In this document: positions 1 to 64,000 of the stretch, piece by piece | How the letters are laid out: the number at the start of each line of letters is the position of its first letter | Numbering within the stretch: position 1 is the stretch's first letter | Made by a program: the position numbers and the translations under genes | From: Kineococcus aurantiacus | GTDB taxonomy: Bacteria > Actinomycetota > Actinomycetes > Actinomycetales > Kineococcaceae | Direction of reading: 5' to 3' | Length of the DNA: 64,000 nt | Assembly: GCF_013409345.1 (NCBI RefSeq) | Contig: NZ_JACCBB010000001.1 | Span: forward strand, 1,984,001 to 2,048,000 | Notes under the pieces: generated by a model | Told to the model about the DNA's origin: nothing | Database searches by the model: none | What the model saw: only the letters and a program-made list of their open reading frames with translations

Positions 1-386
1 CCGGCGTAGGTGGTCCCCGGGAACCCCAGCGGGTGCCCGACCTGGAAGTGCCAGTCGAAGCGGCCCGCGAGCGCGTCCTGGCCGCTGCGCCGGACGCGGT
101 CGACGTCCCGCAGGATCCAGTCGACGGCGTGCCCGTCCAGGCGCAGCCAGCCGCCGCCGTCGACCCACGGCCCCCAGCCGCCCGGGCCGGTCACGACGAC
201 CGGGACGTCGGACAGCTCGTCGGCGAGCGCCTGCAGCGCGGCGACGTCCAGCGGCGGGCGGTAGTGGACGCCGAGGTCGGTGTCGGAGTCGGGGGTGTGC
301 TCGCCGCGGGCCCGGCTGCCGCCGAGGGTGACGCCGACGACGCCGGGGACCTCGACGAGCCGGGCGGCGACGCTGCGCGGGTCCAC
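1..386 (-). CDS. Nucleotidyltransferase-domain protein, 3' end cut by window edge
   Basis: Read from a GTG at 386, the frame gives 128 codons and then runs off the window. Residues 18-36 or so read GGSRARGEHTPDSDTDLGV, the GS-x9-DxD signature of the polymerase-beta-like nucleotidyltransferase fold (aminoglycoside adenylyltransferase, MNT and related families), in which the two Asp residues bind the metal. The following sequence (PVVVTGPGGWGPWVDGGGW, then LDGHAVDWILRD) fits the body of such a domain, with a third acidic position in VDWIL. Substrate cannot be told: it could nucleotidylate a small molecule or a protein. The gene has no ATG start, and the GTG was chosen because it lies shortly before the domain. 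The 5' side faces a repeat-bearing gap. Confidence 0.72.
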   Translation of the reverse strand, partial: MDPRSVAARLVEVPGVVGVTLGGSRARGEHTPDSDTDLGVHYRPPLDVAALQALADELSDVPVVVTGPGGWGPWVDGGGWLRLDGHAVDWILRDVDRVRRSGQDALAGRFDWHFQVGHPLGFPGTTYA

Positions 387-440
387 CCCCCGATCCTGCC
401 CCGGTTCCCCGCCGCCCCGTCCACCCCTTTCCCGACCCCC

Positions 441-492
441 GTGATCAAGCACTTCGGTGATCAAGCACTCCTGTCCACAAGTGCTTGATCAC
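441..492. repeat. Palindromic intergenic repeat, unit GTGATCAAGCACT (copy A)
   Basis: Two direct copies of GTGATCAAGCACT (441-453 and 457-469) are followed by one inverted copy (480-492), so the RNA can fold either forward unit onto the inverted one. It sits just past the 3' end of the GGDEF gene on the minus strand and probably serves as its terminator. The same unit recurs near 12.3, 29.6 and 37.5 kb. Confidence 0.85.
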
Positions 493-518
493 GGGAGGCT
501 GGGGCGGGGTGGGGCGGG

Positions 519-2066
519 TCAGCGGTCGGCGGCCACGGGGTCGCGGCGGGAGTGCTTGACGACGTACATCCGGGCGTCGGCCGCCGCCAGCAGCGCCTCG
601 ACGATCGCGGGCACCGGGTCCACCGGGGCGCCGGGCAGGTCCGCCAGCAGCTGCCGGGGGTCCTCGCGGACGGCGCCGATGCTGGCCGTGGCCCGCACGA
701 GGTCCCCGCCCAGCCGGACCGGAGCGACGAGCGCGGCGCGCAGCCGGTCGGTGACCGCGCCGGCGTCCGCGCCGGGGTCGGTGACCAGGACCGCGAACTC
801 GTCGCCGCCCCAGCGGGCGGCGCAGTCGGCCTCGCGGACGCAGCCCAGCAGCCGGGCGGCGACCTCGCGCAGCAGCTCGTCGCCCGCGGCGTGGCCGAGG
901 GTGTCGTTGACGGCCTTGAACCGGTCGAGGTCGACGAAGGCGACGACGACGGGGACCCCCGTGCCCAGCGACCGGCGGACGGCCTCACCGGTGCGCTCCA
1001 GGAAGCGGCGGCGGTTCTCCAGGCCGGTGAGGGGGTCGACGTGGGCCAGGACGTCGAGCTGACCGCGCTGCTGCTCGGCGACGGCCAGCAGCCGGCGGTG
1101 GTCGTCGAGGGCGATGACCTGCCGCAGCACGACGAGCAGCACCATCGCGAGCAGGGTGATCAGCACGAAGCGGTCGGTGCGCTCCCACAACCGCACGGCG
1201 GCCAGCGCCGTGGCGGGCGTCATCACCGCGCAGGGCACGACCCAGCCCCACGACCCCGGCGACGGCGCCCGCGGGGGCGTGGAGCCGTTCGGCGCCTCGT
1301 GGGCGCCCACCGCGAAGAGGCCGAACGCGAGGAGCCAGCCGAAGTCGGCCAGGCCGCCGGTCCGGAAACCGTCGGGGCCGAGCACGTCGAAGACGTACAC
1401 GGCGTCGGCGACGGCCATCGCGGTGGCCGCGGCCAGGCACAGCAGCCCGACCCGGCTCGTGCCCAGCCGCACGAGCTGGACGAGGGTGACGGTGAGGAAC
1501 ACGACGTCGACCACGGGGTAGAGCAGGGGCACCGCCAGGTCGCCGGAGGAGTACGGCGCGGCGGCGACGGCCCCGGAGAGCCAGAGGACCCACACCGCCG
1601 TCAGCAGCGCGGTGCCCAGCAGCAGGCCGTCGAGGACCGCGCCGACGCCCAGGTGGGAGCGGCCGCGTCCCCACAGGTGCAGCAGGACCGCGCTGACGGA
1701 CAGCAGGGAGAACCCGACGAAGGGGACGTCGGCCCAGGTGGTGGCGGCGTCGATGACGTCCAGGACGTCCTGCACGGCGAAGACGACCTGCCCCGCGCCC
1801 CAGGACCCGCACGCGGCGGCCAGCAGCAACCGGCTGCTGCGCGACCAGCCGCGCTGGGTGCGGGCCGTCCAGGCGAGGCTGGCCGCGGCGATCAGGGCGG
1901 TGACGGCCTCGGAGGCCCCGAACAGCAGCAGCGCCGGCGCGCTGCCGCGGCCGACGAGGAGCTGGACCAGGCCGATCACGAGCACGGCGGCCGCGAGCAC
2001 GCCGAGGTGCGCGCCGAGGCGGCCCGGGGCCCTCAGCGCGTCCCGCCAGCGTTTCCAGCGATCCAC
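519..2066 (-). CDS. Membrane-bound GGDEF diguanylate cyclase
   Basis: A 515-residue protein with roughly nine or ten hydrophobic segments in its first 310 residues, then a coiled region (DDHRRLLAVAEQQRGQLDVL) and a C-terminal GGDEF domain from about residue 340. It should make c-di-GMP from two GTP at the membrane. The catalytic motif is an intact GGDEF near residue 420, preceded at the canonical five-residue distance by READ, which matches the RxxD inhibitory I-site, so product inhibition is expected. FVDLDRFKAVND supplies the metal-binding Asp. The membrane part resembles no sensor domain I can name. Start is GTG. An EAL phosphodiesterase lies 1.7 kb away on the other strand, beside the chemotaxis block, which suggests local c-di-GMP control of motility. 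Confidence 0.9.
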   Translation of the reverse strand: MDRWKRWRDALRAPGRLGAHLGVLAAAVLVIGLVQLLVGRGSAPALLLFGASEAVTALIAAASLAWTARTQRGWSRSSRLLLAAACGSWGAGQVVFAVQDVLDVIDAATTWADVPFVGFSLLSVSAVLLHLWGRGRSHLGVGAVLDGLLLGTALLTAVWVLWLSGAVAAAPYSSGDLAVPLLYPVVDVVFLTVTLVQLVRLGTSRVGLLCLAAATAMAVADAVYVFDVLGPDGFRTGGLADFGWLLAFGLFAVGAHEAPNGSTPPRAPSPGSWGWVVPCAVMTPATALAAVRLWERTDRFVLITLLAMVLLVVLRQVIALDDHRRLLAVAEQQRGQLDVLAHVDPLTGLENRRRFLERTGEAVRRSLGTGVPVVVAFVDLDRFKAVNDTLGHAAGDELLREVAARLLGCVREADCAARWGGDEFAVLVTDPGADAGAVTDRLRAALVAPVRLGGDLVRATASIGAVREDPRQLLADLPGAPVDPVPAIVEALLAAADARMYVVKHSRRDPVAADR

Positions 2067-2154
2067 GTCCTGCTGATCGTCACACGGCCGGGCGCGCTGG
2101 ACGAGGTGTCACCCGTCGGCCCCGCCACGTCACCCGTCCGGCCGCAGCCCCGTC

Positions 2155-2544
2155 TCAGTCCGGCATGTCGCCCGCGGCGGGGGGCCGCATGAGCCGCAGC
2201 AGCGGCGCCGTGAGGATCCGCTGCCGGACCAGCGCGGCCGCGCCCAGGAGCACCACGAGGCCGGCCAGGGCGAAGCCGGCGTTGTCGAACAGGAACGCGG
2301 CGGCCAGCAGCACCAGCACGAGGACGGCGGGGACCGCGACGGGCAGCCGGTTGTACCAGCGCGGCTGCAGGACGGCCGCGGCGTACCACCAGGCGACGGC
2401 CGCGACCCGCTCGTCGGGGTGGCGGCGGCCCTGCCGGGCCAGCGCGACGGCGTCCTCGCGGTCCTCCTTGGGGAGGGTGTGGAACGCCCGCAGCGCCGTC
2501 GCGCGCCGCTCGGGGGTCAGTTCCGGTCCCACGACCGCACCCAT
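2155..2544 (-). CDS. Small two-TM membrane protein, unknown function
   Basis: A 129-residue protein. The first 60 residues are hydrophilic and helical (TPERRATALRAFHTLPKEDREDAVALARQGRRHPD) and contain a WWYAAAV patch; two hydrophobic segments follow at about 66-84 and 87-107, then a short basic tail. I do not recognise a family with a known role. An upstream in-frame ATG exists at 2598, but that extension would run into the tRNA-Ser gene, so the internal ATG at 2544 is used. The gene ends 89 bp upstream of the GTG of the diguanylate cyclase gene on the same strand and may be co-transcribed with it. Confidence 0.7.
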   Translation of the reverse strand: MGAVVGPELTPERRATALRAFHTLPKEDREDAVALARQGRRHPDERVAAVAWWYAAAVLQPRWYNRLPVAVPAVLVLVLLAAAFLFDNAGFALAGLVVLLGAAALVRQRILTAPLLRLMRPPAAGDMPD

Positions 2545-2573
2545 CGTCCTGCCTCCTGCTCGTCGGTGACCGG

Positions 2574-2666
2574 CGGAGGGCATGGGATTCGAACCCATGA
2601 GGAAGGAGTGGGTACCTCCCTAGCGGTTTTCAAGACCGCCGCCTTCAACCACTCGGCCAGCCCTCC
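2574..2666 (-). tRNA. tRNA-Ser (anticodon TGA)
   Basis: On the minus strand the seven-base acceptor arm GGAGGGC (2666-2660) pairs with GCCCTCC (2581-2575), with discriminator G at 2574. The anticodon loop CTTGAAA gives anticodon TGA, reading UCA. A long variable arm (TAGGGAGGTACCCACTCCTTCC region) and the T-arm GGGTTCGAATCCC are present, as expected for a type II tRNA-Ser of about 93 nt. CCA is not encoded. Confidence 0.97.
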
Positions 2667-2770
2667 AAGCCCGGCCAGTCTACGGACCCGCGGGGCGGGC
2701 CCGGGCGCGGCGGGCGCCGGTGTAGCGTCGGGCGACCCGTCCGCCCCAGACACCACCCGAGCGAGTTCCG

Positions 2771-3511
2771 TTGCCCGAAGCCCTCCGCTGCGTCGTCGTC
2801 CTGCCCACGTACGACGAGGCCGAGAACATCGCCGGGATGCTGGACCGGGTCCTCGCCTCCCCCGCGGCCCCCGACGTCCTCGTCGTGGACGACTCCTCCC
2901 CCGACGGGACGGGCGCCCTCGTCGAGGAGGTCGCCGCGCGCCACCCCGCGGGGCGGGTGCGGCTGCTGACGCGCACCGCCAAGGACGGCCTGGGCGCGGC
3001 GTACCGCGCCGGGTTCGCGCACGTCCTGGCCACCGGGGACCACGACGTGGTCGTGCAGATGGACGCCGACGGGTCCCACCCGGTGGAGGCGCTGCCCCGG
3101 ATGCTCGCCGAGGTCGCCGGCGGCGCCGACCTGGTCCTGGGGGCCCGGTACGTGCCCGGCGGGGCCCTGGACGACGCCTGGCCCTGGTACCGCAAGGCCC
3201 TCTCGCGGGGGGCGAACGCGTACGCGCGGGTGCTGCTGGGCGCTCCCGTGGCCGACCTCACGGGCGGCTACAAGGCGTGGCGGGCGGACCTGCTGCGGTC
3301 ACTGGACCTGTCGCAGCTGACGGCGGCCGGGTACGCGTTCCAGATCCAGACGACGCTGGCGGCGCTGCAGCGGGGCGCGACGGTGCGCGAGGTGCCGATC
3401 CTGTTCACCGAGCGGACGCACGGGACGTCGAAGATGAGCGGGGCGATCATCCGCGAGGCGATGCTCGCGGTCGTGCGGATGCGCCTGCACGGGCCCGCCG
3501 GCCGCCGCTGA
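2771..3511 (+). CDS. Polyprenol-phosphate mannosyltransferase-like GT2 enzyme
   Basis: A 246-residue GT-A glycosyltransferase of family 2. The N-terminus reads VVLPTYDEAENI and is followed by VVDDSSPDGTG and QMDADGSH (the DxD-type metal and nucleotide-sugar site), then LVLGARYVPGG, DLTGGYKAWR and a C-terminal FTERTHGTSKMS. This order of motifs is typical of dolichol/polyprenol-phosphate mannose synthases (the Ppm1/DPM1 catalytic domain), which transfer mannose from GDP-mannose to a lipid carrier. It lacks C-terminal membrane helices, like the soluble type, and no fused acyltransferase is present. Translation seems to start at TTG at 2771. It is divergent from tRNA-Ser and followed by a strong hairpin. 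Confidence 0.85.
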   Translation: MPEALRCVVVLPTYDEAENIAGMLDRVLASPAAPDVLVVDDSSPDGTGALVEEVAARHPAGRVRLLTRTAKDGLGAAYRAGFAHVLATGDHDVVVQMDADGSHPVEALPRMLAEVAGGADLVLGARYVPGGALDDAWPWYRKALSRGANAYARVLLGAPVADLTGGYKAWRADLLRSLDLSQLTAAGYAFQIQTTLAALQRGATVREVPILFTERTHGTSKMSGAIIREAMLAVVRMRLHGPAGRR

Positions 3512-3535
3512 CCCCTCCCGGGGCCGCAGCGGGGT

Positions 3536-3586
3536 GGATCGTTGTGACAACGCTCGCGGTCACCGCGAGCGCTGTCACAACGATCC
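3536..3586. terminator. Near-perfect 25-bp stem palindrome after the GT2 gene
   Basis: Positions 3536-3560 pair with 3562-3586 with a single mismatch; the stem contains GGATCGTTGTGACA on one arm and its complement on the other. It begins 25 bp past the GT2 stop and has no T-tract. Probably the terminator of that gene; as a palindrome it may also bind a protein. Confidence 0.7.
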
Positions 3587-3738
3587 GACCCCCCGCCCCC
3601 GCTGATCACCGGTGGTCGCCGTGACCTCCTCGTGGTTGTGTGACCCCCGGGGTTCTGGGAAGGTCGCCCGAGCGCAGCCCGGGGGCGGTGCGCGGCGGGC
3701 AGGGCGAGCGACGCGGTGTCCGCGGGGGAGGTCGGCCG

Positions 3739-4869
3739 GTGCAGGAGCGTGGGCGCGCGCAGGGTCCGGACGACGAGGCCGACGCTGCCGCCGTGGGCCA
3801 GCTCCTGGACCTGGCCCGGGACGTCTTCGGGACGCCCGTGGTCGCGCTGACCCGCCCCACGGACACCACCGACCACCACGTGGAGCTGACCAGCAGCGCC
3901 CTGGACCCGCGCGCGACGGTCCGGCTGCTGGAGGCGACCGACTTCGCCACCGCCCCGGCGGTCGACGTCCCGCGCCCCGAGGGGGAGACCGACGGGCGGC
4001 TCGTGGGGGTCGGGGAGGCGCCCGAGCGGCTCGGCTCGCGCCAGTTCGAGGCCCTGCACGTGGTGGCCGCCCTCATCGCCGGGGTCCTGCACCACCGGGA
4101 CCGCCGCCGCGCCGACCGCGACGACCGGCTGGCCTCCCTGGACGCGCTGGTCGCCGGGTCGGGCCGCACGACGGTCGTGCAGCCCGTCGTGGACCTGCGC
4201 ACAGGGCGCGTCGTGGGCGCGGAGGCGCTGAGCCGCTTCACCAGCCCCGCGGGCCTGGCCCGCCGTCCCGAGCAGGTGTTCTCCGACGCCCGCTCGGCGG
4301 GGGTCGGCGTCGAGCTGGAGCAGGCGGCGATCGCCTCGGCCCTGCCCCTGCTGGGGCGGCTGCCGCCGGGGGCGTACCTGAGCGTCAACGCCTCCCCGGA
4401 GGCGCTCGCGGACCCCCGCAGCCTGGACCTGCTCCTGTCGGGCCGTCCGGACCGCCTCGTGGTGGAGGTCACCGAGCACGCCCCCGTCGCCGACTACGGC
4501 GCCCTGAGGGAGGCGACGGCGCACCTGCGCCGGCACGGCGCGCGGATCGCGGTCGACGACGCGGGGGCCGGTTTCGCCAGCCTCCAGCACGTCCTGCAGC
4601 TGACGCCGGACATCGTGAAGCTGGACATCGCGTTCGTCCACGGCATCGACACCGACCCCGCCCGCCGGGCCGTGGCGCGCGCCCTGGTGGGGTTCGCCTC
4701 CGAGCTGGGGTCGACGGTGGTCGCCGAGGGGGTCGAGCGCGAGGGGGAGCTGACGGTGCTCACCGAGCTGGGGGTGGACTGCGGCCAGGGGTACCTGCTG
4801 GGCCGGCCCACGGCCACCCCGCCCTGGGGCGCCGGGCCGGACGACACGACCGCGATCGTCCTGCCCTGA
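3739..4869 (+). CDS. EAL-domain c-di-GMP phosphodiesterase
   Basis: A 376-residue cytoplasmic protein with an N-terminal GAF-like region (about 1-120) and a C-terminal EAL domain that should hydrolyse c-di-GMP to pGpG. The catalytic set looks complete: EAL near residue 163 (GAEALSRF), SVNASP, EVTEH, IAVDDAGAGFAS, KLDIAF, AEGVE and QGYLLGRP. I chose the GTG at 3739 because a strong ribosome site (GGGGGAGG, 3724-3731) lies seven bases before it; an earlier in-frame GTG at 3640 adds only low-complexity Arg/Gly-rich sequence. The gene converges on the che operon and is closed by a shared hairpin. With the GGDEF gene nearby it forms a local c-di-GMP make-and-break pair. Confidence 0.9.
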   Translation: MQERGRAQGPDDEADAAAVGQLLDLARDVFGTPVVALTRPTDTTDHHVELTSSALDPRATVRLLEATDFATAPAVDVPRPEGETDGRLVGVGEAPERLGSRQFEALHVVAALIAGVLHHRDRRRADRDDRLASLDALVAGSGRTTVVQPVVDLRTGRVVGAEALSRFTSPAGLARRPEQVFSDARSAGVGVELEQAAIASALPLLGRLPPGAYLSVNASPEALADPRSLDLLLSGRPDRLVVEVTEHAPVADYGALREATAHLRRHGARIAVDDAGAGFASLQHVLQLTPDIVKLDIAFVHGIDTDPARRAVARALVGFASELGSTVVAEGVEREGELTVLTELGVDCGQGYLLGRPTATPPWGAGPDDTTAIVLP

Positions 4870-4901
4870 AACCCGCCCCTGAACCTGCCCCGTGGACGCG
4901 A

Positions 4902-4933
4902 CGAGGCCCCCGTCCGGGTGGACGGGGGCCTCG
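4902..4933. terminator. Bidirectional terminator between EAL gene and che operon
   Basis: A perfect 14-bp stem (4902-4915 with 4920-4933, loop GGGT) lies between two converging genes, 32 bp past the EAL stop and 11 bp past the end of the cheY/cheX fusion. Confidence 0.88.
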
Positions 4934-4944
4934 GGGACGGGCCG

Positions 4945-5841
4945 TCAGAACGTGACGATGCTCAGCGAGCCCTTGCCGTAGCGGGTCACCTCGACCGCGA
5001 GGTCGAGGCGGCTGCCCGTGCGGGTCGCCCAGTCGACGACGTCCGGGCGCAGGGTCTCCCCCGGCACGTACGACGCGTAGAGCTTCAGGTGCGCGGCACC
5101 CTCGACGTTGAACAGCGACGCCATGATGTTCAGCACCTCGCGCGCGTTGACGGCGAGGTTCTCGGGCAGGTCGCGGTCCTCGATGGCGGCCTCGCTGGCC
5201 CCGGGGGGCAGCAGGCCGATCGCGGCACCGGCGTGGGCGGCCAGCGCGAAGTCGAAGACCACGACGGCCTTGGACTTCAGGTGGTCGTCCACGTAGAGCC
5301 CGACGAGCGAACCGGGGGCGCCGCCCACGGGGACGGCCTTCCCGTCCCTGAGCTCGACGTCGCGGTTCAGCAGGTCCGAGAGCAGGTTGCGGATCGCGAG
5401 GTTCGACGGCAGCGGGTTGACCTCGAACTTCACCTCGCCCTGCGCGACGGACGTCTCGGTCGCGCCGCTGCCGCCGTCCCCGCCGAGGACGGGGGCCAGG
5501 GCGGCCGCGAACGCCTCGGGGGTGAAGGGCTTGGCGATGAGGAAGAGGGCGCCGGCGGCCGCCGCCTTCTCCCGCATCTCCTCCGAGCCCTCGGAGGTGA
5601 CGAACCCGAACGGCACGTCGATGCCCGAACCGCGCAGGTTCTGGAGCATCTCGTAGCCGGTGGCCTCGGGCATGTTCCAGTCGGACAGGACGATGTCGGG
5701 GTTCTCCTTGCGGACCGCGTCGAACCCCTCCTTGCCGTTCTCGGCCTGGACGACGTCGACCCAGTCGTACCCGGCCTGGCGCAGGGTGCGGATGACGATC
5801 TGCCGCATGACGCGGCTGTCGTCGACCACGAGGGCCTTCAC
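4945..5841 (-). CDS. CheY receiver fused to a CheX/CheC-like domain
   Basis: A 298-residue fusion. Residues 1-120 form a receiver domain with all phosphorylation residues: DD in VVDDSR, the phospho-acceptor Asp in LSDWNMP, Ser/Thr in FVTSEG and Lys in AKPFTP. After a Gly/Ser linker, residues 140-298 resemble the CheC/CheX/FliY phosphatase fold; the helix NLAVNAREVLNIMASLFN keeps the E-x2-N pair of the CheX active site, but the third position that is Asn in active CheX (GN) is Leu here, so activity is uncertain. It is the last gene of the cheB operon, four bases after cheX. It may be a self-dephosphorylating receiver or a phosphate sink. Confidence 0.85.
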   Translation of the reverse strand: MKALVVDDSRVMRQIVIRTLRQAGYDWVDVVQAENGKEGFDAVRKENPDIVLSDWNMPEATGYEMLQNLRGSGIDVPFGFVTSEGSEEMREKAAAAGALFLIAKPFTPEAFAAALAPVLGGDGGSGATETSVAQGEVKFEVNPLPSNLAIRNLLSDLLNRDVELRDGKAVPVGGAPGSLVGLYVDDHLKSKAVVVFDFALAAHAGAAIGLLPPGASEAAIEDRDLPENLAVNAREVLNIMASLFNVEGAAHLKLYASYVPGETLRPDVVDWATRTGSRLDLAVEVTRYGKGSLSIVTF

Positions 5842-5845
5842 GACG

Positions 5846-6346
5846 TCACCCCTGCCCGTTCTCGGAGCCGCCGGCCAGCCACACCTCGAACGTCAGCCAC
5901 TGGCCCTGCCAGTTGGCGTCCAGACGCGCCGCGAGGCGGTCGGAGGCGCCGTGCAGCGGCTTGGCGGTCGACACGACGGGCAGCCCGAGGGAACCGGCGT
6001 CGGGGACGAGGGCCTTGATGTTGCCACCGACGATGTTGGCGACCTCACCGAGGGAGTCGTAGACGTCCTCGTCCTCCAGCTCGCCGTCCTCCTGCAGGAG
6101 GGCGGCGGCCAGCGGCACGGCGAGGGGACGCTCGACGCTGACGGTGACGATGCCCGGCTTGGCGCCGGAGATCGTCACCGAGGCGGCGAGGATGTCGCCC
6201 TCGATGTCGTGCTGCTCGTAGGAGGGCAGCAGGAACTCGGTGTGCGCGAAGTACGACGCCCACATCGCCTCGACGATCTGGCCCAGGGCCTCGTCCTCGA
6301 CGTAGTCGGTGGGTTCGTCGTAGAACTCCTCGACCAGTTCGGTCAT
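5846..6346 (-). CDS. cheX: CheX/CheC-family CheY-P phosphatase
   Basis: A 166-residue stand-alone protein whose helix SLGEVANIVGGNIKAL matches the E-x2-N-x4-N active-site signature of CheX/CheC. These enzymes remove phosphate from CheY-P and end the chemotactic signal; no CheZ is seen, so this is the likely phosphatase of the pathway. The first 20 residues are acidic (MTELVEEFYDEPTDYVEDEA). Its ATG overlaps the stop codon of the upstream cheY in an ATGA, so the two are translationally coupled. Four bases separate it from the downstream receiver-CheX fusion. Confidence 0.85.
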   Translation of the reverse strand: MTELVEEFYDEPTDYVEDEALGQIVEAMWASYFAHTEFLLPSYEQHDIEGDILAASVTISGAKPGIVTVSVERPLAVPLAAALLQEDGELEDEDVYDSLGEVANIVGGNIKALVPDAGSLGLPVVSTAKPLHGASDRLAARLDANWQGQWLTFEVWLAGGSENGQG

Positions 6347-6726
6347 GCCTGGGCTCCTTCCGGCAGCAGGCCGAGCAGGGAGAGCTTCTCCTCCAGGGAC
6401 TCGACCGTGAAGGGCTTGATCAGGTACTCGTGCGCACCGGCGGCCAGCGCGCGGACGATCTGCCCGTGCTCGGCCTCGGTGGTGACCATCATCAGCGTCA
6501 GGGCGCGGTACTCGCGGTTCGCCCGGACCTGGGTGACGAACGTCAGCCCGTCCATCACGGGCATGTTCCAGTCGACCGTCGCGAGGTCGGGCAGCGGGCC
6601 CGCCTCGAGGACCTTCAGCGCCTCGGCGCCGTCGGCCGCCTCGACCGTCTCGTACCCGAGCTTCCGCAGTGCACCGGCGATGATCTTCCGCATGGCGCGG
6701 GAGTCGTCGACAACAAGAGCCCTCAT
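6343..6726 (-). CDS. cheY: Chemotaxis response regulator CheY
   Basis: A 127-residue single receiver domain with no output domain. VVDDSRAMRK, TVDWNMPVMDG (phospho-acceptor Asp), MMVTTEAEH (Thr) and LIKPFT (Lys) are all in place. Its phosphorylated form should bind the flagellar switch. The gene overlaps cheR by four bases upstream and cheX by four bases downstream, so the three are made together. The alternative, a generic stand-alone receiver, is unlikely given the neighbours. Confidence 0.93.
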   Translation of the reverse strand: MRALVVDDSRAMRKIIAGALRKLGYETVEAADGAEALKVLEAGPLPDLATVDWNMPVMDGLTFVTQVRANREYRALTLMMVTTEAEHGQIVRALAAGAHEYLIKPFTVESLEEKLSLLGLLPEGAQA

Positions 6727-7553
6727 GCCTGACCTCCGTTCTTGGGACGGTGGACCGAAACCCTTCCGATGAGTTCGCGGTCCCAGTTCTCATCGACGCC
6801 CAGCGTCGTTTCTGCACCCCCGAGGAACATGTATCCACCGGGGCGGAGGACCTTCCTGACCCGGGACAGGATGTCCCGCTTGGTCTCGAGGTCGAAGTAG
6901 ATCAGCACGTTCCGCAGGAACACCACGTCGAACTGCCCGAGGGCGGCGTACGAACTGGTGAGGTTCAGCTGCTGGAAGCGCACCATCTTCTTGAGGTTGT
7001 CGTTCACCTGCCACTGGGTCCCGACCCGCGTGAAGTGCCGGACCAGCAGGGGCGCCGGCAGGCCGCGGTTCATCTCCAGCTGCGAGTAGCGACCCGCCTT
7101 GGCCTTCTCCAGGACCTCGTTCGACAGGTCGGTCCCGATGATCTCGGCACGCCACCCCTCGGCGACGAGGCTGTCCTGCAGGCTGATGGCCAGGCTGTAG
7201 GCCTCCTGGCCGGTGGACGAGGCCGCCGACCAGATGCGCAGCGAACGGGTGGCGGCGCGCGCCTGCTTGAGGGCGGGCAGCACCGAGGTCGAGAACGCCT
7301 GGAACGGCGCCCCGTCGCGGAACCACGACGTCTCGTTCGTCGTCAGGGCCTCGACGATGGCGGTCTGCGCGCGCCGGTCCGGGCGCAGCCGGATCCCGTC
7401 GACGTAGGCGGAGACGTCGCTGGCACCGGCGGCGCGGGCCAGCGGCACGAGCCGCGACTCGACGAGGTACTCCTTGCCCTTCTCCAGGACGATCGCACTC
7501 TCCTTGCGCACGAGGGTGCAGACCCAGTCGAAGGCCGTGGGTGTGAGTGCCAT
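6723..7553 (-). CDS. cheR: Chemoreceptor methyltransferase CheR
   Basis: A 276-residue SAM-dependent methyltransferase that methylates glutamates of chemoreceptors for adaptation. The N-terminal all-alpha domain (about 1-80) is followed by TTNETSWFRD, a hallmark of CheR, then IWSAASSTGQEAYSLAI (SAM-binding motif I), IIGTDLS, FDVVFLRNVLIYFD and LRPGGYMFLGGAE. It starts one base after the cheB stop and overlaps cheY by four bases. No receptor gene is found in the window, so its substrates are encoded elsewhere. Confidence 0.95.
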   Translation of the reverse strand: MALTPTAFDWVCTLVRKESAIVLEKGKEYLVESRLVPLARAAGASDVSAYVDGIRLRPDRRAQTAIVEALTTNETSWFRDGAPFQAFSTSVLPALKQARAATRSLRIWSAASSTGQEAYSLAISLQDSLVAEGWRAEIIGTDLSNEVLEKAKAGRYSQLEMNRGLPAPLLVRHFTRVGTQWQVNDNLKKMVRFQQLNLTSSYAALGQFDVVFLRNVLIYFDLETKRDILSRVRKVLRPGGYMFLGGAETTLGVDENWDRELIGRVSVHRPKNGGQA

Positions 7554-7554
7554 G

Positions 7555-8814
7555 TCACCACCTGCCTTGGGGGGGACGGGCCGCGGGTGCGGCCGGACGG
7601 AACGCCGGCGGACGGGCCGGCGTGGAACTGGTGGGTGCGGTGGGGCGGGTGGTGCCGAGGGCCGGGCTGCGGGGCGCGGCGCTGGGGGGCAGCGGCGCGC
7701 GGCCCGCGGGGCCCAGCCGGCGCTGGATGGCGTCGGCGATGGAGCCCAGGGGCAGGACCTCGTCGGCGATGCCTTCGCGGGTGACGGCCCCGGGCATCCC
7801 CCAGACCACCGAGGTGGCCTCGTCCTGCGCCAGGACCTGGCCGCCGGCGGCCGCGACGGCCTTGCAGCCGAGCTTCCCGTCCGACCCCATGCCGGTGAGG
7901 ATCACGGCGAGCAGTTCGCCGCCGTACGCCGCGACGGCCGAGCGGAGCATGACGTCCACGGCGGGTCTGCAGAAGTTCTCGGCAGGTCCCTGGTTCAACT
8001 TGATCGCCATCTGCGGCCCGCGCCGGACGACCTCCATGTGGAAGTCGCCGGGGGCGACGTAGACGGTGCCGGGCACGACGGCGTCGCCGTCGGCGGCCTC
8101 GACGACGCGCAGGGCGCTGGACTTGTCCAGGCGCTGGGCGTACAGCCGGGTGAAGACGGGCGGCATGTGCTGGGTGACCAGGACCGGCACCCCGAGGGAG
8201 GCGGGCAGCTTGGCCAGGACCGCCGACAGCGCTTCGGGCCCGCCCGTGGAGGAGCCCACGACGAGGGCGCGCGGCGCCTTGAGGGCACCGCTGCGCGGGC
8301 GCCCGGCGGAGGACCCGGCGAAGGACCCGGCGAGGGACCCGGCGGCGGGTGCGGCGGGTCCGGGGGCGAAGGCCGGCCGCACGGGGGCGGCGAGCGCCGC
8401 GTGCCCGGGCACCAGCGCCTTGATCTTGGGGATGAGCTGCTGGCGGACCGACTCCATCGACTCGCTGACGCTGCCGACGTTGGCCGGTTTGGTCACGTAG
8501 TCGGAGGCGCCGGAGGACAGGGCCTCCAGCGTGGCGGTCGCGCCGCGCTCGGTGAGGGTGGAGAACATGATGACCGGCAGCTTCCGGTCGATCTTGCGGA
8601 TCTCCTTGATGGTCTCGAGGCCGTCCATGACGGGCATCTCGATGTCCAGCGTCACCGCGTCGGGGGCGAGCTGGGCGATCTTCTCCAGCGCCACCTTGCC
8701 GTTGGGGGCCGTCCCGACCACCTCGATGGCCGGGTCGGACGCCAGGACGTCGGTCACCAGACGCCGGACGACCACGGAGTCGTCCACGGTGAGCACCTTG
8801 ATGCGCTCGCCCAC
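7555..8814 (-). CDS. cheB: Chemoreceptor methylesterase/deamidase CheB
   Basis: A 419-residue protein: receiver domain (1-120, VDDSVVVRR, LDIEMPVMDG, FSTLTERG, VTKPAN), a linker with a short 12-bp tandem repeat encoding Ala-Gly-Ser units, and a methylesterase domain with GSSTGG (nucleophile Ser), QHMPPVF (His) and LTGMGSDG (Asp). It reverses CheR methylation when phosphorylated by CheA. A Pro/Ala-rich tail of about 50 residues after the catalytic domain is unusual for CheB. GTG at 8814 is the start: it directly precedes ERIKVLTVDD and has AGGAAGG upstream. First gene of an operon with a sigma-28-type promoter about 75 bp upstream. Confidence 0.95.
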   Translation of the reverse strand: MGERIKVLTVDDSVVVRRLVTDVLASDPAIEVVGTAPNGKVALEKIAQLAPDAVTLDIEMPVMDGLETIKEIRKIDRKLPVIMFSTLTERGATATLEALSSGASDYVTKPANVGSVSESMESVRQQLIPKIKALVPGHAALAAPVRPAFAPGPAAPAAGSLAGSFAGSSAGRPRSGALKAPRALVVGSSTGGPEALSAVLAKLPASLGVPVLVTQHMPPVFTRLYAQRLDKSSALRVVEAADGDAVVPGTVYVAPGDFHMEVVRRGPQMAIKLNQGPAENFCRPAVDVMLRSAVAAYGGELLAVILTGMGSDGKLGCKAVAAAGGQVLAQDEATSVVWGMPGAVTREGIADEVLPLGSIADAIQRRLGPAGRAPLPPSAAPRSPALGTTRPTAPTSSTPARPPAFRPAAPAARPPQGRW

Positions 8815-8888
8815 GCCGCACCGCCCTTCCTGCCGCCGGCGCGCGGTCCGGCGCCGTGGAACACCGCCCCGTGCGGGCGGCTCCCTAT

Positions 8889-8915
8889 CCATCGGCGGCG
8901 TGACCGCAACCTTGA
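8889..8915 (-). promoter_or_regulatory. FliA/WhiG-type promoter of the cheB operon
   Basis: On the minus strand TCAA (8915-8912) and GCCGATGG (8896-8889) are separated by exactly 15 bases, fitting the sigma-28 consensus TAAA-N15-GCCGATAA. Transcription would start near 8882, about 70 bases before the cheB GTG. No other structure is seen in the 233-bp gap to the divergent lipase-like gene. Confidence 0.78.
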
Positions 8916-9047
8916 ACGGCGGCGCTCGACGTCGTGAGTGTGCCTACGTAGCTACTCTGCGTCGTCGACCGGTCACACGTCGAGCGGGGCCGCGTCGGCG
9001 CTGCACCCGGCCGCGCGGAGCGGGGCGGACGGTGGTCGGCTGGGGCG

Positions 9048-9698
9048 GTGGACCTGCGCGCGCGCCTGGCCGACTACGCCTGGGTCGTGCGCGCCCAGCT
9101 GCGCCCCGGACGGGTCGACTGGTCCGGCGGCCCGGGCTGCCCCGTGCTGCTGGTGCCGGGCATCTGGGAGACCTGGCACGTCCTGCGCGACCTCGGGGAC
9201 GCGCTGCACCGCGCCGGGCACCCCGTCCACGTGCTGCCGGGGCTGGGGACGGGCTCGGGGGACCTGCGGACGTCCGCGGCGCTGCTGCGCGACCGCCTCG
9301 TCGAGCTCGACCTGCACCACGTGGTCGTCGTGGCCCACTCCCGGGGCGGGCTCGTCGCCAAGCTCGCCCTGCCCGCGGTCGCCGACCGCATCGACGGCGT
9401 CGTCGCGCTCGCGACGCCCTTCGCCGGGTCCCGGTACGCGACGTGGTTCCCCGCCCGGTCCGTCCGGCGCCTGTCCCCGCGCGACCCGCAGATCCGCGCC
9501 CTGGCCGCCGACGCCGGCCAGCACGGGCGCATCGTCGCCCTCCGGCCCCGCGTCGACCCGCACGTCCCCCCGACGGGACCGCTCGCCGGGGCCGTCGAGG
9601 TCGAGCTCGACCTCGAGGGGCACTTCCGCCTGCTGGGCGACCCCGCCGTCCACGAGGCGGTCGTGCGGGCGGTCGAGGGGTTCGGCGAGCGCCCCTGA
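9048..9698 (+). CDS. Alpha/beta-hydrolase, lipase-like
   Basis: A 216-residue cytoplasmic alpha/beta-hydrolase. VLLVPGIWETWHVLRDLGDAL carries the oxyanion-hole region, VVVAHSRGGLVAKLAL contains the nucleophile in A-H-S-R-G (a G-x-S-x-G variant with Ala in place of the first Gly), and a late His occurs in LEGHFRLLGDP. This arrangement resembles PGAP1-like or triacylglycerol-lipase esterases such as EstA/LipA; LATPFAGS also matches that group. No signal peptide is visible. It starts with GTG and is divergent from cheB, unrelated in apparent function, and is closed by a hairpin. Confidence 0.75.
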   Translation: MDLRARLADYAWVVRAQLRPGRVDWSGGPGCPVLLVPGIWETWHVLRDLGDALHRAGHPVHVLPGLGTGSGDLRTSAALLRDRLVELDLHHVVVVAHSRGGLVAKLALPAVADRIDGVVALATPFAGSRYATWFPARSVRRLSPRDPQIRALAADAGQHGRIVALRPRVDPHVPPTGPLAGAVEVELDLEGHFRLLGDPAVHEAVVRAVEGFGERP

Positions 9699-9701
9699 GG
9701 G

Positions 9702-9730
9702 CCCGGACCCCCGCGCGGCGGGGGCCCGGG
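9702..9730. terminator. Terminator hairpin between lipase-like gene and ycnI-like gene
   Basis: A 13-bp stem with one mismatch (9702-9714 with 9718-9730, loop GCG) lies directly after the stop at 9698, between converging genes. Confidence 0.75.
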
Positions 9731-9737
9731 CCGGTCG

Positions 9738-10469
9738 TCAGGACCGCCGGCGGCGCAGCAGGACGACCACGAGGGCGGCCAGGCCCAGGGCGAGCCCGCC
9801 CCCGGCGAGGCCGCGGGCCAGCGGGTCCGCGGCCTGCCCGGGGCCCGCGGCGCTCTGTGCGGCGACCGGTGCGGACGCGACCGTCGCGGCGTGCTCGTCG
9901 TCACCGGCCCGCGCCGTCGTGGTGAACTCCGGCGCCGGGTGCTCGGGCTCCTCGGCGCCGGGGGCCGCGACGTCGGCCCAGTCCGAGACCTCGCCGTCGG
10001 CGTAGGTCTGGACCGTCGGCAGCACGACGCGGGTCCCCGCCTCCGGCAGCGGGCCGACCTGCGCCGCGAACTCGGCGAACTGCCCGACGCCGAGGCCGGG
10101 GGTCCCCGGGTCCGCGGTCCAGGTGATCGTCAGCGGCGCCTTCGTGACGGTCACGCCGTCGACGTCCACGGGCGCGGGCAGGGCCCCGCGGGCGACCGTC
10201 GCCGTCCAGCCCGCGACGGGCTCGGTCGCGACGTACGTCAGCGGGTGGTCGGTCGGCAGCTGCACGACGACCGACGTCGTCGCGGCCGTGTCGGACTCGT
10301 TGGGCACGCGGAACGTCACGACGCTGTAGCCGTCGGCGGCCGTGGTGTCCGGGACGGCGTGGACGTGCGCGGACGCCGGGGCGGCGGCCGCCACGACGAC
10401 GGCGACGGCGGCGGCGGCGCCGGTCGCGCCGACGACGAGGGCGCGCGAGGGCAGGGTGGGGTGCTTCAC
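9738..10469 (-). CDS. YcnI-like DUF1775 exported protein, copper-associated
   Basis: A 243-residue secreted membrane-anchored protein: a signal peptide (to about residue 35, ending ASAHVHAVP), a YcnI (DUF1775) domain with HVHAVPDTTAADGYSVVTFRVPNES, WTATV and FAEFAAQVG, then a disordered acidic segment and a C-terminal transmembrane helix with RRRRS tail. YcnI domains bind Cu(II) through the N-terminal His exposed after signal cleavage and a Trp; both elements are visible here. It starts at GTG with GGAGGA before it, and lies 20 bp downstream of a multi-helix membrane protein in the same direction. A role in copper delivery or detoxification at the cell surface is inferred from the family. Confidence 0.85.
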   Translation of the reverse strand: MKHPTLPSRALVVGATGAAAAVAVVVAAAAPASAHVHAVPDTTAADGYSVVTFRVPNESDTAATTSVVVQLPTDHPLTYVATEPVAGWTATVARGALPAPVDVDGVTVTKAPLTITWTADPGTPGLGVGQFAEFAAQVGPLPEAGTRVVLPTVQTYADGEVSDWADVAAPGAEEPEHPAPEFTTTARAGDDEHAATVASAPVAAQSAAGPGQAADPLARGLAGGGLALGLAALVVVLLRRRRS

Positions 10470-10489
10470 GGTGGGTCCTCCGGGTGGTG

Positions 10490-11113
10490 TCAGAACGTGG
10501 TGGCGAGGGCGGGAACCCCCGGCGGACCACGTCGGCGCACCCGGCGCGCCACGACCGACCGGGGCCGCGAGGAGCGCAGCACCGGCACCGGGGCCACGCG
10601 CGCGGCCACGAAGCGCACGAGCGCCAGCAGCACCCGCACGACGGGGCGCAACCACGCCCACGTCGACCACAGCAGGTCCTCGCCGTGGCGCAGGGCGAGG
10701 ACGGCCAGCACCGTCGCCGCGACGTGCGCGCACGTCATCGCGGGTGGGGCGGAGGTGCCCCCGGCCGCGACGGGCCCACCCAGGACCAGCGCGCCGTGGT
10801 GCCCGGCGCCGACGAGCGTCGGCACCGGCCCCGAGCACGCGTCGAAGACCGCGTGCAGCGCGACCTGCCCGCCGCCCAGGAGCGCCGACAGCACCGGCAG
10901 CCCGAAGCGGCGGCCGGCCAGCAGCAGGCACACCGCCACCAGCACGACCGCGACGGCCCCGAGCAGGAACGGGCCCGGCAACCGGCCCCCGGCCGCGACG
11001 TGCGCCCCGGCCGCGAGGCCGAGCACCGTCACCGCCACCGCACCGGCGCGCCACCGGCGCAGCGCCCCGGCCGACGGGCCGGCGGCACCGGTCGTGGGGG
11101 ACGGGCTGAGCAC
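10490..11113 (-). CDS. Multi-helix membrane protein, partner of YcnI-like protein
   Basis: A 207-residue integral membrane protein with about five hydrophobic segments (for example [67 protein letters not shown]) and an Arg-rich cytoplasmic tail. His and Cys residues occur near helices (HAVFDACSG, MTCAHVAA), which might bind metal. I do not recognise a characterised family. The start is taken as GTG at 11113 because upstream in-frame sequence is coding shadow of the next gene. Its 20-bp spacing to the ycnI-like gene suggests a two-gene unit concerned with copper; this is inference. Confidence 0.65.
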   Translation of the reverse strand: MLSPSPTTGAAGPSAGALRRWRAGAVAVTVLGLAAGAHVAAGGRLPGPFLLGAVAVVLVAVCLLLAGRRFGLPVLSALLGGGQVALHAVFDACSGPVPTLVGAGHHGALVLGGPVAAGGTSAPPAMTCAHVAATVLAVLALRHGEDLLWSTWAWLRPVVRVLLALVRFVAARVAPVPVLRSSRPRSVVARRVRRRGPPGVPALATTF

Positions 11114-11175
11114 CGGCCCACCGTACCGGCCGGGCCGGACGGCCCGGGGGCGGCTCAGGGGCGGGTCAGGGCGGC

Positions 11176-12105
11176 TCAGGCCGCGCCGAAGGCGGCCTCC
11201 CACGGCCGCAGCAGGACGGCGCGGGCGTCGGAGCTGAGCAGGTCGGCCACGACCTCGGCGTGCACGACACCGCTCACGACGTTCCACAGGCCCGCCGCGC
11301 CGTCGGCCGCGTCCAGGCCGCCCGCGCGGAAGGCCCGCACGGCCAGCAGCTGCGCGACGGCCGCGGTGCGGACCCGGTCGGACAGGTGCACGGCCCAGGA
11401 GGCGTCGTGGACGGCGCCGGCCCACTCCCCCGCCGACGGCCGGCCCGTCTCGGCGACGGTCCGCAGGCACGCCCGGTCGGTGCCGTCGAGGCGGCGCAGC
11501 CGGTCCAGGACGCGGCCGACGCCGGCCTGCTCCGGGCCCAGGCCCTCGGGGTGCTCCGGCAGCGGCGCCAGGTCCCGGGCCGCCTGCAGGTAGGGGTGGG
11601 CCAGCACCCGGCGGACGTGGTCGGGCAGCCGGTTCCCCAGGTAGGCCGAGACGGCCGCGTCGGCCAGCACGTCGGCGGCCCGGCCGGAGTCCTCGGTGCG
11701 CAGCCGGGGGCCACCGGCCAGCGGGGCCGACCAGGTCCAGTCGAAGACGTCGTGGTGGACCAGCCGCACCAGCGCGTCGGCGTCGGCGATGGTGCTGGTC
11801 TGCAGAACGCGCACCACCCCGTCCTCCACGCGCGCGCCCGCGACCTCGTCGGTGAAGTCGCCGTGGGCCAGGCCGTTGGCGACCTGGTGCAGCACGTCGC
11901 CGATCTGCGGGAGGTTCCCGGCGGCGCGCCGGACCGTCTCCCACGCCCCGGCGCGCCCCTCGGGGTCGTACCGGGCGGCCAGGACGTCGATCTCGCGCGG
12001 GCCGCAGGCCAGCGCGCGCAGCAGCACCTCGGCCGTGGAGTCGCCGTGCGGCAGGCGGACCAGGTCGAACCCCAGGACGGGGGAGCTCACGAGGGAGTAG
12101 TGCAC
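11176..12105 (-). CDS. Uncharacterised 309-residue protein
   Basis: A soluble, Ala/Leu/Arg/Asp-rich, probably all-helical protein with no signal peptide or membrane segment. I see no catalytic signature. The first 60 residues (VHYSLVSSPVLGFDLVRLPHGDSTAEVLLRAL) are followed by repeated helical stretches such as LRRLDGTDRACLRTVAETG and WEAAFGAA at the end. The GTG start at 12105 has GGAGGCGG just before it. It precedes the copper-associated pair by 62 bp and follows the che repeat region; neither neighbour suggests a role. The 199 bp upstream, up to the repeat array at 12305, hold no feature I can name. Confidence 0.6.
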   Translation of the reverse strand: MHYSLVSSPVLGFDLVRLPHGDSTAEVLLRALACGPREIDVLAARYDPEGRAGAWETVRRAAGNLPQIGDVLHQVANGLAHGDFTDEVAGARVEDGVVRVLQTSTIADADALVRLVHHDVFDWTWSAPLAGGPRLRTEDSGRAADVLADAAVSAYLGNRLPDHVRRVLAHPYLQAARDLAPLPEHPEGLGPEQAGVGRVLDRLRRLDGTDRACLRTVAETGRPSAGEWAGAVHDASWAVHLSDRVRTAAVAQLLAVRAFRAGGLDAADGAAGLWNVVSGVVHAEVVADLLSSDARAVLLRPWEAAFGAA

Positions 12106-12304
12106 GGTGCCGCCTCCAGGCCGGGTCCGCCCCGCCCGGTCGAGCGGAGTGGACCCACCCTGACACTGCGTGACTCCCAGGACCACCAGACGTCCACCGT
12201 CCGGGCGCACCGCGAGCCCGCGGCACGCCCGTGCGGCGCACCCGGCGCCACGGCGCTGGGCCGTCCGGGTGACGCCGGGCGACGCCCCCCTCCCCCACCC
12301 CCCG

Positions 12305-12392
12305 GTGATCAAGCACTCCGGTGATCAAGCACTCCGGTGATCGAGCACTGGAGCCGGCGCCCAGCGCCGGAGGGACAGAAGTGCTTGATCAC
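12305..12392. repeat. Palindromic intergenic repeat, unit GTGATCAAGCACT (copy B)
   Basis: Direct units at 12305-12317, 12321-12333 and 12337-12349 (the last GTGATCGAGCACT) are spaced 16 bp apart, and one inverted unit lies at 12380-12392. The region is downstream of cheW, after its own hairpin terminator, and upstream of the gene starting at 12105. Confidence 0.87.
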
Positions 12393-12421
12393 GGTGGCGA
12401 ATGCAGGGACCTGGACGCGAG

Positions 12422-12451
12422 CAGGGGCGGGACCCGGAGGTCCCGCCCCTG
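12422..12451 (-). terminator. Terminator of the cheA-cheW operon
   Basis: A perfect 13-bp GC-rich stem (12422-12434 with 12439-12451, loop CGGA) lies 17 bp beyond the cheW stop. No T-tract follows, which is usual in high-GC actinobacteria. Confidence 0.85.
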
Positions 12452-12467
12452 TTCGCCGCCGCCCGTG

Positions 12468-12908
12468 TCAGGCCGCGTGCTCCACACCCTCGATCTCGAG
12501 CGCCTTGTCGACGTCGAGGACGAGCAGCAGCGCGTCGTCGAGCTTGTAGGCGCCGCGGATGAGCTCGCGGATCGGCCCCGACAGCGTGTCCGGCGGCGGC
12601 TCGAAGGTCGCGTCGGTGACCTCGATGACGCCCCCGATGGAGTCGACGAGCAGGCTCCAGACCTCCTCGGCGGCGCGGACGACGACGTTCATCGCGACCT
12701 TGCCCTCCTCGCGGTCGGGCATGTTCAGCCGGCGGCGCAGGTCCAGGGCCGTGACGACCTGACCGCGCAGGTTGATCAGGCCGGCGACGGCGCGCGGGGC
12801 CAGCGGCGCGGGCGTGCGGGGCTGCTCGGTGAGCACCTCCTGCACGCGCCGCACCTCGACACCGAACAGGTGCCCGGCGAGGTGGAACGTGGCGTACTGC
12901 GTGGACAC
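12468..12908 (-). CDS. cheW: Chemotaxis coupling protein CheW
   Basis: A 146-residue CheW domain that links chemoreceptors to CheA. Diagnostic stretches are TFHLAGHLFGVEVRRVQEVL, VAGLINLRGQVVTALDLRRRL and LVDSIGGVIEV near the middle. Length is typical of the family. It starts with GTG one base after the cheA stop, so the two are coupled. CheA itself carries two further CheW-like domains, giving three in this operon. Confidence 0.93.
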   Translation of the reverse strand: MSTQYATFHLAGHLFGVEVRRVQEVLTEQPRTPAPLAPRAVAGLINLRGQVVTALDLRRRLNMPDREEGKVAMNVVVRAAEEVWSLLVDSIGGVIEVTDATFEPPPDTLSGPIRELIRGAYKLDDALLLVLDVDKALEIEGVEHAA

Positions 12909-12909
12909 G

Positions 12910-15339
12910 TCAGACCCCCAGTCGCTTGGAAGCTTCGGCGAGCTCGTTCTGAGCCTGCTCGGTGAAGAAGTGCGGGTCGGCCGCCAGGATGGCGGACCGG
13001 ACGTCGAGCAGCTCGGTCACGCGGTCGCGGATGACCGCCGAACCGACCAGGCCGGCGTCGTCGATGTCGCTGTGGGCGTCCTGCCCGGCGACGATGTCGA
13101 CGATCTCGTCGACGACGATCGCGACCGACCGGCCGCGCGCGGAGTACACGACGCCCGGCAGGGACTCGACCTCCTGGCCGCCGTAGCCCGACCGCGAGCC
13201 GCCGCCGAGGTGGTGCGAGAGGCGGACCAGCGGCAGGATCTCGCCGCGGTAGCGGACGACCTCGCGGCGCCCGACGCGCTCGATGGAGTCCGTGCGGAAC
13301 TCCTCCAGGCGCGTGACGACGTCCAGCGGGATCGCGACCCGGCGGTTGTCGCCGAGGCCGACGACCAGCAGGCGCTGCCCGTCGCCCGTCGCGGCCTGCT
13401 GCGTGGCGGCCTGGTCGTTGACGTGCTCGATGCCGTCCGAGCGCATGGTGCGGCGGGCCAGCGACTGCACGTCGAGGATGAGGGAGACCCGCCCGTCGCC
13501 GAGGATGGTGGCCCCGGCGTAGGCGCCGATGGCCTTCAGGGCGCCCGAGAGGGGCTTGACCACGATCTCCTCGGTGTCCAGGACGCGGTCGACCAGCAGG
13601 CCGAACCGTCGCCCGTCGCACTCCAGGACGGCGATGACGCGGCTGGAGGGCATCTCCGTGCCGGCCGGGCGCTTGAGCTCCAGCGCCTCCTCCAGGCGGA
13701 TCAGCGGCAGCAGGGCCCCGCGCAGGCGGTAGACCTTGGCGCCGCCGACGTCCTCGATGGCCTTGCTCATGCGCTCGGTGTCGAGGCTGACCAGCTCCAG
13801 CAGGTTGACCTGCGGCATGGCGTACCGCTGGCCGGCGCACTCGACCGTCAGGGCCGGGACGATCGCCAGCGTCAGCGGGATCCGCAGGCGCCACACGGTG
13901 CCCTGGCCCGTGACGGACTCGACGTCGACGGAGCCGCCGATGCGCTCGATGTTCGTCTTCACGACGTCCATGCCGACGCCGCGGCCGGAGACGTTGGTGA
14001 CCTTCGCGGCGGTGGAGAAGCCGGGCAGGAAGAGGAACTGCAGGATGTCGTTGGGGGTCAGGGAGTCCAGCTTGGCCTCGGAGACCAAGCCCTTCTCGAC
14101 GGCCTTGGCCCCGATGACGGCCGGGTCGATGCCCTTGCCGTCGTCCTTGATCTCGACGACGACCTGGCCGCCCTCGTGCGCGGCGCGCAGCTTCAGGGTG
14201 CCGACCTCGTTCTTGCCGGCCGCGCGGCGGACCTCGGGGGACTCGATCCCGTGGTCGACGGCGTTGCGGACGATGTGGGTCAGCGGGTCCTTGACGGCCT
14301 CGAGCAGGGTGCGGTCGAGCTCGGTCTCGCCGCCCTCCATCTCGAGCTTGATCTTGCGGCCCAGCATGTTCCCGAGGTCGCGGACGACGCGGGGCAGCTT
14401 CGACCACAGGTGGTCGATGGCCTGCATGCGGGTGCGCATGACCGTCTCCTGCATCTCGCTGGCGACGAGGTTCAGGCGGTGGCAGGCGCGGGTCAGGTCC
14501 TCGTCGCGCAGGGCACCGGCGCGCTGGAGGATCTGGTTGCGGGCCAGGACCAGCTCACCGGCCTGGCGGACCAGGGACTCCAGGAGCTCGACGTCGACGC
14601 GGATGGTGGCGTCGGCGGCGGAGGCCTTCTCCCCACCGGCGGCGGGAGCCGCGGGAGCCGCGGGGGCCGGGGCGGGCGCAGCAGCCGGGGCGGGAGCAGC
14701 AGCGGGAGCAGGGGCCGGAGCAGCAGCGGGCGCGGGGGCCGGAGCAGCAGCGGGCGCGGGGGCCGGAGCGGGAGCGGGAGCCGGGACCTCGGCGACGGGG
14801 GCGGGCTCGGGCTCGACGACCGGCTCGGGCTCGGGCGCGGCCTCGACGACCGGCTCGGGCTCGGCGACCGGCGCGGGGGCCGGCTCGGGCTCGGCCGCGG
14901 CGGGGGCGGCCACCTCGACACCGGCACCGTCGGCCGGCGGCAGGTCGGGGGTCTCGCCGTCGAGCACGGCGCGGATCGCGGCCACGACCTGCGCGACCTC
15001 GACGCCGTTCTCCTGGTGCGTCTCCTCGATCGCGGCCAGCAGCGCTCGGATCGTGTCGACCATGCGCAGCAGGACGTCGGTCGTCGTGGGCGTCATGACG
15101 AGCTGACCGTCGCGCAGGCGGGCCAGCAGGTTCTCACCGACGTGGGCGACGGACTCCAGCTTGGAGAAGGCCAGGAACCCGGAGGTGCCCTTGATGGTGT
15201 GGATGGTGCGGAAGACGCTCGCGAGCAGCTCGCGCGAGCCGGGCTGCTGCTCCAGCGCGACGAGGTCGGAGTCCAGCTGGTCCAGGTTCTCGTAGCTCTC
15301 GACGAGGAACTCTTGGACGATCTCGTCCATGTCGTCCAC
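12910..15339 (-). CDS. cheA: Chemotaxis histidine kinase CheA with two CheW-like domains
   Basis: An 809-residue kinase. The HPt domain (1-105) has phospho-acceptor His47 in TIHTIKGTSGF. There is no recognisable P2 CheY-binding domain; instead about 100 residues of Pro/Ala/Glu-rich repeats (roughly 130-235) form a flexible linker. Dimerisation and ATPase domains follow (about 245-490), with HIVRNAVDHGIE (N box), IKDDGKGIDP (G1) and GRGVGMDVV (G2). Two CheW-like domains make up the C-terminus (about 495-625 and 645-790). It phosphorylates CheY and CheB in response to receptors. ATG at 15339 is the first gene of an operon with a sigma-28-type promoter about 70 bp upstream; cheW follows. Confidence 0.93.
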   Translation of the reverse strand: MDDMDEIVQEFLVESYENLDQLDSDLVALEQQPGSRELLASVFRTIHTIKGTSGFLAFSKLESVAHVGENLLARLRDGQLVMTPTTTDVLLRMVDTIRALLAAIEETHQENGVEVAQVVAAIRAVLDGETPDLPPADGAGVEVAAPAAAEPEPAPAPVAEPEPVVEAAPEPEPVVEPEPAPVAEVPAPAPAPAPAPAAAPAPAPAAAPAPAPAAAPAPAAAPAPAPAAPAAPAAGGEKASAADATIRVDVELLESLVRQAGELVLARNQILQRAGALRDEDLTRACHRLNLVASEMQETVMRTRMQAIDHLWSKLPRVVRDLGNMLGRKIKLEMEGGETELDRTLLEAVKDPLTHIVRNAVDHGIESPEVRRAAGKNEVGTLKLRAAHEGGQVVVEIKDDGKGIDPAVIGAKAVEKGLVSEAKLDSLTPNDILQFLFLPGFSTAAKVTNVSGRGVGMDVVKTNIERIGGSVDVESVTGQGTVWRLRIPLTLAIVPALTVECAGQRYAMPQVNLLELVSLDTERMSKAIEDVGGAKVYRLRGALLPLIRLEEALELKRPAGTEMPSSRVIAVLECDGRRFGLLVDRVLDTEEIVVKPLSGALKAIGAYAGATILGDGRVSLILDVQSLARRTMRSDGIEHVNDQAATQQAATGDGQRLLVVGLGDNRRVAIPLDVVTRLEEFRTDSIERVGRREVVRYRGEILPLVRLSHHLGGGSRSGYGGQEVESLPGVVYSARGRSVAIVVDEIVDIVAGQDAHSDIDDAGLVGSAVIRDRVTELLDVRSAILAADPHFFTEQAQNELAEASKRLGV

Positions 15340-15406
15340 GTGGCGCTCCCACTTCTCGCGACGGTCCGGCCCCGACCGGGGCCGCTTGGTCTCTTGCTCT
15401 CGTTGC

Positions 15407-15433
15407 TCATCGGCAGCCGCGTCCCGAAGCTGA
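15407..15433 (-). promoter_or_regulatory. FliA/WhiG-type promoter of cheA-cheW
   Basis: On the minus strand TCAG (15433-15430) and GCCGATGA (15414-15407) are 15 bases apart, the same layout as the promoter upstream of cheB. The predicted start lies near 15400, leaving a leader of about 60 bases. It sits just inside the terminator of the upstream conservon operon. Confidence 0.76.
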
Positions 15434-15439
15434 AACGCG

Positions 15440-15484
15440 CGGGAGGCCGGCCCCCGACGCTCGACGTCGGGGACCGGCCTCCCG
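15440..15484 (-). terminator. Terminator of the conservon operon
   Basis: A 20-bp stem with one mismatch (15440-15459 with 15465-15484, loop CTCGA) starts 18 bp beyond the cvnD stop and directly upstream of the cheA promoter, separating the two operons. Confidence 0.85.
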
Positions 15485-15502
15485 TGGGGTGCGGTGCGGG
15501 GC

Positions 15503-16126
15503 TCAGGCGCCCGCGTTGAGCCGCGCGAGGGCGGTCTGGACCAGCGTGATGAGACTGTGCTTCGTCGCGGCCTTGGAGCGCGCGTCGGTGTAGACCAGCG
15601 GGACGTGGTCGGGGACCGCGAGCGCCTCGCGGACCGAGTCCAGCTCGTGCTGGGCCACGCCGTCGAAGCAGTTGACGGCCACGACGAACGGGATGCCGCG
15701 GGACTCGAAGTAGTCCACGGCGGGGAAGCACTGGTCGAGGCGGTCGGTGTCGACCAGGACGACGGCGCCGATGGCGCCCTTGACCAGGTCGTCCCACATG
15801 AACAGGAAGCGGTCCTGGCCGGGGGTGCCGAACAGGTACAGCCACAGGTTCCCCGGCAGCGCGATGCGGCCGAAGTCCATGGCGACCGTCGTGGAGGTCT
15901 TGCGCGCCGAGTTCAGGCCCGCGTCGTCGACGCCGACCGAGTGCTCGGTCATGGCGGCCTCGGTGCGCAGCGGCTCGATGTCGGAGATCGAGCCGATGAA
16001 GGTCGTCTTGCCGACGGCGAACCCGCCGGCGACGACGATCTTGACGACGGTGGGCGGTGCCTGAGTGTCGGTTCCCGCGGGCGTTCCGGCTCCGGCGGGG
16101 CTCACGTCAGAGCGAGGAAATGCCAT
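15503..16126 (-). CDS. cvnD: Conservon small GTPase CvnD
   Basis: A 207-residue Ras/MglA-like GTPase of the conservon type. The P-loop is GGFAVGKTT, switch region SVGVDD, G3 is in LFGTPGQDRF and G4 reads NCFD instead of NKxD, a variant usual in this family. CvnD proteins cycle on GTP with help of the partner Roadblock protein CvnB. I chose the ATG at 16126, with GGAGAG eight bases upstream; a GTG nine bases earlier is also possible. The gene overlaps cvnC by 20 bases, as is common in conservons, and is the last gene of the operon. Confidence 0.9.
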   Translation of the reverse strand: MAFPRSDVSPAGAGTPAGTDTQAPPTVVKIVVAGGFAVGKTTFIGSISDIEPLRTEAAMTEHSVGVDDAGLNSARKTSTTVAMDFGRIALPGNLWLYLFGTPGQDRFLFMWDDLVKGAIGAVVLVDTDRLDQCFPAVDYFESRGIPFVVAVNCFDGVAQHELDSVREALAVPDHVPLVYTDARSKAATKHSLITLVQTALARLNAGA

Positions 16127-16499
16127 TGAGAACACTCTCCAGGACGCTGATGGTGGTCGCGGGTTGGGGGGCGGAGGTCATCGTGAGCCCGTGGACGCGG
16201 ACCTTGCCCGACTGGGACAGGTCGCTCACCACGACGCGCACGACGCCGACCGGCAGGTGGACGTGGGCGGACAGTTCGGCGATCGACAGGTAGGACTTCC
16301 TGGTGAGCTCGAGGATCCTGCGCCGTTCCGGCGTCATCCCGACCTCGGGGTCGGCCGTGGCCTCCACCAGCGCCTCGACGGGCAGGTCGGCGTTGGCGGG
16401 GCGGGTCCGTCCACCGGTCACGGTGTACGGGCGGACGGTGAACTCCTCGGTGCCCTCGTCGTCGTCGGACCAGAGGTCCGCACTACCAGGTGCTGTCAC
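16107..16499 (-). CDS. cvnC: Conservon DUF742 protein CvnC
   Basis: A 130-residue DUF742 protein. The core FTVRPYTVTGGRTRP, then a predicted winged-helix stretch (RRRILELTRKSYLSIAELSAHVHLPVGVVRVVVSDL) and GKVRVHG are characteristic. DUF742 proteins sit between the Roadblock and GTPase genes of actinobacterial conservons; their biochemical role is unknown, though the winged-helix part may mediate contact with partners or DNA. It starts at GTG seven bases after cvnB and its end overlaps cvnD. Confidence 0.9.
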   Translation of the reverse strand: MTAPGSADLWSDDDEGTEEFTVRPYTVTGGRTRPANADLPVEALVEATADPEVGMTPERRRILELTRKSYLSIAELSAHVHLPVGVVRVVVSDLSQSGKVRVHGLTMTSAPQPATTISVLESVLNGISSL

Positions 16500-16506
16500 C
16501 GGGGGG

Positions 16507-16953
16507 TCACCACCGGGCTGCGACCGGGGCGGAGGTGGGCAGGGCCGCCCTCATCTCCGACACCAGCTGCGGGGTCAGGACGGTCTCGGCGCGCTGGACC
16601 AGCATCGCCATCTCGTAGCCGATGAGGCCGACGTCGCAGCCGGCCTCGGCGGCCACGGCCAGGACCGAGCCGTCGGAGATGTTGACGAGGAAGAAGAACG
16701 CGTCGTCCATCTCGATGATGGCCTGGCGCACCTCGCCGGACTGCAGCTGGTTGGCGGCCCCGCGGGCGAGGCTGGAGACGCCGGAGACGATGGCGGACAG
16801 CTGGTCCCCGGCCTCGCGGTGGAGCTTGTCGGACATCGCCATCAGCAGGCCGTCGGCGGAGACGACGACGGTGTGGGTGACGCCGGGGACGCTCTTGACG
16901 AAGTTGTCGAGGAGCCAGCTGAAGTCGGCGGCCTCGGAGCTAAGCGCGGTCAC
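16507..16953 (-). CDS. cvnB: Conservon Roadblock/LC7 protein CvnB
   Basis: A 148-residue Roadblock/LC7-fold protein (DFSWLLDNFVKSVPGVTHTVVVSADGLLMAMSD, then ANQLQSGEVRQAIIEMDDAFFFLVNISDGSVLAV). Such proteins act like MglB, dimerising and regulating a Ras-like GTPase, here CvnD. It starts with GTG. An 87-bp gap with a short 8-bp hairpin (17015-17032) separates it from the sensor kinase upstream, and cvnC follows after seven bases. Confidence 0.92.
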   Translation of the reverse strand: MTALSSEAADFSWLLDNFVKSVPGVTHTVVVSADGLLMAMSDKLHREAGDQLSAIVSGVSSLARGAANQLQSGEVRQAIIEMDDAFFFLVNISDGSVLAVAAEAGCDVGLIGYEMAMLVQRAETVLTPQLVSEMRAALPTSAPVAARW

Positions 16954-17040
16954 AGTGGGTTTCCTCTTCTCGGGGCGTTCTGCTGGTGAGTGGTGGTGGT
17001 GCGGTGGGGATCTGCCCGGAGGGTCCTCCGGGGGTTCTGG

Positions 17041-20000
17041 TCAGGCCTGGTCATCGGTCTCGCCCTCGCGGGCGGCCGGGACGTCGGCCGAGCGGCCGCG
17101 GGACACGCCGGCCTGGAAGCCGGACAGCATCGAGCGCACGTCCGCGGGGGCGCGTCGCTGCCGGTTGGCGGCGGCGCGGGCGGGGGCGGGCTTGGCCGCG
17201 GCCGCCGTGGCGCCCGCCTGGCGGCGGACCAGCGGCGCGGAACCGGCACCCCGGGTGGGGGTGAAGTTCTGGCCCTCGGTGAGGGCCGTGAGCGCTTCGG
17301 CCGCGAGGGCGTTGCGCTGGCGCAGGGCCTCACCGACGGTGGCCCGGGCCGCGGGCGCCGGGGTGGCGGCAGCGGCGGGGGTCTCGGGGGCGAGGGCGAT
17401 CGGCCCGGTGGGGACCACCGGTTCCGGCGCGGGGGCCGGGGCCGGCGCCGGGGCCACCGGGGCGGCCGCGACGGGCTCGGCGACGGGGACGACGGGCTCG
17501 GCGACGGGTTCGGCGACGGGGGCCGCGACGGGCTCGGCGACGGGGGCGGCGGGCACCTCGGCCACGAGGGCCGGGGCGACCGGGGCGGCCGGGGCGGCCG
17601 GGGCCTCGTCCCGGGCGGCGCGGTCGGCGTCGAGGGCGTCGAGGGCGGACCCCTTCAGCTCCTGCTGCTCGCCCTGGCGCTTGCGGGAGGTCCAGAAGGC
17701 CTCGGCCGCGGTCTTGGGCGGGGTGGCGGAGTCGCGGACCTGACGGGGCTTCTTGCCGGCCTTGGGCAGGATGTCCTGCGCCGCGGCCAGGGCCGCCGGG
17801 GCCTGCGCCTTCGGCTCGCGCTTGGGCATGGCGGCCGCGGCGGCGCCGGGGGCGGCGACGGGCTTCCAGTCCTGCGCGGGCTCGGCGGCCGGAGCCGCCG
17901 GGGCGGGAGCCGCCGGGGCCGCGGGAGCGTCGGCCTTGGCCTGCGCCTGCGCGCTGCGCTTGCGGGTCGGCAGCTGCCGGCCCTCGACCTTGGCCTTGGG
18001 GGCGGTGACGCCCACCTCGGAGCTGGCCGCGGCCTCGGCGGCCGACTTCGACAGCGTCTCGGACAGGGCGTCGCCCAGGCCGCTGGCGGCCAGCGGGTTG
18101 CTCACGACGGTGCTCGCACCGTTCGCGGGGGCCGCCGGGGTGCGGGTCGGCAGGGCGCCGGGCAGGGCCGGCGGGACCGCGTCGGGCCGGGCCGACGGCG
18201 CGGCCTCGGGCAGGGCCGACGGCGCGACGTCCTCAGCCCCCGGGAGGGCCAGGCCGGAGTCGAGCGCGGCGAGCTCGGGCTCGCCGCCCTTGACGCTGCC
18301 GGGCGTGAACAGCGCGACCGGCAGGACCAGCGTCACCGTGGTGCCCCGCCCCTCGGCGGTGGTGAACTCGACCTCGACGTCCAGGCGCCCGGCGAGGCGG
18401 CCCACGACGTAGAACCCGAGGCGCTGGGCGCCGACGAACTCGGAGGCGCGGCCACCGGAGATGCGCTGGTGGGCGGTCTCGACCTCCTCCTCGGTCATGC
18501 CGAGGCCGCGGTCCACGATGGTGATCTCGACACCGCGGTCGGTCTCGGCGGTGCCGACGACGACGCGGGTGCCGGGGTCGGAGAAGTTCGTCGCGTTCTC
18601 GAGCAGCTCGGCGATCATGTGCGAGGCCGACAGGGCCAGGTGGCCCACGACGGGCGGGTCCACCTGCAGGGCCAGGTCGACGCGGTCGTAGTGCTCGATC
18701 TCCCCGGCCGCGGTGCGGATGACGTCCGACAGCGGCAGCGGGCGGCGCAGGCGGCGGCCGGTGTTGATGCCGGCCAGGACGAGCAGGGACTCGGCGTTGC
18801 GCCGCATCCGGGTCGCGAGGTGGTCGAGGGTGAACAGGTCCTCGAGGGTGTCGGGGTTCTCCTCGGTCCGCTCCAGCTGGTCCAGGAAGGACAGCTGGCG
18901 GGCCAGCAGCGTCTGGTCGCGGCGGGCGACGTTGACGAACATCTCGGCGATGGAGGCGCGCAGGGCGGCCTGCTCACCGGCGATGCGGAAGGTGGTCTCG
19001 TTGAGGTCGTTGATGACCTTGGTGACCTCGCCGATCTCGTCGGTGCTGGTCACCTCGAGCGGGGTGTACTCCACGCCCGGGCCCTCGCCGGGGGTCTGCA
19101 TGCGCTCGACCATGCGGGGCAGCTCGTCGCGGACCTCGGTCGCGGCGGTGGCCAGGTCGCGCAGGCGGGAGCCGATGCTGCGGGCGACGCGGGAACCGAA
19201 CCACGCGGCGGCGGCCAGCAGCAGCGCGGTGAGGGTCAGCAGGACGACCGTGCCGGTCGTGGAGCGGGCGGCCTCGGCGCTGGCCTCCTCGGCGGCGTCG
19301 GCGGCGCGCTCGGCGATGGCCTCCTGGTAGGCGGCGATGACCTGGCCGGAGGTCTCCTCCCAGGCCTGCGACGTCAGGGAGGTGCTGCTGGCGGCGAAGA
19401 GGTTGCGGTCCTGGTTGAGGAACGCGAGCGCGGAGTTGGTGGCGCCGTCGTTCAGCGCCGCGTCGAGCTCGGCGACGTCGTCGCTGTTGAGGCGGTAGCG
19501 GGCCTGCTGCTCGAAGTAGGTGCCGCGCTCGATGGCGGTGTCGCGCAGGACCTCGGCGGCCGGCGAGGGCTGGCCCTCGGTGATCAGCAGACCGGCGGCC
19601 TGCTCGACGGCCAGCGAGTCGACGCGCTTGAGCAGGTACCCGAAGGCGCCGATCTCCTGCGCCATCTCGCGGTCGTCGGCCTCCTCGGCGACGGCGACCG
19701 TGAGGTCGGTCGCGGCGGAGCTGATCTCGCTGTAGACGCTGAGCGCGGCGGTGGGCGTGGTGGTGCCCCCGTCGACGGCGCGCCGCGCCTGCGGCAGCGT
19801 CTGGCCCAGGGTGAGGGTGAGGGCCTGGCTGACGTTGCCGGCGCTGCCGCTGGTGACGTCGACGCCGCTGGCGACGAGCGCGTCGCGGACCGCGACGATC
19901 GCGGCGTCGGTCGCGGCGCGGTCCTGCGCCAGCTTCGCCTTCCCGGCCTCGCTCGGCGCGGCCAGGTACCGGACGCTGTCCTTGCGCTCGGCCTGCAGGG

Positions 20001-20175
20001 CCGTGAAGAACCCGTTGACGGTGTCGGTCGACGACGCGTAGGCGGCCAGGTGGCGGCGTTCCAGGGTGGCGGCCGTGTTCTGGGCGGCCGTGGCGACGAC
20101 AGCGACCAGGAGCAGCACGAGGGGGACGACCAGGAGGACCGCGAGCTTGGCTCGGATGCTCAGGTTCCGCAGCAT
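17041..20175 (-). CDS. cvnA: Conservon sensor kinase CvnA with NIT-type sensor
   Basis: A 1044-residue membrane protein. A first helix (about 8-30) is followed by an extracellular all-helical NIT-like region with DSVRYLAAPSEAGKAKLAQDR, a second helix near 300-325, a HAMP segment, the SFLDQLERTEENPDTLEDLFTLDHLATRMRR kinase-like linker and an HATPase domain (ELLENATNFSDP, IVDRGLGMTEEE, GLGFYVV-like GFYVVGRLA). The last 420 residues are Pro/Ala-rich and disordered. NIT domains are linked to nitrate or nitrite in some proteins; the ligand here is unknown. ATG at 20175 was chosen because it precedes the first membrane helix; a long upstream in-frame extension is non-coding or opposite-strand shadow. 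Confidence 0.88.
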   Translation of the reverse strand: MLRNLSIRAKLAVLLVVPLVLLLVAVVATAAQNTAATLERRHLAAYASSTDTVNGFFTALQAERKDSVRYLAAPSEAGKAKLAQDRAATDAAIVAVRDALVASGVDVTSGSAGNVSQALTLTLGQTLPQARRAVDGGTTTPTAALSVYSEISSAATDLTVAVAEEADDREMAQEIGAFGYLLKRVDSLAVEQAAGLLITEGQPSPAAEVLRDTAIERGTYFEQQARYRLNSDDVAELDAALNDGATNSALAFLNQDRNLFAASSTSLTSQAWEETSGQVIAAYQEAIAERAADAAEEASAEAARSTTGTVVLLTLTALLLAAAAWFGSRVARSIGSRLRDLATAATEVRDELPRMVERMQTPGEGPGVEYTPLEVTSTDEIGEVTKVINDLNETTFRIAGEQAALRASIAEMFVNVARRDQTLLARQLSFLDQLERTEENPDTLEDLFTLDHLATRMRRNAESLLVLAGINTGRRLRRPLPLSDVIRTAAGEIEHYDRVDLALQVDPPVVGHLALSASHMIAELLENATNFSDPGTRVVVGTAETDRGVEITIVDRGLGMTEEEVETAHQRISGGRASEFVGAQRLGFYVVGRLAGRLDVEVEFTTAEGRGTTVTLVLPVALFTPGSVKGGEPELAALDSGLALPGAEDVAPSALPEAAPSARPDAVPPALPGALPTRTPAAPANGASTVVSNPLAASGLGDALSETLSKSAAEAAASSEVGVTAPKAKVEGRQLPTRKRSAQAQAKADAPAAPAAPAPAAPAAEPAQDWKPVAAPGAAAAAMPKREPKAQAPAALAAAQDILPKAGKKPRQVRDSATPPKTAAEAFWTSRKRQGEQQELKGSALDALDADRAARDEAPAAPAAPVAPALVAEVPAAPVAEPVAAPVAEPVAEPVVPVAEPVAAAPVAPAPAPAPAPEPVVPTGPIALAPETPAAAATPAPAARATVGEALRQRNALAAEALTALTEGQNFTPTRGAGSAPLVRRQAGATAAAAKPAPARAAANRQRRAPADVRSMLSGFQAGVSRGRSADVPAAREGETDDQA

Positions 20176-20297
20176 GTCAACCTTCCGTACGCGTGGTGGG
20201 CGGGCGAAACTGCCCACCAGTGGTCGAGCAGACTCAGGGTTGATCGGTCCCCGGGACCACGGGGTGTACCCCGCGGTCCCGAGAACCCTCGTTCGGC

Positions 20298-20324
20298 CCA
20301 TCGGCAGATCGGCGCGCCGCTTGA
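20298..20324 (-). promoter_or_regulatory. FliA/WhiG-type promoter of the conservon operon
   Basis: On the minus strand TCAA (20324-20321) and GCCGATGG (20305-20298) are 15 bases apart, the same as at cheB. The leader to the cvnA ATG would be about 115 bases. The site ends 31 bp before the divergent MobA-like gene. Confidence 0.76.
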
Positions 20325-20355
20325 CCCACGGGGCCCGACGTGCCATCCCTGCGGG

Positions 20356-20943
20356 GTGGACGACGTGGCGATCGTGGTGGTGGCCGGGGGCGGCGGGGAG
20401 CGGTTCCGGGCCGCGGGCGGCGGCGACAAGCTCGACGCGCCCCTGGGGTCGACGACCGTGCGGGGTGCGCTGCTGGCGGGGCTGCGCGGGTGGCGCGTCG
20501 TGGTCGTCGGGCCCGGCGGGGTGCGGGAGGACCCGCCCGGCGGGGGGCCGCTGGCGGGGTTCGCGGCGGGGCTGGCGGCGGTGGAGGAGGACCTCGTCGT
20601 CCTGCTCGGCGGGGACCAGCCGTTCGCGGCGGACGCGGTGCCCCGGCTCCTGGGGGCCCTGCGCGCGGACCCGGCGCTGGACGCCGTGGTGGGCGTCGAC
20701 CCCGGCGGGCGGCGGCAGCCGCTGCTGTCGGCGCACCGGCGCCGGTCGGCGCTGCGGGTGCTGGACGGGCTGCCGGCGGTGGCGGGGCAGCCGTTGCGGG
20801 AGCTGTTCCGGGGCCGGGTCGGGCCGGTGCCGGTCACGGCGCGGGAGGCGCTGGACGTGGACGTGCCCGCGGACCTGCTGCGGGCACGGGCGCTCGCGGG
20901 TGGGGCTGCGGTGGGGGAGGCGGGGCCGGGCGGCGGGTCGTAG
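20356..20943 (+). CDS. MobA-like nucleotidyltransferase (molybdopterin guanylyltransferase type)
   Basis: A 195-residue protein of the NTP_transferase_3 fold. VVVAGGGGERFRAAGGGDKL matches the Gly-rich LAGGxSxRxGxxK loop that binds GTP, VVLLGGDQPF matches the DxP-type metal-binding region, and ALDVDVPADL is the typical C-terminal DIDTPEDL-like end. Relatives are MobA, which joins GMP to molybdopterin, and MocA or CofC. The C-terminal Gly-rich tail is short. The start is GTG at 20356. Only eleven bases separate it from the next gene, the quinone oxidoreductase, but no molybdenum enzyme is in view, so the substrate remains open. Confidence 0.78.
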   Translation: MDDVAIVVVAGGGGERFRAAGGGDKLDAPLGSTTVRGALLAGLRGWRVVVVGPGGVREDPPGGGPLAGFAAGLAAVEEDLVVLLGGDQPFAADAVPRLLGALRADPALDAVVGVDPGGRRQPLLSAHRRRSALRVLDGLPAVAGQPLRELFRGRVGPVPVTAREALDVDVPADLLRARALAGGAAVGEAGPGGGS

Positions 20944-20953
20944 TGTCGCCAGG

Positions 20954-21940
20954 GTGCGCGCGGTGATCGTCGACCCTCCCGGTTCCCTCGTCCTGTCGGA
21001 GGTGCCCGACCCCGTGGCCGGGCCCGGCGAGGTGGTGGTGCGGGTCGCCGCGGCGGGGGTGAACCGCGCCGACGTCGTGCAGCGGCTGGGCAAGTACCCC
21101 TCGCCGCCGGGGGCGCCGCCGTACCCGGGGCTGGAGGTGTCGGGGTGGGTCTCGGCGCTGGGGCCGGGCGTCTCGGGCTGGCAGGTCGGGGACGCGGTGT
21201 GCGCGCTGCTGTCCGGCGGCGGGTACGCCGAGGCCGTCGCGGTGCCGGTCGGGCAGGTCCTGCCCGTCCCGCAGGGTGTGCCGGTGGAGGACGCGGCGGC
21301 GCTGCCGGAGGTGACGAGCACGGTGTGGAGCAACGTCTTCACGCTCGCGGGGCTGCGCCCGGGCGAGCTGCTGCTCGTCCACGGCGGGTCCAGCGGCATC
21401 GGGACGATGGCGATCCAGCTGGCCCGGCAGGTGGGGGCGCGCGTGGCGGTGACGGCGGGGTCGCCGGAGAAGCTGCAGGCGTGCGCGGCGCTGGGCGCGC
21501 AGCTGCTCGTCGACTACCGCGGCGAGGACTTCGTGGAGCGGGTGCGCGCGTTCGAACCCGCGGGGGCCGACGTCGTCCTCGACGTGGTCGGGGCCCCGTA
21601 CCTGTCGCGCAACCTCGACGTGCTCGCCGTGGACGGGCGGCTCGTCGTGATCGCCACCCAGGGCGGGGCGAAGGCCGAGCTGGACCTGGGCGCGATGATG
21701 CGCAAGCGCGTCTCGGTGCACGCCACGACGTTGCGGGCGCGCCCGGCGGAGGAGAAGGCGGCGATCGTCGCCAGCGTCCGCGACCACGTGTGGCCGCTGA
21801 TCGTCGACGGCGGGGTGCGCCCGGTCGTGCACGAGCGGTTCGCGCTGGCCGACGCGGCCCGCGCCCACGAGGTGATGGAGGCCTCGTCGCACGTGGGCAA
21901 GCTGCTGCTGCTCACGGGCGCCGAACCCCCCACCCCCTGA
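20954..21940 (+). CDS. Zinc-free MDR quinone oxidoreductase
   Basis: A 328-residue NADPH:quinone oxidoreductase of the PIG3/QOR group. The catalytic domain has GVNRADVVQRLGKYPSPPGAPPYPGLEVSG and GGYAEAV; the Rossmann motif is LVHGGSSGIGTMAIQLA (GGxSGIG) with AVTAGSPEKL next. The zinc ligands of true alcohol dehydrogenases are absent. It likely reduces quinones or enones with NADPH. It starts with GTG at 20954, eleven bases after the MobA-like gene, and ends upstream of a large palindrome. Confidence 0.88.
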   Translation: MRAVIVDPPGSLVLSEVPDPVAGPGEVVVRVAAAGVNRADVVQRLGKYPSPPGAPPYPGLEVSGWVSALGPGVSGWQVGDAVCALLSGGGYAEAVAVPVGQVLPVPQGVPVEDAAALPEVTSTVWSNVFTLAGLRPGELLLVHGGSSGIGTMAIQLARQVGARVAVTAGSPEKLQACAALGAQLLVDYRGEDFVERVRAFEPAGADVVLDVVGAPYLSRNLDVLAVDGRLVVIATQGGAKAELDLGAMMRKRVSVHATTLRARPAEEKAAIVASVRDHVWPLIVDGGVRPVVHERFALADAARAHEVMEASSHVGKLLLLTGAEPPTP

Positions 21941-21965
21941 CCCGCGCCCGACCTTCCCGCTCGAG

Positions 21966-22054
21966 GCACGGTTCGGGCCCCGCAGACGCCCCTGGCGGGG
22001 CCCGGAGCACGGTTCGGGCCCCTCGAGACGGGGATCTCGGGGCCCGAACCGTGC
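21966..22054. repeat. Large palindrome with repeated unit GCACGGTTCGGGCCCC
   Basis: The 16-bp unit occurs directly at 21966-21981 and 22007-22022 and inverted at 22039-22054, between converging genes. Flanks (CCGCTCGAG and its complement) extend the palindrome outward on both sides. A bidirectional terminator is the simplest reading. The build, two direct units and one inverted, is the same as in the GTGATCAAGCACT family, but the sequence differs. Confidence 0.83.
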
Positions 22055-22079
22055 TTCGAGCGGGGTGCGGCGTCGGGGA

Positions 22080-22508
22080 TCAGGCGCCGGCGGTGACCGC
22101 GATGCGGGTCGGCTGCGCCGTGGCGTGGGCCCCGGCGACGCGGACGGTCAGGACGCCCGCCTCGTAGCCGGCGCTGACGGCGTCGGCGGTGACGGTGCTG
22201 GGCAGCGAGAAGCTGCGGCGGAAAGCGCCGTAGCGGACCTCGCTGCGCCCGCGCGCGTCCTCCGGGCGGGGGTCCTGGCGCTCCCCGCGGACGACCAGGC
22301 GGCCCTGCTCGACCTCGACCGTGACGTCGTCGGCGACGACGCCCGGCAGGTCGAGGGTGACGACGGCGTCGTCCCCGTCGCGGCTGACCTCGGCGGCCGG
22401 CGTGAAACCGGTGCCGGTGCCGAAGCCGGCGCGGACCAGGGCGTCGAACTGCTGCTCGAAGCGGGTGTCGAAGGAACTGCGACGCCACACGGACAACTGC
22501 TGGGACAC
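22080..22508 (-). CDS. Hsp20/alpha-crystallin small heat-shock protein
   Basis: A 142-residue small heat-shock protein. The alpha-crystallin domain occupies about 38-135, with LDLPGVVADDVTVEVEQGRLVVRGER and YGAFRRSFSLPSTVTADAVSAGYEAGVLTVRV, the signature region near the end being AGVLTV. It binds unfolding proteins without ATP. Start is GTG at 22508. No HspR or HrcA (CIRCE) site is seen upstream, and no other chaperone gene is nearby. Confidence 0.92.
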   Translation of the reverse strand: MSQQLSVWRRSSFDTRFEQQFDALVRAGFGTGTGFTPAAEVSRDGDDAVVTLDLPGVVADDVTVEVEQGRLVVRGERQDPRPEDARGRSEVRYGAFRRSFSLPSTVTADAVSAGYEAGVLTVRVAGAHATAQPTRIAVTAGA

Positions 22509-22630
22509 GGGTCCTCCTCGGGACTCCTCGGTGGCACCCGGTGCGGGCGCCTTCGAGGGTCACAACGGCGTCCCGGCGGCGCCGATGCCCGCGTTCGCCC
22601 GGGGCGGACCGCGTTCGCCCCGGGCGGACG

Positions 22631-24301
22631 TCAGCTCGTCGCGGTGGTCGTCCCCGCCTTCTGCAGCGCGTCCTGGTACTCGGTGCGCATCGCGTCGCCG
22701 ACGGAGTTCTTCCAGGTGGACACGAGCGTCTTGAGCTCGGAGAACGGCCGGCGTTCCTGGATGACGTCGTTGACGCCGTCGTTGAACGCCTTGTCGGCCG
22801 TGGCGTTCTTGCTCGAGGCGGTGTTGGAGTACAGGCCGGTGACGGGGTTCTGGATGCCGGTGGGGACCTCCCTGGACTGGTACTCGTGCTGCACGTCGGC
22901 GTCCTGCGGCCGGCCGGGGACGTAGACGTTGTAGGGGCTGTCGGCCAGGTAGCGGATCGGGATGACGGTGTTCGCGGCGCCGGTCTTGGTCAGGACGGGG
23001 TTGCCCCCGGCGTCCACGGTGTGGTCGACACCCTCCTGGCCGAAGAGCCGGTACTTGTACTCCTCGGTGCCGAACGGGGCGGCGAGCCAGTTCAGGACGC
23101 GCAGCGCCAGCTTGATCCGCTCCGGGTCGTCCTGCTTCTTCAGCAGGGTCGTGGAGAAGAACCCGCTGCCCAGGTTCCACGCGGCCAGCTCCCCGCCCTC
23201 CCGGGTGTAGACGGGCATGAGGCCCAGCTTGAAGTCCGGGTTGGAGGCGTTGTCGAGCTGGTACTGCACCCAGCCCGGGTACCCGTCCGCGGCGTTGATG
23301 GCGACGGTGCCGGCGTTGAACAGCTGCTTGAAGGGGGTGGCGGTGTTGAAGGAGTCGGGGTGCATGACGCCCGACTTCCACATGGCGATGAGGTCCGTGA
23401 CGGTCTGGGCGTACGCGTCCGTCTCGTACACGTGCGTGAGCTTCCCGCCGTCCTCGGCCCAGATGTTCGGTTCCCCGTTCATCCGCCCGAGCAGCTGGCG
23501 CGGCTGGTTGACCAGCGAGAACGCCCAGCGCCGCTGCTTGGGGTCGGTCAGCGCCCTGGTGGCGTCGACGAACTCGTCGTAGCTCTTGGGCTCGGGCGAG
23601 ACCCCGGCCTTCTCGAACAGGTCCTGGCGGATGAAGTGGTAGTTCCCGATCGCCCCGCGCGGGATCGGGATGCCGTAGATCCCGGAGTTGTAGACCGTGG
23701 AGAGCCAGTGCCGGGTCGGGATGTTCGCGAGGTTGGGGTACTCCTTGACGGCGTCCCCGGACAGGTGCTCGGACAGGTTCGCGAACCGCTTCTCCAGCAG
23801 CTGCGGCATGTTCGGCACCGGCGGCGGGGAGCCGTTGGGGACCTGCAGCAGGTCGGGCAGCTCGTTGCCGGCGATGACGGTGGGGAACTTCTGCGGGTAG
23901 TCGGCGTTGCCGACCATCTGCAGCTGGAAGTCGACGCCCAGCCGGTCGTTCAGGCCCGCCCAGTACGTGTTGCTGTCCGGCCCCGGGGGTACGGCGTAGT
24001 AGATGTTCGCCATCCCGGTCAGGGTCTCCCCGTGGCCGGGGATGTCCTCCACCGACTTGGGGTTGTCGGACGGGAAGGTCCGCCACGCGGGGTCGACGCC
24101 CTGCTCGGTGCCCGGGAGGTCGGGGGTCAGCCCGGTGTAGGGGACGTACGTGGGCAGGGTGGCGGTGTTCTCCCCCGAGTCGCCGGAACCGCTCCCGCTG
24201 GAACCGCTGGAGCACCCCGCGAGCCCACCGGTCGCGACCAGGGCTGCGGTCCCCCCGGCACCGGCGATCAGCGAACGTCGGGTGAAGGCACTGCTGGACA
24301 T
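22631..24301 (-). CDS. ABC sugar-binding lipoprotein, LplA-like
   Basis: A 556-residue extracellular solute-binding protein. The N-terminus combines a Tat-like twin-Arg (FTRRSLIAG) with a hydrophobic stretch and lipobox LAGC, cysteine near residue 30, followed by a Ser/Gly linker, so it should be a membrane-anchored lipoprotein. Length and the WAFSLVNQPRQLL-type core fit the long LplA/YtcQ group of carbohydrate or oligosaccharide binding proteins. It is the last gene of a three-gene importer whose two permeases lie upstream; no ATPase is encoded. Substrate is not evident; the sugar-acid-type dehydrogenase and isomerase genes next door suggest a hexose, inositol or uronate compound. Confidence 0.88.
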   Translation of the reverse strand: MSSSAFTRRSLIAGAGGTAALVATGGLAGCSSGSSGSGSGDSGENTATLPTYVPYTGLTPDLPGTEQGVDPAWRTFPSDNPKSVEDIPGHGETLTGMANIYYAVPPGPDSNTYWAGLNDRLGVDFQLQMVGNADYPQKFPTVIAGNELPDLLQVPNGSPPPVPNMPQLLEKRFANLSEHLSGDAVKEYPNLANIPTRHWLSTVYNSGIYGIPIPRGAIGNYHFIRQDLFEKAGVSPEPKSYDEFVDATRALTDPKQRRWAFSLVNQPRQLLGRMNGEPNIWAEDGGKLTHVYETDAYAQTVTDLIAMWKSGVMHPDSFNTATPFKQLFNAGTVAINAADGYPGWVQYQLDNASNPDFKLGLMPVYTREGGELAAWNLGSGFFSTTLLKKQDDPERIKLALRVLNWLAAPFGTEEYKYRLFGQEGVDHTVDAGGNPVLTKTGAANTVIPIRYLADSPYNVYVPGRPQDADVQHEYQSREVPTGIQNPVTGLYSNTASSKNATADKAFNDGVNDVIQERRPFSELKTLVSTWKNSVGDAMRTEYQDALQKAGTTTATS

Positions 24302-24340
24302 GGATCCTCCTCGATCCGTGGGAACAGGTGGTCGGGGTGC

Positions 24341-25291
24341 TCAGCCCTTGACGGCGCCGATCATGACGCCCTTCGCGAAGTGCCGCTGCAGGAACGGGTA
24401 CACGAGCAGGATGGGGACGATCGCGATGACGAGGATCGCCATCTGCAGGGGCAGCTGGGGCGGCAGCGCCTCCGCCCCGCCGACCTGGTCACCGCCGATC
24501 GTGGTCTGGTTGACGACGTAGGTCCGCAGCACGAGGGCCATGGGCCACTTGTCGCTGGACTGGATGTAGAGCAGGGCGTTGAAGAAGGCGTTCCAGTAGG
24601 CGACGGCGTAGAACAGGCCGATGACGGCCAGCACGGCCTTCGACAACGGCAGCACGATGCGCAGCAGGATCGTCCCGGCCCCGACGCCGTCGATGGCGGC
24701 GGACTCGAACAGCTCCTTGGGCAGTTCCTGGAAGAACGCGCGCATGACGATGACGTTGAAGGCGTTGACCAGGACGGGCAGCACCAGGGACCACCAGGAG
24801 TCGAGGAGGTGGAACTCCTTGACGACGAGGTAGCTGGGGATGAGGCCCGGGGAGAACAGCACGGCGCCCAGCACGAGCATCAGGACGGGTTTGGCGCCCC
24901 AGGCCCGGGGCCGGGACAGCCAGTACGCCAGACCGGCCGTGGCGGCCAGGGACAGCAGGGTCCCGACGACGGTGATGCCGACGGAGACGACGACCGCGCG
25001 GGTGACGACCCCGCCGGACAGGACGGCCGTGTAGGAGTCGAGGTTCACGCCGCCGCCGGGCCACATGACCATGCCGCCGCCGGCGTCGTTGATCGTCTCC
25101 TGGTCGGCCAGCGACGTCGCGATGACGGACCAGAACGGGATGACGACGACGGCCACGGCGAAGCCCAGGACGATGAACTTCAGGGCCTGGGTGACGGGCC
25201 CGGGCTTCTCCATCCACGGGGGCCGGCGGCCGTCCTTGGTGAACGTGCGGACGGTGTCGTCGCCGATGGTCGCGTTCTCGAGCGTGGTCAC
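24341..25291 (-). CDS. ABC transporter permease, LplC-like
   Basis: A 316-residue CUT1-family permease with six helices and a cytoplasmic EAA-type loop (LFESAAIDGVGAGTILLRIVLPLSKAV) that docks the ATPase. An acidic/basic N-terminal extension of about 40 residues precedes the first helix. It overlaps the upstream permease by four bases and is 39 bp before the binding-protein gene. The pattern permease-permease-binding protein is typical of Lpl/YtcP-YteP systems in which the ATPase is supplied in trans, probably MsiK elsewhere. Confidence 0.9.
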   Translation of the reverse strand: MTTLENATIGDDTVRTFTKDGRRPPWMEKPGPVTQALKFIVLGFAVAVVVIPFWSVIATSLADQETINDAGGGMVMWPGGGVNLDSYTAVLSGGVVTRAVVVSVGITVVGTLLSLAATAGLAYWLSRPRAWGAKPVLMLVLGAVLFSPGLIPSYLVVKEFHLLDSWWSLVLPVLVNAFNVIVMRAFFQELPKELFESAAIDGVGAGTILLRIVLPLSKAVLAVIGLFYAVAYWNAFFNALLYIQSSDKWPMALVLRTYVVNQTTIGGDQVGGAEALPPQLPLQMAILVIAIVPILLVYPFLQRHFAKGVMIGAVKG

Positions 25292-26295
25292 TTCTCGTAC
25301 ACCCCTCTCTCACCGAAGGCGTGGGCCAGTTTGTTCGCGCCGACGACCAGCAGGACCCCGACGAGCCCCTTGACGAGGCCGGCGGCGGCGGAGGTGCCCC
25401 AGTTCCCGCCGAGGATGCCGTTGTTGTAGACCCAGGTGTCGAGCACCTCGCTGGCCTGCAACCCGACGGGACCCTGCTGCAGGAGGATCTGCTCGAACCC
25501 CACGGACAGGCTGCTGCCCAGGCGCAGGATGAGCAGCAGGACGATGAGGCCCTTGAGCGCCGGCAGGGTGATGTGCCACAGGCGCTGGCGCGCGTTCGCG
25601 CCGTCGACGGCGGCCGCCTCGTACTGCTCCTGGTCGATGCGGGAGATCGCGGCGAGGAACAGGATGGTCCCCCAGCCGGCGTCCTTCCAGATGGCCTGGC
25701 TGGTGATGAGCGCCTTGAACAGCTCCGGGGCGCCGATGACGTGCAGGACCGGCAGGTCGTGCTGGACGAGGAACGTGTTGAGCATCCCGGCGTTGCCGAG
25801 CATCTGCTGGAACAGCGCGACGACGATGACCCAGGACAGGAAGTGCGGCAGGTAGAGGATCGACTGCAGGGTCCGCTTGAGCCGCTCCCCCGCCAGGCTG
25901 TTGAGCACCAGGGCCAGCGCCAGCGGCACGGGGAAGATCAGCACGGTCTGGATGATCGTCAGGATCACGGTGTTCCACAGCGCGTTGCGGAACTCGGGGT
26001 TCCCGTCCCAGAGGAAGGAGAAGTTCTGCCAGCCCACCCAGTCGGACTCGGTGAGCCCGAGGTAGGGCTGGTAGTCCTGCCAGGCGATGACGTTGCCCAG
26101 CAGCGGGACGTAGTGGAAGACGACGAGGGCCAGGGCGCCGGGGAGGCCGAGCACGACCAGGAGGGCCTGGTCGCGGGTCAGCCGGGGGCGGCGGCGGGTG
26201 CGCGCGGCCGCGGTGGTCGCGGTCGTCACGGCCGGTCCGGGCGGTGCCGCCACGGCCGCCCCCCGGGTCGTCTCACGGGTCGGGTTCGATCTCAC
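25288..26295 (-). CDS. ABC transporter permease, LplB-like
   Basis: A 335-residue CUT1 permease. The first 45 residues are cytoplasmic and basic (ARTRRRPRLTRDQ); about six helices follow. The EAA loop reads QYEAAAVDGANARQRLWHITLPAL. It is the first gene of its operon, and a LacI-type palindrome lies 90 bp upstream, so the importer is probably under a LacI-family repressor encoded outside this window. Its four-base overlap with the next permease couples their translation. Confidence 0.9.
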   Translation of the reverse strand: MRSNPTRETTRGAAVAAPPGPAVTTATTAAARTRRRPRLTRDQALLVVLGLPGALALVVFHYVPLLGNVIAWQDYQPYLGLTESDWVGWQNFSFLWDGNPEFRNALWNTVILTIIQTVLIFPVPLALALVLNSLAGERLKRTLQSILYLPHFLSWVIVVALFQQMLGNAGMLNTFLVQHDLPVLHVIGAPELFKALITSQAIWKDAGWGTILFLAAISRIDQEQYEAAAVDGANARQRLWHITLPALKGLIVLLLILRLGSSLSVGFEQILLQQGPVGLQASEVLDTWVYNNGILGGNWGTSAAAGLVKGLVGVLLVVGANKLAHAFGERGVYEK

Positions 26296-26385
26296 CTTCG
26301 AGCTCCTGCCATGTCACCTGCGAGGTCACCTGCACGGTCGGCCGCCGGTCCGGGCGGGCCCCGTCGACGAGCGCCCACCACGAGG

Positions 26386-26399
26386 GGTAAACGCTTACC
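26386..26399. promoter_or_regulatory. LacI-family operator candidate upstream of the Lpl-like importer
   Basis: GGTAAACGCTTACC has inverted arms GGTAA/TTACC around a central ACGC; the central CG and TAA/TTA halves match LacI/CcpA-family operators. It lies 90 bp upstream of the first permease in a 200-bp intergenic gap that otherwise shows nothing I can name. Confidence 0.65.
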
Positions 26400-26495
26400 G
26401 TCGTGGCGCGGGTCGACGCCGGTACGGACCGCCCACCGGCGGAAGGGTCGGCAGCGCCGCGTCACGCCGCGCTGCGGTGGTTCAGCTGACCGTCC

Positions 26496-27368
26496 TCACG
26501 CCACGGTCACGGCGCCCAGCACCTCCCTGGCCCACTCGAACGAGAGGCGGTGCGACAGCGCCACGGACCCCACGCTCGGGTGGTCGACCTCGATCATGAA
26601 GTCGCCGTCGTAGTCGTCCGGCAGCGCCGCCAGGACCGCGCCGAGGTCGAGGACGCCGCGACCGGGTTCGGCCCACAGCCGCCCGCTGCCGGAGAGCTCC
26701 CGGTACCCGCCCGTGGCGTCCTGCGCCGGCAGGTGGTCGGGGTACACGTCCTTGAGGTGGATGCCGCCGACGCGGTCGGCGTAGCGGCGGACGAGCGCGA
26801 CGGGGTCGGCCCCGGCCCAGCGCAGGTGGCCCGTGTCGGGCCCGAAACCCAGCAGGTCCGGGCCGAGGGTGTCCAGCAGCGTCGTCACCTCCTCCTCGGT
26901 CTCGAACACCCCGCCGACGTGGGAGTGGTGCAGCGGCCGGATCCCCTCCGACAGCAGCACCTCGCACACCCGCCCGGCGTTCTCCACGGCCCGGTCGAAC
27001 CGTCCCCGGTCGAACCCGGCCCCCACGGCGGGGCGCGCCATCCGGGCGGGGACCGCCATCGAGGAGAGCATGGTGCGGTCCAGCCCCAGCTCGGCCTGCG
27101 TGGCGGCGAACCGCCGCGCCTGGTCCAGCACCTGCGCCATGTCGACCGTCTCGTCCAGCGCGCTGGAGAACAGGCTGATCGACGGGCTCAACCCGAAACC
27201 GTCGATCCACCGGGCGTACTCGGCCGCGGGCATGCCCTCGGGCACGTCGGCCTTGACGGCGGTGAAGCCGATCTCCCGGAAGTCGGTGAAGGCCTGCTCG
27301 AAGACCTCCCGCGTCTTGCCGGCCTGCGACCAGTACGGGATGGGGTTCGCGGCGATCCTGCGGGTCAC
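26496..27368 (-). CDS. Sugar-phosphate isomerase/epimerase, TIM-barrel
   Basis: A 290-residue protein of the xylose-isomerase-like TIM-barrel family (AP endonuclease family 2). Metal-ligand stretches are PLHHSHVGG, GFGPDTGHLRW, GGIHLKDVYPDH and IEVDHPSVG. Relatives include IolE (inosose dehydratase), IolI, hydroxypyruvate isomerase and 3-ketoglucoside-type hydrolases. It is nine bases downstream of a Gfo/Idh/MocA dehydrogenase on the same strand, a frequent pair in cyclitol and 3-keto-sugar catabolism, which together with the adjacent importer suggests they work on its substrate. The exact reaction cannot be read from the sequence. Confidence 0.82.
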   Translation of the reverse strand: MTRRIAANPIPYWSQAGKTREVFEQAFTDFREIGFTAVKADVPEGMPAAEYARWIDGFGLSPSISLFSSALDETVDMAQVLDQARRFAATQAELGLDRTMLSSMAVPARMARPAVGAGFDRGRFDRAVENAGRVCEVLLSEGIRPLHHSHVGGVFETEEEVTTLLDTLGPDLLGFGPDTGHLRWAGADPVALVRRYADRVGGIHLKDVYPDHLPAQDATGGYRELSGSGRLWAEPGRGVLDLGAVLAALPDDYDGDFMIEVDHPSVGSVALSHRLSFEWAREVLGAVTVA

Positions 27369-27377
27369 GGTCCCTCC

Positions 27378-28472
27378 TCACGCCACCGGGACGGGGGCCA
27401 GCGGCACCGGCCGTCCCGTCCGCTGCGACTCGTACAGGCCGGTGATGACGGCGACCGCCCGGCGGTTCTCCTCCAGCCCCACCCGCACGGTCCCCTCCCC
27501 GCGCAGCGCGGCGAGGAAGTCGCGGTACTGGTCCAGGTGCGCGTCCGGCATCGCACCGGCCACCGAGACGACGGGGGCCGGCAGGGAACCGTCGGGCCCG
27601 GCGAACCGCTGCACCTGGTTCGCGGCCCCGCGCCCGCCCATGAACGCCTCGGGCGCCTCCTGGCCGGGGGGCGTGCCGTGGAAGTAGACGAGGCGGTCGT
27701 CCTCGACGACCGCCGACCCCCGGTCGCCGTGGACCTGCAGGCGGGTGCTCAGCCCCGGGTAGACGGACGTCGAGGCGTGGACGGTCGCCAGCGCCCCGGA
27801 GGCGAAGCGGACGACGCCGACGGCGACGTCCTCGACCTCGATGCGCTCGTGGGCCAGGGTCCCGGTGAACCCGGACACCTCGACCGGTTCGCCCAGGGCG
27901 GCCACCAGGAGGTCGACGGTGTGCACGCCCTGGTTCATGAGGGCGCCCCCGCCGTCCAGGGCCCACGTCCCCCGCCACTGCCCGGAGTCGTAGTAGGTCT
28001 GCCCCCGCCACCAGTCGACGTTCGCGACGGCGGAGGTGATGCGGCCGAACTCCCCCGCGCGCACGGCGTCCAGCACGATCCGCGCGGAGGGGTCGAAGCG
28101 GTGCTGGGAGACGACGCCGACGAGGGTGCCGGCGCGGTCGCGGGCCGCGATGAGCTCGTCGATGCGCTCGACGGTCGTCTCGGCGGGTTTCTCGACGAGG
28201 ACGTGCTTGCCGGCCGCCAGCGCCTCCCGGGCCACCTCGCCGTGCAGCCCGGTGGGGGTGCAGACGACGACGACGTCGACCGGCGTGGACCGCAGGGCCT
28301 CCTCCAGGGACGTGAACGGCCGGCCGCCGCGCTCGGCAGCCAGCTCCCGGGCGCGGTCGGCCACCACGTCCACGACGGCGACGAGCTCGGCCTCCTCGGC
28401 GAGCTGGTGCAGGACGAGACCGTGCTGGCGGGCGATCACGCCGCCCCCGACGACGGCGAACCGGGTCCTCAT
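27378..28472 (-). CDS. Gfo/Idh/MocA-family NAD(P)-dependent dehydrogenase
   Basis: A 364-residue protein: an N-terminal Rossmann domain (FAVVGGGVIARQHG), VVVCTPTGLHGEVAREALAAGKHVLVEKPAE with the invariant EKP Lys, then a C-terminal alpha/beta domain with DGGGALMNQGVHTVDLLVAALG (catalytic His in VHTVD). It oxidises a hydroxyl of a sugar or cyclitol using NAD(P). The first gene of an operon with the isomerase; divergent from an aldo/keto reductase. The 163-bp divergent gap includes a 12-bp palindrome GATCGATCGATC (28557-28568) and further CGATCG half-sites, which might be an operator, but I hold this only weakly. Confidence 0.87.
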   Translation of the reverse strand: MRTRFAVVGGGVIARQHGLVLHQLAEEAELVAVVDVVADRARELAAERGGRPFTSLEEALRSTPVDVVVVCTPTGLHGEVAREALAAGKHVLVEKPAETTVERIDELIAARDRAGTLVGVVSQHRFDPSARIVLDAVRAGEFGRITSAVANVDWWRGQTYYDSGQWRGTWALDGGGALMNQGVHTVDLLVAALGEPVEVSGFTGTLAHERIEVEDVAVGVVRFASGALATVHASTSVYPGLSTRLQVHGDRGSAVVEDDRLVYFHGTPPGQEAPEAFMGGRGAANQVQRFAGPDGSLPAPVVSVAGAMPDAHLDQYRDFLAALRGEGTVRVGLEENRRAVAVITGLYESQRTGRPVPLAPVPVA

Positions 28473-28635
28473 GCGGGCTCCACAGGGTCACGAACCCCTC
28501 GTCGTCGAGGCGTTCTCGGTGCCGTCACCGTGCCGTGGCCCGTCCGACCCGGTCAAGATCGATCGATCCGCCCCGATCGAACGGTCACCGGTGGTCCCGG
28601 CTGCCCCGGGACCGGTCGTGGGGCAGAGTCGCCCC

Positions 28636-29604
28636 ATGGACTACGTCAAGCTCGGCCACACCGGCCTCGAGGTGTCCCGGCTCGTGCTCGGCTGCATGAG
28701 CTACGGGGACCCCGCGCGCGGCGGCCACGCCTGGACGCTGCCGGAGGAGGAGAGCACCCCCTTCCTGCACCGCGCCCTCGACGCGGGCGTCAACTTCTTC
28801 GACACCGCCAACGTGTACTCCGACGGCTCCAGCGAGGAGATCGTCGGCAAGGTGCTGCTGGGGGCCGTGCCGCGCGACCAGGTCGTCATCGCCACCAAGG
28901 TGTTCAACCGGATGCGCCCCGGGCCCAACGGCGCGGGCCTGTCGCGGCACGCGATCCTCACCGAGATCGACAACTCCCTGCGCCGCCTGGGCACCGACTA
29001 CGTCGACCTCTACCAGATCCACCGCTTCGACCCCTCGGTCCCGCTGGAGGAGACGCTGCAGGCCCTGCACGACGTCGTCCAGGCCGGCAAGGTCCGCTAC
29101 CTGGGCGCCAGCTCCATGTGGGCGTGGCAGTTCGCCAAGGCGCTGCACCTGCAGGACCTCAACGGCTGGACCCGGTTCGTCACCATGCAGAACCACTACA
29201 ACCTCCTCTACCGCGAGGAGGAGCGCGAGATGCTGCCGCTGTGCGCCGACGAGGGCATCGGCGTCATCCCGTGGAGCCCGCTGGCCCGCGGGAAGCTGAC
29301 GCGCGACTGGTCGGAGGCGACGAACCGCTCCGACAAGGACGAGTTCGGCAAGACGCTCTACCAGGACTCCGACGCCGACGTCGTGGCCGCCGTGGCCCGC
29401 GTCGCCGAGCGGCGCGGGGTGCCCCGCGCCCAGGTCGCGCTCGCGTGGGTCGCCCAGCACCCGGTGGTGACGGCCCCCATCGTGGGCGCGACGAAGCCGC
29501 ACCACCTCGACGACGCGCTGGCGGCGCTGGACCTGGAGCTGACCGACGAGGAGGTCGCCGAGCTGGAGGAGCCCTACGCCCCGCACGAGGTCGCGGGGTT
29601 CTGA
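28636..29604 (+). CDS. Aldo/keto reductase
   Basis: A 322-residue AKR enzyme, NADPH-dependent carbonyl reductase. GVNFFDTANVYSDGSSEE holds catalytic Asp and Tyr, ATKVF the Lys, and YQIHRFD the His. It is closest in style to the YghZ/PhlB-like AKR11-type subgroup (LGHTGLEVSRLVLGCMSYGDP and RAQVALAWVAQHPVVTAPIVGATKPHHLDDALAALDLEL). Start ATG at 28636. Its neighbour across the divergent gap is the sugar dehydrogenase, so a role in the same sugar metabolism is possible. The gene ends at a large palindromic repeat. Confidence 0.9.
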   Translation: MDYVKLGHTGLEVSRLVLGCMSYGDPARGGHAWTLPEEESTPFLHRALDAGVNFFDTANVYSDGSSEEIVGKVLLGAVPRDQVVIATKVFNRMRPGPNGAGLSRHAILTEIDNSLRRLGTDYVDLYQIHRFDPSVPLEETLQALHDVVQAGKVRYLGASSMWAWQFAKALHLQDLNGWTRFVTMQNHYNLLYREEEREMLPLCADEGIGVIPWSPLARGKLTRDWSEATNRSDKDEFGKTLYQDSDADVVAAVARVAERRGVPRAQVALAWVAQHPVVTAPIVGATKPHHLDDALAALDLELTDEEVAELEEPYAPHEVAGF

Positions 29605-29620
29605 CCCGCTCCGGCACAGG

Positions 29621-29736
29621 AGTGCTCGATCACGACAGTGCTTGATCACGACAGTGCTCGATCACCGCGGGACGGGACCTACCGCTCCGCGGTGATCAAG
29701 CACTTCGGTGGTCGAGGACTTCGGTGGTCGAGCGCT
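29621..29736. repeat. Palindromic intergenic repeat, unit GTGATCAAGCACT (copy C, largest)
   Basis: Three inverted-orientation units (29621-29633, 29637-29649, 29653-29665, spaced 16 bp) are mirrored by three forward units (29692-29704, and degenerate copies GTGGTCGAGGACT at 29708-29720 and GTGGTCGAGCGCT at 29724-29736), also 16 bp apart. The whole forms a 116-bp palindrome between two converging genes, consistent with a bidirectional terminator. The outer units have diverged, some by compensating changes. Confidence 0.88.
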
Positions 29737-29745
29737 CCGGGGACC

Positions 29746-29988
29746 TCAGAGGTCGCGCTGGGTGGTCTGACGGGTCGTGGTCCCCGAGCGCGGGTCGGCG
29801 GTGGTAGTGCTCGTGGTCCGGCGCGTGCGGGGCCGGAACAGGGCGAACTCGAGGATGATCCCGAGCACGCCGACCAGCATGAGGATGACGCCCACGGTGT
29901 GGACGTCGACCCCGGACACCGAGAAGGTGACCGCGAAGGTCAGGATCGCCCCGACCGCGATCAGGAAGATGCTCGTGCCTAGACGCAT
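29746..29988 (-). CDS. Small two-TM protein of the DUF6458 type
   Basis: An 80-residue protein with two hydrophobic helices (LGTSIFLIAVGAILTFAV and VGVILMLVGVLGIILEFALF, with the segment FSVSGVDVHTVG between) and a Thr/Arg-rich cytoplasmic tail. This shape matches the small actinobacterial DUF6458 membrane proteins of unknown function. It starts with ATG and stands alone between the palindromic repeat and the SorC regulator. Confidence 0.8.
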   Translation of the reverse strand: MRLGTSIFLIAVGAILTFAVTFSVSGVDVHTVGVILMLVGVLGIILEFALFRPRTRRTTSTTTADPRSGTTTRQTTQRDL

Positions 29989-30057
29989 CCCCTGAGCGTG
30001 CCGTGCCCGGCGCGGTTCCGCGCGCGGAACCGCGCCGGACGGGTGAGCGCCCCGCCC

Positions 30058-31029
30058 TCAGGCCGTCTCGAGGACGGCGCGCGCCAGCGAGGAGTGCGTC
30101 ACGAGGGTGGAGACGATCCCGCTGCGCAGGACGGCGGCGGTGGCCTCGGCGCGCAGGTCCCCGCAGGCCATGGCGACGACGTCGGGCGTGGCGCGCAGCT
30201 GGGCCCCGGTGACGCCGACGATCCGGTCGGACAGGGCGTCGATCTCCCGGCCGTCCCGGCCCAGGAGGACGCCGGTGATCTCGGCGACGACGCCGGCGGC
30301 CGACAGGGTGTGCCGGTCGGCGTCCCCGAGGGAGTCCAGGGCGGTCGACTCCCCCGGGCTCCAGGCCCCGACCGAGACGACGGCCCGGGTGAGCCGGTCC
30401 AGCTCGGCCAGGGCCTCGCTGATGCCCGACTGCGCGCGCAGGCCGTCGGCGGTGACGGCGTCGGGGACGGCGAGGGGGGCGTAGAAGGTGGTGGCGGAGG
30501 ACCCGGTGGCCTCGGCGGCGCGGCGGACGAGCTCGACGGCGCTCTCCTCGACGTCGGGGCGGGGCAGCGCCCCGGAGAGCTGGACGAACCGGCAGCCCAG
30601 GCCGGCCGACAGCAGCGCGGCGAGCTGGGAGATGGTGCGTCCCCAGGCCAGGCCGACGACGTCGTCGGCGGTGGCGCTCTCCTCCAGCAGCCCGGCGGTG
30701 AACCCGGCGACGGCGCGGCGCTGCCCGGGCACGGTGTCGTCCTCGGGGCGCACGACGTAGGCGGCGCGCACGCCGAAGCGCTCGCGCAGCGCGTCGGCGA
30801 GGTCGCCGTCCAGGGAGCTGGGGACGACGACCTGGATCTGCACCAGGCCGGCCTCCTGGGCGTCGGCGAGCAGGCGGGCGACCTTGAAGCGGCTGACGCC
30901 CAGCTGGCGGGCGATCTCGACCTTGGTCAGCCCCTCGACGTAGAAGCGCCGGGCCGCTGCGGCCGCCAGCGCCAGGGCGCTGGTGGACAGGCGTCGGGAC
31001 GCGGTACCGCGCGCGGGCGTCTTCGCCAT
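30058..31029 (-). CDS. SorC-family sugar-responsive transcriptional regulator
   Basis: A 323-residue regulator. The N-terminal helix-turn-helix is RRFYVEGLTKVEIARQLGVSRFKVARLLADA, and the remainder is the SorC/DeoR-type sugar-binding domain (VVGLAWGRTISQLAALL, VQLSGALP, SVGAWSPGES, GVTGAQLRATPDVVAMACG). SorC regulators sense phosphorylated sugars or polyols. The ATG at 31029 has GAGGAAG just before it; further upstream sequence belongs to the divergent operon. It is divergent from the polyol importer, with a palindromic operator candidate in the gap, so it probably controls that operon. Confidence 0.92.
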   Translation of the reverse strand: MAKTPARGTASRRLSTSALALAAAAARRFYVEGLTKVEIARQLGVSRFKVARLLADAQEAGLVQIQVVVPSSLDGDLADALRERFGVRAAYVVRPEDDTVPGQRRAVAGFTAGLLEESATADDVVGLAWGRTISQLAALLSAGLGCRFVQLSGALPRPDVEESAVELVRRAAEATGSSATTFYAPLAVPDAVTADGLRAQSGISEALAELDRLTRAVVSVGAWSPGESTALDSLGDADRHTLSAAGVVAEITGVLLGRDGREIDALSDRIVGVTGAQLRATPDVVAMACGDLRAEATAAVLRSGIVSTLVTHSSLARAVLETA

Positions 31030-31069
31030 GGCACTTCCTCGGGGACGGGGTGGAACGGGGCGGGGCGAG

Positions 31070-31098
31070 TTGACAGTGACCTGTGGAGGAGTCACGAT
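31070..31098 (+). promoter_or_regulatory. Candidate sigma-70-type promoter of the polyol operon
   Basis: TTGACA (31070-31075) is followed after 17 bases by CACGAT (31093-31098), a weak -10. The -35 is exact consensus. The start would be near 31105, with the palindrome at 31118-31133 just downstream, a good position for repression. Confidence 0.5.
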
Positions 31099-31117
31099 CG
31101 TCACAGCTGAGACTAAC

Positions 31118-31133
31118 CCGCTCAAATGAGCGG
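31118..31133. promoter_or_regulatory. SorC-type operator candidate, palindrome CCGCTCAAATGAGCGG
   Basis: The 16-bp site has perfect 7-bp arms around AA and resembles the SorC/DeoR-class TGA...TCA arrangement. It is 85 bp upstream of the binding-protein gene and between it and the SorC gene. Confidence 0.65.
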
Positions 31134-31218
31134 CGGCAACGGTCGAAGACCGGCGGCACCGCCCGGACGGCGCCCCGGACACCTGAACCTCGTCGACGAC
31201 GACACTGGAGGGGACACG

Positions 31219-32634
31219 ATGGCTGGACGTCAGAGCCCGAGCCTGCCCGGCACCACTTCGCGCATCAGCCGGAGGGCCGCGCTCGGCGGGGCCGCCGGGG
31301 TAGGTGGCGCGGCGCTCCTGTCGGCCTGCTCGGGCGCCGGCGGCGGTGGCGCGGGCGGCGGCGGCGGTGGCGGCGGGGACGACAAGACCCTCAACGTCAT
31401 CATGGTCAACAACCCGCAGATGGTGGACCTGCAGAAGCTCACCGCGGACAACTTCACCAAGGAGACCGGCATCACGGTGAAGTACACCGTGCTGCCCGAG
31501 AACGACGTCCGCGACAAGATCAGCCAGGAGTTCTCCAGCCAGGCCGGTCAGTACGACGTCGCCTCGATCTCCAACTACGAGGTCCCGTTCTACTCCACGA
31601 ACGGCTGGCTCGCCCCGCTCGACGACTACATCTCCGCGGACTCGGAGTTCAACCAGGACGACATCCTCAAGCCGCTGGCCACCGCCCTGACCGGTGAGGA
31701 CGGCAAGGTCTACGCCGAGCCGTTCTACGGCGAGAGCTCCTTCCTCATGTACCGCAAGGACGTCTTCGAGGCCAAGGGCCTGACGATGCCGGACAAGCCG
31801 ACCTGGCAGGAGGTGGCCGACTTCGCCGCCCAGCTCGACGGCGCGCAGCCGGGCATGAAGGGCATCGCCCTGCGCGGCCAGCCCGGCTGGGGCCAGGTCT
31901 TCGCCCCGCTGACGACCGTCGTGAACACCTTCGGCGGCACCTGGTTCGACGAGGACTGGACCGCGCAGGTCAACGCCCCGGAGTTCGTCGAGGCCGTGAA
32001 GTTCTACGTCGACCTCGTCCGCGCCCACGGCGAGTCCGGCGCCCCGCAGGCCGGGTTCACCGAGTGCCTCAACGGCATGACCCAGTCGCAGGTCGCCATG
32101 TGGTACGACGCCACGTCGGCCGCCGGGTCCCTCGACGCGGCCGGCTCCCCCGTCGCCGGGAAGATGGGCTACGTCGCCGCCCCGGTCAACAAGACCGACT
32201 CCTCCGGCTGGCTGTACACCTGGGCGTGGGGCGTGCAGAACAAGTCCACCCGCAAGGACAACGCCTGGAAGTTCATCTCCTGGGCCTCCAGCCAGAAGTA
32301 CGAGGAGCTGGTCGGGTCCCAGATCGGCTGGGCCTCCGTGCCCGCCGGCAAGCGCACCTCGACGTACGAGAACGCCGACTACCAGCAGTCCGCGGCGCCG
32401 TTCTACCAGGCGACCCAGGACGCCATCAACGCGGCGAACCCGGAGAACCCCGGCGTGCAGCCCCGGCCGGCCCCCGGCATCCAGTTCATCGCGATCCCCG
32501 AGTTCGCCGACCTGGGGACGCAGGTGTCCCAGTTCGTCTCCTCGGCCATCGCCGGTCAGACCAGCGTCGAGGACGCCTGCGACCAGGGCCAGGAGCTGGC
32601 GACCAAGCTCGTCAGCGACAAGTACAAGAAGTGA
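31219..32634 (+). CDS. ABC polyol-binding lipoprotein
   Basis: A 471-residue binding protein. A Tat-like twin-Arg (ISRRAALGG), hydrophobic segment and lipobox LSAC with cysteine near residue 36 lead into a Gly-rich linker and the family-1 solute-binding fold (NVIMVNNPQMVDLQKLTADNFTKETGI, SNYEVPFYSTNGWLAPLDDYI). This N-terminal sequence resembles SmoE/MtlE-type sorbitol/mannitol binding proteins. The ATG at 31219 has GGAGGGG five bases before it; an earlier in-frame ATG is unlikely. Followed by a stem-loop, two permeases and a polyol dehydrogenase in one operon. Confidence 0.9.
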   Translation: MAGRQSPSLPGTTSRISRRAALGGAAGVGGAALLSACSGAGGGGAGGGGGGGGDDKTLNVIMVNNPQMVDLQKLTADNFTKETGITVKYTVLPENDVRDKISQEFSSQAGQYDVASISNYEVPFYSTNGWLAPLDDYISADSEFNQDDILKPLATALTGEDGKVYAEPFYGESSFLMYRKDVFEAKGLTMPDKPTWQEVADFAAQLDGAQPGMKGIALRGQPGWGQVFAPLTTVVNTFGGTWFDEDWTAQVNAPEFVEAVKFYVDLVRAHGESGAPQAGFTECLNGMTQSQVAMWYDATSAAGSLDAAGSPVAGKMGYVAAPVNKTDSSGWLYTWAWGVQNKSTRKDNAWKFISWASSQKYEELVGSQIGWASVPAGKRTSTYENADYQQSAAPFYQATQDAINAANPENPGVQPRPAPGIQFIAIPEFADLGTQVSQFVSSAIAGQTSVEDACDQGQELATKLVSDKYKK

Positions 32635-32640
32635 CTCCCG

Positions 32641-32672
32641 CCGCGGGCCCCCGGTCCTCCGGGGGCCTGCGG
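32641..32672 (+). terminator. Stem-loop after the binding-protein gene (attenuator or stabiliser)
   Basis: A 14-bp stem with one wobble position (32641-32654 with 32659-32672, loop TCCT) starts six bases past the stop. In importer operons such hairpins commonly lower downstream permease expression or protect the upstream mRNA. Confidence 0.72.
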
Positions 32673-32716
32673 ACTCCCCCGTCGTCGGCTCCCGCCAGCG
32701 TGAAGGACGTCCTTCC

Positions 32717-33682
32717 ATGAGTGCAAGCACCGCCCACAACCACACGACAGTGGGCCCGGACCGGCCTCAGGCCCGGGCCGGTTCGGCGCGCCGGGCCGCC
32801 GACTGGGCCCGCCGCGCGCCCCTGCTGCCCGCGCTGATCTTCACGATCGTCGTGACGCAGGTGCCGTTCCTGGCGACCATCGTCATCTCGTTCATGAACT
32901 GGAACTCGTACTACCCGCAGGACCGCGGCTTCGGCGGCGTCAGCAACTACGTCTCCGTCTTCACCAACGCGCAGCTGCGCTCGGCCGTCGTGAACACCGT
33001 CGTCCTCACCGTCACCGTCGTCCTGGTCAGCCTCGTCCTGGGCATGCTCATCGCCCTGCTGCTGGACCGGAAGTTCGCCGGCCGCGGGGCCGTGCGCACG
33101 ATGATGATCGCCCCCTTCCTCGTCGTCCCCATCGCCGCGGCCCTGCTGTGGAAGCACGCCCTGTTCAACCCGAACTACGGCCTGCTCAACGGCGTCCTCA
33201 ACGCGGTCTGGAAGCTCTTCGGCTCCGACAGCGCCCCGCAGCCGGACTGGCTGTCGGCCGCGCCGAAGATCGCCATCGAGGTGTCCCTCATCTGGCAGTG
33301 GACGCCGTTCATGATGCTGATCCTGCTGGCCGGCCTGCAGTCCAAGCCCGCCGACGCCGAGGAGGCCGCCCGCATGGACGGCGCCACCGGCTTCCAGATC
33401 TTCCGCTACCTCACGTTCCCGCACCTGCGCCAGTACCTCGAACTGGGCGGCCTGCTCGGCGCCATCTACATCGTGCAGAACTTCGACGCCGTCTTCACCA
33501 TCACCGCCGGCGGGCTGGGCACCGCGAACCTGCCCTACACCATCTACCAGACGGTGTTCTCGGCCCACGACTACGGGCTGGCCTCGGCGATGGGCGTCGT
33601 CGTCGTCATCGCCACCATCATCGTCGCGACCTTCGCCCTGCGCGTCGTGTCGAGCATGTTCAAGCAGGAGGCCGGCCGATGA
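32717..33682 (+). CDS. ABC polyol transporter permease 1
   Basis: A 321-residue CUT1 permease with six helices; the first follows a 30-residue basic cytoplasmic lead. The EAA loop, AEEAARMDGATGFQIFRYLTFPHL, docks the ATPase. Similar to SmoF/MtlF proteins. It lies 82 bp after the binding-protein gene, beyond a stem-loop, and its stop overlaps the start of the second permease in ATGA. Confidence 0.9.
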   Translation: MSASTAHNHTTVGPDRPQARAGSARRAADWARRAPLLPALIFTIVVTQVPFLATIVISFMNWNSYYPQDRGFGGVSNYVSVFTNAQLRSAVVNTVVLTVTVVLVSLVLGMLIALLLDRKFAGRGAVRTMMIAPFLVVPIAAALLWKHALFNPNYGLLNGVLNAVWKLFGSDSAPQPDWLSAAPKIAIEVSLIWQWTPFMMLILLAGLQSKPADAEEAARMDGATGFQIFRYLTFPHLRQYLELGGLLGAIYIVQNFDAVFTITAGGLGTANLPYTIYQTVFSAHDYGLASAMGVVVVIATIIVATFALRVVSSMFKQEAGR

Positions 33683-34566
33683 GCACTGCCAGCGTCACCG
33701 CGACGCTCCCGGGCACCAACGTCCCGACGTCGAAGAAGGAGCAGCGCGCCCGCGAGCTGAACCGCAGCAGGCCGCTGTGGGGCGTCCTGGCCTGGATCGT
33801 GGGGATCCTGTTCGTCCTGCCCGTGCTGTGGATGGTCCTGACGTCCCTGCACTCCGAGCCCGACGCGGCGACCAACCCGCCCTCGATCGCCGCCGCCCTC
33901 ACCCTCGACGGGTACCGGTCCTTCCTGTCCGCGGGCCCCGTGGCGCCGCTGCTGAACTCCGCGATGGCCTCGCTGATCTCGACGCTCCTCGTGCTCTGCC
34001 TGGCGATCCCGGCCGCGTTCGCGCTGTCGATCCGCCCGGTCGAGAAGTGGACCGACGTCATGTTCTTCTTCCTGTCTACGAAGTTCATGCCGCTGGTCGC
34101 CGGGCTGCTGCCGCTGTACCTGTTCGCCACGAACACCGGCACGCTGGACAACGTCTGGCTGCTCATCGTCCTCTACACGTCGATGAACCTGCCGATCGCC
34201 GTCTGGATGATGCAGTCGTTCCTGGCCGAGGTGCCCGGGGAGATGCTCGAGGCCGCCTCCATCGACGGCGCCGGGCTCATCCGGATGCTGTGGTCCATCG
34301 TCCGCCCCGTCGCCATGCCCGGGGTCGCGGCCACCGCGCTGATCTGCTTCATCTTCAGCTGGAACGAGCTGCTGCTGGCCCGCACCCTGACCGGCACCAT
34401 CGCCGGGACCGCGCCGGTGTTCCTCACGGGCTTCGTCACCAGCCAGGGCCTGTTCCTGGCCCAGCTGTGCGCGGCCGCCACGGTCATCTCGCTGCCCGTG
34501 CTCGTCGCCGGCTTCGCCGCCCAGGACAAGCTCGTGCAGGGTCTGTCGATGGGTGCCGTCAAGTGA
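33679..34566 (+). CDS. ABC polyol transporter permease 2
   Basis: A 295-residue CUT1 permease with six helices and EAA loop MLEAASIDGAGLIRMLWSIVRPVAMPG, as in SmoG/MtlG. The first 40 residues are basic and cytoplasmic. ATG at 33679 overlaps the previous stop. It ends 25 bp before the polyol dehydrogenase. No ATPase gene follows, so an ATPase is needed in trans. Confidence 0.9.
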   Translation: MSTASVTATLPGTNVPTSKKEQRARELNRSRPLWGVLAWIVGILFVLPVLWMVLTSLHSEPDAATNPPSIAAALTLDGYRSFLSAGPVAPLLNSAMASLISTLLVLCLAIPAAFALSIRPVEKWTDVMFFFLSTKFMPLVAGLLPLYLFATNTGTLDNVWLLIVLYTSMNLPIAVWMMQSFLAEVPGEMLEAASIDGAGLIRMLWSIVRPVAMPGVAATALICFIFSWNELLLARTLTGTIAGTAPVFLTGFVTSQGLFLAQLCAAATVISLPVLVAGFAAQDKLVQGLSMGAVK

Positions 34567-34591
34567 TCGTCCCGACGTTCGGAGAACTCCT

Positions 34592-36070
34592 GTGAGCCTG
34601 CCGCTGACCCCCGACAACCTCGCCGCGATCGGCCGGGAGGTCCCCGTCCCGGGCTACGACCGCACGCAGGTCACGCCGGGGATCGTCCACCTCGGCGTGG
34701 GCGGCTTCCACCGCGCGCACCAGGCCATGTACCTCGACCGGCTCATGAACGAGGGGAAGGCGCTGGACTGGGGCATCCGCGGCCTCGGCGTCCTGCCGCA
34801 CGACGCGCGGATGAAGGAGGTCATGGACGCCCAGGGCGGGCTCTACACCCTCGTCCTGAAGGCCCCCGACGGGTCCCGCGAACCGCGCGTGGTCGGGTCC
34901 ATCCTCGACTTCACCCTCGCCCCCGACGACCCCGACGCCGCGGTCGAGGTGATGGCCGACCCGCGCATCCGCATCGTGTCCCTCACCGTCACCGAGGGCG
35001 GCTACAACATCGACGCCGTCACCGGCGAGTTCGTCCTCGACGAGCCGGGGGTGGCCGCCGACCTCGCGGCGGGCGCCGCGCCGCGGACCACGTTCGGCCT
35101 CGTCACCGAGGCCCTGCGCCGCCGCCGCGACCGCGGGGTCCCGCCGTTCACCGTCATGTCGTGCGACAACATCCAGGGCAACGGGCACGTGGCGCGGAAG
35201 GTGTTCACGGCCTTCGCCACCGCCAAGGACGCCGAGCTCGGCGCGTGGATCGCGCAGGAGGTGCGGTTCCCGAACTCCATGGTGGACCGCATCACTCCCG
35301 GCACCACCGACGCCGACCGCGCCGAGGTGGCCGAGCGGTTCGGCGTCGAGGACGCCTGGCCGGTCGTGTGCGAGCCCTTCGTGCAGTGGGTCCTGGAGGA
35401 CGACTTCGGCCTGGGCCGGCCCCCGTACGAGGACGCCGGGGTGCAGGTGGTCGACGACGTCGAGCCGTACGAGCTCATGAAGCTGCGGCTGCTCAACGCC
35501 AGCCACCAGGCCCTGTGCTACTTCGGCTACCTCGCCGGTTACCGGCTCGTGCACGACGTCGCGCAGGACCCGCTGTTCGCGCGCTTCCTGCTCGGCTACA
35601 TGGAGCGCGAGGGGACCCCCACGCTGGCCCCCGTCCCCGGCATCGACCTCGACGCCTACCGGCACGAGCTCATCAGCCGGTTCTCCAACGGCGAGGTCCG
35701 CGACACCGTCGCCCGGCTGTGCAACGAGAGCTCCGACCGCATCCCCAAGTGGCTCATCCCGGTGATCAAGCAGCAGCTCGCCACCGGCGGGGAGTTCTTC
35801 CGTTCCGCGGCCGTCGTGGCGAGCTGGGCCCGCTACGCCGAGGGCGTCGACGAGCAGGGCGAGCCGATCGAGGTCTCCGACCGGATCGCCGACCGGATCG
35901 TCGCCACCGCCCGGCGCAACCGGGAGGACCCGACGGCCTTCATCGCCGACCGGTCCCTGTTCGGCGACCTCGTCGACGACGAGGCGTTCGTCGCCGAGTA
36001 CACCTCGACGCTGGCGTCCCTGCACGCCAAGGGCGCCCGCGCGACGCTGGAGGACCTCGTCGGGCGCTGA
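34592..36070 (+). CDS. Mannitol 2-dehydrogenase-family polyol dehydrogenase
   Basis: A 492-residue long-chain, zinc-free polyol dehydrogenase that oxidises mannitol, sorbitol or arabinitol to the ketose with NAD. GIVHLGVGGFHRAHQAMYLDRL is the nucleotide-binding start, MSCDNIQGNG follows, and the active-site helix KLRLLNASH places Lys, Asn and His at spacing 0/5/8 exactly as in Pseudomonas mannitol dehydrogenase (Lys295, Asn300, His303). GTG at 34592 is preceded by GGAGAA and follows the permease by 25 bp. Together with SorC and the importer it completes a polyol uptake and oxidation operon. Confidence 0.93.
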   Translation: MSLPLTPDNLAAIGREVPVPGYDRTQVTPGIVHLGVGGFHRAHQAMYLDRLMNEGKALDWGIRGLGVLPHDARMKEVMDAQGGLYTLVLKAPDGSREPRVVGSILDFTLAPDDPDAAVEVMADPRIRIVSLTVTEGGYNIDAVTGEFVLDEPGVAADLAAGAAPRTTFGLVTEALRRRRDRGVPPFTVMSCDNIQGNGHVARKVFTAFATAKDAELGAWIAQEVRFPNSMVDRITPGTTDADRAEVAERFGVEDAWPVVCEPFVQWVLEDDFGLGRPPYEDAGVQVVDDVEPYELMKLRLLNASHQALCYFGYLAGYRLVHDVAQDPLFARFLLGYMEREGTPTLAPVPGIDLDAYRHELISRFSNGEVRDTVARLCNESSDRIPKWLIPVIKQQLATGGEFFRSAAVVASWARYAEGVDEQGEPIEVSDRIADRIVATARRNREDPTAFIADRSLFGDLVDDEAFVAEYTSTLASLHAKGARATLEDLVGR

Positions 36071-36090
36071 GGCGACCGGCCGCTCGTGGT

Positions 36091-36139
36091 CGGGCACGGC
36101 ACCCCCGCGCCGTGCCCGACCGCGGGGGTGCCGTGCCCG
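36091..36139. terminator. Perfect 19-bp stem palindrome after the polyol operon
   Basis: Positions 36091-36109 pair perfectly with 36121-36139 around an 11-base loop; an alternative inner hairpin (36089-36100 with 36109-36120) competes with it. It closes the polyol operon before hisS. Third distinct composite palindrome sequence in the window. Confidence 0.83.
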
Positions 36140-36182
36140 ATCGCGAGGAGGTCGGCGCCACCCGGGCCCCTACGATGGACCC

Positions 36183-37451
36183 ATGGCTTCCAAGGTGGTC
36201 CCCGCACGGGGCATGCGCGACGTCCTGCCGGTCGAGAAGGCCCGCCGGGAGCACGCGCTGCACGTGATCCGGGAGGTCTACCGCTCCTTCGGGTTCGACG
36301 AGGTCGAGACCCCGGCCCTGGAGGAGCTGTCCCGCCTGGAGTCCGGGCAGGGCGGGGAGAACGAGAAGATGCTGTTCAAGGTCATGCGCCGGGGCCTGCC
36401 CGCCGACGAGCCGCTGCTGCCCGCCGACGCCGCCGACCTGGGCCTGCGCTTCGACCTCACGGTGCCCCTCACCCGGTACGTCGCCTCGAACGCCGCGGCG
36501 CTGCGGATGCCCTTCAAGGCCCTGCAGATCGGTCCCGTGTGGCGGGCCGAGCGGCCGCAGAAGGGCCGCTACCGCCAGTTCGTGCAGTGCGACATCGACA
36601 TCGTCGGCGAGCCCGGCTCCCTCGCCGAGGTCGAGCTCGTCACGGCGACCCACACGGCGCTGACCCGGCTGGGCCTGACCGGCACGACCCTGCGCCTCAA
36701 CGACCGCGGTGTGCTGACGGGTCTGCTGGAGGGCTGCGGTTTCGCCGCCGACGACCACGGCAGCGTCCTCGTCACCGTCGACAAGAACGACAAGATCGGC
36801 CTGGACGGGGTGCTCGCGGAGCTGCGCGCGAAGGGTTTCGCCGAGGACGCGGTGGCGGCGCTGGAGAAGTCGCTGACCGGTCTGCTCCCCCTGCGGGACG
36901 TGGCCCGGCTCGGCGACGGCGCGCTGCCCGAGGCCGTGCCCGCGGAGTCGGTCGAGCGGCTCCAGGGGATCGCCGCGGCGCTGGCGGTCTCCGCCCCGGA
37001 CCTGGACGTGCAGTTCGACGTCACGCTCGTGCGCGGCATGGGGTACTACACGGGCCCCATCTTCGAGATGTCGCTGCCCACCGGCGGCTCGTCGATCGCC
37101 GGCGGCGGCCGCTACGACAACATGGTCGGCCGCTTCTCCGGCCGCGACCTGCCCGCCGCGGGGTTCTCCATCGGGTTCGAGCGGATCATCGACGAGCTCG
37201 CGCTGCCCGCGGACCCGGCCGGGGCGATCGCCCTCGTCCACCCCGCGGGCGCGGACGCCGGCGCGCTGCTGCGCCGGCAGGCGGAGCTGCGGGCGACGGG
37301 CGCGCGGGTCGCGCTCGTGAAGCAGGCCAAGCGCCTGCAGCCGCTGTTCGACGCGCTCGTCGCCGAGGGGTACTCGCAGGTCGTGCGGGCCCGCGTCGGC
37401 GAGGACGGCGCGCTGGAGTTCTCCGACCCCGCCCCCCTCACCGCCTCCTGA
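36183..37451 (+). CDS. hisS: Histidyl-tRNA synthetase
   Basis: A 422-residue class II synthetase that charges tRNA-His. It has GMRDVLP at the start, motif 1 near FGFDEVETPALEEL, RFDLTVPLTRYVA, motif 2 KGRYRQFVQCDIDIVG, the histidine-binding motif LVRGMGYYTGPIFE and motif 3 AGFSIGFERII, followed by an anticodon-binding domain (ALVHPAGADAGALLRRQAELRATGARVAL). Length is normal. The location between a polyol operon and a glycerophosphodiesterase is not the usual actinobacterial context. It is flanked by hairpins on both sides, so it is probably monocistronic. Confidence 0.94.
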   Translation: MASKVVPARGMRDVLPVEKARREHALHVIREVYRSFGFDEVETPALEELSRLESGQGGENEKMLFKVMRRGLPADEPLLPADAADLGLRFDLTVPLTRYVASNAAALRMPFKALQIGPVWRAERPQKGRYRQFVQCDIDIVGEPGSLAEVELVTATHTALTRLGLTGTTLRLNDRGVLTGLLEGCGFAADDHGSVLVTVDKNDKIGLDGVLAELRAKGFAEDAVAALEKSLTGLLPLRDVARLGDGALPEAVPAESVERLQGIAAALAVSAPDLDVQFDVTLVRGMGYYTGPIFEMSLPTGGSSIAGGGRYDNMVGRFSGRDLPAAGFSIGFERIIDELALPADPAGAIALVHPAGADAGALLRRQAELRATGARVALVKQAKRLQPLFDALVAEGYSQVVRARVGEDGALEFSDPAPLTAS

Positions 37452-37457
37452 ACCCCC

Positions 37458-37487
37458 GGTGATCGAGCACTTCCGTGCTCGATCACC
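37458..37487. terminator. Bidirectional terminator using the GTGATCGAGCAC repeat unit (copy D)
   Basis: A perfect 13-bp stem (37458-37470 with 37475-37487, loop TTCC) made of GGTGATCGAGCAC, a single-unit version of the dispersed repeat, separates hisS from the converging GDPD gene. Confidence 0.9.
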
Positions 37488-37496
37488 GCGGGGTGG

Positions 37497-38420
37497 TCAG
37501 GCGGGGGTGAGCCGCGCGGCGGCGTGACCCTGCCGGGTCGCCGCCAGCGTGAGCTCCTGCCGGTCCTCGAGGGCCCCGTCCTGCGTGGCGCGGACCTCGC
37601 GCGCGTCGAGGAACCCGCGGAGCCGCCCGGGGTCGTTCGTGATGATCCCGTCGACCCGGTGGCGGAGCAGGTCGGCCCACAACCGGGGCTCGTCGACGGT
37701 GTAGGGGTACGTCGCCACCCCCGCCGCGTGGTACTCGGCGACGACGTGCGGGCTGGCGACGAGCGCGGCGGCGTACGGGTTCACCGCGACGACACCGAGC
37801 TCGGCCACGGCGCGGGCGGCCTGCTCGCGCGCCACCCCGGTCGGGGTGGACAGCGCCGTGAACGGGTCGCCCGCCAGGTCCCGGAACGACTGCTCCAGCT
37901 CGTCGGGCTCGACCGGGCCCGGGTGGAGCACCAGCAGCGCCCGGCGGACGTCGGGGGCGACGTCGCGCAGGGCCGCCACGGTGCCGCGGTCGAAGCTCTG
38001 GACGACGCTGCGTGCGGCCACCCCGGCCGTCCGCAGGGACGCGACCGCTCCGGCCGCGTCGGCCGGCGTCCACGCGCCCTTGAACTCCACCAGCAGCCCG
38101 GCGGAGCCGGACCGGGCCACGACGTCGACGACCTCGCGCAGCGTCGGGACGCGCTGCCCGGCGAACGCCGGGGCGAACCACGCCCCGGCGTCGACGGAGC
38201 GCAGGGCCGCGCCGGTGAGGTCCCCGACCGCACCGGCGGTGTCCGAGGTGCGGTCGAGGGTGTCGTCGTGGAGCACGACGGGCACCCCGTCGGCGTCGAG
38301 CCGCACGTCGAGCTCGAGGAGGTCGGCGCCGGCGCGCAGGGCCGCCTCGAACGCGGCGAGGGTGTTCTCCGGGGCCGCGGCGGAGTAGCCGCGGTGGGCG
38401 ATGACGAGCGGTCGGGTCAC
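37497..38420 (-). CDS. Glycerophosphodiester phosphodiesterase
   Basis: A 307-residue GDPD that hydrolyses glycerophosphodiesters to glycerol-3-phosphate and an alcohol. [23 protein letters not shown] has the catalytic His and Glu, [19 protein letters not shown] the metal ligands and second His, and IITNDPGRL the typical end. No signal peptide, so it acts in the cytoplasm after uptake. It is 25 bp downstream of the importer binding protein, an arrangement like ugpQ with ugpBAEC, which supports glycerophosphodiester or sn-glycerol-3-phosphate as the imported substrate. Confidence 0.9.
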
Positions 38421-38445
38421 GGTTCCGGGCTCCCAGTCGTCCGGG

Positions 38446-39807
38446 TCAGGACTTCAGCAGCGGCTCGACGTCCGCCTCGTAGGACCGCTGGACCTCCTGC
38501 TGCGCGGTGCCCCAGGCGTCCTTCGAGGGGGTCCCCTGCAGCATGACCTTCTCCCACGCCGTCACCGTGGACTGGTCGCCGCCGGGGACGAACACGCGCG
38601 CGTTGTCCTGCTTGCGGACGTTCTCCAGCTGGTCGACGGCGGTCTTGAACAGCGGCGTCTGCGCGTAGACCTCCTGCATCGTGGCGGAGTCCACGGCGCC
38701 CGTGGTAACGGGCATGTAGCCGGTGTTCTGGGAGAAGTAGGCGGTGTTGTCGTCCTCGGCGAGGAACGCCAGGAACTTCGCCGCGGCGAGCTGCTGCTCG
38801 GGCGTGCGCTTGGCGGGGATCGCGAACCCGGCCCCGCCGGTCGGCGTGAACTGCCCGGCGGTGCCGCCGGGCAGGAAGGCGTTGCCGACCTCGAAGTTCG
38901 CGGCCTTGAGGATGCCCGACAGCGAGCCGGTGGACGCGATGACCGAGGAGTACAGGCCCGCGCCGAAGTCGGAGGCCTGGTCGGAGGAGGACACCGCGGC
39001 CCAGCCGGAGATGACGTAGTTCCGCAGGTAGTCGCTGGCCGCGAGGACCTCGGCGCTGTCGACGGTCATGGTCCACTCGTCGGACAGGGCGCCGCCCATC
39101 CCCCAGATCAGGTTCTGGAAGATCCAGGACGCGTTACCGGTGCCCTTGCCCAGCCCGTAGGGGGCCTGCGCCCCCGTGCCCGCGGCCTTGAGCTTCGGCA
39201 GCCACTGCGCGAACTCGTCCCAGGTCTGCGGGCCGCGGTCGGGCAGCCCGGCCGCCGCCCAGTGCGCCTTGTTGTAGTAGAAGACCGGCGTGGAGCGGCA
39301 GTACGGGACGGCCCACTGCTCACCGTCGTACTGGTAGTCGGCGAACAGGCCCTGCTGGTAGTTGGCCGTGTCCACCCCGGCCGCGGGCAGCAGCTCCTTG
39401 AGCGGGGCGAGCTGCTCGTTGAGGGCGTAGCGGAACCACCAGACGTCGCTCAGCAGCACCAGGTCGGGCAGGTCGGCGCCGGTGAGGGCGGCCTGGAACT
39501 TCTGCGAGATCTCGTCGTAGTTCGCGCCGGCAGTGACGAACTCGACGTCGATGTCGGGGTTCTCCTTCGCCCAGCGGGTCAGGAACTCCGCCTCGACGGC
39601 CTGGGAGGACCCCGGGTGGTTCGTCCAGACGGTGACGGTGCCCGCGGGGGTGACCTTCGACCAGTCGGTCGAGGACGCCGCAGCGGTGCCGTCGTCGGAG
39701 GCGGCGGTCGAGGGGCCGGAGCAGGCGGCGGCGCCGAGGGCGGCGGCACCGAGACCGGCGAGGCCGAGGACCCCGCGCCGGGGCACCACGAAGGACGAGC
39801 TGTTCAC
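38446..39807 (-). CDS. ABC binding lipoprotein, UgpB-like
   Basis: A 453-residue binding lipoprotein: twin Arg (VPRRGVLG), hydrophobic region, lipobox AAAC with cysteine near residue 29, then a family-1 solute-binding fold ([58 protein letters not shown]). The fold, the neighbouring glycerophosphodiesterase and the UgpA/E-style permeases suggest a UgpB-like glycerol-3-phosphate/glycerophosphodiester binder; a sugar is possible. Located between its permeases and the GDPD gene, spacing 24-25 bp on each side. Confidence 0.85.
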
Positions 39808-39831
39808 GGGTTTCTCCTGGTTCTCGGTGGA

Positions 39832-40731
39832 TCAGTTGGCCAGCGCGCCGGCGGCGAGACCGGCCACGAGGCGGCGCTGGAAGAAGAGGAAGACGAGCAG
39901 GACGGGCAGCATCACCAGGACGGTGCCGGCCATGAGGACACCCCAGTTGGTGATGCCGTCGTTGTTCTGCAGCAGGGTCAGCCCCACCGGCAGCGTCATC
40001 ATGTCCGCGCGGTCGGTCACCAGCAGCGGCCACAGGTACTGGTTCCACTCGCTGACGACCGAGACGAGGGCGACCGCCGAGACGGTGGGCGCGGACAGCG
40101 GCACGACGAACTGCCACAGCCGCCGCCAGTGCCCCGCACCGTCGAGGGTCGCGGCCTCCAGGACCGAGACCGGCAGGGTCTGGAAGTGCTGCCGGAACAG
40201 GAACGTCCCGAGCGAGCTCGCCAGCCCCGGCAGGACGATGCCCTGGTAGCTGTTCAGCCAGCCGAGCTGCGCGATGAGCGTGTAGTTCGGGATGAGCGTG
40301 ACCTGCGGGGGGACCATGAGGGCGGCCAGCACGAGGAGGAACACGATCCGCTTGGCGGGGAACTCCACGAACACCAGGGCGTACGCGCACATCAGGCCGA
40401 GGACGACCTTGAGCCCCGCGCCCAGCACCGTCGTGATGACGCTGTTGAGCAGGAAGTGGGCGAACGGGACGGTCGCGAAGACGTCGGCGTAGTTCTGCCA
40501 GTGCAGGGCGCCCGGCAGCCAGCGCGCCGGGATCGTGTAGATCTCGTCGCGCTGCTTGAAGGACGCCAGCAGCACCCACAGCATCGGCACGACCATGACG
40601 AGCGCGGCCACGACGAGGCCGGCGTACCCGAGCACGTCGACGCGGCGCTCCGGTCCCCGCGGTTCCCGGCCGGAGGGACGGGGAGCGGGGATGCGGCCCG
40701 ACCCCGACGTCGTCTTCGTCTCCACGCTCAC
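39832..40731 (-). CDS. ABC transporter permease, UgpE-like
   Basis: A 299-residue CUT1 permease with a charged N-terminus and six helices; EAA loop VLEAATLDGAGHWRRLWQFVVPLS. I use the GTG at 40731, which overlaps the upstream permease stop in GTGA and precedes the first helix; the same frame runs upstream as shadow of the neighbour gene. It is followed after 24 bp by the binding-protein gene. Confidence 0.88.
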   Translation of the reverse strand: MSVETKTTSGSGRIPAPRPSGREPRGPERRVDVLGYAGLVVAALVMVVPMLWVLLASFKQRDEIYTIPARWLPGALHWQNYADVFATVPFAHFLLNSVITTVLGAGLKVVLGLMCAYALVFVEFPAKRIVFLLVLAALMVPPQVTLIPNYTLIAQLGWLNSYQGIVLPGLASSLGTFLFRQHFQTLPVSVLEAATLDGAGHWRRLWQFVVPLSAPTVSAVALVSVVSEWNQYLWPLLVTDRADMMTLPVGLTLLQNNDGITNWGVLMAGTVLVMLPVLLVFLFFQRRLVAGLAAGALAN

Positions 40732-41648
40732 CGGTAGTGCACCTTCCGTTCGACGACGACCATCTGGACGACCGTCACGACGAGCAGGGCGAGGAACAGC
40801 AGGGTGGCGATGGCCGAGGCGTAGCCGGCGGAACCGTCCACGAACGCCTCCTGGTAGACCTGGTAGACCATCGTGGTCGTGCCCTCCAGGGGCCCGCCCT
40901 TCGTCATGGCGCGGATGATGTCGAAGGACCCACCGGCGTTGGACTCGATGAACACCGTGACGCCCAGGAAGAACGTCGTGGGCGACAGCAGCGGGAACAC
41001 GATCGACCAGAACTGCCGCAGCGGGGAGGCCCCGTCGATCTGCGCGGCCTCCAGCAGGTCCGCCGGGACCGACTGCAGCGCAGCCAGGTAGATGATCGCG
41101 ACGTAGCCGACGTACTTCCACAGGTACACGATGCAGACCATGGCCAGCGCCCAGTCGGGGTCGTTGTACCAGTTCGGCGACGCGATCCCGACCGCGCGCA
41201 GCAGGCCGGACACCAGCCCGTACTGCGGGTCGAACACGAACAGCCAGCACATGCCGACCGCGACGCCGGACAGGACGTAGGGCGCGAAGACGACGGCGCG
41301 GACGAACGTGCGCCCCCGCAGCCGGCGGTCCAGGAGCCGGGCCGTCGCCAGCCCCAGGGCCATGCAGCCGCCGACCGTGACGACCGCGAAGACGAGCGTC
41401 GTCAGCAGGACCGAGGGCGTCCGGGGGTCCTGGAAGTAGTTCACGTAGTTCTGCAGGCCGACGGGGGTCGCCCGGTCCGACCCCAGGTTCCAGTGCAGCA
41501 GCGAGTACTGCACGTTCTGGACGAGGGGTTTGTAGACGAACAGGACGAGGAGCGCGACGTTGGGCCCAGCGAGGAGCAGGAAGGTTCCCCACGACGTCCA
41601 CGGGGTTCTCCGGTGGCGCGCTGCGGGAACCTGGTGGAGGGTCGTCAA
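40728..41648 (-). CDS. ABC transporter permease, UgpA-like
   Basis: A 306-residue CUT1 permease, six helices, EAA loop LLEAAQIDGASPLRQFWSIVFPLL. It appears to start at TTG (41648) with a strong GGAGGAGG just upstream. First gene of the Ugp-like operon, in front of which lies a 20-bp palindrome. As with the other importers here no ATPase is encoded. Confidence 0.88.
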   Translation of the reverse strand: MTTLHQVPAARHRRTPWTSWGTFLLLAGPNVALLVLFVYKPLVQNVQYSLLHWNLGSDRATPVGLQNYVNYFQDPRTPSVLLTTLVFAVVTVGGCMALGLATARLLDRRLRGRTFVRAVVFAPYVLSGVAVGMCWLFVFDPQYGLVSGLLRAVGIASPNWYNDPDWALAMVCIVYLWKYVGYVAIIYLAALQSVPADLLEAAQIDGASPLRQFWSIVFPLLSPTTFFLGVTVFIESNAGGSFDIIRAMTKGGPLEGTTTMVYQVYQEAFVDGSAGYASAIATLLFLALLVVTVVQMVVVERKVHYR

Positions 41649-41685
41649 CGCGACCTCCTCCCAGGAAGGAGTGGGCTGGACGGGA

Positions 41686-41705
41686 GGAACCCTAGTTCGG
41701 GTTCC
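41686..41705. promoter_or_regulatory. Operator candidate upstream of the Ugp-like operon (GGAACCC-N6-GGGTTCC)
   Basis: A palindrome with perfect 7-bp arms (41686-41692 and 41699-41705) around TAGTTC lies 37 bp upstream of the first permease. It could be a repressor site or a leader hairpin. Nothing else stands out in the 151-bp gap. Confidence 0.5.
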
Positions 41706-41799
41706 CGGCCCCTCCTGACCACTTCACGCCCGCGGGGGCCCAACCGTCATCGACTGTTCACCTGCCCCGTCCGGTGGGCCGGTGCGCGTCACCGCGCGT

Positions 41800-42642
41800 T
41801 CACCCCGGTGGCGCGGGCGGGCCCGGCTGGCAGTGCGGGCACCACCACGTCCGGCGCTGCTCGGGGTCCCCGGGGACCTCCGCGCGCACCTGCACCGTCG
41901 TCCCGCAGCGCAGGCACGGCTTGCCCGCCCGGCCCGACACCCAGTGCTGCCGCCCCGGCCGGGTGTCGCCCGTCGTGACCTGCGGCGCCCCGGACGGGCC
42001 GACGGAGAACGTCAGCAGCTTCACGGCCAGCCGCACGAGCGGCTCCAGGCCGATCTCCCCGACCGGCGTCCACGGCGACCGGCCGCGCAGGAAGCACAGC
42101 TCGTCGGCCCACAGGTTCCCCAGGCCCGCGAGGTTGCGCTGGTCCAGCAGCGCGGCCTTCAGCCCCCGCTCGGGACGGCGGGCCAGGTTCGCCACGGCGG
42201 CCGCGACCCGGTCGTCCACGGTGCGGGAGGCGTCGAGCAGGTCCGGGCCCAGGTGCCCCACCACGTCACCCTCCCGGTCGGTCGGCAGGAGCTCCACGAC
42301 GGGCATCCGCAGCGCCAGCGCGGTCGGGCCGTCGGTGGCCAGCAGCACCCGCACGTCCGGCCACAACCGGGCCGGTGGCCGCTTGCCGGGCCCGAGCACC
42401 GTCCACTCCCCGTCCATGCGCAGGTGGGTGTGCAGGGTCGTGGGCCCGGGCAGGTCGCTGTCGGCCGGGTCGAAGCGCGTCAGCAGGTGCTTGCCGCGCG
42501 AGACGGTCCCCGCGATGCGCGCGCCCCGCAGGTCGGCCGTCGCGAAGCGGGGGACGCGCAGGTCGCTGCGCCGGACCGCCAGGCCGGTCAGCCGGGCGTC
42601 GAGCCTGCGGGCCAGCAGGAAGACGGTGTCACCTTCGGGCAC
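41800..42642 (-). CDS. Fpg/Nei-family DNA glycosylase (endonuclease VIII type)
   Basis: A 280-residue base-excision repair enzyme. The mature N-terminus after Met removal is PEGD, giving the Pro nucleophile and Glu of the Fpg/Nei family; GKHLLTRF follows, then the H2TH domain (LKAALLDQRNLAGLGNLWADELCF) and a C-terminal zinc finger (CLRCGTTV and CPHCQ). PEGDTV is typical of Nei2 of actinobacteria, which removes oxidised pyrimidines. It converges with no operon partner and is divergent from a PD40-like gene. Confidence 0.92.
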   Translation of the reverse strand: MPEGDTVFLLARRLDARLTGLAVRRSDLRVPRFATADLRGARIAGTVSRGKHLLTRFDPADSDLPGPTTLHTHLRMDGEWTVLGPGKRPPARLWPDVRVLLATDGPTALALRMPVVELLPTDREGDVVGHLGPDLLDASRTVDDRVAAAVANLARRPERGLKAALLDQRNLAGLGNLWADELCFLRGRSPWTPVGEIGLEPLVRLAVKLLTFSVGPSGAPQVTTGDTRPGRQHWVSGRAGKPCLRCGTTVQVRAEVPGDPEQRRTWWCPHCQPGPPAPPG

Positions 42643-42731
42643 CGGCCCACCGTGCCGGACGGCGGGAGCCCGCGCACGGGGAGCGCCACCCGACGACTGG
42701 CTGGACCGGACCGGTGGGGTGAAGCTGAGGC

Positions 42732-43976
42732 ATGAGCTCGCGCCGGCTACCCCTCGTCGTGGCGTTCTGCGTCCTCCTCGTCGGGGTCGCCACCGTCCTG
42801 GCGTTCGCGGCGCTCCCCTCGCACCGCCGCGCGGCGGCCCGCGCGACCGTCCCGCAGGAGCTCCCCGGCCCCAGCCGGATGACGGCCGCGCTGGCCACCA
42901 ACCCCGTGGGCCGCGCGCTCGTCCTGTACCGGCAGGGGACCGGGCCGATGGTCGGCGACCTGCCGCGCACCGTCGTGGTGGGCGACGACGGCGGCACCGT
43001 CCGCCGGCTCACCACCGGGACCGTCACGACGCGCCCGCCGGCCCGCGCGGCGCGCCCGGTCCCGGTGAGCCTGTCCCCCGACGGCCGCACGGTCGCGGTC
43101 GGGACGCGGCGCACGACCACCGGGGGTTCGGAGGTCGCGCTCGTCGACGTGGGCACGGGCCAGACCCGCGAGCACGTGGTCCCCGGGGCGCCGGGCGTCG
43201 TGCCCCTGGCGTGGAGCCCGGACAGCAGGCGGCTGGCCTACGTGGGGGCGGACGCCACGACGGCCGACCCCGCCGGCCCGCTGTTCGTGTTCGACGTCGG
43301 CACCCGCCGCGCGACGGCCGTCCCGGGGGCCGGGGACGTCGCCGCGGCCGCGTTCTCCCCCGACGGTTCCCGGCTGGCCCTGCAGGCGCCGGGTGCGGAC
43401 GTCCTGCGCGTCGTCGACCCGGCCACGGGGGCCGGGGACGACCTGCCCGTCCCGGCCGGAGAGACCCTGTCCGGCGGGGCGGCCTGGTCGCCGGACGGGC
43501 AGCTCATCGCCGTCTCCGACGCCGGCCGGCGGCTGGACTTCGTCCCCACCGCCCCCGGCCGGTCCGCTCCCCCGCCCGTGACCGGCCGCGGCGACGTCCT
43601 CGGGTGGCTGTCCGGTGACGTCGTCGTGCACGAGGCCGCGACGGGCGGGGTGAGCGGCGGGGAGCCGGGGCTGGTCCGGGTCGAGCGCACGGACGTCCGC
43701 ACGAGCGCGTCGTCGTCGTTCTTCGCGGTGCCGACGGGCGCCGGGGGGTACGCGGTGTCGGACCTGTCCCTGGCCACGGCCCTGCTGCCGCGGGCGGTCC
43801 CGGTGGCGTCGGTGGACGTCGACCGCGGGCCGTGGCCGCTGCCCCTGCGGATCACGCTGGTCGTGGGGGCGGCGCTGCTGTCGCTGCCGGCGACCGTCGG
43901 CCTGCGCCGGCGCCACGAGGAGTTCCAGCGGCTGTCGGCCGTGCCGGAGTGGGCCCGCGACCCCAGCCGGGGATGA
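42732..43976 (+). CDS. Membrane-anchored beta-propeller (PD40-like) protein
   Basis: A 414-residue protein: an N-terminal signal-anchor helix (PLVVAFCVLLVGVATVLAFAAL), an extracytoplasmic region with repeated LSPDGRTVAVG, WSPDSRRLAYVG, FSPDGSRLALQ and WSPDGQLIAVSD, the signature of WD40/TolB-like PD40 blades, and a C-terminal membrane helix near 375-395 with a short cytoplasmic end. No catalytic residues seen. Such proteins bind partners or sense surfaces; the role is unknown. It is followed after 64 bp by a secreted protein in the same direction. Confidence 0.72.
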   Translation: MSSRRLPLVVAFCVLLVGVATVLAFAALPSHRRAAARATVPQELPGPSRMTAALATNPVGRALVLYRQGTGPMVGDLPRTVVVGDDGGTVRRLTTGTVTTRPPARAARPVPVSLSPDGRTVAVGTRRTTTGGSEVALVDVGTGQTREHVVPGAPGVVPLAWSPDSRRLAYVGADATTADPAGPLFVFDVGTRRATAVPGAGDVAAAAFSPDGSRLALQAPGADVLRVVDPATGAGDDLPVPAGETLSGGAAWSPDGQLIAVSDAGRRLDFVPTAPGRSAPPPVTGRGDVLGWLSGDVVVHEAATGGVSGGEPGLVRVERTDVRTSASSSFFAVPTGAGGYAVSDLSLATALLPRAVPVASVDVDRGPWPLPLRITLVVGAALLSLPATVGLRRRHEEFQRLSAVPEWARDPSRG

Positions 43977-44040
43977 GTTCGCCGTCCCTTCGCCCCGGCG
44001 TCACCGGGTGGTCCCCGCCACCCTCCTAGTTTCGTGCGCT

Positions 44041-45087
44041 GTGAGGAGAAGCCTCGCCGCCCTCGTCGCGGCCACCGTCCTGGTCCCCGTCACCGCCGTC
44101 ACCGCGGCCTCCGCCGCGCCCTCCCCCTCCGCCACGCGCGCCGCCCCCGCCCGGTGCAGCGCCTCCGTGGCGCTCAGCGGGTTCTCCGACCGGCTCGACG
44201 AGACGACCTCCGGCGGGCAGCCCGTCGCGGGCCTGTCCGCGCTGGGCCGCACCTCCGACGGGTCGCTGCTGGCCCTGTCGGACCGCTCTCAGCTGTTCAC
44301 CCTCGACGGCACGACCCGCGAACCGGTCGGGGTGGTGGCGCTGCGCGACGAGCAGGGCGGTGAGCTGGACAGCGAGGGTCTCGTCGTCGACCGCGACGGC
44401 ACGCTGTGGGTGTCCTCGGAGGTGGGCCCGGCGATCCGGCACCACGCCCGCGACGGGCGGGTCCTGGGCAGCCTGGAGGTCCCCGCCGACTTCCGCACCG
44501 CCCCGCGGGGCCGGGCGCAGGAGAACCTGTCCCTGGAGAGCCTGACGCTGTCGGCGGACGGGCTGACGCTGTTCTCCGGCCTGGAGCAGGGGCTCGTCGG
44601 CGACCCCGACCGCGAGGTCCGCCTCCAGACCTGGCACCGCGCGGCGCTGGACGCGCCGTTCGAGCCGGGCGCGCAGTACGCCTACCAGGTGGACCCCGGC
44701 CTGGGGGTCCCCGAGGTCGCCGCGACGCCCGACGGGCGGCTGCTGGTCCTGGAGCGGGAGTTCCTCGCGCAGGTCGGGAACACCGTGCGGCTGTACGTCA
44801 CCGACCCCGCGACCGGCACCGACGTCAGCGCGGTCCCCGTGCTGACCGGGGACGAGGCGCTGCCCAAGACGCTGCTGGCCGACCTCGTCACCTGCCCGGC
44901 GCTGGGCGCGACGGCCGAGCAGCCGCAGCTGAACCCGTTGCTGGACAACGTCGAGGGCATGACGGTCCTGGCCAACCAGGGCGACCGGCGGCTGTCGGTG
45001 CTGCTGGTCAGCGACGACAACGAGCGCCCCACGCAGACGACGCGGCTGTACGACCTGGCCGTGACGCTGCCCGTCCGCGCGGGCTGA
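44041..45087 (+). CDS. Secreted esterase-like/phytase-like protein
   Basis: A 348-residue exported protein with a signal peptide (RRSLAALVAATVLVPVTAVTAASA) and an esterase-like phytase-type beta-propeller domain: FSDRLDETTSGGQPVAGLSALGRT, LLALSDR, EQGGELDSEGLVVDRDGTLWVSSEVGPAIR, ENLSLESLTLSADG and NPLLDNVEGM. Enzymes of this family act on phosphate esters in the cell envelope or medium; substrate is uncertain. GTG at 44041 was preferred to the upstream ATG at 44008 because it begins the basic n-region of the signal. Confidence 0.82.
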   Translation: MRRSLAALVAATVLVPVTAVTAASAAPSPSATRAAPARCSASVALSGFSDRLDETTSGGQPVAGLSALGRTSDGSLLALSDRSQLFTLDGTTREPVGVVALRDEQGGELDSEGLVVDRDGTLWVSSEVGPAIRHHARDGRVLGSLEVPADFRTAPRGRAQENLSLESLTLSADGLTLFSGLEQGLVGDPDREVRLQTWHRAALDAPFEPGAQYAYQVDPGLGVPEVAATPDGRLLVLEREFLAQVGNTVRLYVTDPATGTDVSAVPVLTGDEALPKTLLADLVTCPALGATAEQPQLNPLLDNVEGMTVLANQGDRRLSVLLVSDDNERPTQTTRLYDLAVTLPVRAG

Positions 45088-45099
45088 GCGGCGGCCGGG

Positions 45100-46173
45100 T
45101 CAGGAGACGGAGAAGCGGAACTCGGTGACGCTGCTGAACTCCTCGCCCGGCAGCAGCACCGTCGTCGGGAACTCCGGGTGGTTGGGGGCGTCCGGGAAGG
45201 CCTGGGTCTCCAGCGCGAGCCCGGCGCGCGGCCCGTACGTCGCGCCCGCCTTGCCGACGAGCGTCCCGGCCAGCGAACCGCCCGTGAAGAACTGGACGCC
45301 CGGCTGGTCGGTCCACACCTCCAGGGTGCGGCCGGAGACGGGTTCGTGGACCCGCGCCGCGAACGTCGCCCCCCGCCGGCCGCCGGGGACGTCGGCGAGC
45401 ACGTAGCAGTGGTCGAAACCCTTGCCGAGGACGAGCTGCTCGTCGTCGGCGTCGACGCGGTACCCGACGGGGACGGCCTCGCGCAGGTCGAACGGCGTGC
45501 CCTCGACGGCGCGGAACTCCCCCGTCGGCAGGCCCGTCGGGTCCAGCGGCAGGAACGTGTCGGCGGCGACCTGCACGAGGTGGGCGTCGACCGTCCCCGA
45601 CCCGTCGCCCGCCAGGTTCCAGTAGGCGTGGTTGGTGAGGTTCAGGACGGTCGTCGCGTCCGTGGTCGCCTCGTACTCCACCGTCAGCCGCCCCCCGTGC
45701 AGCACGTACGTGACGTGCACCGACAGCGCCCCGGGGAACCCGTTGTCGCCGTCGGGGCTGAGCAGCGAGAACCGGACGCCGCAGGCGCCCTCGACGGGGT
45801 GGGCGCTCCACCGGGCCTCCGAGAACGGGTGCGGCCCACCGTGGATCGCGTTGCCCCGGTCGGTCGGGGGGATCTGGACGGCCTGCCCGTCCAGGACGAA
45901 CGCGCCGCCGGCGATGCGGTTGGCGAACCGGCCGATCGTGGCCCCGAAGGAGCGGCCCTTGCCGGTGTAGGGGGCGAGGTCGGCGAACCCGAGCGCGACG
46001 TCGGCGCGGACGCCGTCGCGGTCGGGGGCCCGCACGGACTGGATGCGCGCGCCGTGCTCGACGAGCCCGACCGCCACCGTCCCGTCGTCCAGGACCCAGC
46101 GCCCGACGGGTGTCCCGTCCTCCAGCCGGCCCCAGTTCTCCTCGACCGCCACCGAACCCACGGAGTGCTCCAC
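45100..46173 (-). CDS. galM: Aldose 1-epimerase
   Basis: A 357-residue mutarotase interconverting alpha and beta forms of hexoses such as galactose or glucose. The family motifs are all seen: GRFANRIAGG (Arg), AIHGGPH (His), LNLTNHAYWNL (catalytic His), DHCYVL and ALETQAFPDAPNHPEFP (catalytic Glu in LETQ). Length is typical. It is eleven bases upstream of the secreted protein end in convergent layout and 10 bp downstream of a small membrane protein in the same direction, without obvious functional link. Confidence 0.93.
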   Translation of the reverse strand: MEHSVGSVAVEENWGRLEDGTPVGRWVLDDGTVAVGLVEHGARIQSVRAPDRDGVRADVALGFADLAPYTGKGRSFGATIGRFANRIAGGAFVLDGQAVQIPPTDRGNAIHGGPHPFSEARWSAHPVEGACGVRFSLLSPDGDNGFPGALSVHVTYVLHGGRLTVEYEATTDATTVLNLTNHAYWNLAGDGSGTVDAHLVQVAADTFLPLDPTGLPTGEFRAVEGTPFDLREAVPVGYRVDADDEQLVLGKGFDHCYVLADVPGGRRGATFAARVHEPVSGRTLEVWTDQPGVQFFTGGSLAGTLVGKAGATYGPRAGLALETQAFPDAPNHPEFPTTVLLPGEEFSSVTEFRFSVS

Positions 46174-46183
46174 GGACCGGACG

Positions 46184-46486
46184 CTACCGGGACCGGCCGC
46201 AGCCGTCGCCGTGGAGGGCCGCGCGGACGACCGCGCTGACGGCGACGCCGGAACCGGCGAGCACGAGGACGCCCGCGGCCCAGTACCTCCAGTCCCAGGC
46301 GAGGCCGAACAGCTCGTGCAGCCCGACGGCGACGGCGACGGCGGCGAGGGCGAGCCCGCCGAGGACGGCGCCCACGTTCGGGCCGCGCGGAGCGGCCGGG
46401 CGGGGGGTCGTGCGGGGGGTCGGGTCGGGGGTCGGGTCGGGGGTCGGGTCGGGGGTCGGGTCGGGGGTGGTGCCGGTGGCGTTCAC
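46184..46486 (-). CDS. Small membrane protein with PDPT repeat tail
   Basis: A 100-residue protein with an N-terminal Pro/Asp/Thr repeat ((PDPT)4) encoded by four perfect 12-bp repeats, followed by two hydrophobic segments (GAVLGGLALAAVAVAVGLHELFG and YWAAGVLVLAGSGVAVSAVV) and a short basic end. I do not recognise it. It overlaps the PspC gene by four bases, so it is expressed with it. Repeat number is likely to vary between strains. Confidence 0.72.
   Translation of the reverse strand: MNATGTTPDPTPDPTPDPTPDPTPRTTPRPAAPRGPNVGAVLGGLALAAVAVAVGLHELFGLAWDWRYWAAGVLVLAGSGVAVSAVVRAALHGDGCGRSR
46419..46466. repeat. 12-bp tandem repeat, four perfect copies
   Basis: The plus-strand unit GTCGGGTCGGGG occurs four times in a row and encodes Pro-Asp-Pro-Thr on the minus strand within the preceding gene. 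Being a multiple of three, copy change would alter protein length without frameshift. Confidence 0.9.
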
Positions 46487-47898
46487 GGCTGCTCCAGGGT
46501 GGTCGAACCGGCTGCGCCGACGCGGACCTCACCGGCCCACGTCGCGGCCCGCAGCCCGGGGGTCCCGGCCGGGACGGTCCAGTCGTCGGGGTCGTCGCCG
46601 CGGACCTGGACGGCGTCGGCGAGGGCGCGGGCGCCGGGGCCGACGGCCAGGACGGTGCGCACGTCCAGCCCGCCCCGCACGACGTCCGCCCCGTCCCGCT
46701 GCTCCGCGCCGGCCTGCGCGCCGACCTCGACGACGTCGTCGCCCTCGGCCCAGCGCAGGGACCCGGCCAAGACGGTGACGTCGACGAGCAGCGTGGCGTC
46801 CGGGGGGACGACCACGTCGAGCCGGCCGGCGGCCACGGTGGCGGTCGCGTCCCCGTCGAGGCGGCCGGGGTCGACGGTCAGCAGCCCGACGGCCGAGCTC
46901 AGCCCCTCCTCGGCACCGGCCGTCGCGGTGGGCGTCCACGCGCGGTCCACCTGCCACGTCCACTGCGACGACGGCGGCACGACGGAGGTGGCGACGGCGC
47001 ACAGCGCCAGCGGCCAGGCCAGCCCGACGAGGGCGGTGCGCCGTCCGCGCAGGCCGGCCACGACGGCGCCGAGGCCCAGGACGACGACGGGGGCGGCCAG
47101 CGCGAGCGGCAGGGTGCGGCCGGGCGGGTCGGTGAGCAGGCCGGCGACGAGGACACCGCCGGCGGCGAGCAGCGCGAGGCCGACCACCGCGGCCCCCAGC
47201 AGCGGGGAGCCCGGGCGCTGCCGGGCGCGGGCGCGCTCGGCCTGCTCGCGGGCCCTCTCCCGGGCCTCCTCGGCCTTGCGGTGAGCCTCCTCCCGGGCGA
47301 GCTCGGCGGCCGCGCGGGCCGTGGCGCGGGCTTCCTCGCGGGCCGCGGCGCGCCGCTCGGTGGGCGAGCCGAAACCCGCCTGGGGTTCGCTCACCGCGCG
47401 CGGCGCAGCGGTCTCCTTGACGAGCGAGACCGGCCGGGTGGGCGGCACGCGGCGGGGGACGGTGAAACCGCGCAGCAGCCACCAGCCGAGGAGGGCGACC
47501 AGACCGGTGACGAGGAAACCCCAGCCGGGGCCGCGCCACTCGGCGTTGAAGGCCCCCAGGAGGGTGCGGGGCAGGGACAGGTCGGCGACGACGAGCGCGC
47601 CGGACAGCCAGGCGGCGCCGGACACGTCGCCGCGCAGGACGGCCTCGGCCTCGATGCGGCCCCCGGCCTCGGGGCGGCCGTCGGGCAGCAGCAGCCAGCA
47701 GGCGCCGTACAGCGCCAGCCCCAGCCCGCCCACGGCGGTCAGCGCGACGAGGACCCCGCGGACCAGCAGCGGGTCCACGTCGAGGCGTTCGGCCAGGCCC
47801 CCGCAGATGCCCGCGAACCACCGGTCCTGCGAGCGCTGGACGCCGCAGGAGCGGACGGCCGCGAAGACCTTCGCGTCCTGGCGCGTCGGGGTGCTCAC
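46483..47898 (-). CDS. PspC-domain membrane protein
   Basis: A 471-residue protein: an N-terminal PspC domain (QDRWFAGICGGLAERLDVDPLLVRGVLVALTAVGGLGLALYGACWLLLPD), then several helices, a charged Ala/Arg/Glu coiled-coil (PTERRAAAREEARATARAAAELAREEAHRKAEEA, residues 200-245), more helices, and a C-terminal DUF2154-like beta region (GRLDVVVPPDATLLVDVTVLAGSLRW). PspC proteins belong to envelope-stress circuits. It overlaps the PDPT-repeat protein by four bases; a second PspC gene lies 42 bp upstream. Confidence 0.85.
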   Translation of the reverse strand: MSTPTRQDAKVFAAVRSCGVQRSQDRWFAGICGGLAERLDVDPLLVRGVLVALTAVGGLGLALYGACWLLLPDGRPEAGGRIEAEAVLRGDVSGAAWLSGALVVADLSLPRTLLGAFNAEWRGPGWGFLVTGLVALLGWWLLRGFTVPRRVPPTRPVSLVKETAAPRAVSEPQAGFGSPTERRAAAREEARATARAAAELAREEAHRKAEEARERAREQAERARARQRPGSPLLGAAVVGLALLAAGGVLVAGLLTDPPGRTLPLALAAPVVVLGLGAVVAGLRGRRTALVGLAWPLALCAVATSVVPPSSQWTWQVDRAWTPTATAGAEEGLSSAVGLLTVDPGRLDGDATATVAAGRLDVVVPPDATLLVDVTVLAGSLRWAEGDDVVEVGAQAGAEQRDGADVVRGGLDVRTVLAVGPGARALADAVQVRGDDPDDWTVPAGTPGLRAATWAGEVRVGAAGSTTLEQP

Positions 47899-47939
47899 GG
47901 GTCGACCCTCCCACTCCTCGGTGCGACCGGTGCCCGGGG

Positions 47940-48311
47940 TCAGAAGACCCAGCCGAGCCCGAGCAGGCCGTTGCCCACGACGAGGTCGAGCACGACGAGG
48001 CCGACGGCCAGGACGAGGGCGCCGGAGACGTCACCGCGCTGGACGGCCTGCTGGGCCTCGATGCGGCCGGTGGCGTCGGGCAGCAGCAGCCACGCCAGCC
48101 CGTACAGGCCCAGGCCGATGCCGCCGAACAGCGACAGGACGAGGAACGCGACGCGCACGACGTTCGGGTTCACCCCGGCCCGCTCGGCCACGCCGCCGGC
48201 GACACCGGCGATCCAGCGGTCGCGGCTGCGGACGAGGCGGGTGCGGCGGACCGCGCCGAAGAAGCGGTCGGCGGCGGTGCGGGTGGCGGGTTCGCCGGTG
48301 GTCTCGGTCAT
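47940..48311 (-). CDS. Short PspC-domain membrane protein
   Basis: A 123-residue PspC protein: SRDRWIAGVAGGVAERAGVNPNVVRVAFLVLSLFGGIGLGLYGLAWLLLPD near the start, then a second membrane segment (GALVLAVGLVVLDLVVGNGLLGLGWVF) at the C-terminus. I chose the ATG at 48311, which has GGAGA six bases before it, over an ATG at 48392 with only a weak GGGG. Divergent from a kinase that also has a PspC domain, and probably the first gene of the PspC operon. Confidence 0.82.
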   Translation of the reverse strand: MTETTGEPATRTAADRFFGAVRRTRLVRSRDRWIAGVAGGVAERAGVNPNVVRVAFLVLSLFGGIGLGLYGLAWLLLPDATGRIEAQQAVQRGDVSGALVLAVGLVVLDLVVGNGLLGLGWVF

Positions 48312-48506
48312 CGGGGTCTCCTGGTCGGTGGTGTGCCCGGAACCGTTCGCGGAACCGGCCTTGTCGAAGCTGAGGTGCTCGGTCGAGGTCATGTCCCCAG
48401 ACTGCTCGGCGGGGTGCCCCGGGCACATCGGGGACGACCCTGAGCCGACCCTGAACCCGACCCCCGGGGGATCCCCGGGGGCGCGGCCGCGTGCCACGAT
48501 CGGGGC

Positions 48507-49730
48507 GTGAGCACGCAGACGATCCCGGCGGGGCCGGTGGTCCGCCCGCCGCTGCTGCGGCGGACCGGGCAGCGGCGGGTGGCGGGGGTGGCCGCCGGGG
48601 TCGCCGAGCACACCGGGCTGCCGCCGGCCCGGGTCCGCGCGGCGTTCCTGGCCGCGGTGTTCCTGGGGGGTTTCGGCGTCGTCCTGTACCTCGTCCTGTG
48701 GTTGCTGCTGACCGACGAGGAGCACCTGGAGCTGCCGCCCGCGCAGCGCCCCGACCCGGCCGGGTGGGTGCTGGCCCACCGCAACGCGCTGGTCGGCGTG
48801 GCGCTCGTGGTGGGGGTGGGGCTCGTCCCGGCGATGAACCTCGTGCACGGTTCGGCGCGTTTCGTGGTGCCGCTGCTCATCGGCGGCGCGGGCGTGGTGC
48901 TGGCCTGGAGCCAGCTCGACGCGACGCGGCGGCGCCGGCTCGTGGAGGGGTCGACCGACGGCCGCGGGGCGGTGCTGCGCGTCCTGGTGGGGGCCTCCCT
49001 CGTCGTCGTGGGCGCCGGGCTCGTCGTGGTCCTCGTCGGCGACGTCGGAACGTTCTGGCAGTCGACGCTGGCCGGGGCGGTCGTGCTGGGCGGTGTGGGG
49101 CTGGTCCTGGCGCCGTGGGTGGTGCGGCTGTGGCAGGACCTGGGCGCCGAGCGGGCCGCGCTGGCCCGCGAGCAGCAGCGCGCCGAGTTCGCCGCCCACG
49201 TCCACGACTCGGTGCTGCAGACGCTGGCCCTCATCCAGAAGCGCTCGGCGGACCCCGGGGAGGTCGCCCGGCTGGCCCGCCGCCAGGAACGTGAGCTGCG
49301 GCAGTGGTTGTACGGCGACCACGGCACGGCGGCCGGGACGCTGGGGGCGGCGCTGCGGGCCGCGGCCAGCGAGGTGGAGGACGTCTCGGGGGCCGTCGTG
49401 GAGGTCGTCCTCGTCGGCGACCTGGACAACCGGGAACTGGACCGCGGGCTGTCCGCGTTGGCCCAGGCCGCGCGCGAGGCGCTGCTGAACGCGGGGCGGC
49501 ACGCGGGGGGCACGGTGTCGCTGTACGGGGAGCCGGTGGGCCCGGCGGTGGAGGTGTTCGTGCGCGACCGCGGGCGGGGTTTCGACCTTGACCAGATCCC
49601 CGGCGACCGCCTCGGGGTGCGGGAGTCCATCATCGGCCGCATGCAGCGCGCCGGGGGGTCGGCCTCGATCCGCCGGCCCGCCGACGGCGGCACGGAGGTC
49701 ACGTTGCGGGTTCCGGGGGGGAACGCTTGA
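48507..49730 (+). CDS. PspC-fused NarL-type sensor histidine kinase
   Basis: A 407-residue kinase. Residues 1-75 are a PspC domain (GQRRVAGVAAGVAEHTGLPPARVRAAFLAAVFLGGFGVVLYLVLWLLL), followed by further helices (about five segments to residue 225) and a HisKA_3-type region with the phospho-acceptor His in AAHVHDSVLQTLALIQ, then an HATPase_c domain (ALLNAGRHAGGTVSLYG, DRGRGFDLDQI). It phosphorylates the overlapping response regulator. With the PspC proteins divergent from it, a cell-envelope stress response resembling the actinobacterial PspC/ToxRS-type systems is likely. GTG start. Confidence 0.92.
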   Translation: MSTQTIPAGPVVRPPLLRRTGQRRVAGVAAGVAEHTGLPPARVRAAFLAAVFLGGFGVVLYLVLWLLLTDEEHLELPPAQRPDPAGWVLAHRNALVGVALVVGVGLVPAMNLVHGSARFVVPLLIGGAGVVLAWSQLDATRRRRLVEGSTDGRGAVLRVLVGASLVVVGAGLVVVLVGDVGTFWQSTLAGAVVLGGVGLVLAPWVVRLWQDLGAERAALAREQQRAEFAAHVHDSVLQTLALIQKRSADPGEVARLARRQERELRQWLYGDHGTAAGTLGAALRAAASEVEDVSGAVVEVVLVGDLDNRELDRGLSALAQAAREALLNAGRHAGGTVSLYGEPVGPAVEVFVRDRGRGFDLDQIPGDRLGVRESIIGRMQRAGGSASIRRPADGGTEVTLRVPGGNA

Positions 49731-50413
49731 TCAGGGTCCTGGTCGTCGACGACCACCGCATGGTGCGCTCGGGGGTGCGCGCGGAACTGTCCACCGCGGG
49801 CGACCTGGAGGTCGTGGGCGAGGCCGCCGACGTCGCCGGGGCCGTGGCGGCGGTCGAGCGGTTGCGGCCCGACGTCGTGCTGCTGGACGTCCACCTGCCC
49901 GCGGGCCCGGACGAGAACCCGGCGCCGGGTGCGGGGTCGGGCGGCGCGCAGGTGCTCGCGCGGTCGGCGCACCTGCTGTCCGCGACGCCCCCGGTGCGGT
50001 TCCTGGCGCTGTCGGTGTCCGACGCGGCCGACGACGTCATCGCCGTGATTCGGCGCGGCGCGCGCGGTTACGTCACGAAGACGATCAGCGGGGACGAGCT
50101 GGCGGCGGCCGTGCGCCGCGTCGCCGACGGGGACGCGGTGTTCTCCCCGCGGCTGGCGGGTTTCGTCCTCGACGCGTTCGGCGCGGGGGCCGGGGAGGTC
50201 GCCGCGGCCGACGACGAGCTGGACCGGCTCTCGGCCCGCGAGCGTGAGGTCATGCGGCTCATCGCGCGCGGCTACGCGTACAAGGAGGTCGCGAAGGAGT
50301 TGTTCATCTCCGTCAAGACCGTCGAGACGCACGTGTCGGCGGTGCTGCGCAAGCTGCAGCTGTCCAACCGCAACGAGCTGACCCGGTGGGCGGCGGCGCG
50401 GCGCCTGCTGTGA
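49727..50413 (+). CDS. NarL/LuxR-family response regulator
   Basis: A 228-residue regulator, four bases overlapping the kinase. The receiver has VVDDHRMVRSG, LLDVHLP (acceptor Asp), LALSVSDAAD and VTKTISG; the C-terminal LuxR HTH is LSAREREVMRLIARGYAYKEVAKELFISVKTVETHVSAVLRKL. A 20-residue Gly/Pro-rich insert (PAGPDENPAPGAGSGG) follows the acceptor Asp, unusual for a receiver. Expected to control the nearby PspC operon and possibly itself. Confidence 0.93.
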   Translation: MIRVLVVDDHRMVRSGVRAELSTAGDLEVVGEAADVAGAVAAVERLRPDVVLLDVHLPAGPDENPAPGAGSGGAQVLARSAHLLSATPPVRFLALSVSDAADDVIAVIRRGARGYVTKTISGDELAAAVRRVADGDAVFSPRLAGFVLDAFGAGAGEVAAADDELDRLSAREREVMRLIARGYAYKEVAKELFISVKTVETHVSAVLRKLQLSNRNELTRWAAARRLL

Positions 50414-50438
50414 GGGGCGCGACGGGCTCCGGGGTGCG

Positions 50439-51533
50439 GTGAGCGCGCGGACGTCCCACGATCACGGTGTGCGACGCGTCGGTGTGGAGGAGGAGTTCCT
50501 GCTGGTCGACCCGGGGACGGGACGGGCCCGGCTGGACGGTCCCGCCGTCGCGGCGGCGGCGGCGGAGCAGACGGAGCTGCAGCGCCAGCAGGTGGAGAGC
50601 GGCACCGCCCCGCACACGGACCTGGCCGACGTGCTGGCGGACCTGGGCGCGCGGCGGGCGCGGATCGCGGGGCTGGCGGAGGGCACCGGCAGCCGGTTGC
50701 TGGCGCTGGCGACCCACCCGATGCCGACCGACCCGGTGGTGACGCCGGGTGAGCGCTACGGGTTGCTGGTGGAGCAGTACGGGCTGCTGGCCCGCGAGCA
50801 GCTGACGTGCGGCTGCCACGTGCACGTGGAGGTCCCGGACCGGGACGAGGCCGTCGCGGTGGTGGACCGGGTGCGGCCGTGGACGGCGGTGCTGCTGGCC
50901 CTGTCGTCGAACTCCCCGTACTGGCAGGGCGAGGAGTCCGGGTACGCCTCCTACCGGTCGCGGGTGTGGGACCGCTGGCCGACGGCGGGCCCGACGGAGG
51001 CGTTCGGGGACGCGGCCGGGTACGACCGGGCCGCGGAGCGGCTGCTGGCGACGGGGGTCCCGCTGGACGCGGGGCAGCTGTACTACGACGCGCGGGTCTC
51101 GGCGACGCAGCCGACCGTGGAGGTCCGGGTGGCCGACGTGTGCCTGCGGGTCGGCGACGCGGTGCTGCTGGCGGCGCTGGTGCGGGGGTTGGTGGAGACC
51201 GCGGCGCGGGAGGCGGCCGACGGGCGGGGCGTGCCGGACGTGTCGGTCGCGGAGCTGCGCGCGGCCGCGTGGCGGGCCGGGCACGACGGGCTCGGCGGGG
51301 TCCTGGTCTCCCCGCGCACGGGGCGCCCGGCGCCGGCGCGGGAGGTCGTGGGGCAGTTGCTGGACCACGTGGGCGCGGCGCTGCGCGACGACGGTGACGA
51401 GGGTGTCGTGAGGGAGGGGCTGGCGGCCCTGTGGGAGCGGGGCACGGGGACCGACTGGCAGCGGGCGACGACCGCGGCGCGGGGGCCGGCGGGGATGGTC
51501 GCGGAGGCGGTGGAGCTGACCCGCGCCGCGTGA
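50439..51533 (+). CDS. YbdK-type carboxylate-amine ligase (GCS2 family)
   Basis: A 364-residue GCS2-family ligase. RRVGVEEEFLLVDPGTG is the N-terminal glutamate-binding signature; ESGTAPHTDLADV, GCHVHVEVPDRDEAV and YYDARVSATQPTVEVRVADV follow in the usual order. YbdK-like enzymes have weak gamma-glutamylcysteine ligase activity, and in actinobacteria the real substrates are uncertain because these organisms use mycothiol. It begins 25 bp after the response regulator and is probably co-transcribed by read-through. Confidence 0.9.
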   Translation: MSARTSHDHGVRRVGVEEEFLLVDPGTGRARLDGPAVAAAAAEQTELQRQQVESGTAPHTDLADVLADLGARRARIAGLAEGTGSRLLALATHPMPTDPVVTPGERYGLLVEQYGLLAREQLTCGCHVHVEVPDRDEAVAVVDRVRPWTAVLLALSSNSPYWQGEESGYASYRSRVWDRWPTAGPTEAFGDAAGYDRAAERLLATGVPLDAGQLYYDARVSATQPTVEVRVADVCLRVGDAVLLAALVRGLVETAAREAADGRGVPDVSVAELRAAAWRAGHDGLGGVLVSPRTGRPAPAREVVGQLLDHVGAALRDDGDEGVVREGLAALWERGTGTDWQRATTAARGPAGMVAEAVELTRAA

Positions 51534-51584
51534 AGGCCGCGTGAGGGGTGCCCGTTGACCGGGCCGGGCGGCGTCCCTACTCTT

Positions 51585-51596
51585 TGGACCGGTCCA
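51585..51596. promoter_or_regulatory. Palindrome TGGACCGGTCCA upstream of the iolG-like gene
   Basis: A perfect 12-bp palindrome with central CG, 25 bp before the ATG of the dehydrogenase. It fits a LacI/GntR-type operator; no regulator gene is adjacent. Confidence 0.5.
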
Positions 51597-51620
51597 GACC
51601 CGGCTCCTGGAAGGACAGCG

Positions 51621-52637
51621 ATGTCCCAGCCCGTCCGCTTCGCCCTGCTCGGCACCGGCCGCATCGGCCAGGTCCACGCCGCGTCCATCCACCGCAGCGA
51701 GGACGCCGTGCTGACGGTCGCCGCCGACGCGGTCGCGGCCGGCGCCGAGCGGACCGCGGCCCGGTACGGCGGGCGCGCCACGACCGACCCGTTCGCGGCG
51801 ATCGCCGCCGACGACGTCGACGCCGTCGTCATCGCCTCCCCCACCCCCACCCACGTCGAGCTGCTCACCGCGGCCCTCGACGCGGGCAAGGCCGTGCTGT
51901 GCGAGAAACCGATCGACCTCGACATCACGCGCGTCGACGCGGTCCGCGACCGGGCGCGGACCGCGCCCCGGCCCGTCGTGCTGGGGTTCAACCGGCGGTT
52001 CGACCCGCACTTCGCCGAACTGCGCCGCCGCGTGGCGGCCGGGGAGGTCGGGCGCCTGGAGCACCTGGCCATCACCAGCCGCGACCCCGAGCCGCCGCCG
52101 GCGGAGTACGTGGCGGTCTCCGGCGGGATCTTCCGCGACATGACGATCCACGACTTCGACACGGCCCGCTGGTTCGTGCCGGACGTCGTGTCCGTCACCG
52201 CGGTGGGGTTGCGGCAGTTCAGCGACGGCATCGCCGCCGCGGGCGACTTCGACGCCGCGGTCGTGACGCTCGTCGGGGCGGGCGGGGAATCCGTCACCAT
52301 CACCAACTCCCGGCACTCCGCCTGCGGCTACGACCAGCGGGTCGAGGCGTTCGGGCCCGGCGGGCTGCTGGAGGTCGGGAACGTCACCCCGACGCTCGTG
52401 CGCGCCTCCACGGCCACCTCCAGCGCCACCGGCGAGCCGTACCGCCGGTTCTTCCTGGAGCGCTACCGGGACGCCTACGAGCTCGAGCTGGCCGCGTTCA
52501 TCGCGACGGTCCGCGGCGAGGACACGTCCTCGAACCCCAGCCCGGGGTTCGAGGACGGCCGCGCCGCGCTGCTGCTGGCCGACGCCGCGGAACTGTCCGC
52601 CCGCGAGGGCCGCACGGTCCCCGTCGACCTCACCTGA
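51621..52637 (+). CDS. Inositol 2-dehydrogenase-like (Gfo/Idh/MocA)
   Basis: A 338-residue NAD-dependent dehydrogenase. FALLGTGRIGQVHAASI is the Rossmann start; ASPTPTHVELLTAALDAGKAVLCEKPIDLD has the EKP Lys; MTIHDFDTARWF carries the catalytic His and Asp; VLGFNRRFDPHF fits IolG. Inositol dehydrogenases are the closest group, though scyllo-inositol or a sugar is possible. Start ATG at 51621 with AAGGA before it. Other inositol genes are not adjacent; the earlier isomerase and dehydrogenase pair near 27 kb might belong to the same pathway. Confidence 0.87.
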   Translation: MSQPVRFALLGTGRIGQVHAASIHRSEDAVLTVAADAVAAGAERTAARYGGRATTDPFAAIAADDVDAVVIASPTPTHVELLTAALDAGKAVLCEKPIDLDITRVDAVRDRARTAPRPVVLGFNRRFDPHFAELRRRVAAGEVGRLEHLAITSRDPEPPPAEYVAVSGGIFRDMTIHDFDTARWFVPDVVSVTAVGLRQFSDGIAAAGDFDAAVVTLVGAGGESVTITNSRHSACGYDQRVEAFGPGGLLEVGNVTPTLVRASTATSSATGEPYRRFFLERYRDAYELELAAFIATVRGEDTSSNPSPGFEDGRAALLLADAAELSAREGRTVPVDLT

Positions 52638-52665
52638 CCGGCCACCGGTCTCCTCGTGGAGGGCG

Positions 52666-54848
<2,183 letters not shown>

Positions 54849-54854
54849 CCCACC

Positions 54855-54884
54855 AATTTGCACTCAGTGCAGAGTTTGCGTCAA
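54855..54884 (-). promoter_or_regulatory. Promoter with embedded TetR operator
   Basis: On the minus strand TTGACG (54884-54879) and CAAATT (54860-54855) are 18 bases apart. The perfect 13-bp palindrome TGCACTCAGTGCA (54859-54871) overlaps the -10 and spacer, so binding would block the promoter. The predicted start falls at or next to the GTG at 54848. Confidence 0.72.
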
Positions 54885-54892
54885 GTGCATCC

Positions 54893-55207
54893 TCACTCGT
54901 CCGGCTGCTCCGCGAACCAGTCCGCGTACTCCGTCGTCCGCGCCAGGTGCCGGGTCAGGTCCGGGGCGCCGTCGTCCCACCACACCGGCCCGCGCTCCCC
55001 CAGCGCGTGCTTGGCGGCGTCCACCCGCTGCCGGGCCAGCTCGCGCGCGTCGTCGTCGGCCGCGTCGCGCTTGGCCCGCCGGGCCGCCATGAGCTCGTGC
55101 ACGAGCTCCTGCCGGCGGTCCTCCGGCAGGGCCGGGTCCGACCGGCGCCACAACCGCCCGCGGACCACGAGGTACCGGCCGTCGGGGGTGAGGAGCGGTG
55201 CGGTCAC
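54893..55207 (-). CDS. Conserved hypothetical protein, 104 residues
   Basis: A small soluble protein with the widespread but uncharacterised pattern LLTPDGRYLVVRGRLWRRSDPALPEDRRQELVHELMAARRAKRDA at the start, a charged helix, and GPVWWDDGAPDLTRHLARTTEYADWFAEQPDE at the end. Similar small proteins are common in actinobacteria and proteobacteria; function unknown. GTG at 55207. It is squeezed between two drug-efflux modules and has its own hairpin upstream. Confidence 0.72.
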   Translation of the reverse strand: MTAPLLTPDGRYLVVRGRLWRRSDPALPEDRRQELVHELMAARRAKRDAADDDARELARQRVDAAKHALGERGPVWWDDGAPDLTRHLARTTEYADWFAEQPDE

Positions 55208-55242
55208 CCCTCGATCGTGCCCCGCCGGCCCCGGGACGGCGA

Positions 55243-55273
55243 ACGGCCGGCCCCCCGTCGGGGAACCGGCCGT
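55243..55273 (-). terminator. Hairpin after the second DHA2 pump gene
   Basis: ACGGCCGG (55243-55250) pairs with CCGGCCGT (55266-55273), with an inner CCCC/GGGG pairing, 27 bp past the pump stop on the minus strand. Confidence 0.62.
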
Positions 55274-55299
55274 CCGTGCCGCGCGGGTCGGCGCGCGGG

Positions 55300-56787
55300 T
55301 CAGTGCGTCGGCGTGCGCGGCCCCGGCACCACGGCCGGGCGCCGCACGAGCAGCGACAGCGCCAGCGCGACGAGGGAGATGACCGCGCCCCACACGAACG
55401 CGCCCTGCACCCCGTCGGCCACCGCGTGCAGCGGGTCGGTGCCCGCGGCGAGGCTGTCCGCCGAGCGCGTGGAGAGCACCGTGACGAACAGGGCCGTGCC
55501 GGCGGCACCGGCGAGCTGCTGCACCGTGCCGACGGTCGCCGACCCGTGCGGGTACAGCTCGGCCCGCAGCGAGCCCAGCGCCGAGGTGAACAGCGGCGTG
55601 AACATGAACGCCAGCCCGGCGCTCAGCAGCGTGTGGACCACGACGACCATGCCCGCGGGGGTCCCCGGGTGCAGCGTGGTCAGCAGCCACAGGGCGGCGC
55701 TGACCGCGACCGCGCCCGGCGTGACGAGGGGCCGCGGGCCGAACCGGTCGAACAGCCGGCCGACGAACGGCGACAGGACACCCATGACCGCCCCGCCGGG
55801 CAGCAGGAGCAGACCCGTCTCCAGGGACCCCAGCTGCAGCACCGTCTGCAGGAAGATCGGCAGCACGATGAGCGTGCCGAACAGGCCCATGAAGCTCGTG
55901 ACGAGGACGGCGGTCGACACCGTGAACGAGCGGTTGGCGAAGACCCGCAGGTCCATGAGGGCCCCGCCGGTGCGGCTGAGCCGGAACTGCCGCAGCACGA
56001 AGGCGGTCAGCGCCAGGACCCCGACGGCGACGGGGACCCACGGCGCCACCGGCGCGTGCCCGGAGGCGGACTCACCGGTGCTGGACAGCCCGTAGATGAG
56101 GCCGCCGAAACCCACCGCGGACAGGACCAGCGACAGGACGTCCAGCCGCGCGTGCCGCGGTGCGGTGACGTTGCGGACCTTCCAGGTGCCCGCGGCCAGG
56201 GCGAGCAGGGCGATGGGCAGCACGATGATGAACATCCACCGCCAGGACAGCGAGTTGAGGATGATCCCGGAGATCGTCGGCCCGATGGCGGGGGCGACGG
56301 AGATGACGACGGAGATCATGCCCATGGTCTTGCCGCGGCTGGCGGGGGGCACGAGCGTCATGGCCGTCGTCATGAGCAGCGGCATCATGACGGCAGTGCC
56401 GCTGGCCTGCACGACGCGGCCGACGAGCAGCAGCTCGAAGCCGGGCGCGACCGCGGCGATCGCGGTGCCGAGACTGAACAGGCCCATGGCCGCGACGAAG
56501 ACCTGCCGCAGCCGGAACCGCTCCATGATGAAACCGGTGGCGGGGATGACGACGGCCATGGTGAGCATGAAGCCCGTCGTCAGCCACTGGCCGGTGGCGG
56601 CGGTGATGCCGAGGTCGGCCATGAGCCGCGGCAGCGCCACACCCATGATCGTCTCGTTGAGGATGACGACGAAGGCCGAGACGAGCAGCAGCCCGATCAC
56701 GGTCGCGTCGCCGGGGGCGAGCCGGTCGCGGTCGAGGGGTGGGGCGGGCGCGACGGTTTCCAGGGTCGCGTCCTCGTTCGTGGACAT
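55300..56787 (-). CDS. Second DHA2-family MFS drug efflux transporter
   Basis: A 495-residue pump with 13-14 helices, distinct from the one at 52.7 kb. DHA2 features: LNETIMGVALPRLMADLGIT, GFIMERFRLRQVFVAAMGLFSLG and GRVVQASGTAVMMPLLMTTAMTLVPPASRGKTMG; it resembles LmrB/MdtD-like lincomycin/quinolone exporters. ATG at 56787. It is divergent from a TetR gene with a palindromic operator in between, so it is repressed by that regulator. Confidence 0.92.
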   Translation of the reverse strand: MSTNEDATLETVAPAPPLDRDRLAPGDATVIGLLLVSAFVVILNETIMGVALPRLMADLGITAATGQWLTTGFMLTMAVVIPATGFIMERFRLRQVFVAAMGLFSLGTAIAAVAPGFELLLVGRVVQASGTAVMMPLLMTTAMTLVPPASRGKTMGMISVVISVAPAIGPTISGIILNSLSWRWMFIIVLPIALLALAAGTWKVRNVTAPRHARLDVLSLVLSAVGFGGLIYGLSSTGESASGHAPVAPWVPVAVGVLALTAFVLRQFRLSRTGGALMDLRVFANRSFTVSTAVLVTSFMGLFGTLIVLPIFLQTVLQLGSLETGLLLLPGGAVMGVLSPFVGRLFDRFGPRPLVTPGAVAVSAALWLLTTLHPGTPAGMVVVVHTLLSAGLAFMFTPLFTSALGSLRAELYPHGSATVGTVQQLAGAAGTALFVTVLSTRSADSLAAGTDPLHAVADGVQGAFVWGAVISLVALALSLLVRRPAVVPGPRTPTH

Positions 56788-56825
56788 GGTGGGACTCCTC
56801 GTGGTGGTGACGCTCCGGACCCTAG

Positions 56826-56840
56826 TGGCAGTCACTGCCA
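56826..56840. promoter_or_regulatory. TetR operator in the divergent promoter (TGGCAGTCACTGCCA)
   Basis: A perfect 15-bp palindrome (7-bp arms) lies 26 bp before the regulator start and 39 bp before the pump start, and could shut both promoters. GAATAT at 56851-56856 is a possible -10 for the regulator, again close to a leaderless start. Confidence 0.72.
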
Positions 56841-56865
56841 ACTCGACAGCGAATATCCTTGTTCC

Positions 56866-57486
56866 GTGACCGACACGACCACCGGACCGGACCTGCGCGA
56901 GCGACGCCGCCTCGCCACGCAGGCCGAGATCGAGCAGGTGGCGCTGGACCTCTTCGCCCGCAACGGCTCCGAACGCACCACCGTGGACGACATCGCGTCC
57001 GCCGCCGGCGTCTCCCCCCGCACCTTCTTCCGCTACTTCGCCACCAAGGAGGACGCCGCCCTCGGCGCGAGCCGCGCCTTCGACGCCGCCGTGGCCGCCC
57101 GGGTCGAGGCCCTCGTGGGGCACGGCGCCACCCTCGCCGACTTCGAGGACGCCATCGCCGGGGTCCTGGGGGGGATGACCGCCGAGGTCGGGTCCATCGA
57201 GCGGATGCTGCGCGTGCGGTGCATGGTCATGGAGGACGCGGGCCTGCGCAGCGCCCTGCTGCGCCTGGACGCCGAGCAGTCCCGGGCCTTCTTCCACCGG
57301 ATCGCCGCCGCCACCGGCTCCCCCGCCGTCGACCTGCGGACGCGGGTCGTCGCCGAGACCCTCGGCGCCGGCCTGCGCGCGGCGCTCGACGACTGGGCGC
57401 GGCGGCGCGACGCCGGGGAGGACGCCGACCTCGTCGCGGTCTACCGCGGCGCGTGCGCGACGCTGCGCGAGGTCACCGCGGGGTGA
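56866..57486 (+). CDS. TetR-family regulator divergent from the second pump
   Basis: A 206-residue regulator with HTH ALDLFARNGSERTTVDDIASAAGVSPRTFFRYFATKEDAAL and a C-terminal domain of the AcrR-like TetR_C group (LRVRCMVMEDAGLRSALLRLDAEQSRAFFHRIAAATG). GTG at 56866; only a short or absent leader. It shares the gap and a perfect palindrome with the pump. Its end overlaps the converging next gene by 14 bases. Confidence 0.92.
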   Translation: MTDTTTGPDLRERRRLATQAEIEQVALDLFARNGSERTTVDDIASAAGVSPRTFFRYFATKEDAALGASRAFDAAVAARVEALVGHGATLADFEDAIAGVLGGMTAEVGSIERMLRVRCMVMEDAGLRSALLRLDAEQSRAFFHRIAAATGSPAVDLRTRVVAETLGAGLRAALDDWARRRDAGEDADLVAVYRGACATLREVTAG

Positions 57487-58138
57487 GGCTGCGCAGCGCG
57501 TCCAGGCCCGGGCCGCGCAACCGCTCCAGCGCGGCCCCGGTGCGGCCCGTGGCGAGCAGCAGCAGGTCCCCCGCGGAGCCGGTCACGCGGGGTCCCTCGC
57601 CGGCGGCCCACGCGCAGTCCTCGGCCTCCAGCCGCGTCCTGCCCAGCCGGCGCCGCGCGTGGAAGGGCCAGCCCGTGGCCCAGGCCCGGTCCAGCGCGAC
57701 CACCGCGGTGTCCGCGGGCACCGGCCGCTCGATCCCCAGCGGGACCGCGACGTCCTGCCCGTGCACGACCAGGTCGAACAGGATGTTGGCGTCCCGGACG
57801 AACACGGGCCGTTCCCGGGAGGTGGCCTCCGACCGCAGGTCCGCGACGATCCCCTCGCAGGGACGACGGTCGGCGTAGGTGACGACCACCTCCCACCCGG
57901 CGTCCCACAGGTGCCCGCGCTGGCGCACCAGCGCCCCGGCCAGGGTGCGGACCGGCGGCTCGCGCAGGGGGGTCATCACCAGGTGCGCCGCCACGTCCTT
58001 CACCCGCCACCGGGTGCACAGCGACCCCTGCTCCCACTGCCGGGCCGTCAGCCCCGCCAGCAGGTCGGCCAGGCTCAGCCGCTCCCGGCCGACCATCCGC
58101 CACACCGCGTCGTCCACCGTGACCACCGTCCGCTCCAC
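57473..58138 (-). CDS. Maleylpyruvate-isomerase-N/DinB-like mycothiol-dependent protein
   Basis: A 221-residue protein of the mycothiol-dependent maleylpyruvate isomerase/DinB fold. The helix LCTRWRVKDVAAHLVMTPLREPP (metal His in DVAAHL) and FDLVVHGQDVAVPLGIERP (H-x-x-D-x-x-x-PLG) are the two metal-binding signatures. Such enzymes use mycothiol for thiol transfer or isomerisation; the substrate is unknown. The start is taken as the GTG at 58138 because upstream codons offer no better choice; it is divergent from a MarR regulator that may control it. It converges with and overlaps the TetR gene by 14 bases. Confidence 0.78.
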   Translation of the reverse strand: MERTVVTVDDAVWRMVGRERLSLADLLAGLTARQWEQGSLCTRWRVKDVAAHLVMTPLREPPVRTLAGALVRQRGHLWDAGWEVVVTYADRRPCEGIVADLRSEATSRERPVFVRDANILFDLVVHGQDVAVPLGIERPVPADTAVVALDRAWATGWPFHARRRLGRTRLEAEDCAWAAGEGPRVTGSAGDLLLLATGRTGAALERLRGPGLDALRSLTPR

Positions 58139-58142
58139 CGCC

Positions 58143-58176
58143 CGAACAAGTACGATGCTCTGACCAAAGTAGTTCG
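58143..58176. promoter_or_regulatory. Possible MarR operator between DinB-like and MarR genes
   Basis: CGAACAAGTA (58143-58152) and AAGTAGTTCG (58167-58176) form an imperfect inverted repeat around 14 bases in the 67-bp divergent gap. Confidence 0.4.
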
Positions 58177-58205
58177 AGACTCTGACTTCCGCAAGGAGCT
58201 GGGAC

Positions 58206-58649
58206 GTGCCGGACGAGACCGGGCCGCTCAACGTGGGCCTGCTGCTGTTCATCCCCTACCGCGCCATGGAGACCCGGATCTTCCGGGCGCTCGCCGAGGC
58301 CGGCTTCGACGACTTCACCCCCGCCCAGGCCCGGGTGATGCAGCGCATCGGACCCGACGGCACCCGCCTCACCGAACTGGCCGAAGCGGCCCAGGTGACC
58401 AAGCAGACCGCGGGTTTCCTCGTCGACCAGCTCGAGCGCACGGGCTACGTGCGCCGCACCCCCGACCCCACCGACGCCCGGGCCCGGCTGGTGCGCGTCG
58501 CCGAGCGCGGCGCCGCCGCCCAGCCCGTGGCCGCCCGCGCCCTGGCCGCCGTGGAGGCCGAGTGGCGCGAGCACCTCGGCCCCCGCGCCTGGGAGCAGCT
58601 GCGCGCGACGCTGACGGAGCTGCGCACCATCACCGACCCGTACCTGTGA
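58206..58649 (+). CDS. MarR-family transcriptional regulator
   Basis: A 147-residue winged-helix protein: GPDGTRLTELAEAAQVTKQTAGFLVDQLERTGYVRRTPDPTDARARLVRV is the DNA-binding core with the wing in PDPTDARARLV. Dimerisation helices are at both ends. GTG start at 58206 with AAGGAGC eight bases before it. Divergent from the mycothiol-type gene, so it probably represses that gene and itself in response to a phenolic or oxidative signal. Confidence 0.9.
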   Translation: MPDETGPLNVGLLLFIPYRAMETRIFRALAEAGFDDFTPAQARVMQRIGPDGTRLTELAEAAQVTKQTAGFLVDQLERTGYVRRTPDPTDARARLVRVAERGAAAQPVAARALAAVEAEWREHLGPRAWEQLRATLTELRTITDPYL

Positions 58650-58704
58650 GACGGCCCCACCGGGAGCGCTCCCGCGATCGGGCGCCGCGGGGCGGGGCGG
58701 GGCG

Positions 58705-59211
58705 TCAGCCCGTCGGCACCCAGAACCGCAGCTTCGACCCGCGCCGGTCGGCGAACAGGCCGCCGTTGCGCTCGATCGCGCGGCGCGAGCCGACGTTGTC
58801 GACGTCGCACGTCACGAGCGCGCACTCGATCCCGAGCTGCTGCGCCACCGGCAGCGCGGCGGCGAGCATCGCCGTGGCGTGGCCGCGGCGGCGCACGGCG
58901 GGGGCGACCCAGTAGCCGATGTGGCCGCCGAGCTCGCGCAGGTGCGGGGTGAGGCGGTGGCGGACCTGCACGCGCCCGAGGTACTCCCGGCCCTGCACCC
59001 ACCACAGGTTCGTGGAGGGGACGAAACCGTCCGGGCGCGCGGCGCCGTCCCGGGTGTCCGCCAGCAGCGCGGCGATCCACCGCTCGAACCCCTCGTCGTC
59101 GAGGTCCGCGGCGCCGCGGTAGGCCTCGTGGGCGTCCCACCCCGGGGCGGTGGCCGCGGCCCGCAGGGAGGCGGCGACCGACAGCCGCGGGACGACGAGC
59201 TCGGGCCTCAG
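58705..59211 (-). CDS. GNAT acetyltransferase, probable CTG start
   Basis: A 168-residue GNAT-fold acetyltransferase. The acetyl-CoA loop is IGYWVAPAVRRRGHATAMLAAAL, and CDVDNVGSRRAIERNGG is the typical C-terminal signature of the RimI/RimJ-type branch; the substrate is unknown. The frame contains no ATG, GTG or TTG between the preceding gene and this domain. A CTG at 59211 overlaps the TerD-VWA stop codon in a CTGA, equivalent to the common ATGA coupling, and is my chosen start. Confidence 0.78.
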   Translation of the reverse strand: MRPELVVPRLSVAASLRAAATAPGWDAHEAYRGAADLDDEGFERWIAALLADTRDGAARPDGFVPSTNLWWVQGREYLGRVQVRHRLTPHLRELGGHIGYWVAPAVRRRGHATAMLAAALPVAQQLGIECALVTCDVDNVGSRRAIERNGGLFADRRGSKLRFWVPTG

Positions 59212-60458
59212 CTCAGCCCCCGCAGCGCGACCGATCCCGGCGGGTAGTAGGCGCGCAGCCAGCTGGGGAACTCCCGCAGGATCCGGTCGTACAGCTCCGC
59301 GTCGTCGACGGCGTCGAGGTCGTCGAGGGCGAAGAAGCCCGTGTTGTCGAACTCCCGGCCCGAGAGGGTGTCCAGCTTCTCCAGGATCCCGTAGTCCGAC
59401 CGGCCGATCCCGATGAACTGCCAGAACACGGGTGCGCGCCCGACCGCGCGCAGCGCCTGCTCGGTGCCCCTGTTGTCGGTGACCCCGCCGTCGTGGAAGA
59501 ACAGCACGAGGGTGGGGATGTCGAGGGGTTCGCGCGCGACGAACCGGGCGACGTCCTCGATGGCGGCCTTCTCGTTGTTCCAGCCCCCGGCCCCGGTGTA
59601 CCGCTGGGCCGCGTACCGCTCCAGCCACTGCGGCAGGCCGCCGATCGTGATGTCCTCCAGCCGTTCCGCGCGCCCACCCATGGCCCACGCCTGCATCTCG
59701 GCGCCGTCGTCGACCTGCGCGGCGACGGGGGCGACGCGCTCGACGGCGCGGGAGAACACGCCCCGGCGGTAGAGGCCGCCGGTGCTGCCGGAGACGTCGA
59801 GGACGACGACGACCCGGCAGCGCAGGCCCGCCGCGCGGTGCTTGGTGAGCACGAGCGCGACCTGCTGCTTGCGCAGGTTCAGCTTCTCGCGCATCGCGGG
59901 GGGCAGCTTCTCCTCGCCCTTGGTGAAGGAGACGGTCGGCGCCGCGGGCGCGGCGGGTTCCTCGGGCGCGGTGGGCGGTGCGGCCGGTCCCTCGTCGACC
60001 ACCACCCCGAAGTCGGTCGCCAGCCCCCCGAGGCCGTTGTCGTACCCCTGCCCGACGGCCCGCACCTTCCACTCGCCGCCGCGCCGGTACAGCTCGGCGA
60101 GCACCGCGACGGTCTCGGGCCCCAGCCGCGACGGCGTGAACCCGACGGCCTGCCCGCCGTGCTCCAGGGTGAACCGGACGGTCGTGCCCGCGAACGTCGC
60201 CCCCTCCACCTCGGGGCTGGCCACCACGACGACCTTGTCGGCCCCCGGCCGCAGCGCCGCGAGGTCGACCGCCAGCGCCCGCCCCTCCAGCCGGACGCCG
60301 GGCGCGGCAGGCTGGTTGAAGAACACCATGTCGGCGTCGCCGCGGACCTTGCCGTCGGCGTCCACGACGAGGGCGGTGACGTCGACGGGCCCGTCGACCC
60401 CCACCCGCACGGTGGTCCCGGTGATCGGTGCGTTGCCGCCTTCGGCGAGGGTGGTCAC
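59208..60458 (-). CDS. TerD-domain/VWA fusion protein
   Basis: A 416-residue protein. The N-terminal 175 residues are a TerD domain (VRVGVDGPVDVTALVVDADGKVRGDADMVFFNQPAAP, WKVRAVGQGYDNGLGGLATDFGV), the rest a VWA domain with MIDAS DVSGS (VVVVLDVSGSTGGLYRRG) and FFHDGGVTDN. Such TerD-VWA proteins belong to tellurite- and phage-associated Ter stress systems in which TerY-like VWA proteins act with partners. No other ter gene is near. GTG start; GNAT gene coupled downstream. Confidence 0.87.
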   Translation of the reverse strand: MTTLAEGGNAPITGTTVRVGVDGPVDVTALVVDADGKVRGDADMVFFNQPAAPGVRLEGRALAVDLAALRPGADKVVVVASPEVEGATFAGTTVRFTLEHGGQAVGFTPSRLGPETVAVLAELYRRGGEWKVRAVGQGYDNGLGGLATDFGVVVDEGPAAPPTAPEEPAAPAAPTVSFTKGEEKLPPAMREKLNLRKQQVALVLTKHRAAGLRCRVVVVLDVSGSTGGLYRRGVFSRAVERVAPVAAQVDDGAEMQAWAMGGRAERLEDITIGGLPQWLERYAAQRYTGAGGWNNEKAAIEDVARFVAREPLDIPTLVLFFHDGGVTDNRGTEQALRAVGRAPVFWQFIGIGRSDYGILEKLDTLSGREFDNTGFFALDDLDAVDDAELYDRILREFPSWLRAYYPPGSVALRGLS

Positions 60459-60504
60459 GACCCCTGTCTACCCGAGGGACGGGGGGTGGTGGCAGGGTCG
60501 GGGC

Positions 60505-61329
60505 ATGTCCACCTGGTTCATCACCGGCTGCTCGACCGGTCTGGGGCGCGCGCTGGCCCTCGCCGTCCTCGAACGCGGCCACAACGCCGTCGTCACCGCC
60601 CGCGACGCCTCGCGCGTCGAGGACATCGCGCAGGTCGCCCCCGACCGCGCCCTCGCGCTGTCCCTCGACGTCACCTCCCCCGCGCAGGTCGCCGAGGCCG
60701 TGGCCCGGGCCGAGGAGCGGTTCGGCGGGATCGACGTCGTCGTGAACAACGCCGGTTACGGGTACCGCGCGGCCGTGGAGGAGGGCGTCGACGCGGACGT
60801 GCAGACCCTGTTCGCGACGCACGTCTTCGGGGCGGCGTCGGTCCTGAAGGCCGCGCTGCCGGGGATGCGGGCGCGGCGCAGCGGGGCCGTGCTGAACGTG
60901 TCCTCGATCGGCGCGCACGTCTGCCCGCCGGGGTCGGGGTACTACGCGGCCGCGAAGGCGGCCCTGGAGGCGATGTCGCGGTCGCTGCGCCAGGAGCTCG
61001 CGCCGCTGGGGATCTCGGTGACGATCGTGGCACCGGGCGGGTTCCGGACGGACTTCGCGGGGCGGTCGCTGACGCAGTCGCCCGAGCCCATCGCCGACTA
61101 CGCCGACACGGCGGGCCAGCGGCGCATCGAGAACGACACCGTCCACGGGACGCAGCCGGGCGACCCGGCGAAGGCGGCCGAGGCGATGATCGCCCTGGCC
61201 GAGGCGGAGAACCCGCCGTCGTCGATCTTCCTGGGTTCGGACGCGCTGGCCTCGATCGAGGCCGTCTTGAAGGAGCGCGTCGCGGAGGTCAACGTGTGGC
61301 GGGAGCTGAGCACCAGCACCGACTTCTGA
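60505..61329 (+). CDS. Short-chain dehydrogenase/reductase
   Basis: A 274-residue classical SDR. FITGCSTGLGRALALAV is the TGxxxGxG cofactor loop (here with Cys-Ser-Thr, NAD(P)-binding), LDVTSP and NNAGYG are present, and SSIGAH with YYAAAK gives the catalytic Ser, Tyr and Lys. Substrate unknown. It starts 46 bp from the divergent TerD-VWA gene and ends 40 bp before the aldo/keto reductase in the same direction. Confidence 0.92.
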   Translation: MSTWFITGCSTGLGRALALAVLERGHNAVVTARDASRVEDIAQVAPDRALALSLDVTSPAQVAEAVARAEERFGGIDVVVNNAGYGYRAAVEEGVDADVQTLFATHVFGAASVLKAALPGMRARRSGAVLNVSSIGAHVCPPGSGYYAAAKAALEAMSRSLRQELAPLGISVTIVAPGGFRTDFAGRSLTQSPEPIADYADTAGQRRIENDTVHGTQPGDPAKAAEAMIALAEAENPPSSIFLGSDALASIEAVLKERVAEVNVWRELSTSTDF

Positions 61330-61369
61330 TCCCCGTGCCGGGTCGGGGGACCTGTGGTTGCCTGACGCC

Positions 61370-62302
61370 ATGACACGCATCGGAACCTCGGACCTCGACG
61401 TGCGCCCGCTGAACCTGGGCGGGAACGTCTTCGGCTGGACCGCGGACGAAGCCACCTCGCACGCCGTCCTCGACGCCTTCGTCGAGGGCGGCGGCGACTT
61501 CATCGACACCGCCGACGTGTACTCGGCCTGGTCCGACGGCGGCGCCGGGATCTCCGAGACCATCATCGGCACCTGGCTGGCCAAGACCGGCAAGCGCGAC
61601 CAGGTCGTCATCGCGACGAAGGTCGCCAGCAAGGAGGACCGCAAGGGCCTGTCGGCGGACAACATCGCCAAGGCGGTCGACGAGTCGCTGCAGCGGCTGC
61701 AGACCGACCGGATCGACCTGTACTGGGCCCACCAGGACGACCGCACCGTGGAGCTGGCCGAGACCCTCGGCGCGTTCGACGAGCTCGTGACGGCCGGCAA
61801 GGTCCGCGCGATCGGTGCGTCGAACTACACCGGCGCCCGGCTCACCGAAGCGCTGGAGACCTCCCGCCGGGAGGGGTTCGCCAGCTACGCCGCGGTGCAG
61901 AACCACTACAACCTCGTCGAGCGCGCGGAGTACGAGCAGGACGCACTGCCCGTCGTGGAGGCCAACGGCCTGGCCTCGCTGCCCTACTACTCGCTGGCGT
62001 CGGGGTTCCTCACCGGCAAGTACCGCCCCGGGCAGCTCGCCGAGTCCCAGCGCCGGGCCGGCGCCGCGAAGTACCTCGACGACCCCCGCGGGCCGCGGGT
62101 CCTGGAGGCGCTGGACTCCGTCGCCGCCGCCCACGGCGTGCAGGTCGCCTCGGTGGCGCTGGCCTGGCTGCGCCAGCAGCCGACGGTCGTGGCGCCCATC
62201 GCCAGCGCCCGCACGGTCGAGCAGCTGCCGGCGCTGCTGGCCTCGATGGACCTGGAGCTGAGCGGCGAGGAGCTGGCGACGCTGGACGCCGCCTCGCGCT
62301 GA
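61370..62302 (+). CDS. Aldo/keto reductase
   Basis: A 310-residue AKR. DTADVYSAWSDGGAG has the catalytic Asp and Tyr, ATKVAS the Lys, and YWAHQDDRT the His. The pattern ASVALAWLRQQPTVVAPIASARTVEQL is the NADPH-binding end. It differs from the AKR at 28.6 kb. ATG at 61370. Its spacing of 40 bp to the SDR suggests a shared transcript of two reductases. Confidence 0.9.
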   Translation: MTRIGTSDLDVRPLNLGGNVFGWTADEATSHAVLDAFVEGGGDFIDTADVYSAWSDGGAGISETIIGTWLAKTGKRDQVVIATKVASKEDRKGLSADNIAKAVDESLQRLQTDRIDLYWAHQDDRTVELAETLGAFDELVTAGKVRAIGASNYTGARLTEALETSRREGFASYAAVQNHYNLVERAEYEQDALPVVEANGLASLPYYSLASGFLTGKYRPGQLAESQRRAGAAKYLDDPRGPRVLEALDSVAAAHGVQVASVALAWLRQQPTVVAPIASARTVEQLPALLASMDLELSGEELATLDAASR

Positions 62303-62378
62303 GGGAGGCACAGGAAGCTCACGTTCCCTGCACTCCCGGCGGCACGCGCGGACGGTGCGCGTGCCGCACAGTGGAGGG

Positions 62379-63212
62379 GTGAGCACGACAGCCGCGCACC
62401 AGCAGTTCACCCCCTCGCACCCGTGGGGGGCCCGGCGGACGTGGTCCCTCGCGGCGCTCGCGGGGGCGTGGTGGCAGCTGGTGGCGCTGGGCGTCGTGTA
62501 CGTCGTGTGCGTGCGGACGGCGACGGGTCAGCTGCACGAGAACCGGCTGCACACCGAGGCCGTGGCGACGCGGGGGTCGCAGACGGGCTGGCTGGGGTGG
62601 GCGTTCTCGGTCGTGGACCGGCTCGAACCGCAGCACCTGGTGGTGGGGGTCGTGGCGGTGGGCGCGGTGGGCCTGCTGCGCGGCCGGCCGGGGCGGGCGC
62701 TGCGGGCCGTGGTGGTGGCCGGGGGGACGCTGGGCCTGACGGAGCTGCTGAAGCTGGTCCTGCTGGAGCGCCCGGCCCTGCTGGACCACGGGTCGACGTC
62801 GAACAGCCTGCCCAGCGGGCACACGGCGGCCGTGCTGGGGCTGGCGCTGGGGCTGCTCGTCGCGGTGCCGCGGTGGCTGCGGTTCCCGGTGGCGCTGGCG
62901 GGGGCGGCCGCGGCGGGGGCGATGGGGGCGTTCGTCATCGCCGACGGCTGGCACCGGGTGAGCGACGTGCTGGCGTCGGCGCTGGTGGGGTCGGTCGTGT
63001 TCTGCCTGGTGCAGGTGGCGCCGAGCCGGGACCGCCGCCCGGCGGGGGCGCTGGTGTCGCTGGCGGTGGTCGTGCCGCTGGCCTGCGCGGCGGCGCTGGT
63101 GGTGGTGTACGCCGGTGGGGTGCCGCTGACGGCGGCGTACCTGGTGGCGGGGGCCGTGATGGCCCTGACGGTGCTGTGCGCGGCGCGGGCCCTGCCGCGG
63201 GAGGTGCGCTAG
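62379..63212 (+). CDS. PAP2-family phosphatase
   Basis: A 277-residue integral membrane phosphatase with six or more helices. The three PAP2 motifs are KLVLLERP (K-x6-RP), SLPSGH (nucleophile-assisting His) and GWHRVSDV (catalytic His in R-x5-H-like context). It would dephosphorylate phosphatidate, undecaprenyl-PP or a similar lipid phosphate outside. GTG at 62379 has GGAGG five bases before it. It is followed after 24 bp by bpa. Confidence 0.85.
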   Translation: MSTTAAHQQFTPSHPWGARRTWSLAALAGAWWQLVALGVVYVVCVRTATGQLHENRLHTEAVATRGSQTGWLGWAFSVVDRLEPQHLVVGVVAVGAVGLLRGRPGRALRAVVVAGGTLGLTELLKLVLLERPALLDHGSTSNSLPSGHTAAVLGLALGLLVAVPRWLRFPVALAGAAAAGAMGAFVIADGWHRVSDVLASALVGSVVFCLVQVAPSRDRRPAGALVSLAVVVPLACAAALVVVYAGGVPLTAAYLVAGAVMALTVLCAARALPREVR

Positions 63213-63236
63213 GACGGCTGCGGGCAGGATGGGGAC

Positions 63237-63827
63237 ATGTCCCACCACACCACCGACCGGTTCGCCGAGGACCCGACCCCGCCCGACGCCCCCCGCGAGA
63301 CCCAGGACGGCCCCGAGCCCCGCGTGGTCGTCGTGACCCCGCAGGGCATGGGCATCGCCGAGCCGCCCGAGGACGGTGAGCCGGGTCCGGCCGACCTGGT
63401 CTCGCAGCCGGCGAAGGTCATGCGCATCGGCAGCATGATCAAGCAGCTCCTGGAGGAGGTGCGGTCGGCGCCCCTGGACGAGGCGGGCCGCAACCGGCTG
63501 GCGGAGATCCACGAGCGGTCGCTGAGCGAGCTGGAGGACGGCCTGTCCGCGGACCTGGTGGAGGAGCTGCGCCGCATCGCGCTGCCGTTCGCCGAGGGCC
63601 AGACGCCGTCGGAGAGCGAGCTGCGGATCGCCCAGGCCCAGCTCGTGGGCTGGCTGGAGGGGCTGTTCCACGGCATCCAGACGGCGCTGGTGGCCCAGCA
63701 GATGGCGGCGCAGGCGCAGCTGCAGGAGATGCGCCGGGCGCTGCCGGGGGCGGCCGCGCCCGGTGGCGGGCCGCGCGGTGACGGCATGCCGCGCATGCAG
63801 GGCCCGGGGACGGGGCAGTACCTCTGA
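63237..63827 (+). CDS. bpa: Bacterial proteasome activator Bpa
   Basis: A 196-residue ring-forming, ATP-independent activator of the 20S proteasome (DUF2587 family, Rv3780 of Mycobacterium). The helical core is KVMRIGSMIKQLLEEVRSAPLDEAGRNRLAEIHERSLSELEDGLSADLVEELRRIALPF; the C-terminus GQYL is the required HbYX-like anchor that opens the proteasome gate. It implies a 20S proteasome elsewhere in the genome. ATG at 63237. Its stop codon overlaps the putative CTG start of the next gene in CTGA. Confidence 0.93.
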   Translation: MSHHTTDRFAEDPTPPDAPRETQDGPEPRVVVVTPQGMGIAEPPEDGEPGPADLVSQPAKVMRIGSMIKQLLEEVRSAPLDEAGRNRLAEIHERSLSELEDGLSADLVEELRRIALPFAEGQTPSESELRIAQAQLVGWLEGLFHGIQTALVAQQMAAQAQLQEMRRALPGAAAPGGGPRGDGMPRMQGPGTGQYL

Positions 63828-64000
63828 GGCTCGCGTTCTGGCGCCGGGCGCCCGACCCCCTCGGCGAGGGGGTCTGGGCGCGGGCCGACCACGCCGTGGA
63901 CCGCGCGGTGCGCCGCGTGGAGATGGTCGTGGGCGGCACCCCGCCGGGACCGGCGCGGGAGGCGCTGGAGGCGTTCCTGCCGCGGGTGGACCTGGTGGCG
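63824..64000 (+). CDS. Uncharacterised protein, partial at window end
   Basis: An open frame of 59 codons reading LRLAFWRRAPDPLGEGVW and then a charged helical region (HAVDRAVRRVEMVVGG), cut by the window end. No ATG, GTG or TTG precedes it in frame, but a CTG at 63824 overlaps the bpa stop codon as CTGA. I do not recognise the family. Confidence 0.5.
   Translation, partial: MRLAFWRRAPDPLGEGVWARADHAVDRAVRRVEMVVGGTPPGPAREALEAFLPRVDLVA

Follow-up and report, generated by a model that had tools for sequence, protein, structure and literature searches.

Three elements of the pattern TCAR-N15-GCCGATGR in the genome of Kineococcus aurantiacus are very probably promoters of the FliA/WhiG (sigma-28) family, and would place the chemotaxis operons headed by cheB and cheA, together with a conservon (cvnABCD), in the flagellar regulon. 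An exact pattern scan of the window, that is, the whole 64-kb stretch of DNA that was analysed, returned three matches without mismatch, all on the minus strand, and none besides (Table 1). An earlier note on this DNA had placed one motif before the first gene of each of three operons, which was confirmed: all three are exact matches, intergenic and followed by cheB, cheA and cvnA as first genes. The case is built on four features that can be read directly from the sequence: the motif itself, where it lies in the genome, how well it is conserved and its register with start codons.

Table 1. Predicted promoters and the genes behind them (window coordinates; gaps and gene starts from the coding model).
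Feature	Position	Strand	Elements or domains	Intergenic gap	Predicted transcription start	-10 end to called start
cheB promoter	8889..8915	-	-35 TCAA 8912-8915, N15, -10 GCCGATGG 8889-8896; exact match	8814-9048	about 8880-8882 (-)	74 nt (GTG 8814)
cheA promoter	15407..15433	-	-35 TCAG 15430-15433, N15, -10 GCCGATGA 15407-15414; exact match	15339-15503	about 15398-15400 (-)	67 nt (GTG 15339)
cvnA promoter	20298..20324	-	-35 TCAA 20321-20324, N15, -10 GCCGATGG 20298-20305; exact match	20175-20365	about 20289-20291 (-)	122 nt (ATG 20175)
cheB (receiver + CheB methylesterase), first operon gene	7555..8814	-	Pfam PF00072, PF01339			
cheR	6723..7553	-	Pfam PF01739			
cheY-like response regulator	6343..6693	-	Pfam PF00072			
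CheX-like phosphatase gene	5846..6346	-	Pfam PF13690			
Second response regulator (receiver + C-terminal domain), last in cheB operon	4945..5841	-	Pfam PF00072; synteny			
cheA	12910..15339	-	Pfam Hpt, H-kinase_dim, HATPase_c, CheW			
cheW	12468..12908	-	Pfam PF01584			
cvnA, sensor kinase-like, NIT domain + HATPase_c	17041..20175	-	Pfam PF08376, PF02518			
cvnB, roadblock/LC7 (MglB-like)	16507..16953	-	Pfam PF03259			
cvnC, DUF742	16107..16499	-	Pfam PF05331			
cvnD, small GTPase	15503..16126	-	Pfam PF03029			

Gene starts were computed with a Markov coding model trained on the K. aurantiacus genome, and the gaps that hold the three elements are intergenic under this model. Plausible ribosome-binding regions precede the called starts of cheB, cheA and cvnA, and the leaders predicted for the che and cvn genes of the window measure about 60-116 nt. 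Two longer readings were rejected by the coding model as over-extensions: the ATG at 8890-8892, within the cheB -10 element, is a false start of the longest open reading frame, and the cvnA frame from 21399 runs through the promoter. If the other spacers are used to set the background rate, about 1.4e-4 to 2e-4 exact matches are expected in each of the three gaps, with a product of about 4e-12. Scored with a matrix from which they had been left out, the three window elements reach 20.7-22.0 bits; 269 kb of the genome holds 12 matrix matches of at least 19 bits, 11 of them intergenic, including all three window elements. The consensus of the 24 other sites is TCARGTc, followed by the spacer and GCCGATGG/A.

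The consensus quoted for FliA/WhiG promoters consists of TAAA at -35 and GCCGATAA at -10 (PMC8325347). All three window sites carry the GCCGATRR -10 of this class exactly and share a spacer of 15 bases, in line with the about 15 bases of the class, whereas TCAA and TCAG differ from TAAA at the second base (A to C) and TCAG, at the cheA promoter, also at the fourth. The earlier note had read the A-rich -35 as shifted to TCAA; no shift is needed, as TCAAG-T aligns with TAAAG-T through one A-to-C change. Since the FliA/WhiG class is defined by the reading sigma factor, the non-TAAA -35 marks a lineage variant. The Kineococcus sites have in common with FliA/SigD promoters (TAAA-N15-GCCGATAA) a -10 of GCCGAT followed by purines, a spacer of about 15 bases, the T-A-A/G of the -35 followed by G-T, and a position before flagellin, MCP and che genes. 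They are set apart by the C at the second -35 base, by GG or GA as the last -10 bases, by a spacer of 15 or 16, and by operons of the basal-body type, which appear to use the motif too. A search for canonical TAAR-N15/16 sites in 541 kb of DNA, a biased sample, found none. The flagellar genes of Actinoplanes missouriensis share the promoter CTCA(N15-17)GCCGAA, reportedly described by Jang et al. in 2016. This motif resembles that of Kineococcus in its TCA at -35, its GCCGA at -10, its variable spacer of 15-17 and its use as one promoter type for flagellar genes, so that TCA at -35 would not be new among motile actinobacteria. In contrast to it, the Kineococcus -10 is mostly GCCGATGG/A, and the Kineococcus set also takes in a conservon beside cheA and c-di-GMP enzymes.

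In the mechanism proposed here, region 4 of the sigma factor would contact TCAR(GT) at -35 and region 2 would contact GCCGATGR at -10, across a spacer of 15-16 bases, with transcription beginning about 7-9 bases past the -10 element. The operons cheB-cheR-cheY-cheX-RR, cheA-cheW and cvnABCD would share a regulon with the genes for flagella, chemoreceptors and type IV pili and with several for c-di-GMP enzymes; the motile cell (zoospore) might in this way produce the whole kit together.

The placement of the motif was examined across the genome (5.03 Mb, two contigs), with sites selected by exact pattern. Allowing any spacer from 7 to 24, there are 91 matches genome-wide: N15 gives 26, N16 gives 11, and the other spacers have a mean of 3.4. 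Because coding periodicity raises the counts for spacers divisible by three (5-12 matches each, mean 8.4 without N15), N15 must be measured against these, and it still stands out from their mean. N16 is a cleaner signal than N15, the other spacers in its frame giving 0-2 matches. A strictly fixed N15 spacing is ruled out by the enrichment of N16; the identical spacing claimed in the earlier note holds for the three window sites and gives way to 15 or 16 across the regulon. Intergenic DNA, which makes up 10.3% of the total, holds 26 of the 37 exact N15/N16 sites (p about 6e-18), with all 11 of the N16 sites and 15 of the 26 N15 sites; the remaining 11 N15 sites sit within genes, as the coding background predicts. 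The motif is thus far from being equally frequent in coding regions, the outcome that had been named as speaking against real promoters.

Genome-wide, the intergenic exact sites are enriched for motility functions, and the search before flagellar genes that the earlier note had proposed found the motif upstream of flagellar, MCP and che genes in two species. Of the three filament flagellins, two have a site; sites also precede the operon that includes flgN and flgK, flbD, several MCPs, GGDEF/EAL c-di-GMP enzyme genes and a type II/IV secretion (T2SSE, pilus-type) ATPase; the operon at 4371087, the start of a flgB-type run of basal-body genes, has a variant site, GCCGAAGG. No strong site was found upstream of the third flagellin and several MCPs. 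The second species (G007) has 44 exact sites, 32 of them intergenic, with che, cvn, FlgN, FliS, FlbD, glycosyltransferase, MCP, pilin, pilus ATPase and GGDEF/EAL genes as targets. Ahead of flgN/flgK, the first gene after an N16 site (L061:2741-3088, C1:4332741-4333088) encodes a protein of 115 aa that belongs to no Pfam family and could be an anti-sigma candidate, Kineococcus having no reported FlgM. In the window, a GGDEF gene (519-2000, minus strand) and an EAL gene (3739-4869, plus strand) near che have no site of the sigma-28 type. One exact motif (L185:2581-2607, C1:3216581) lies ahead of a 16S rRNA gene, at a distance of about 320 nt, and may be due to chance.

To find the loci of relatives, a DNA pattern from cvnB was used; it had no match in two of seven relatives, further Kineococcus species, possibly through divergence rather than absence. 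The gene order cvnB-cvnC-cvnD-cheA-cheW is that of the window in six other Kineococcus species and in K. xinjiangensis, whose CheA is 77% identical to that of K. aurantiacus and whose sites at cheA and cvnA are weaker. Counting K. aurantiacus, the promoter is in place in seven of seven Kineococcus species at cheA, in six of six at cvnA (one relative with N16) and in five of five at cheB. The cheA footprint in the seven species is 100% conserved in the -35 and the -10 and 61% in the spacer. At cvnA the footprint is less informative, because the whole 5' leader (window 20176-20297, minus strand) is conserved throughout its length in six Kineococcus species. Inverted repeats stand in this leader, immediately ahead of its ribosome-binding region; across the six species, support for a structured RNA is weak and the covariation term unfavourable. 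Beyond Kineococcus, cheA is preceded at 34-54 nt by a TCAR/GCCGAT site in Nocardioides, Modestobacter and Mobilicoccus, and cheB has one at about 50 nt in Blastococcus, Modestobacter and Klenkia.

A further line of evidence, noticed post hoc, is the register with start codons: of 57 intergenic sites pooled from both species, 21 have an in-frame ATG or GTG 6, 7 or 8 nt past the -10 (p about 1e-13), against a background of about 0.76 per position elsewhere. Since this register falls at the expected transcription start, it lends independent support to promoter function. Together with the genome-wide placement and the conservation in the genus, it bears out the earlier suggestion of a real sigma-28 regulon. 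A start codon at this distance of 6-8 nt also predicts a leaderless mRNA, and many targets look leaderless from their sequence. In K. aurantiacus, six of the nine genes in this register encode GGDEF and/or EAL proteins (L176, L178, L180, L181, L187 and L071), and predicted leaderless GGDEF/EAL genes are also present in the second species (L214, L237 and L238). A weaker TCAAGTC-N17-GCCGAGAA site (L061:3308-3336, C1:4333308) ends 7 nt before the called fliA start, which would suggest leaderless autoregulation of fliA.

It is conceivable that the matches arise from chance or from the coding bias of a GC-rich genome, in whose coding DNA GCCGATGR is common; the N15 sites inside genes and the raised multiple-of-three spacers fit such an artefact. 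The reading is nevertheless extremely improbable given the intergenic share of the N15 and, above all, the N16 sites, their retention in place across the genus and the start-codon register, and a chance origin of the elements was ruled out by the spacing controls, the genome placement and the genus comparison. An operator, that is, a bipartite site of a motility transcription factor rather than a promoter, can be imagined in a genus for which no motility master regulator is known (PMC2587704). However, the two halves of the element fit the -35 and -10 known from flagellar promoters, as does the distance between them, and start codons sit where transcription starting 7-9 nt past the -10 would put them, a register that an operator does not predict; we regard this explanation as very unlikely.

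With the elements taken as promoters, the choice of sigma factor lies between two FliA/WhiG-family genes that pass the curated TIGR02479 cut-off. One adjoins three flagellins and its product has FliA as best solved match; the other adjoins rpsB/tsf and scores 385 bits to Streptomyces WhiG. The two proteins are 36% identical and differ in their region 4.2 helices, SESRISQMRAEA in FliA against TESRICQMHTKA in the WhiG orthologue. We infer that the sites are transcribed by a sigma-28 type factor, and that this is probably FliA, favoured by the position of its gene next to flagellins that carry the motif. Were the WhiG orthologue the main reader, an RsiG-type c-di-GMP-dependent anti-sigma factor could gate chemotaxis. 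The orthologue is encoded in the genome, flagellar promoter specificity is common to WhiG, and pilus and c-di-GMP genes belong to the motif-bearing set. Moreover, genes for type IV pili belong to the WhiG regulon of Rubrobacter radiotolerans, which has the same sigma family and the same -10 (PMC8325347); there, a TAAA -35 was used and pili are controlled, to which Kineococcus would add flagella and chemotaxis. Yet fliA adjoins motif-bearing flagellins, the second -35 base is C here as against the TAAA quoted for WhiG, and the region 4.2 helix of FliA is unlike that of WhiG, which makes a main role of the WhiG orthologue rather unlikely.

The four syntenic cvn genes identify the operon as a conservon, with the usual order cvnA-B-C-D and a NIT-domain kinase-like CvnA, a roadblock CvnB, a DUF742 CvnC and a small GTPase CvnD. 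The definition of the class also includes a membrane-associated signalling complex formed by the proteins. Conservons have been reported to act in development, specialised metabolism and gyrase-related resistance, and no report tying a conservon to chemotaxis or to a flagellar promoter was found in that literature. Unlike these, the conservon of Kineococcus adjoins cheA and bears a flagellar-type promoter; among the loci recovered by CheA similarity, cvn genes adjoin cheA in Kineococcus only. A conservon next to cheA with a predicted flagellar-type promoter across the genus is a new point, and we infer that it acts in the motile stage. More tentatively, and by analogy, it might be a dedicated part of the flagellar and chemotaxis machinery, expressed from a sigma-28 promoter and steering motor output or polarity in the manner of MglA/MglB of Myxococcus, alongside leaderless mRNAs for c-di-GMP enzymes from the same sigma factor; this is a possibility to be taken seriously, though somewhat doubtful.

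In the genome paper of K. radiotolerans, the regulation of the motility island was not fully discerned, and neither a master regulator nor FlgM was found (PMC2587704). A survey of 2023 described a marked rise in c-di-GMP enzymes among actinobacteria that are flagellated and form zoospores, for which a link to flagellar control was only suggested (PMC10746217). With a promoter code that can be read from sequence and that connects flagella, chemotaxis and pili with c-di-GMP enzymes and a conservon, such questions of regulation become directly testable, and the conservon gains a likely cellular setting.

Between cheW and cheB, the window also encodes a conserved protein (11176-12102, minus strand) without a Pfam match. 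Its predicted fold is all-helical (pLDDT 87.5) and matches no PDB structure at an E-value of 0.001 or lower, and its relatives occur close to cheW and cheB, or between the two, in Actinoplanes, Blastococcus, Geodermatophilus, Modestobacter and Kineococcus.
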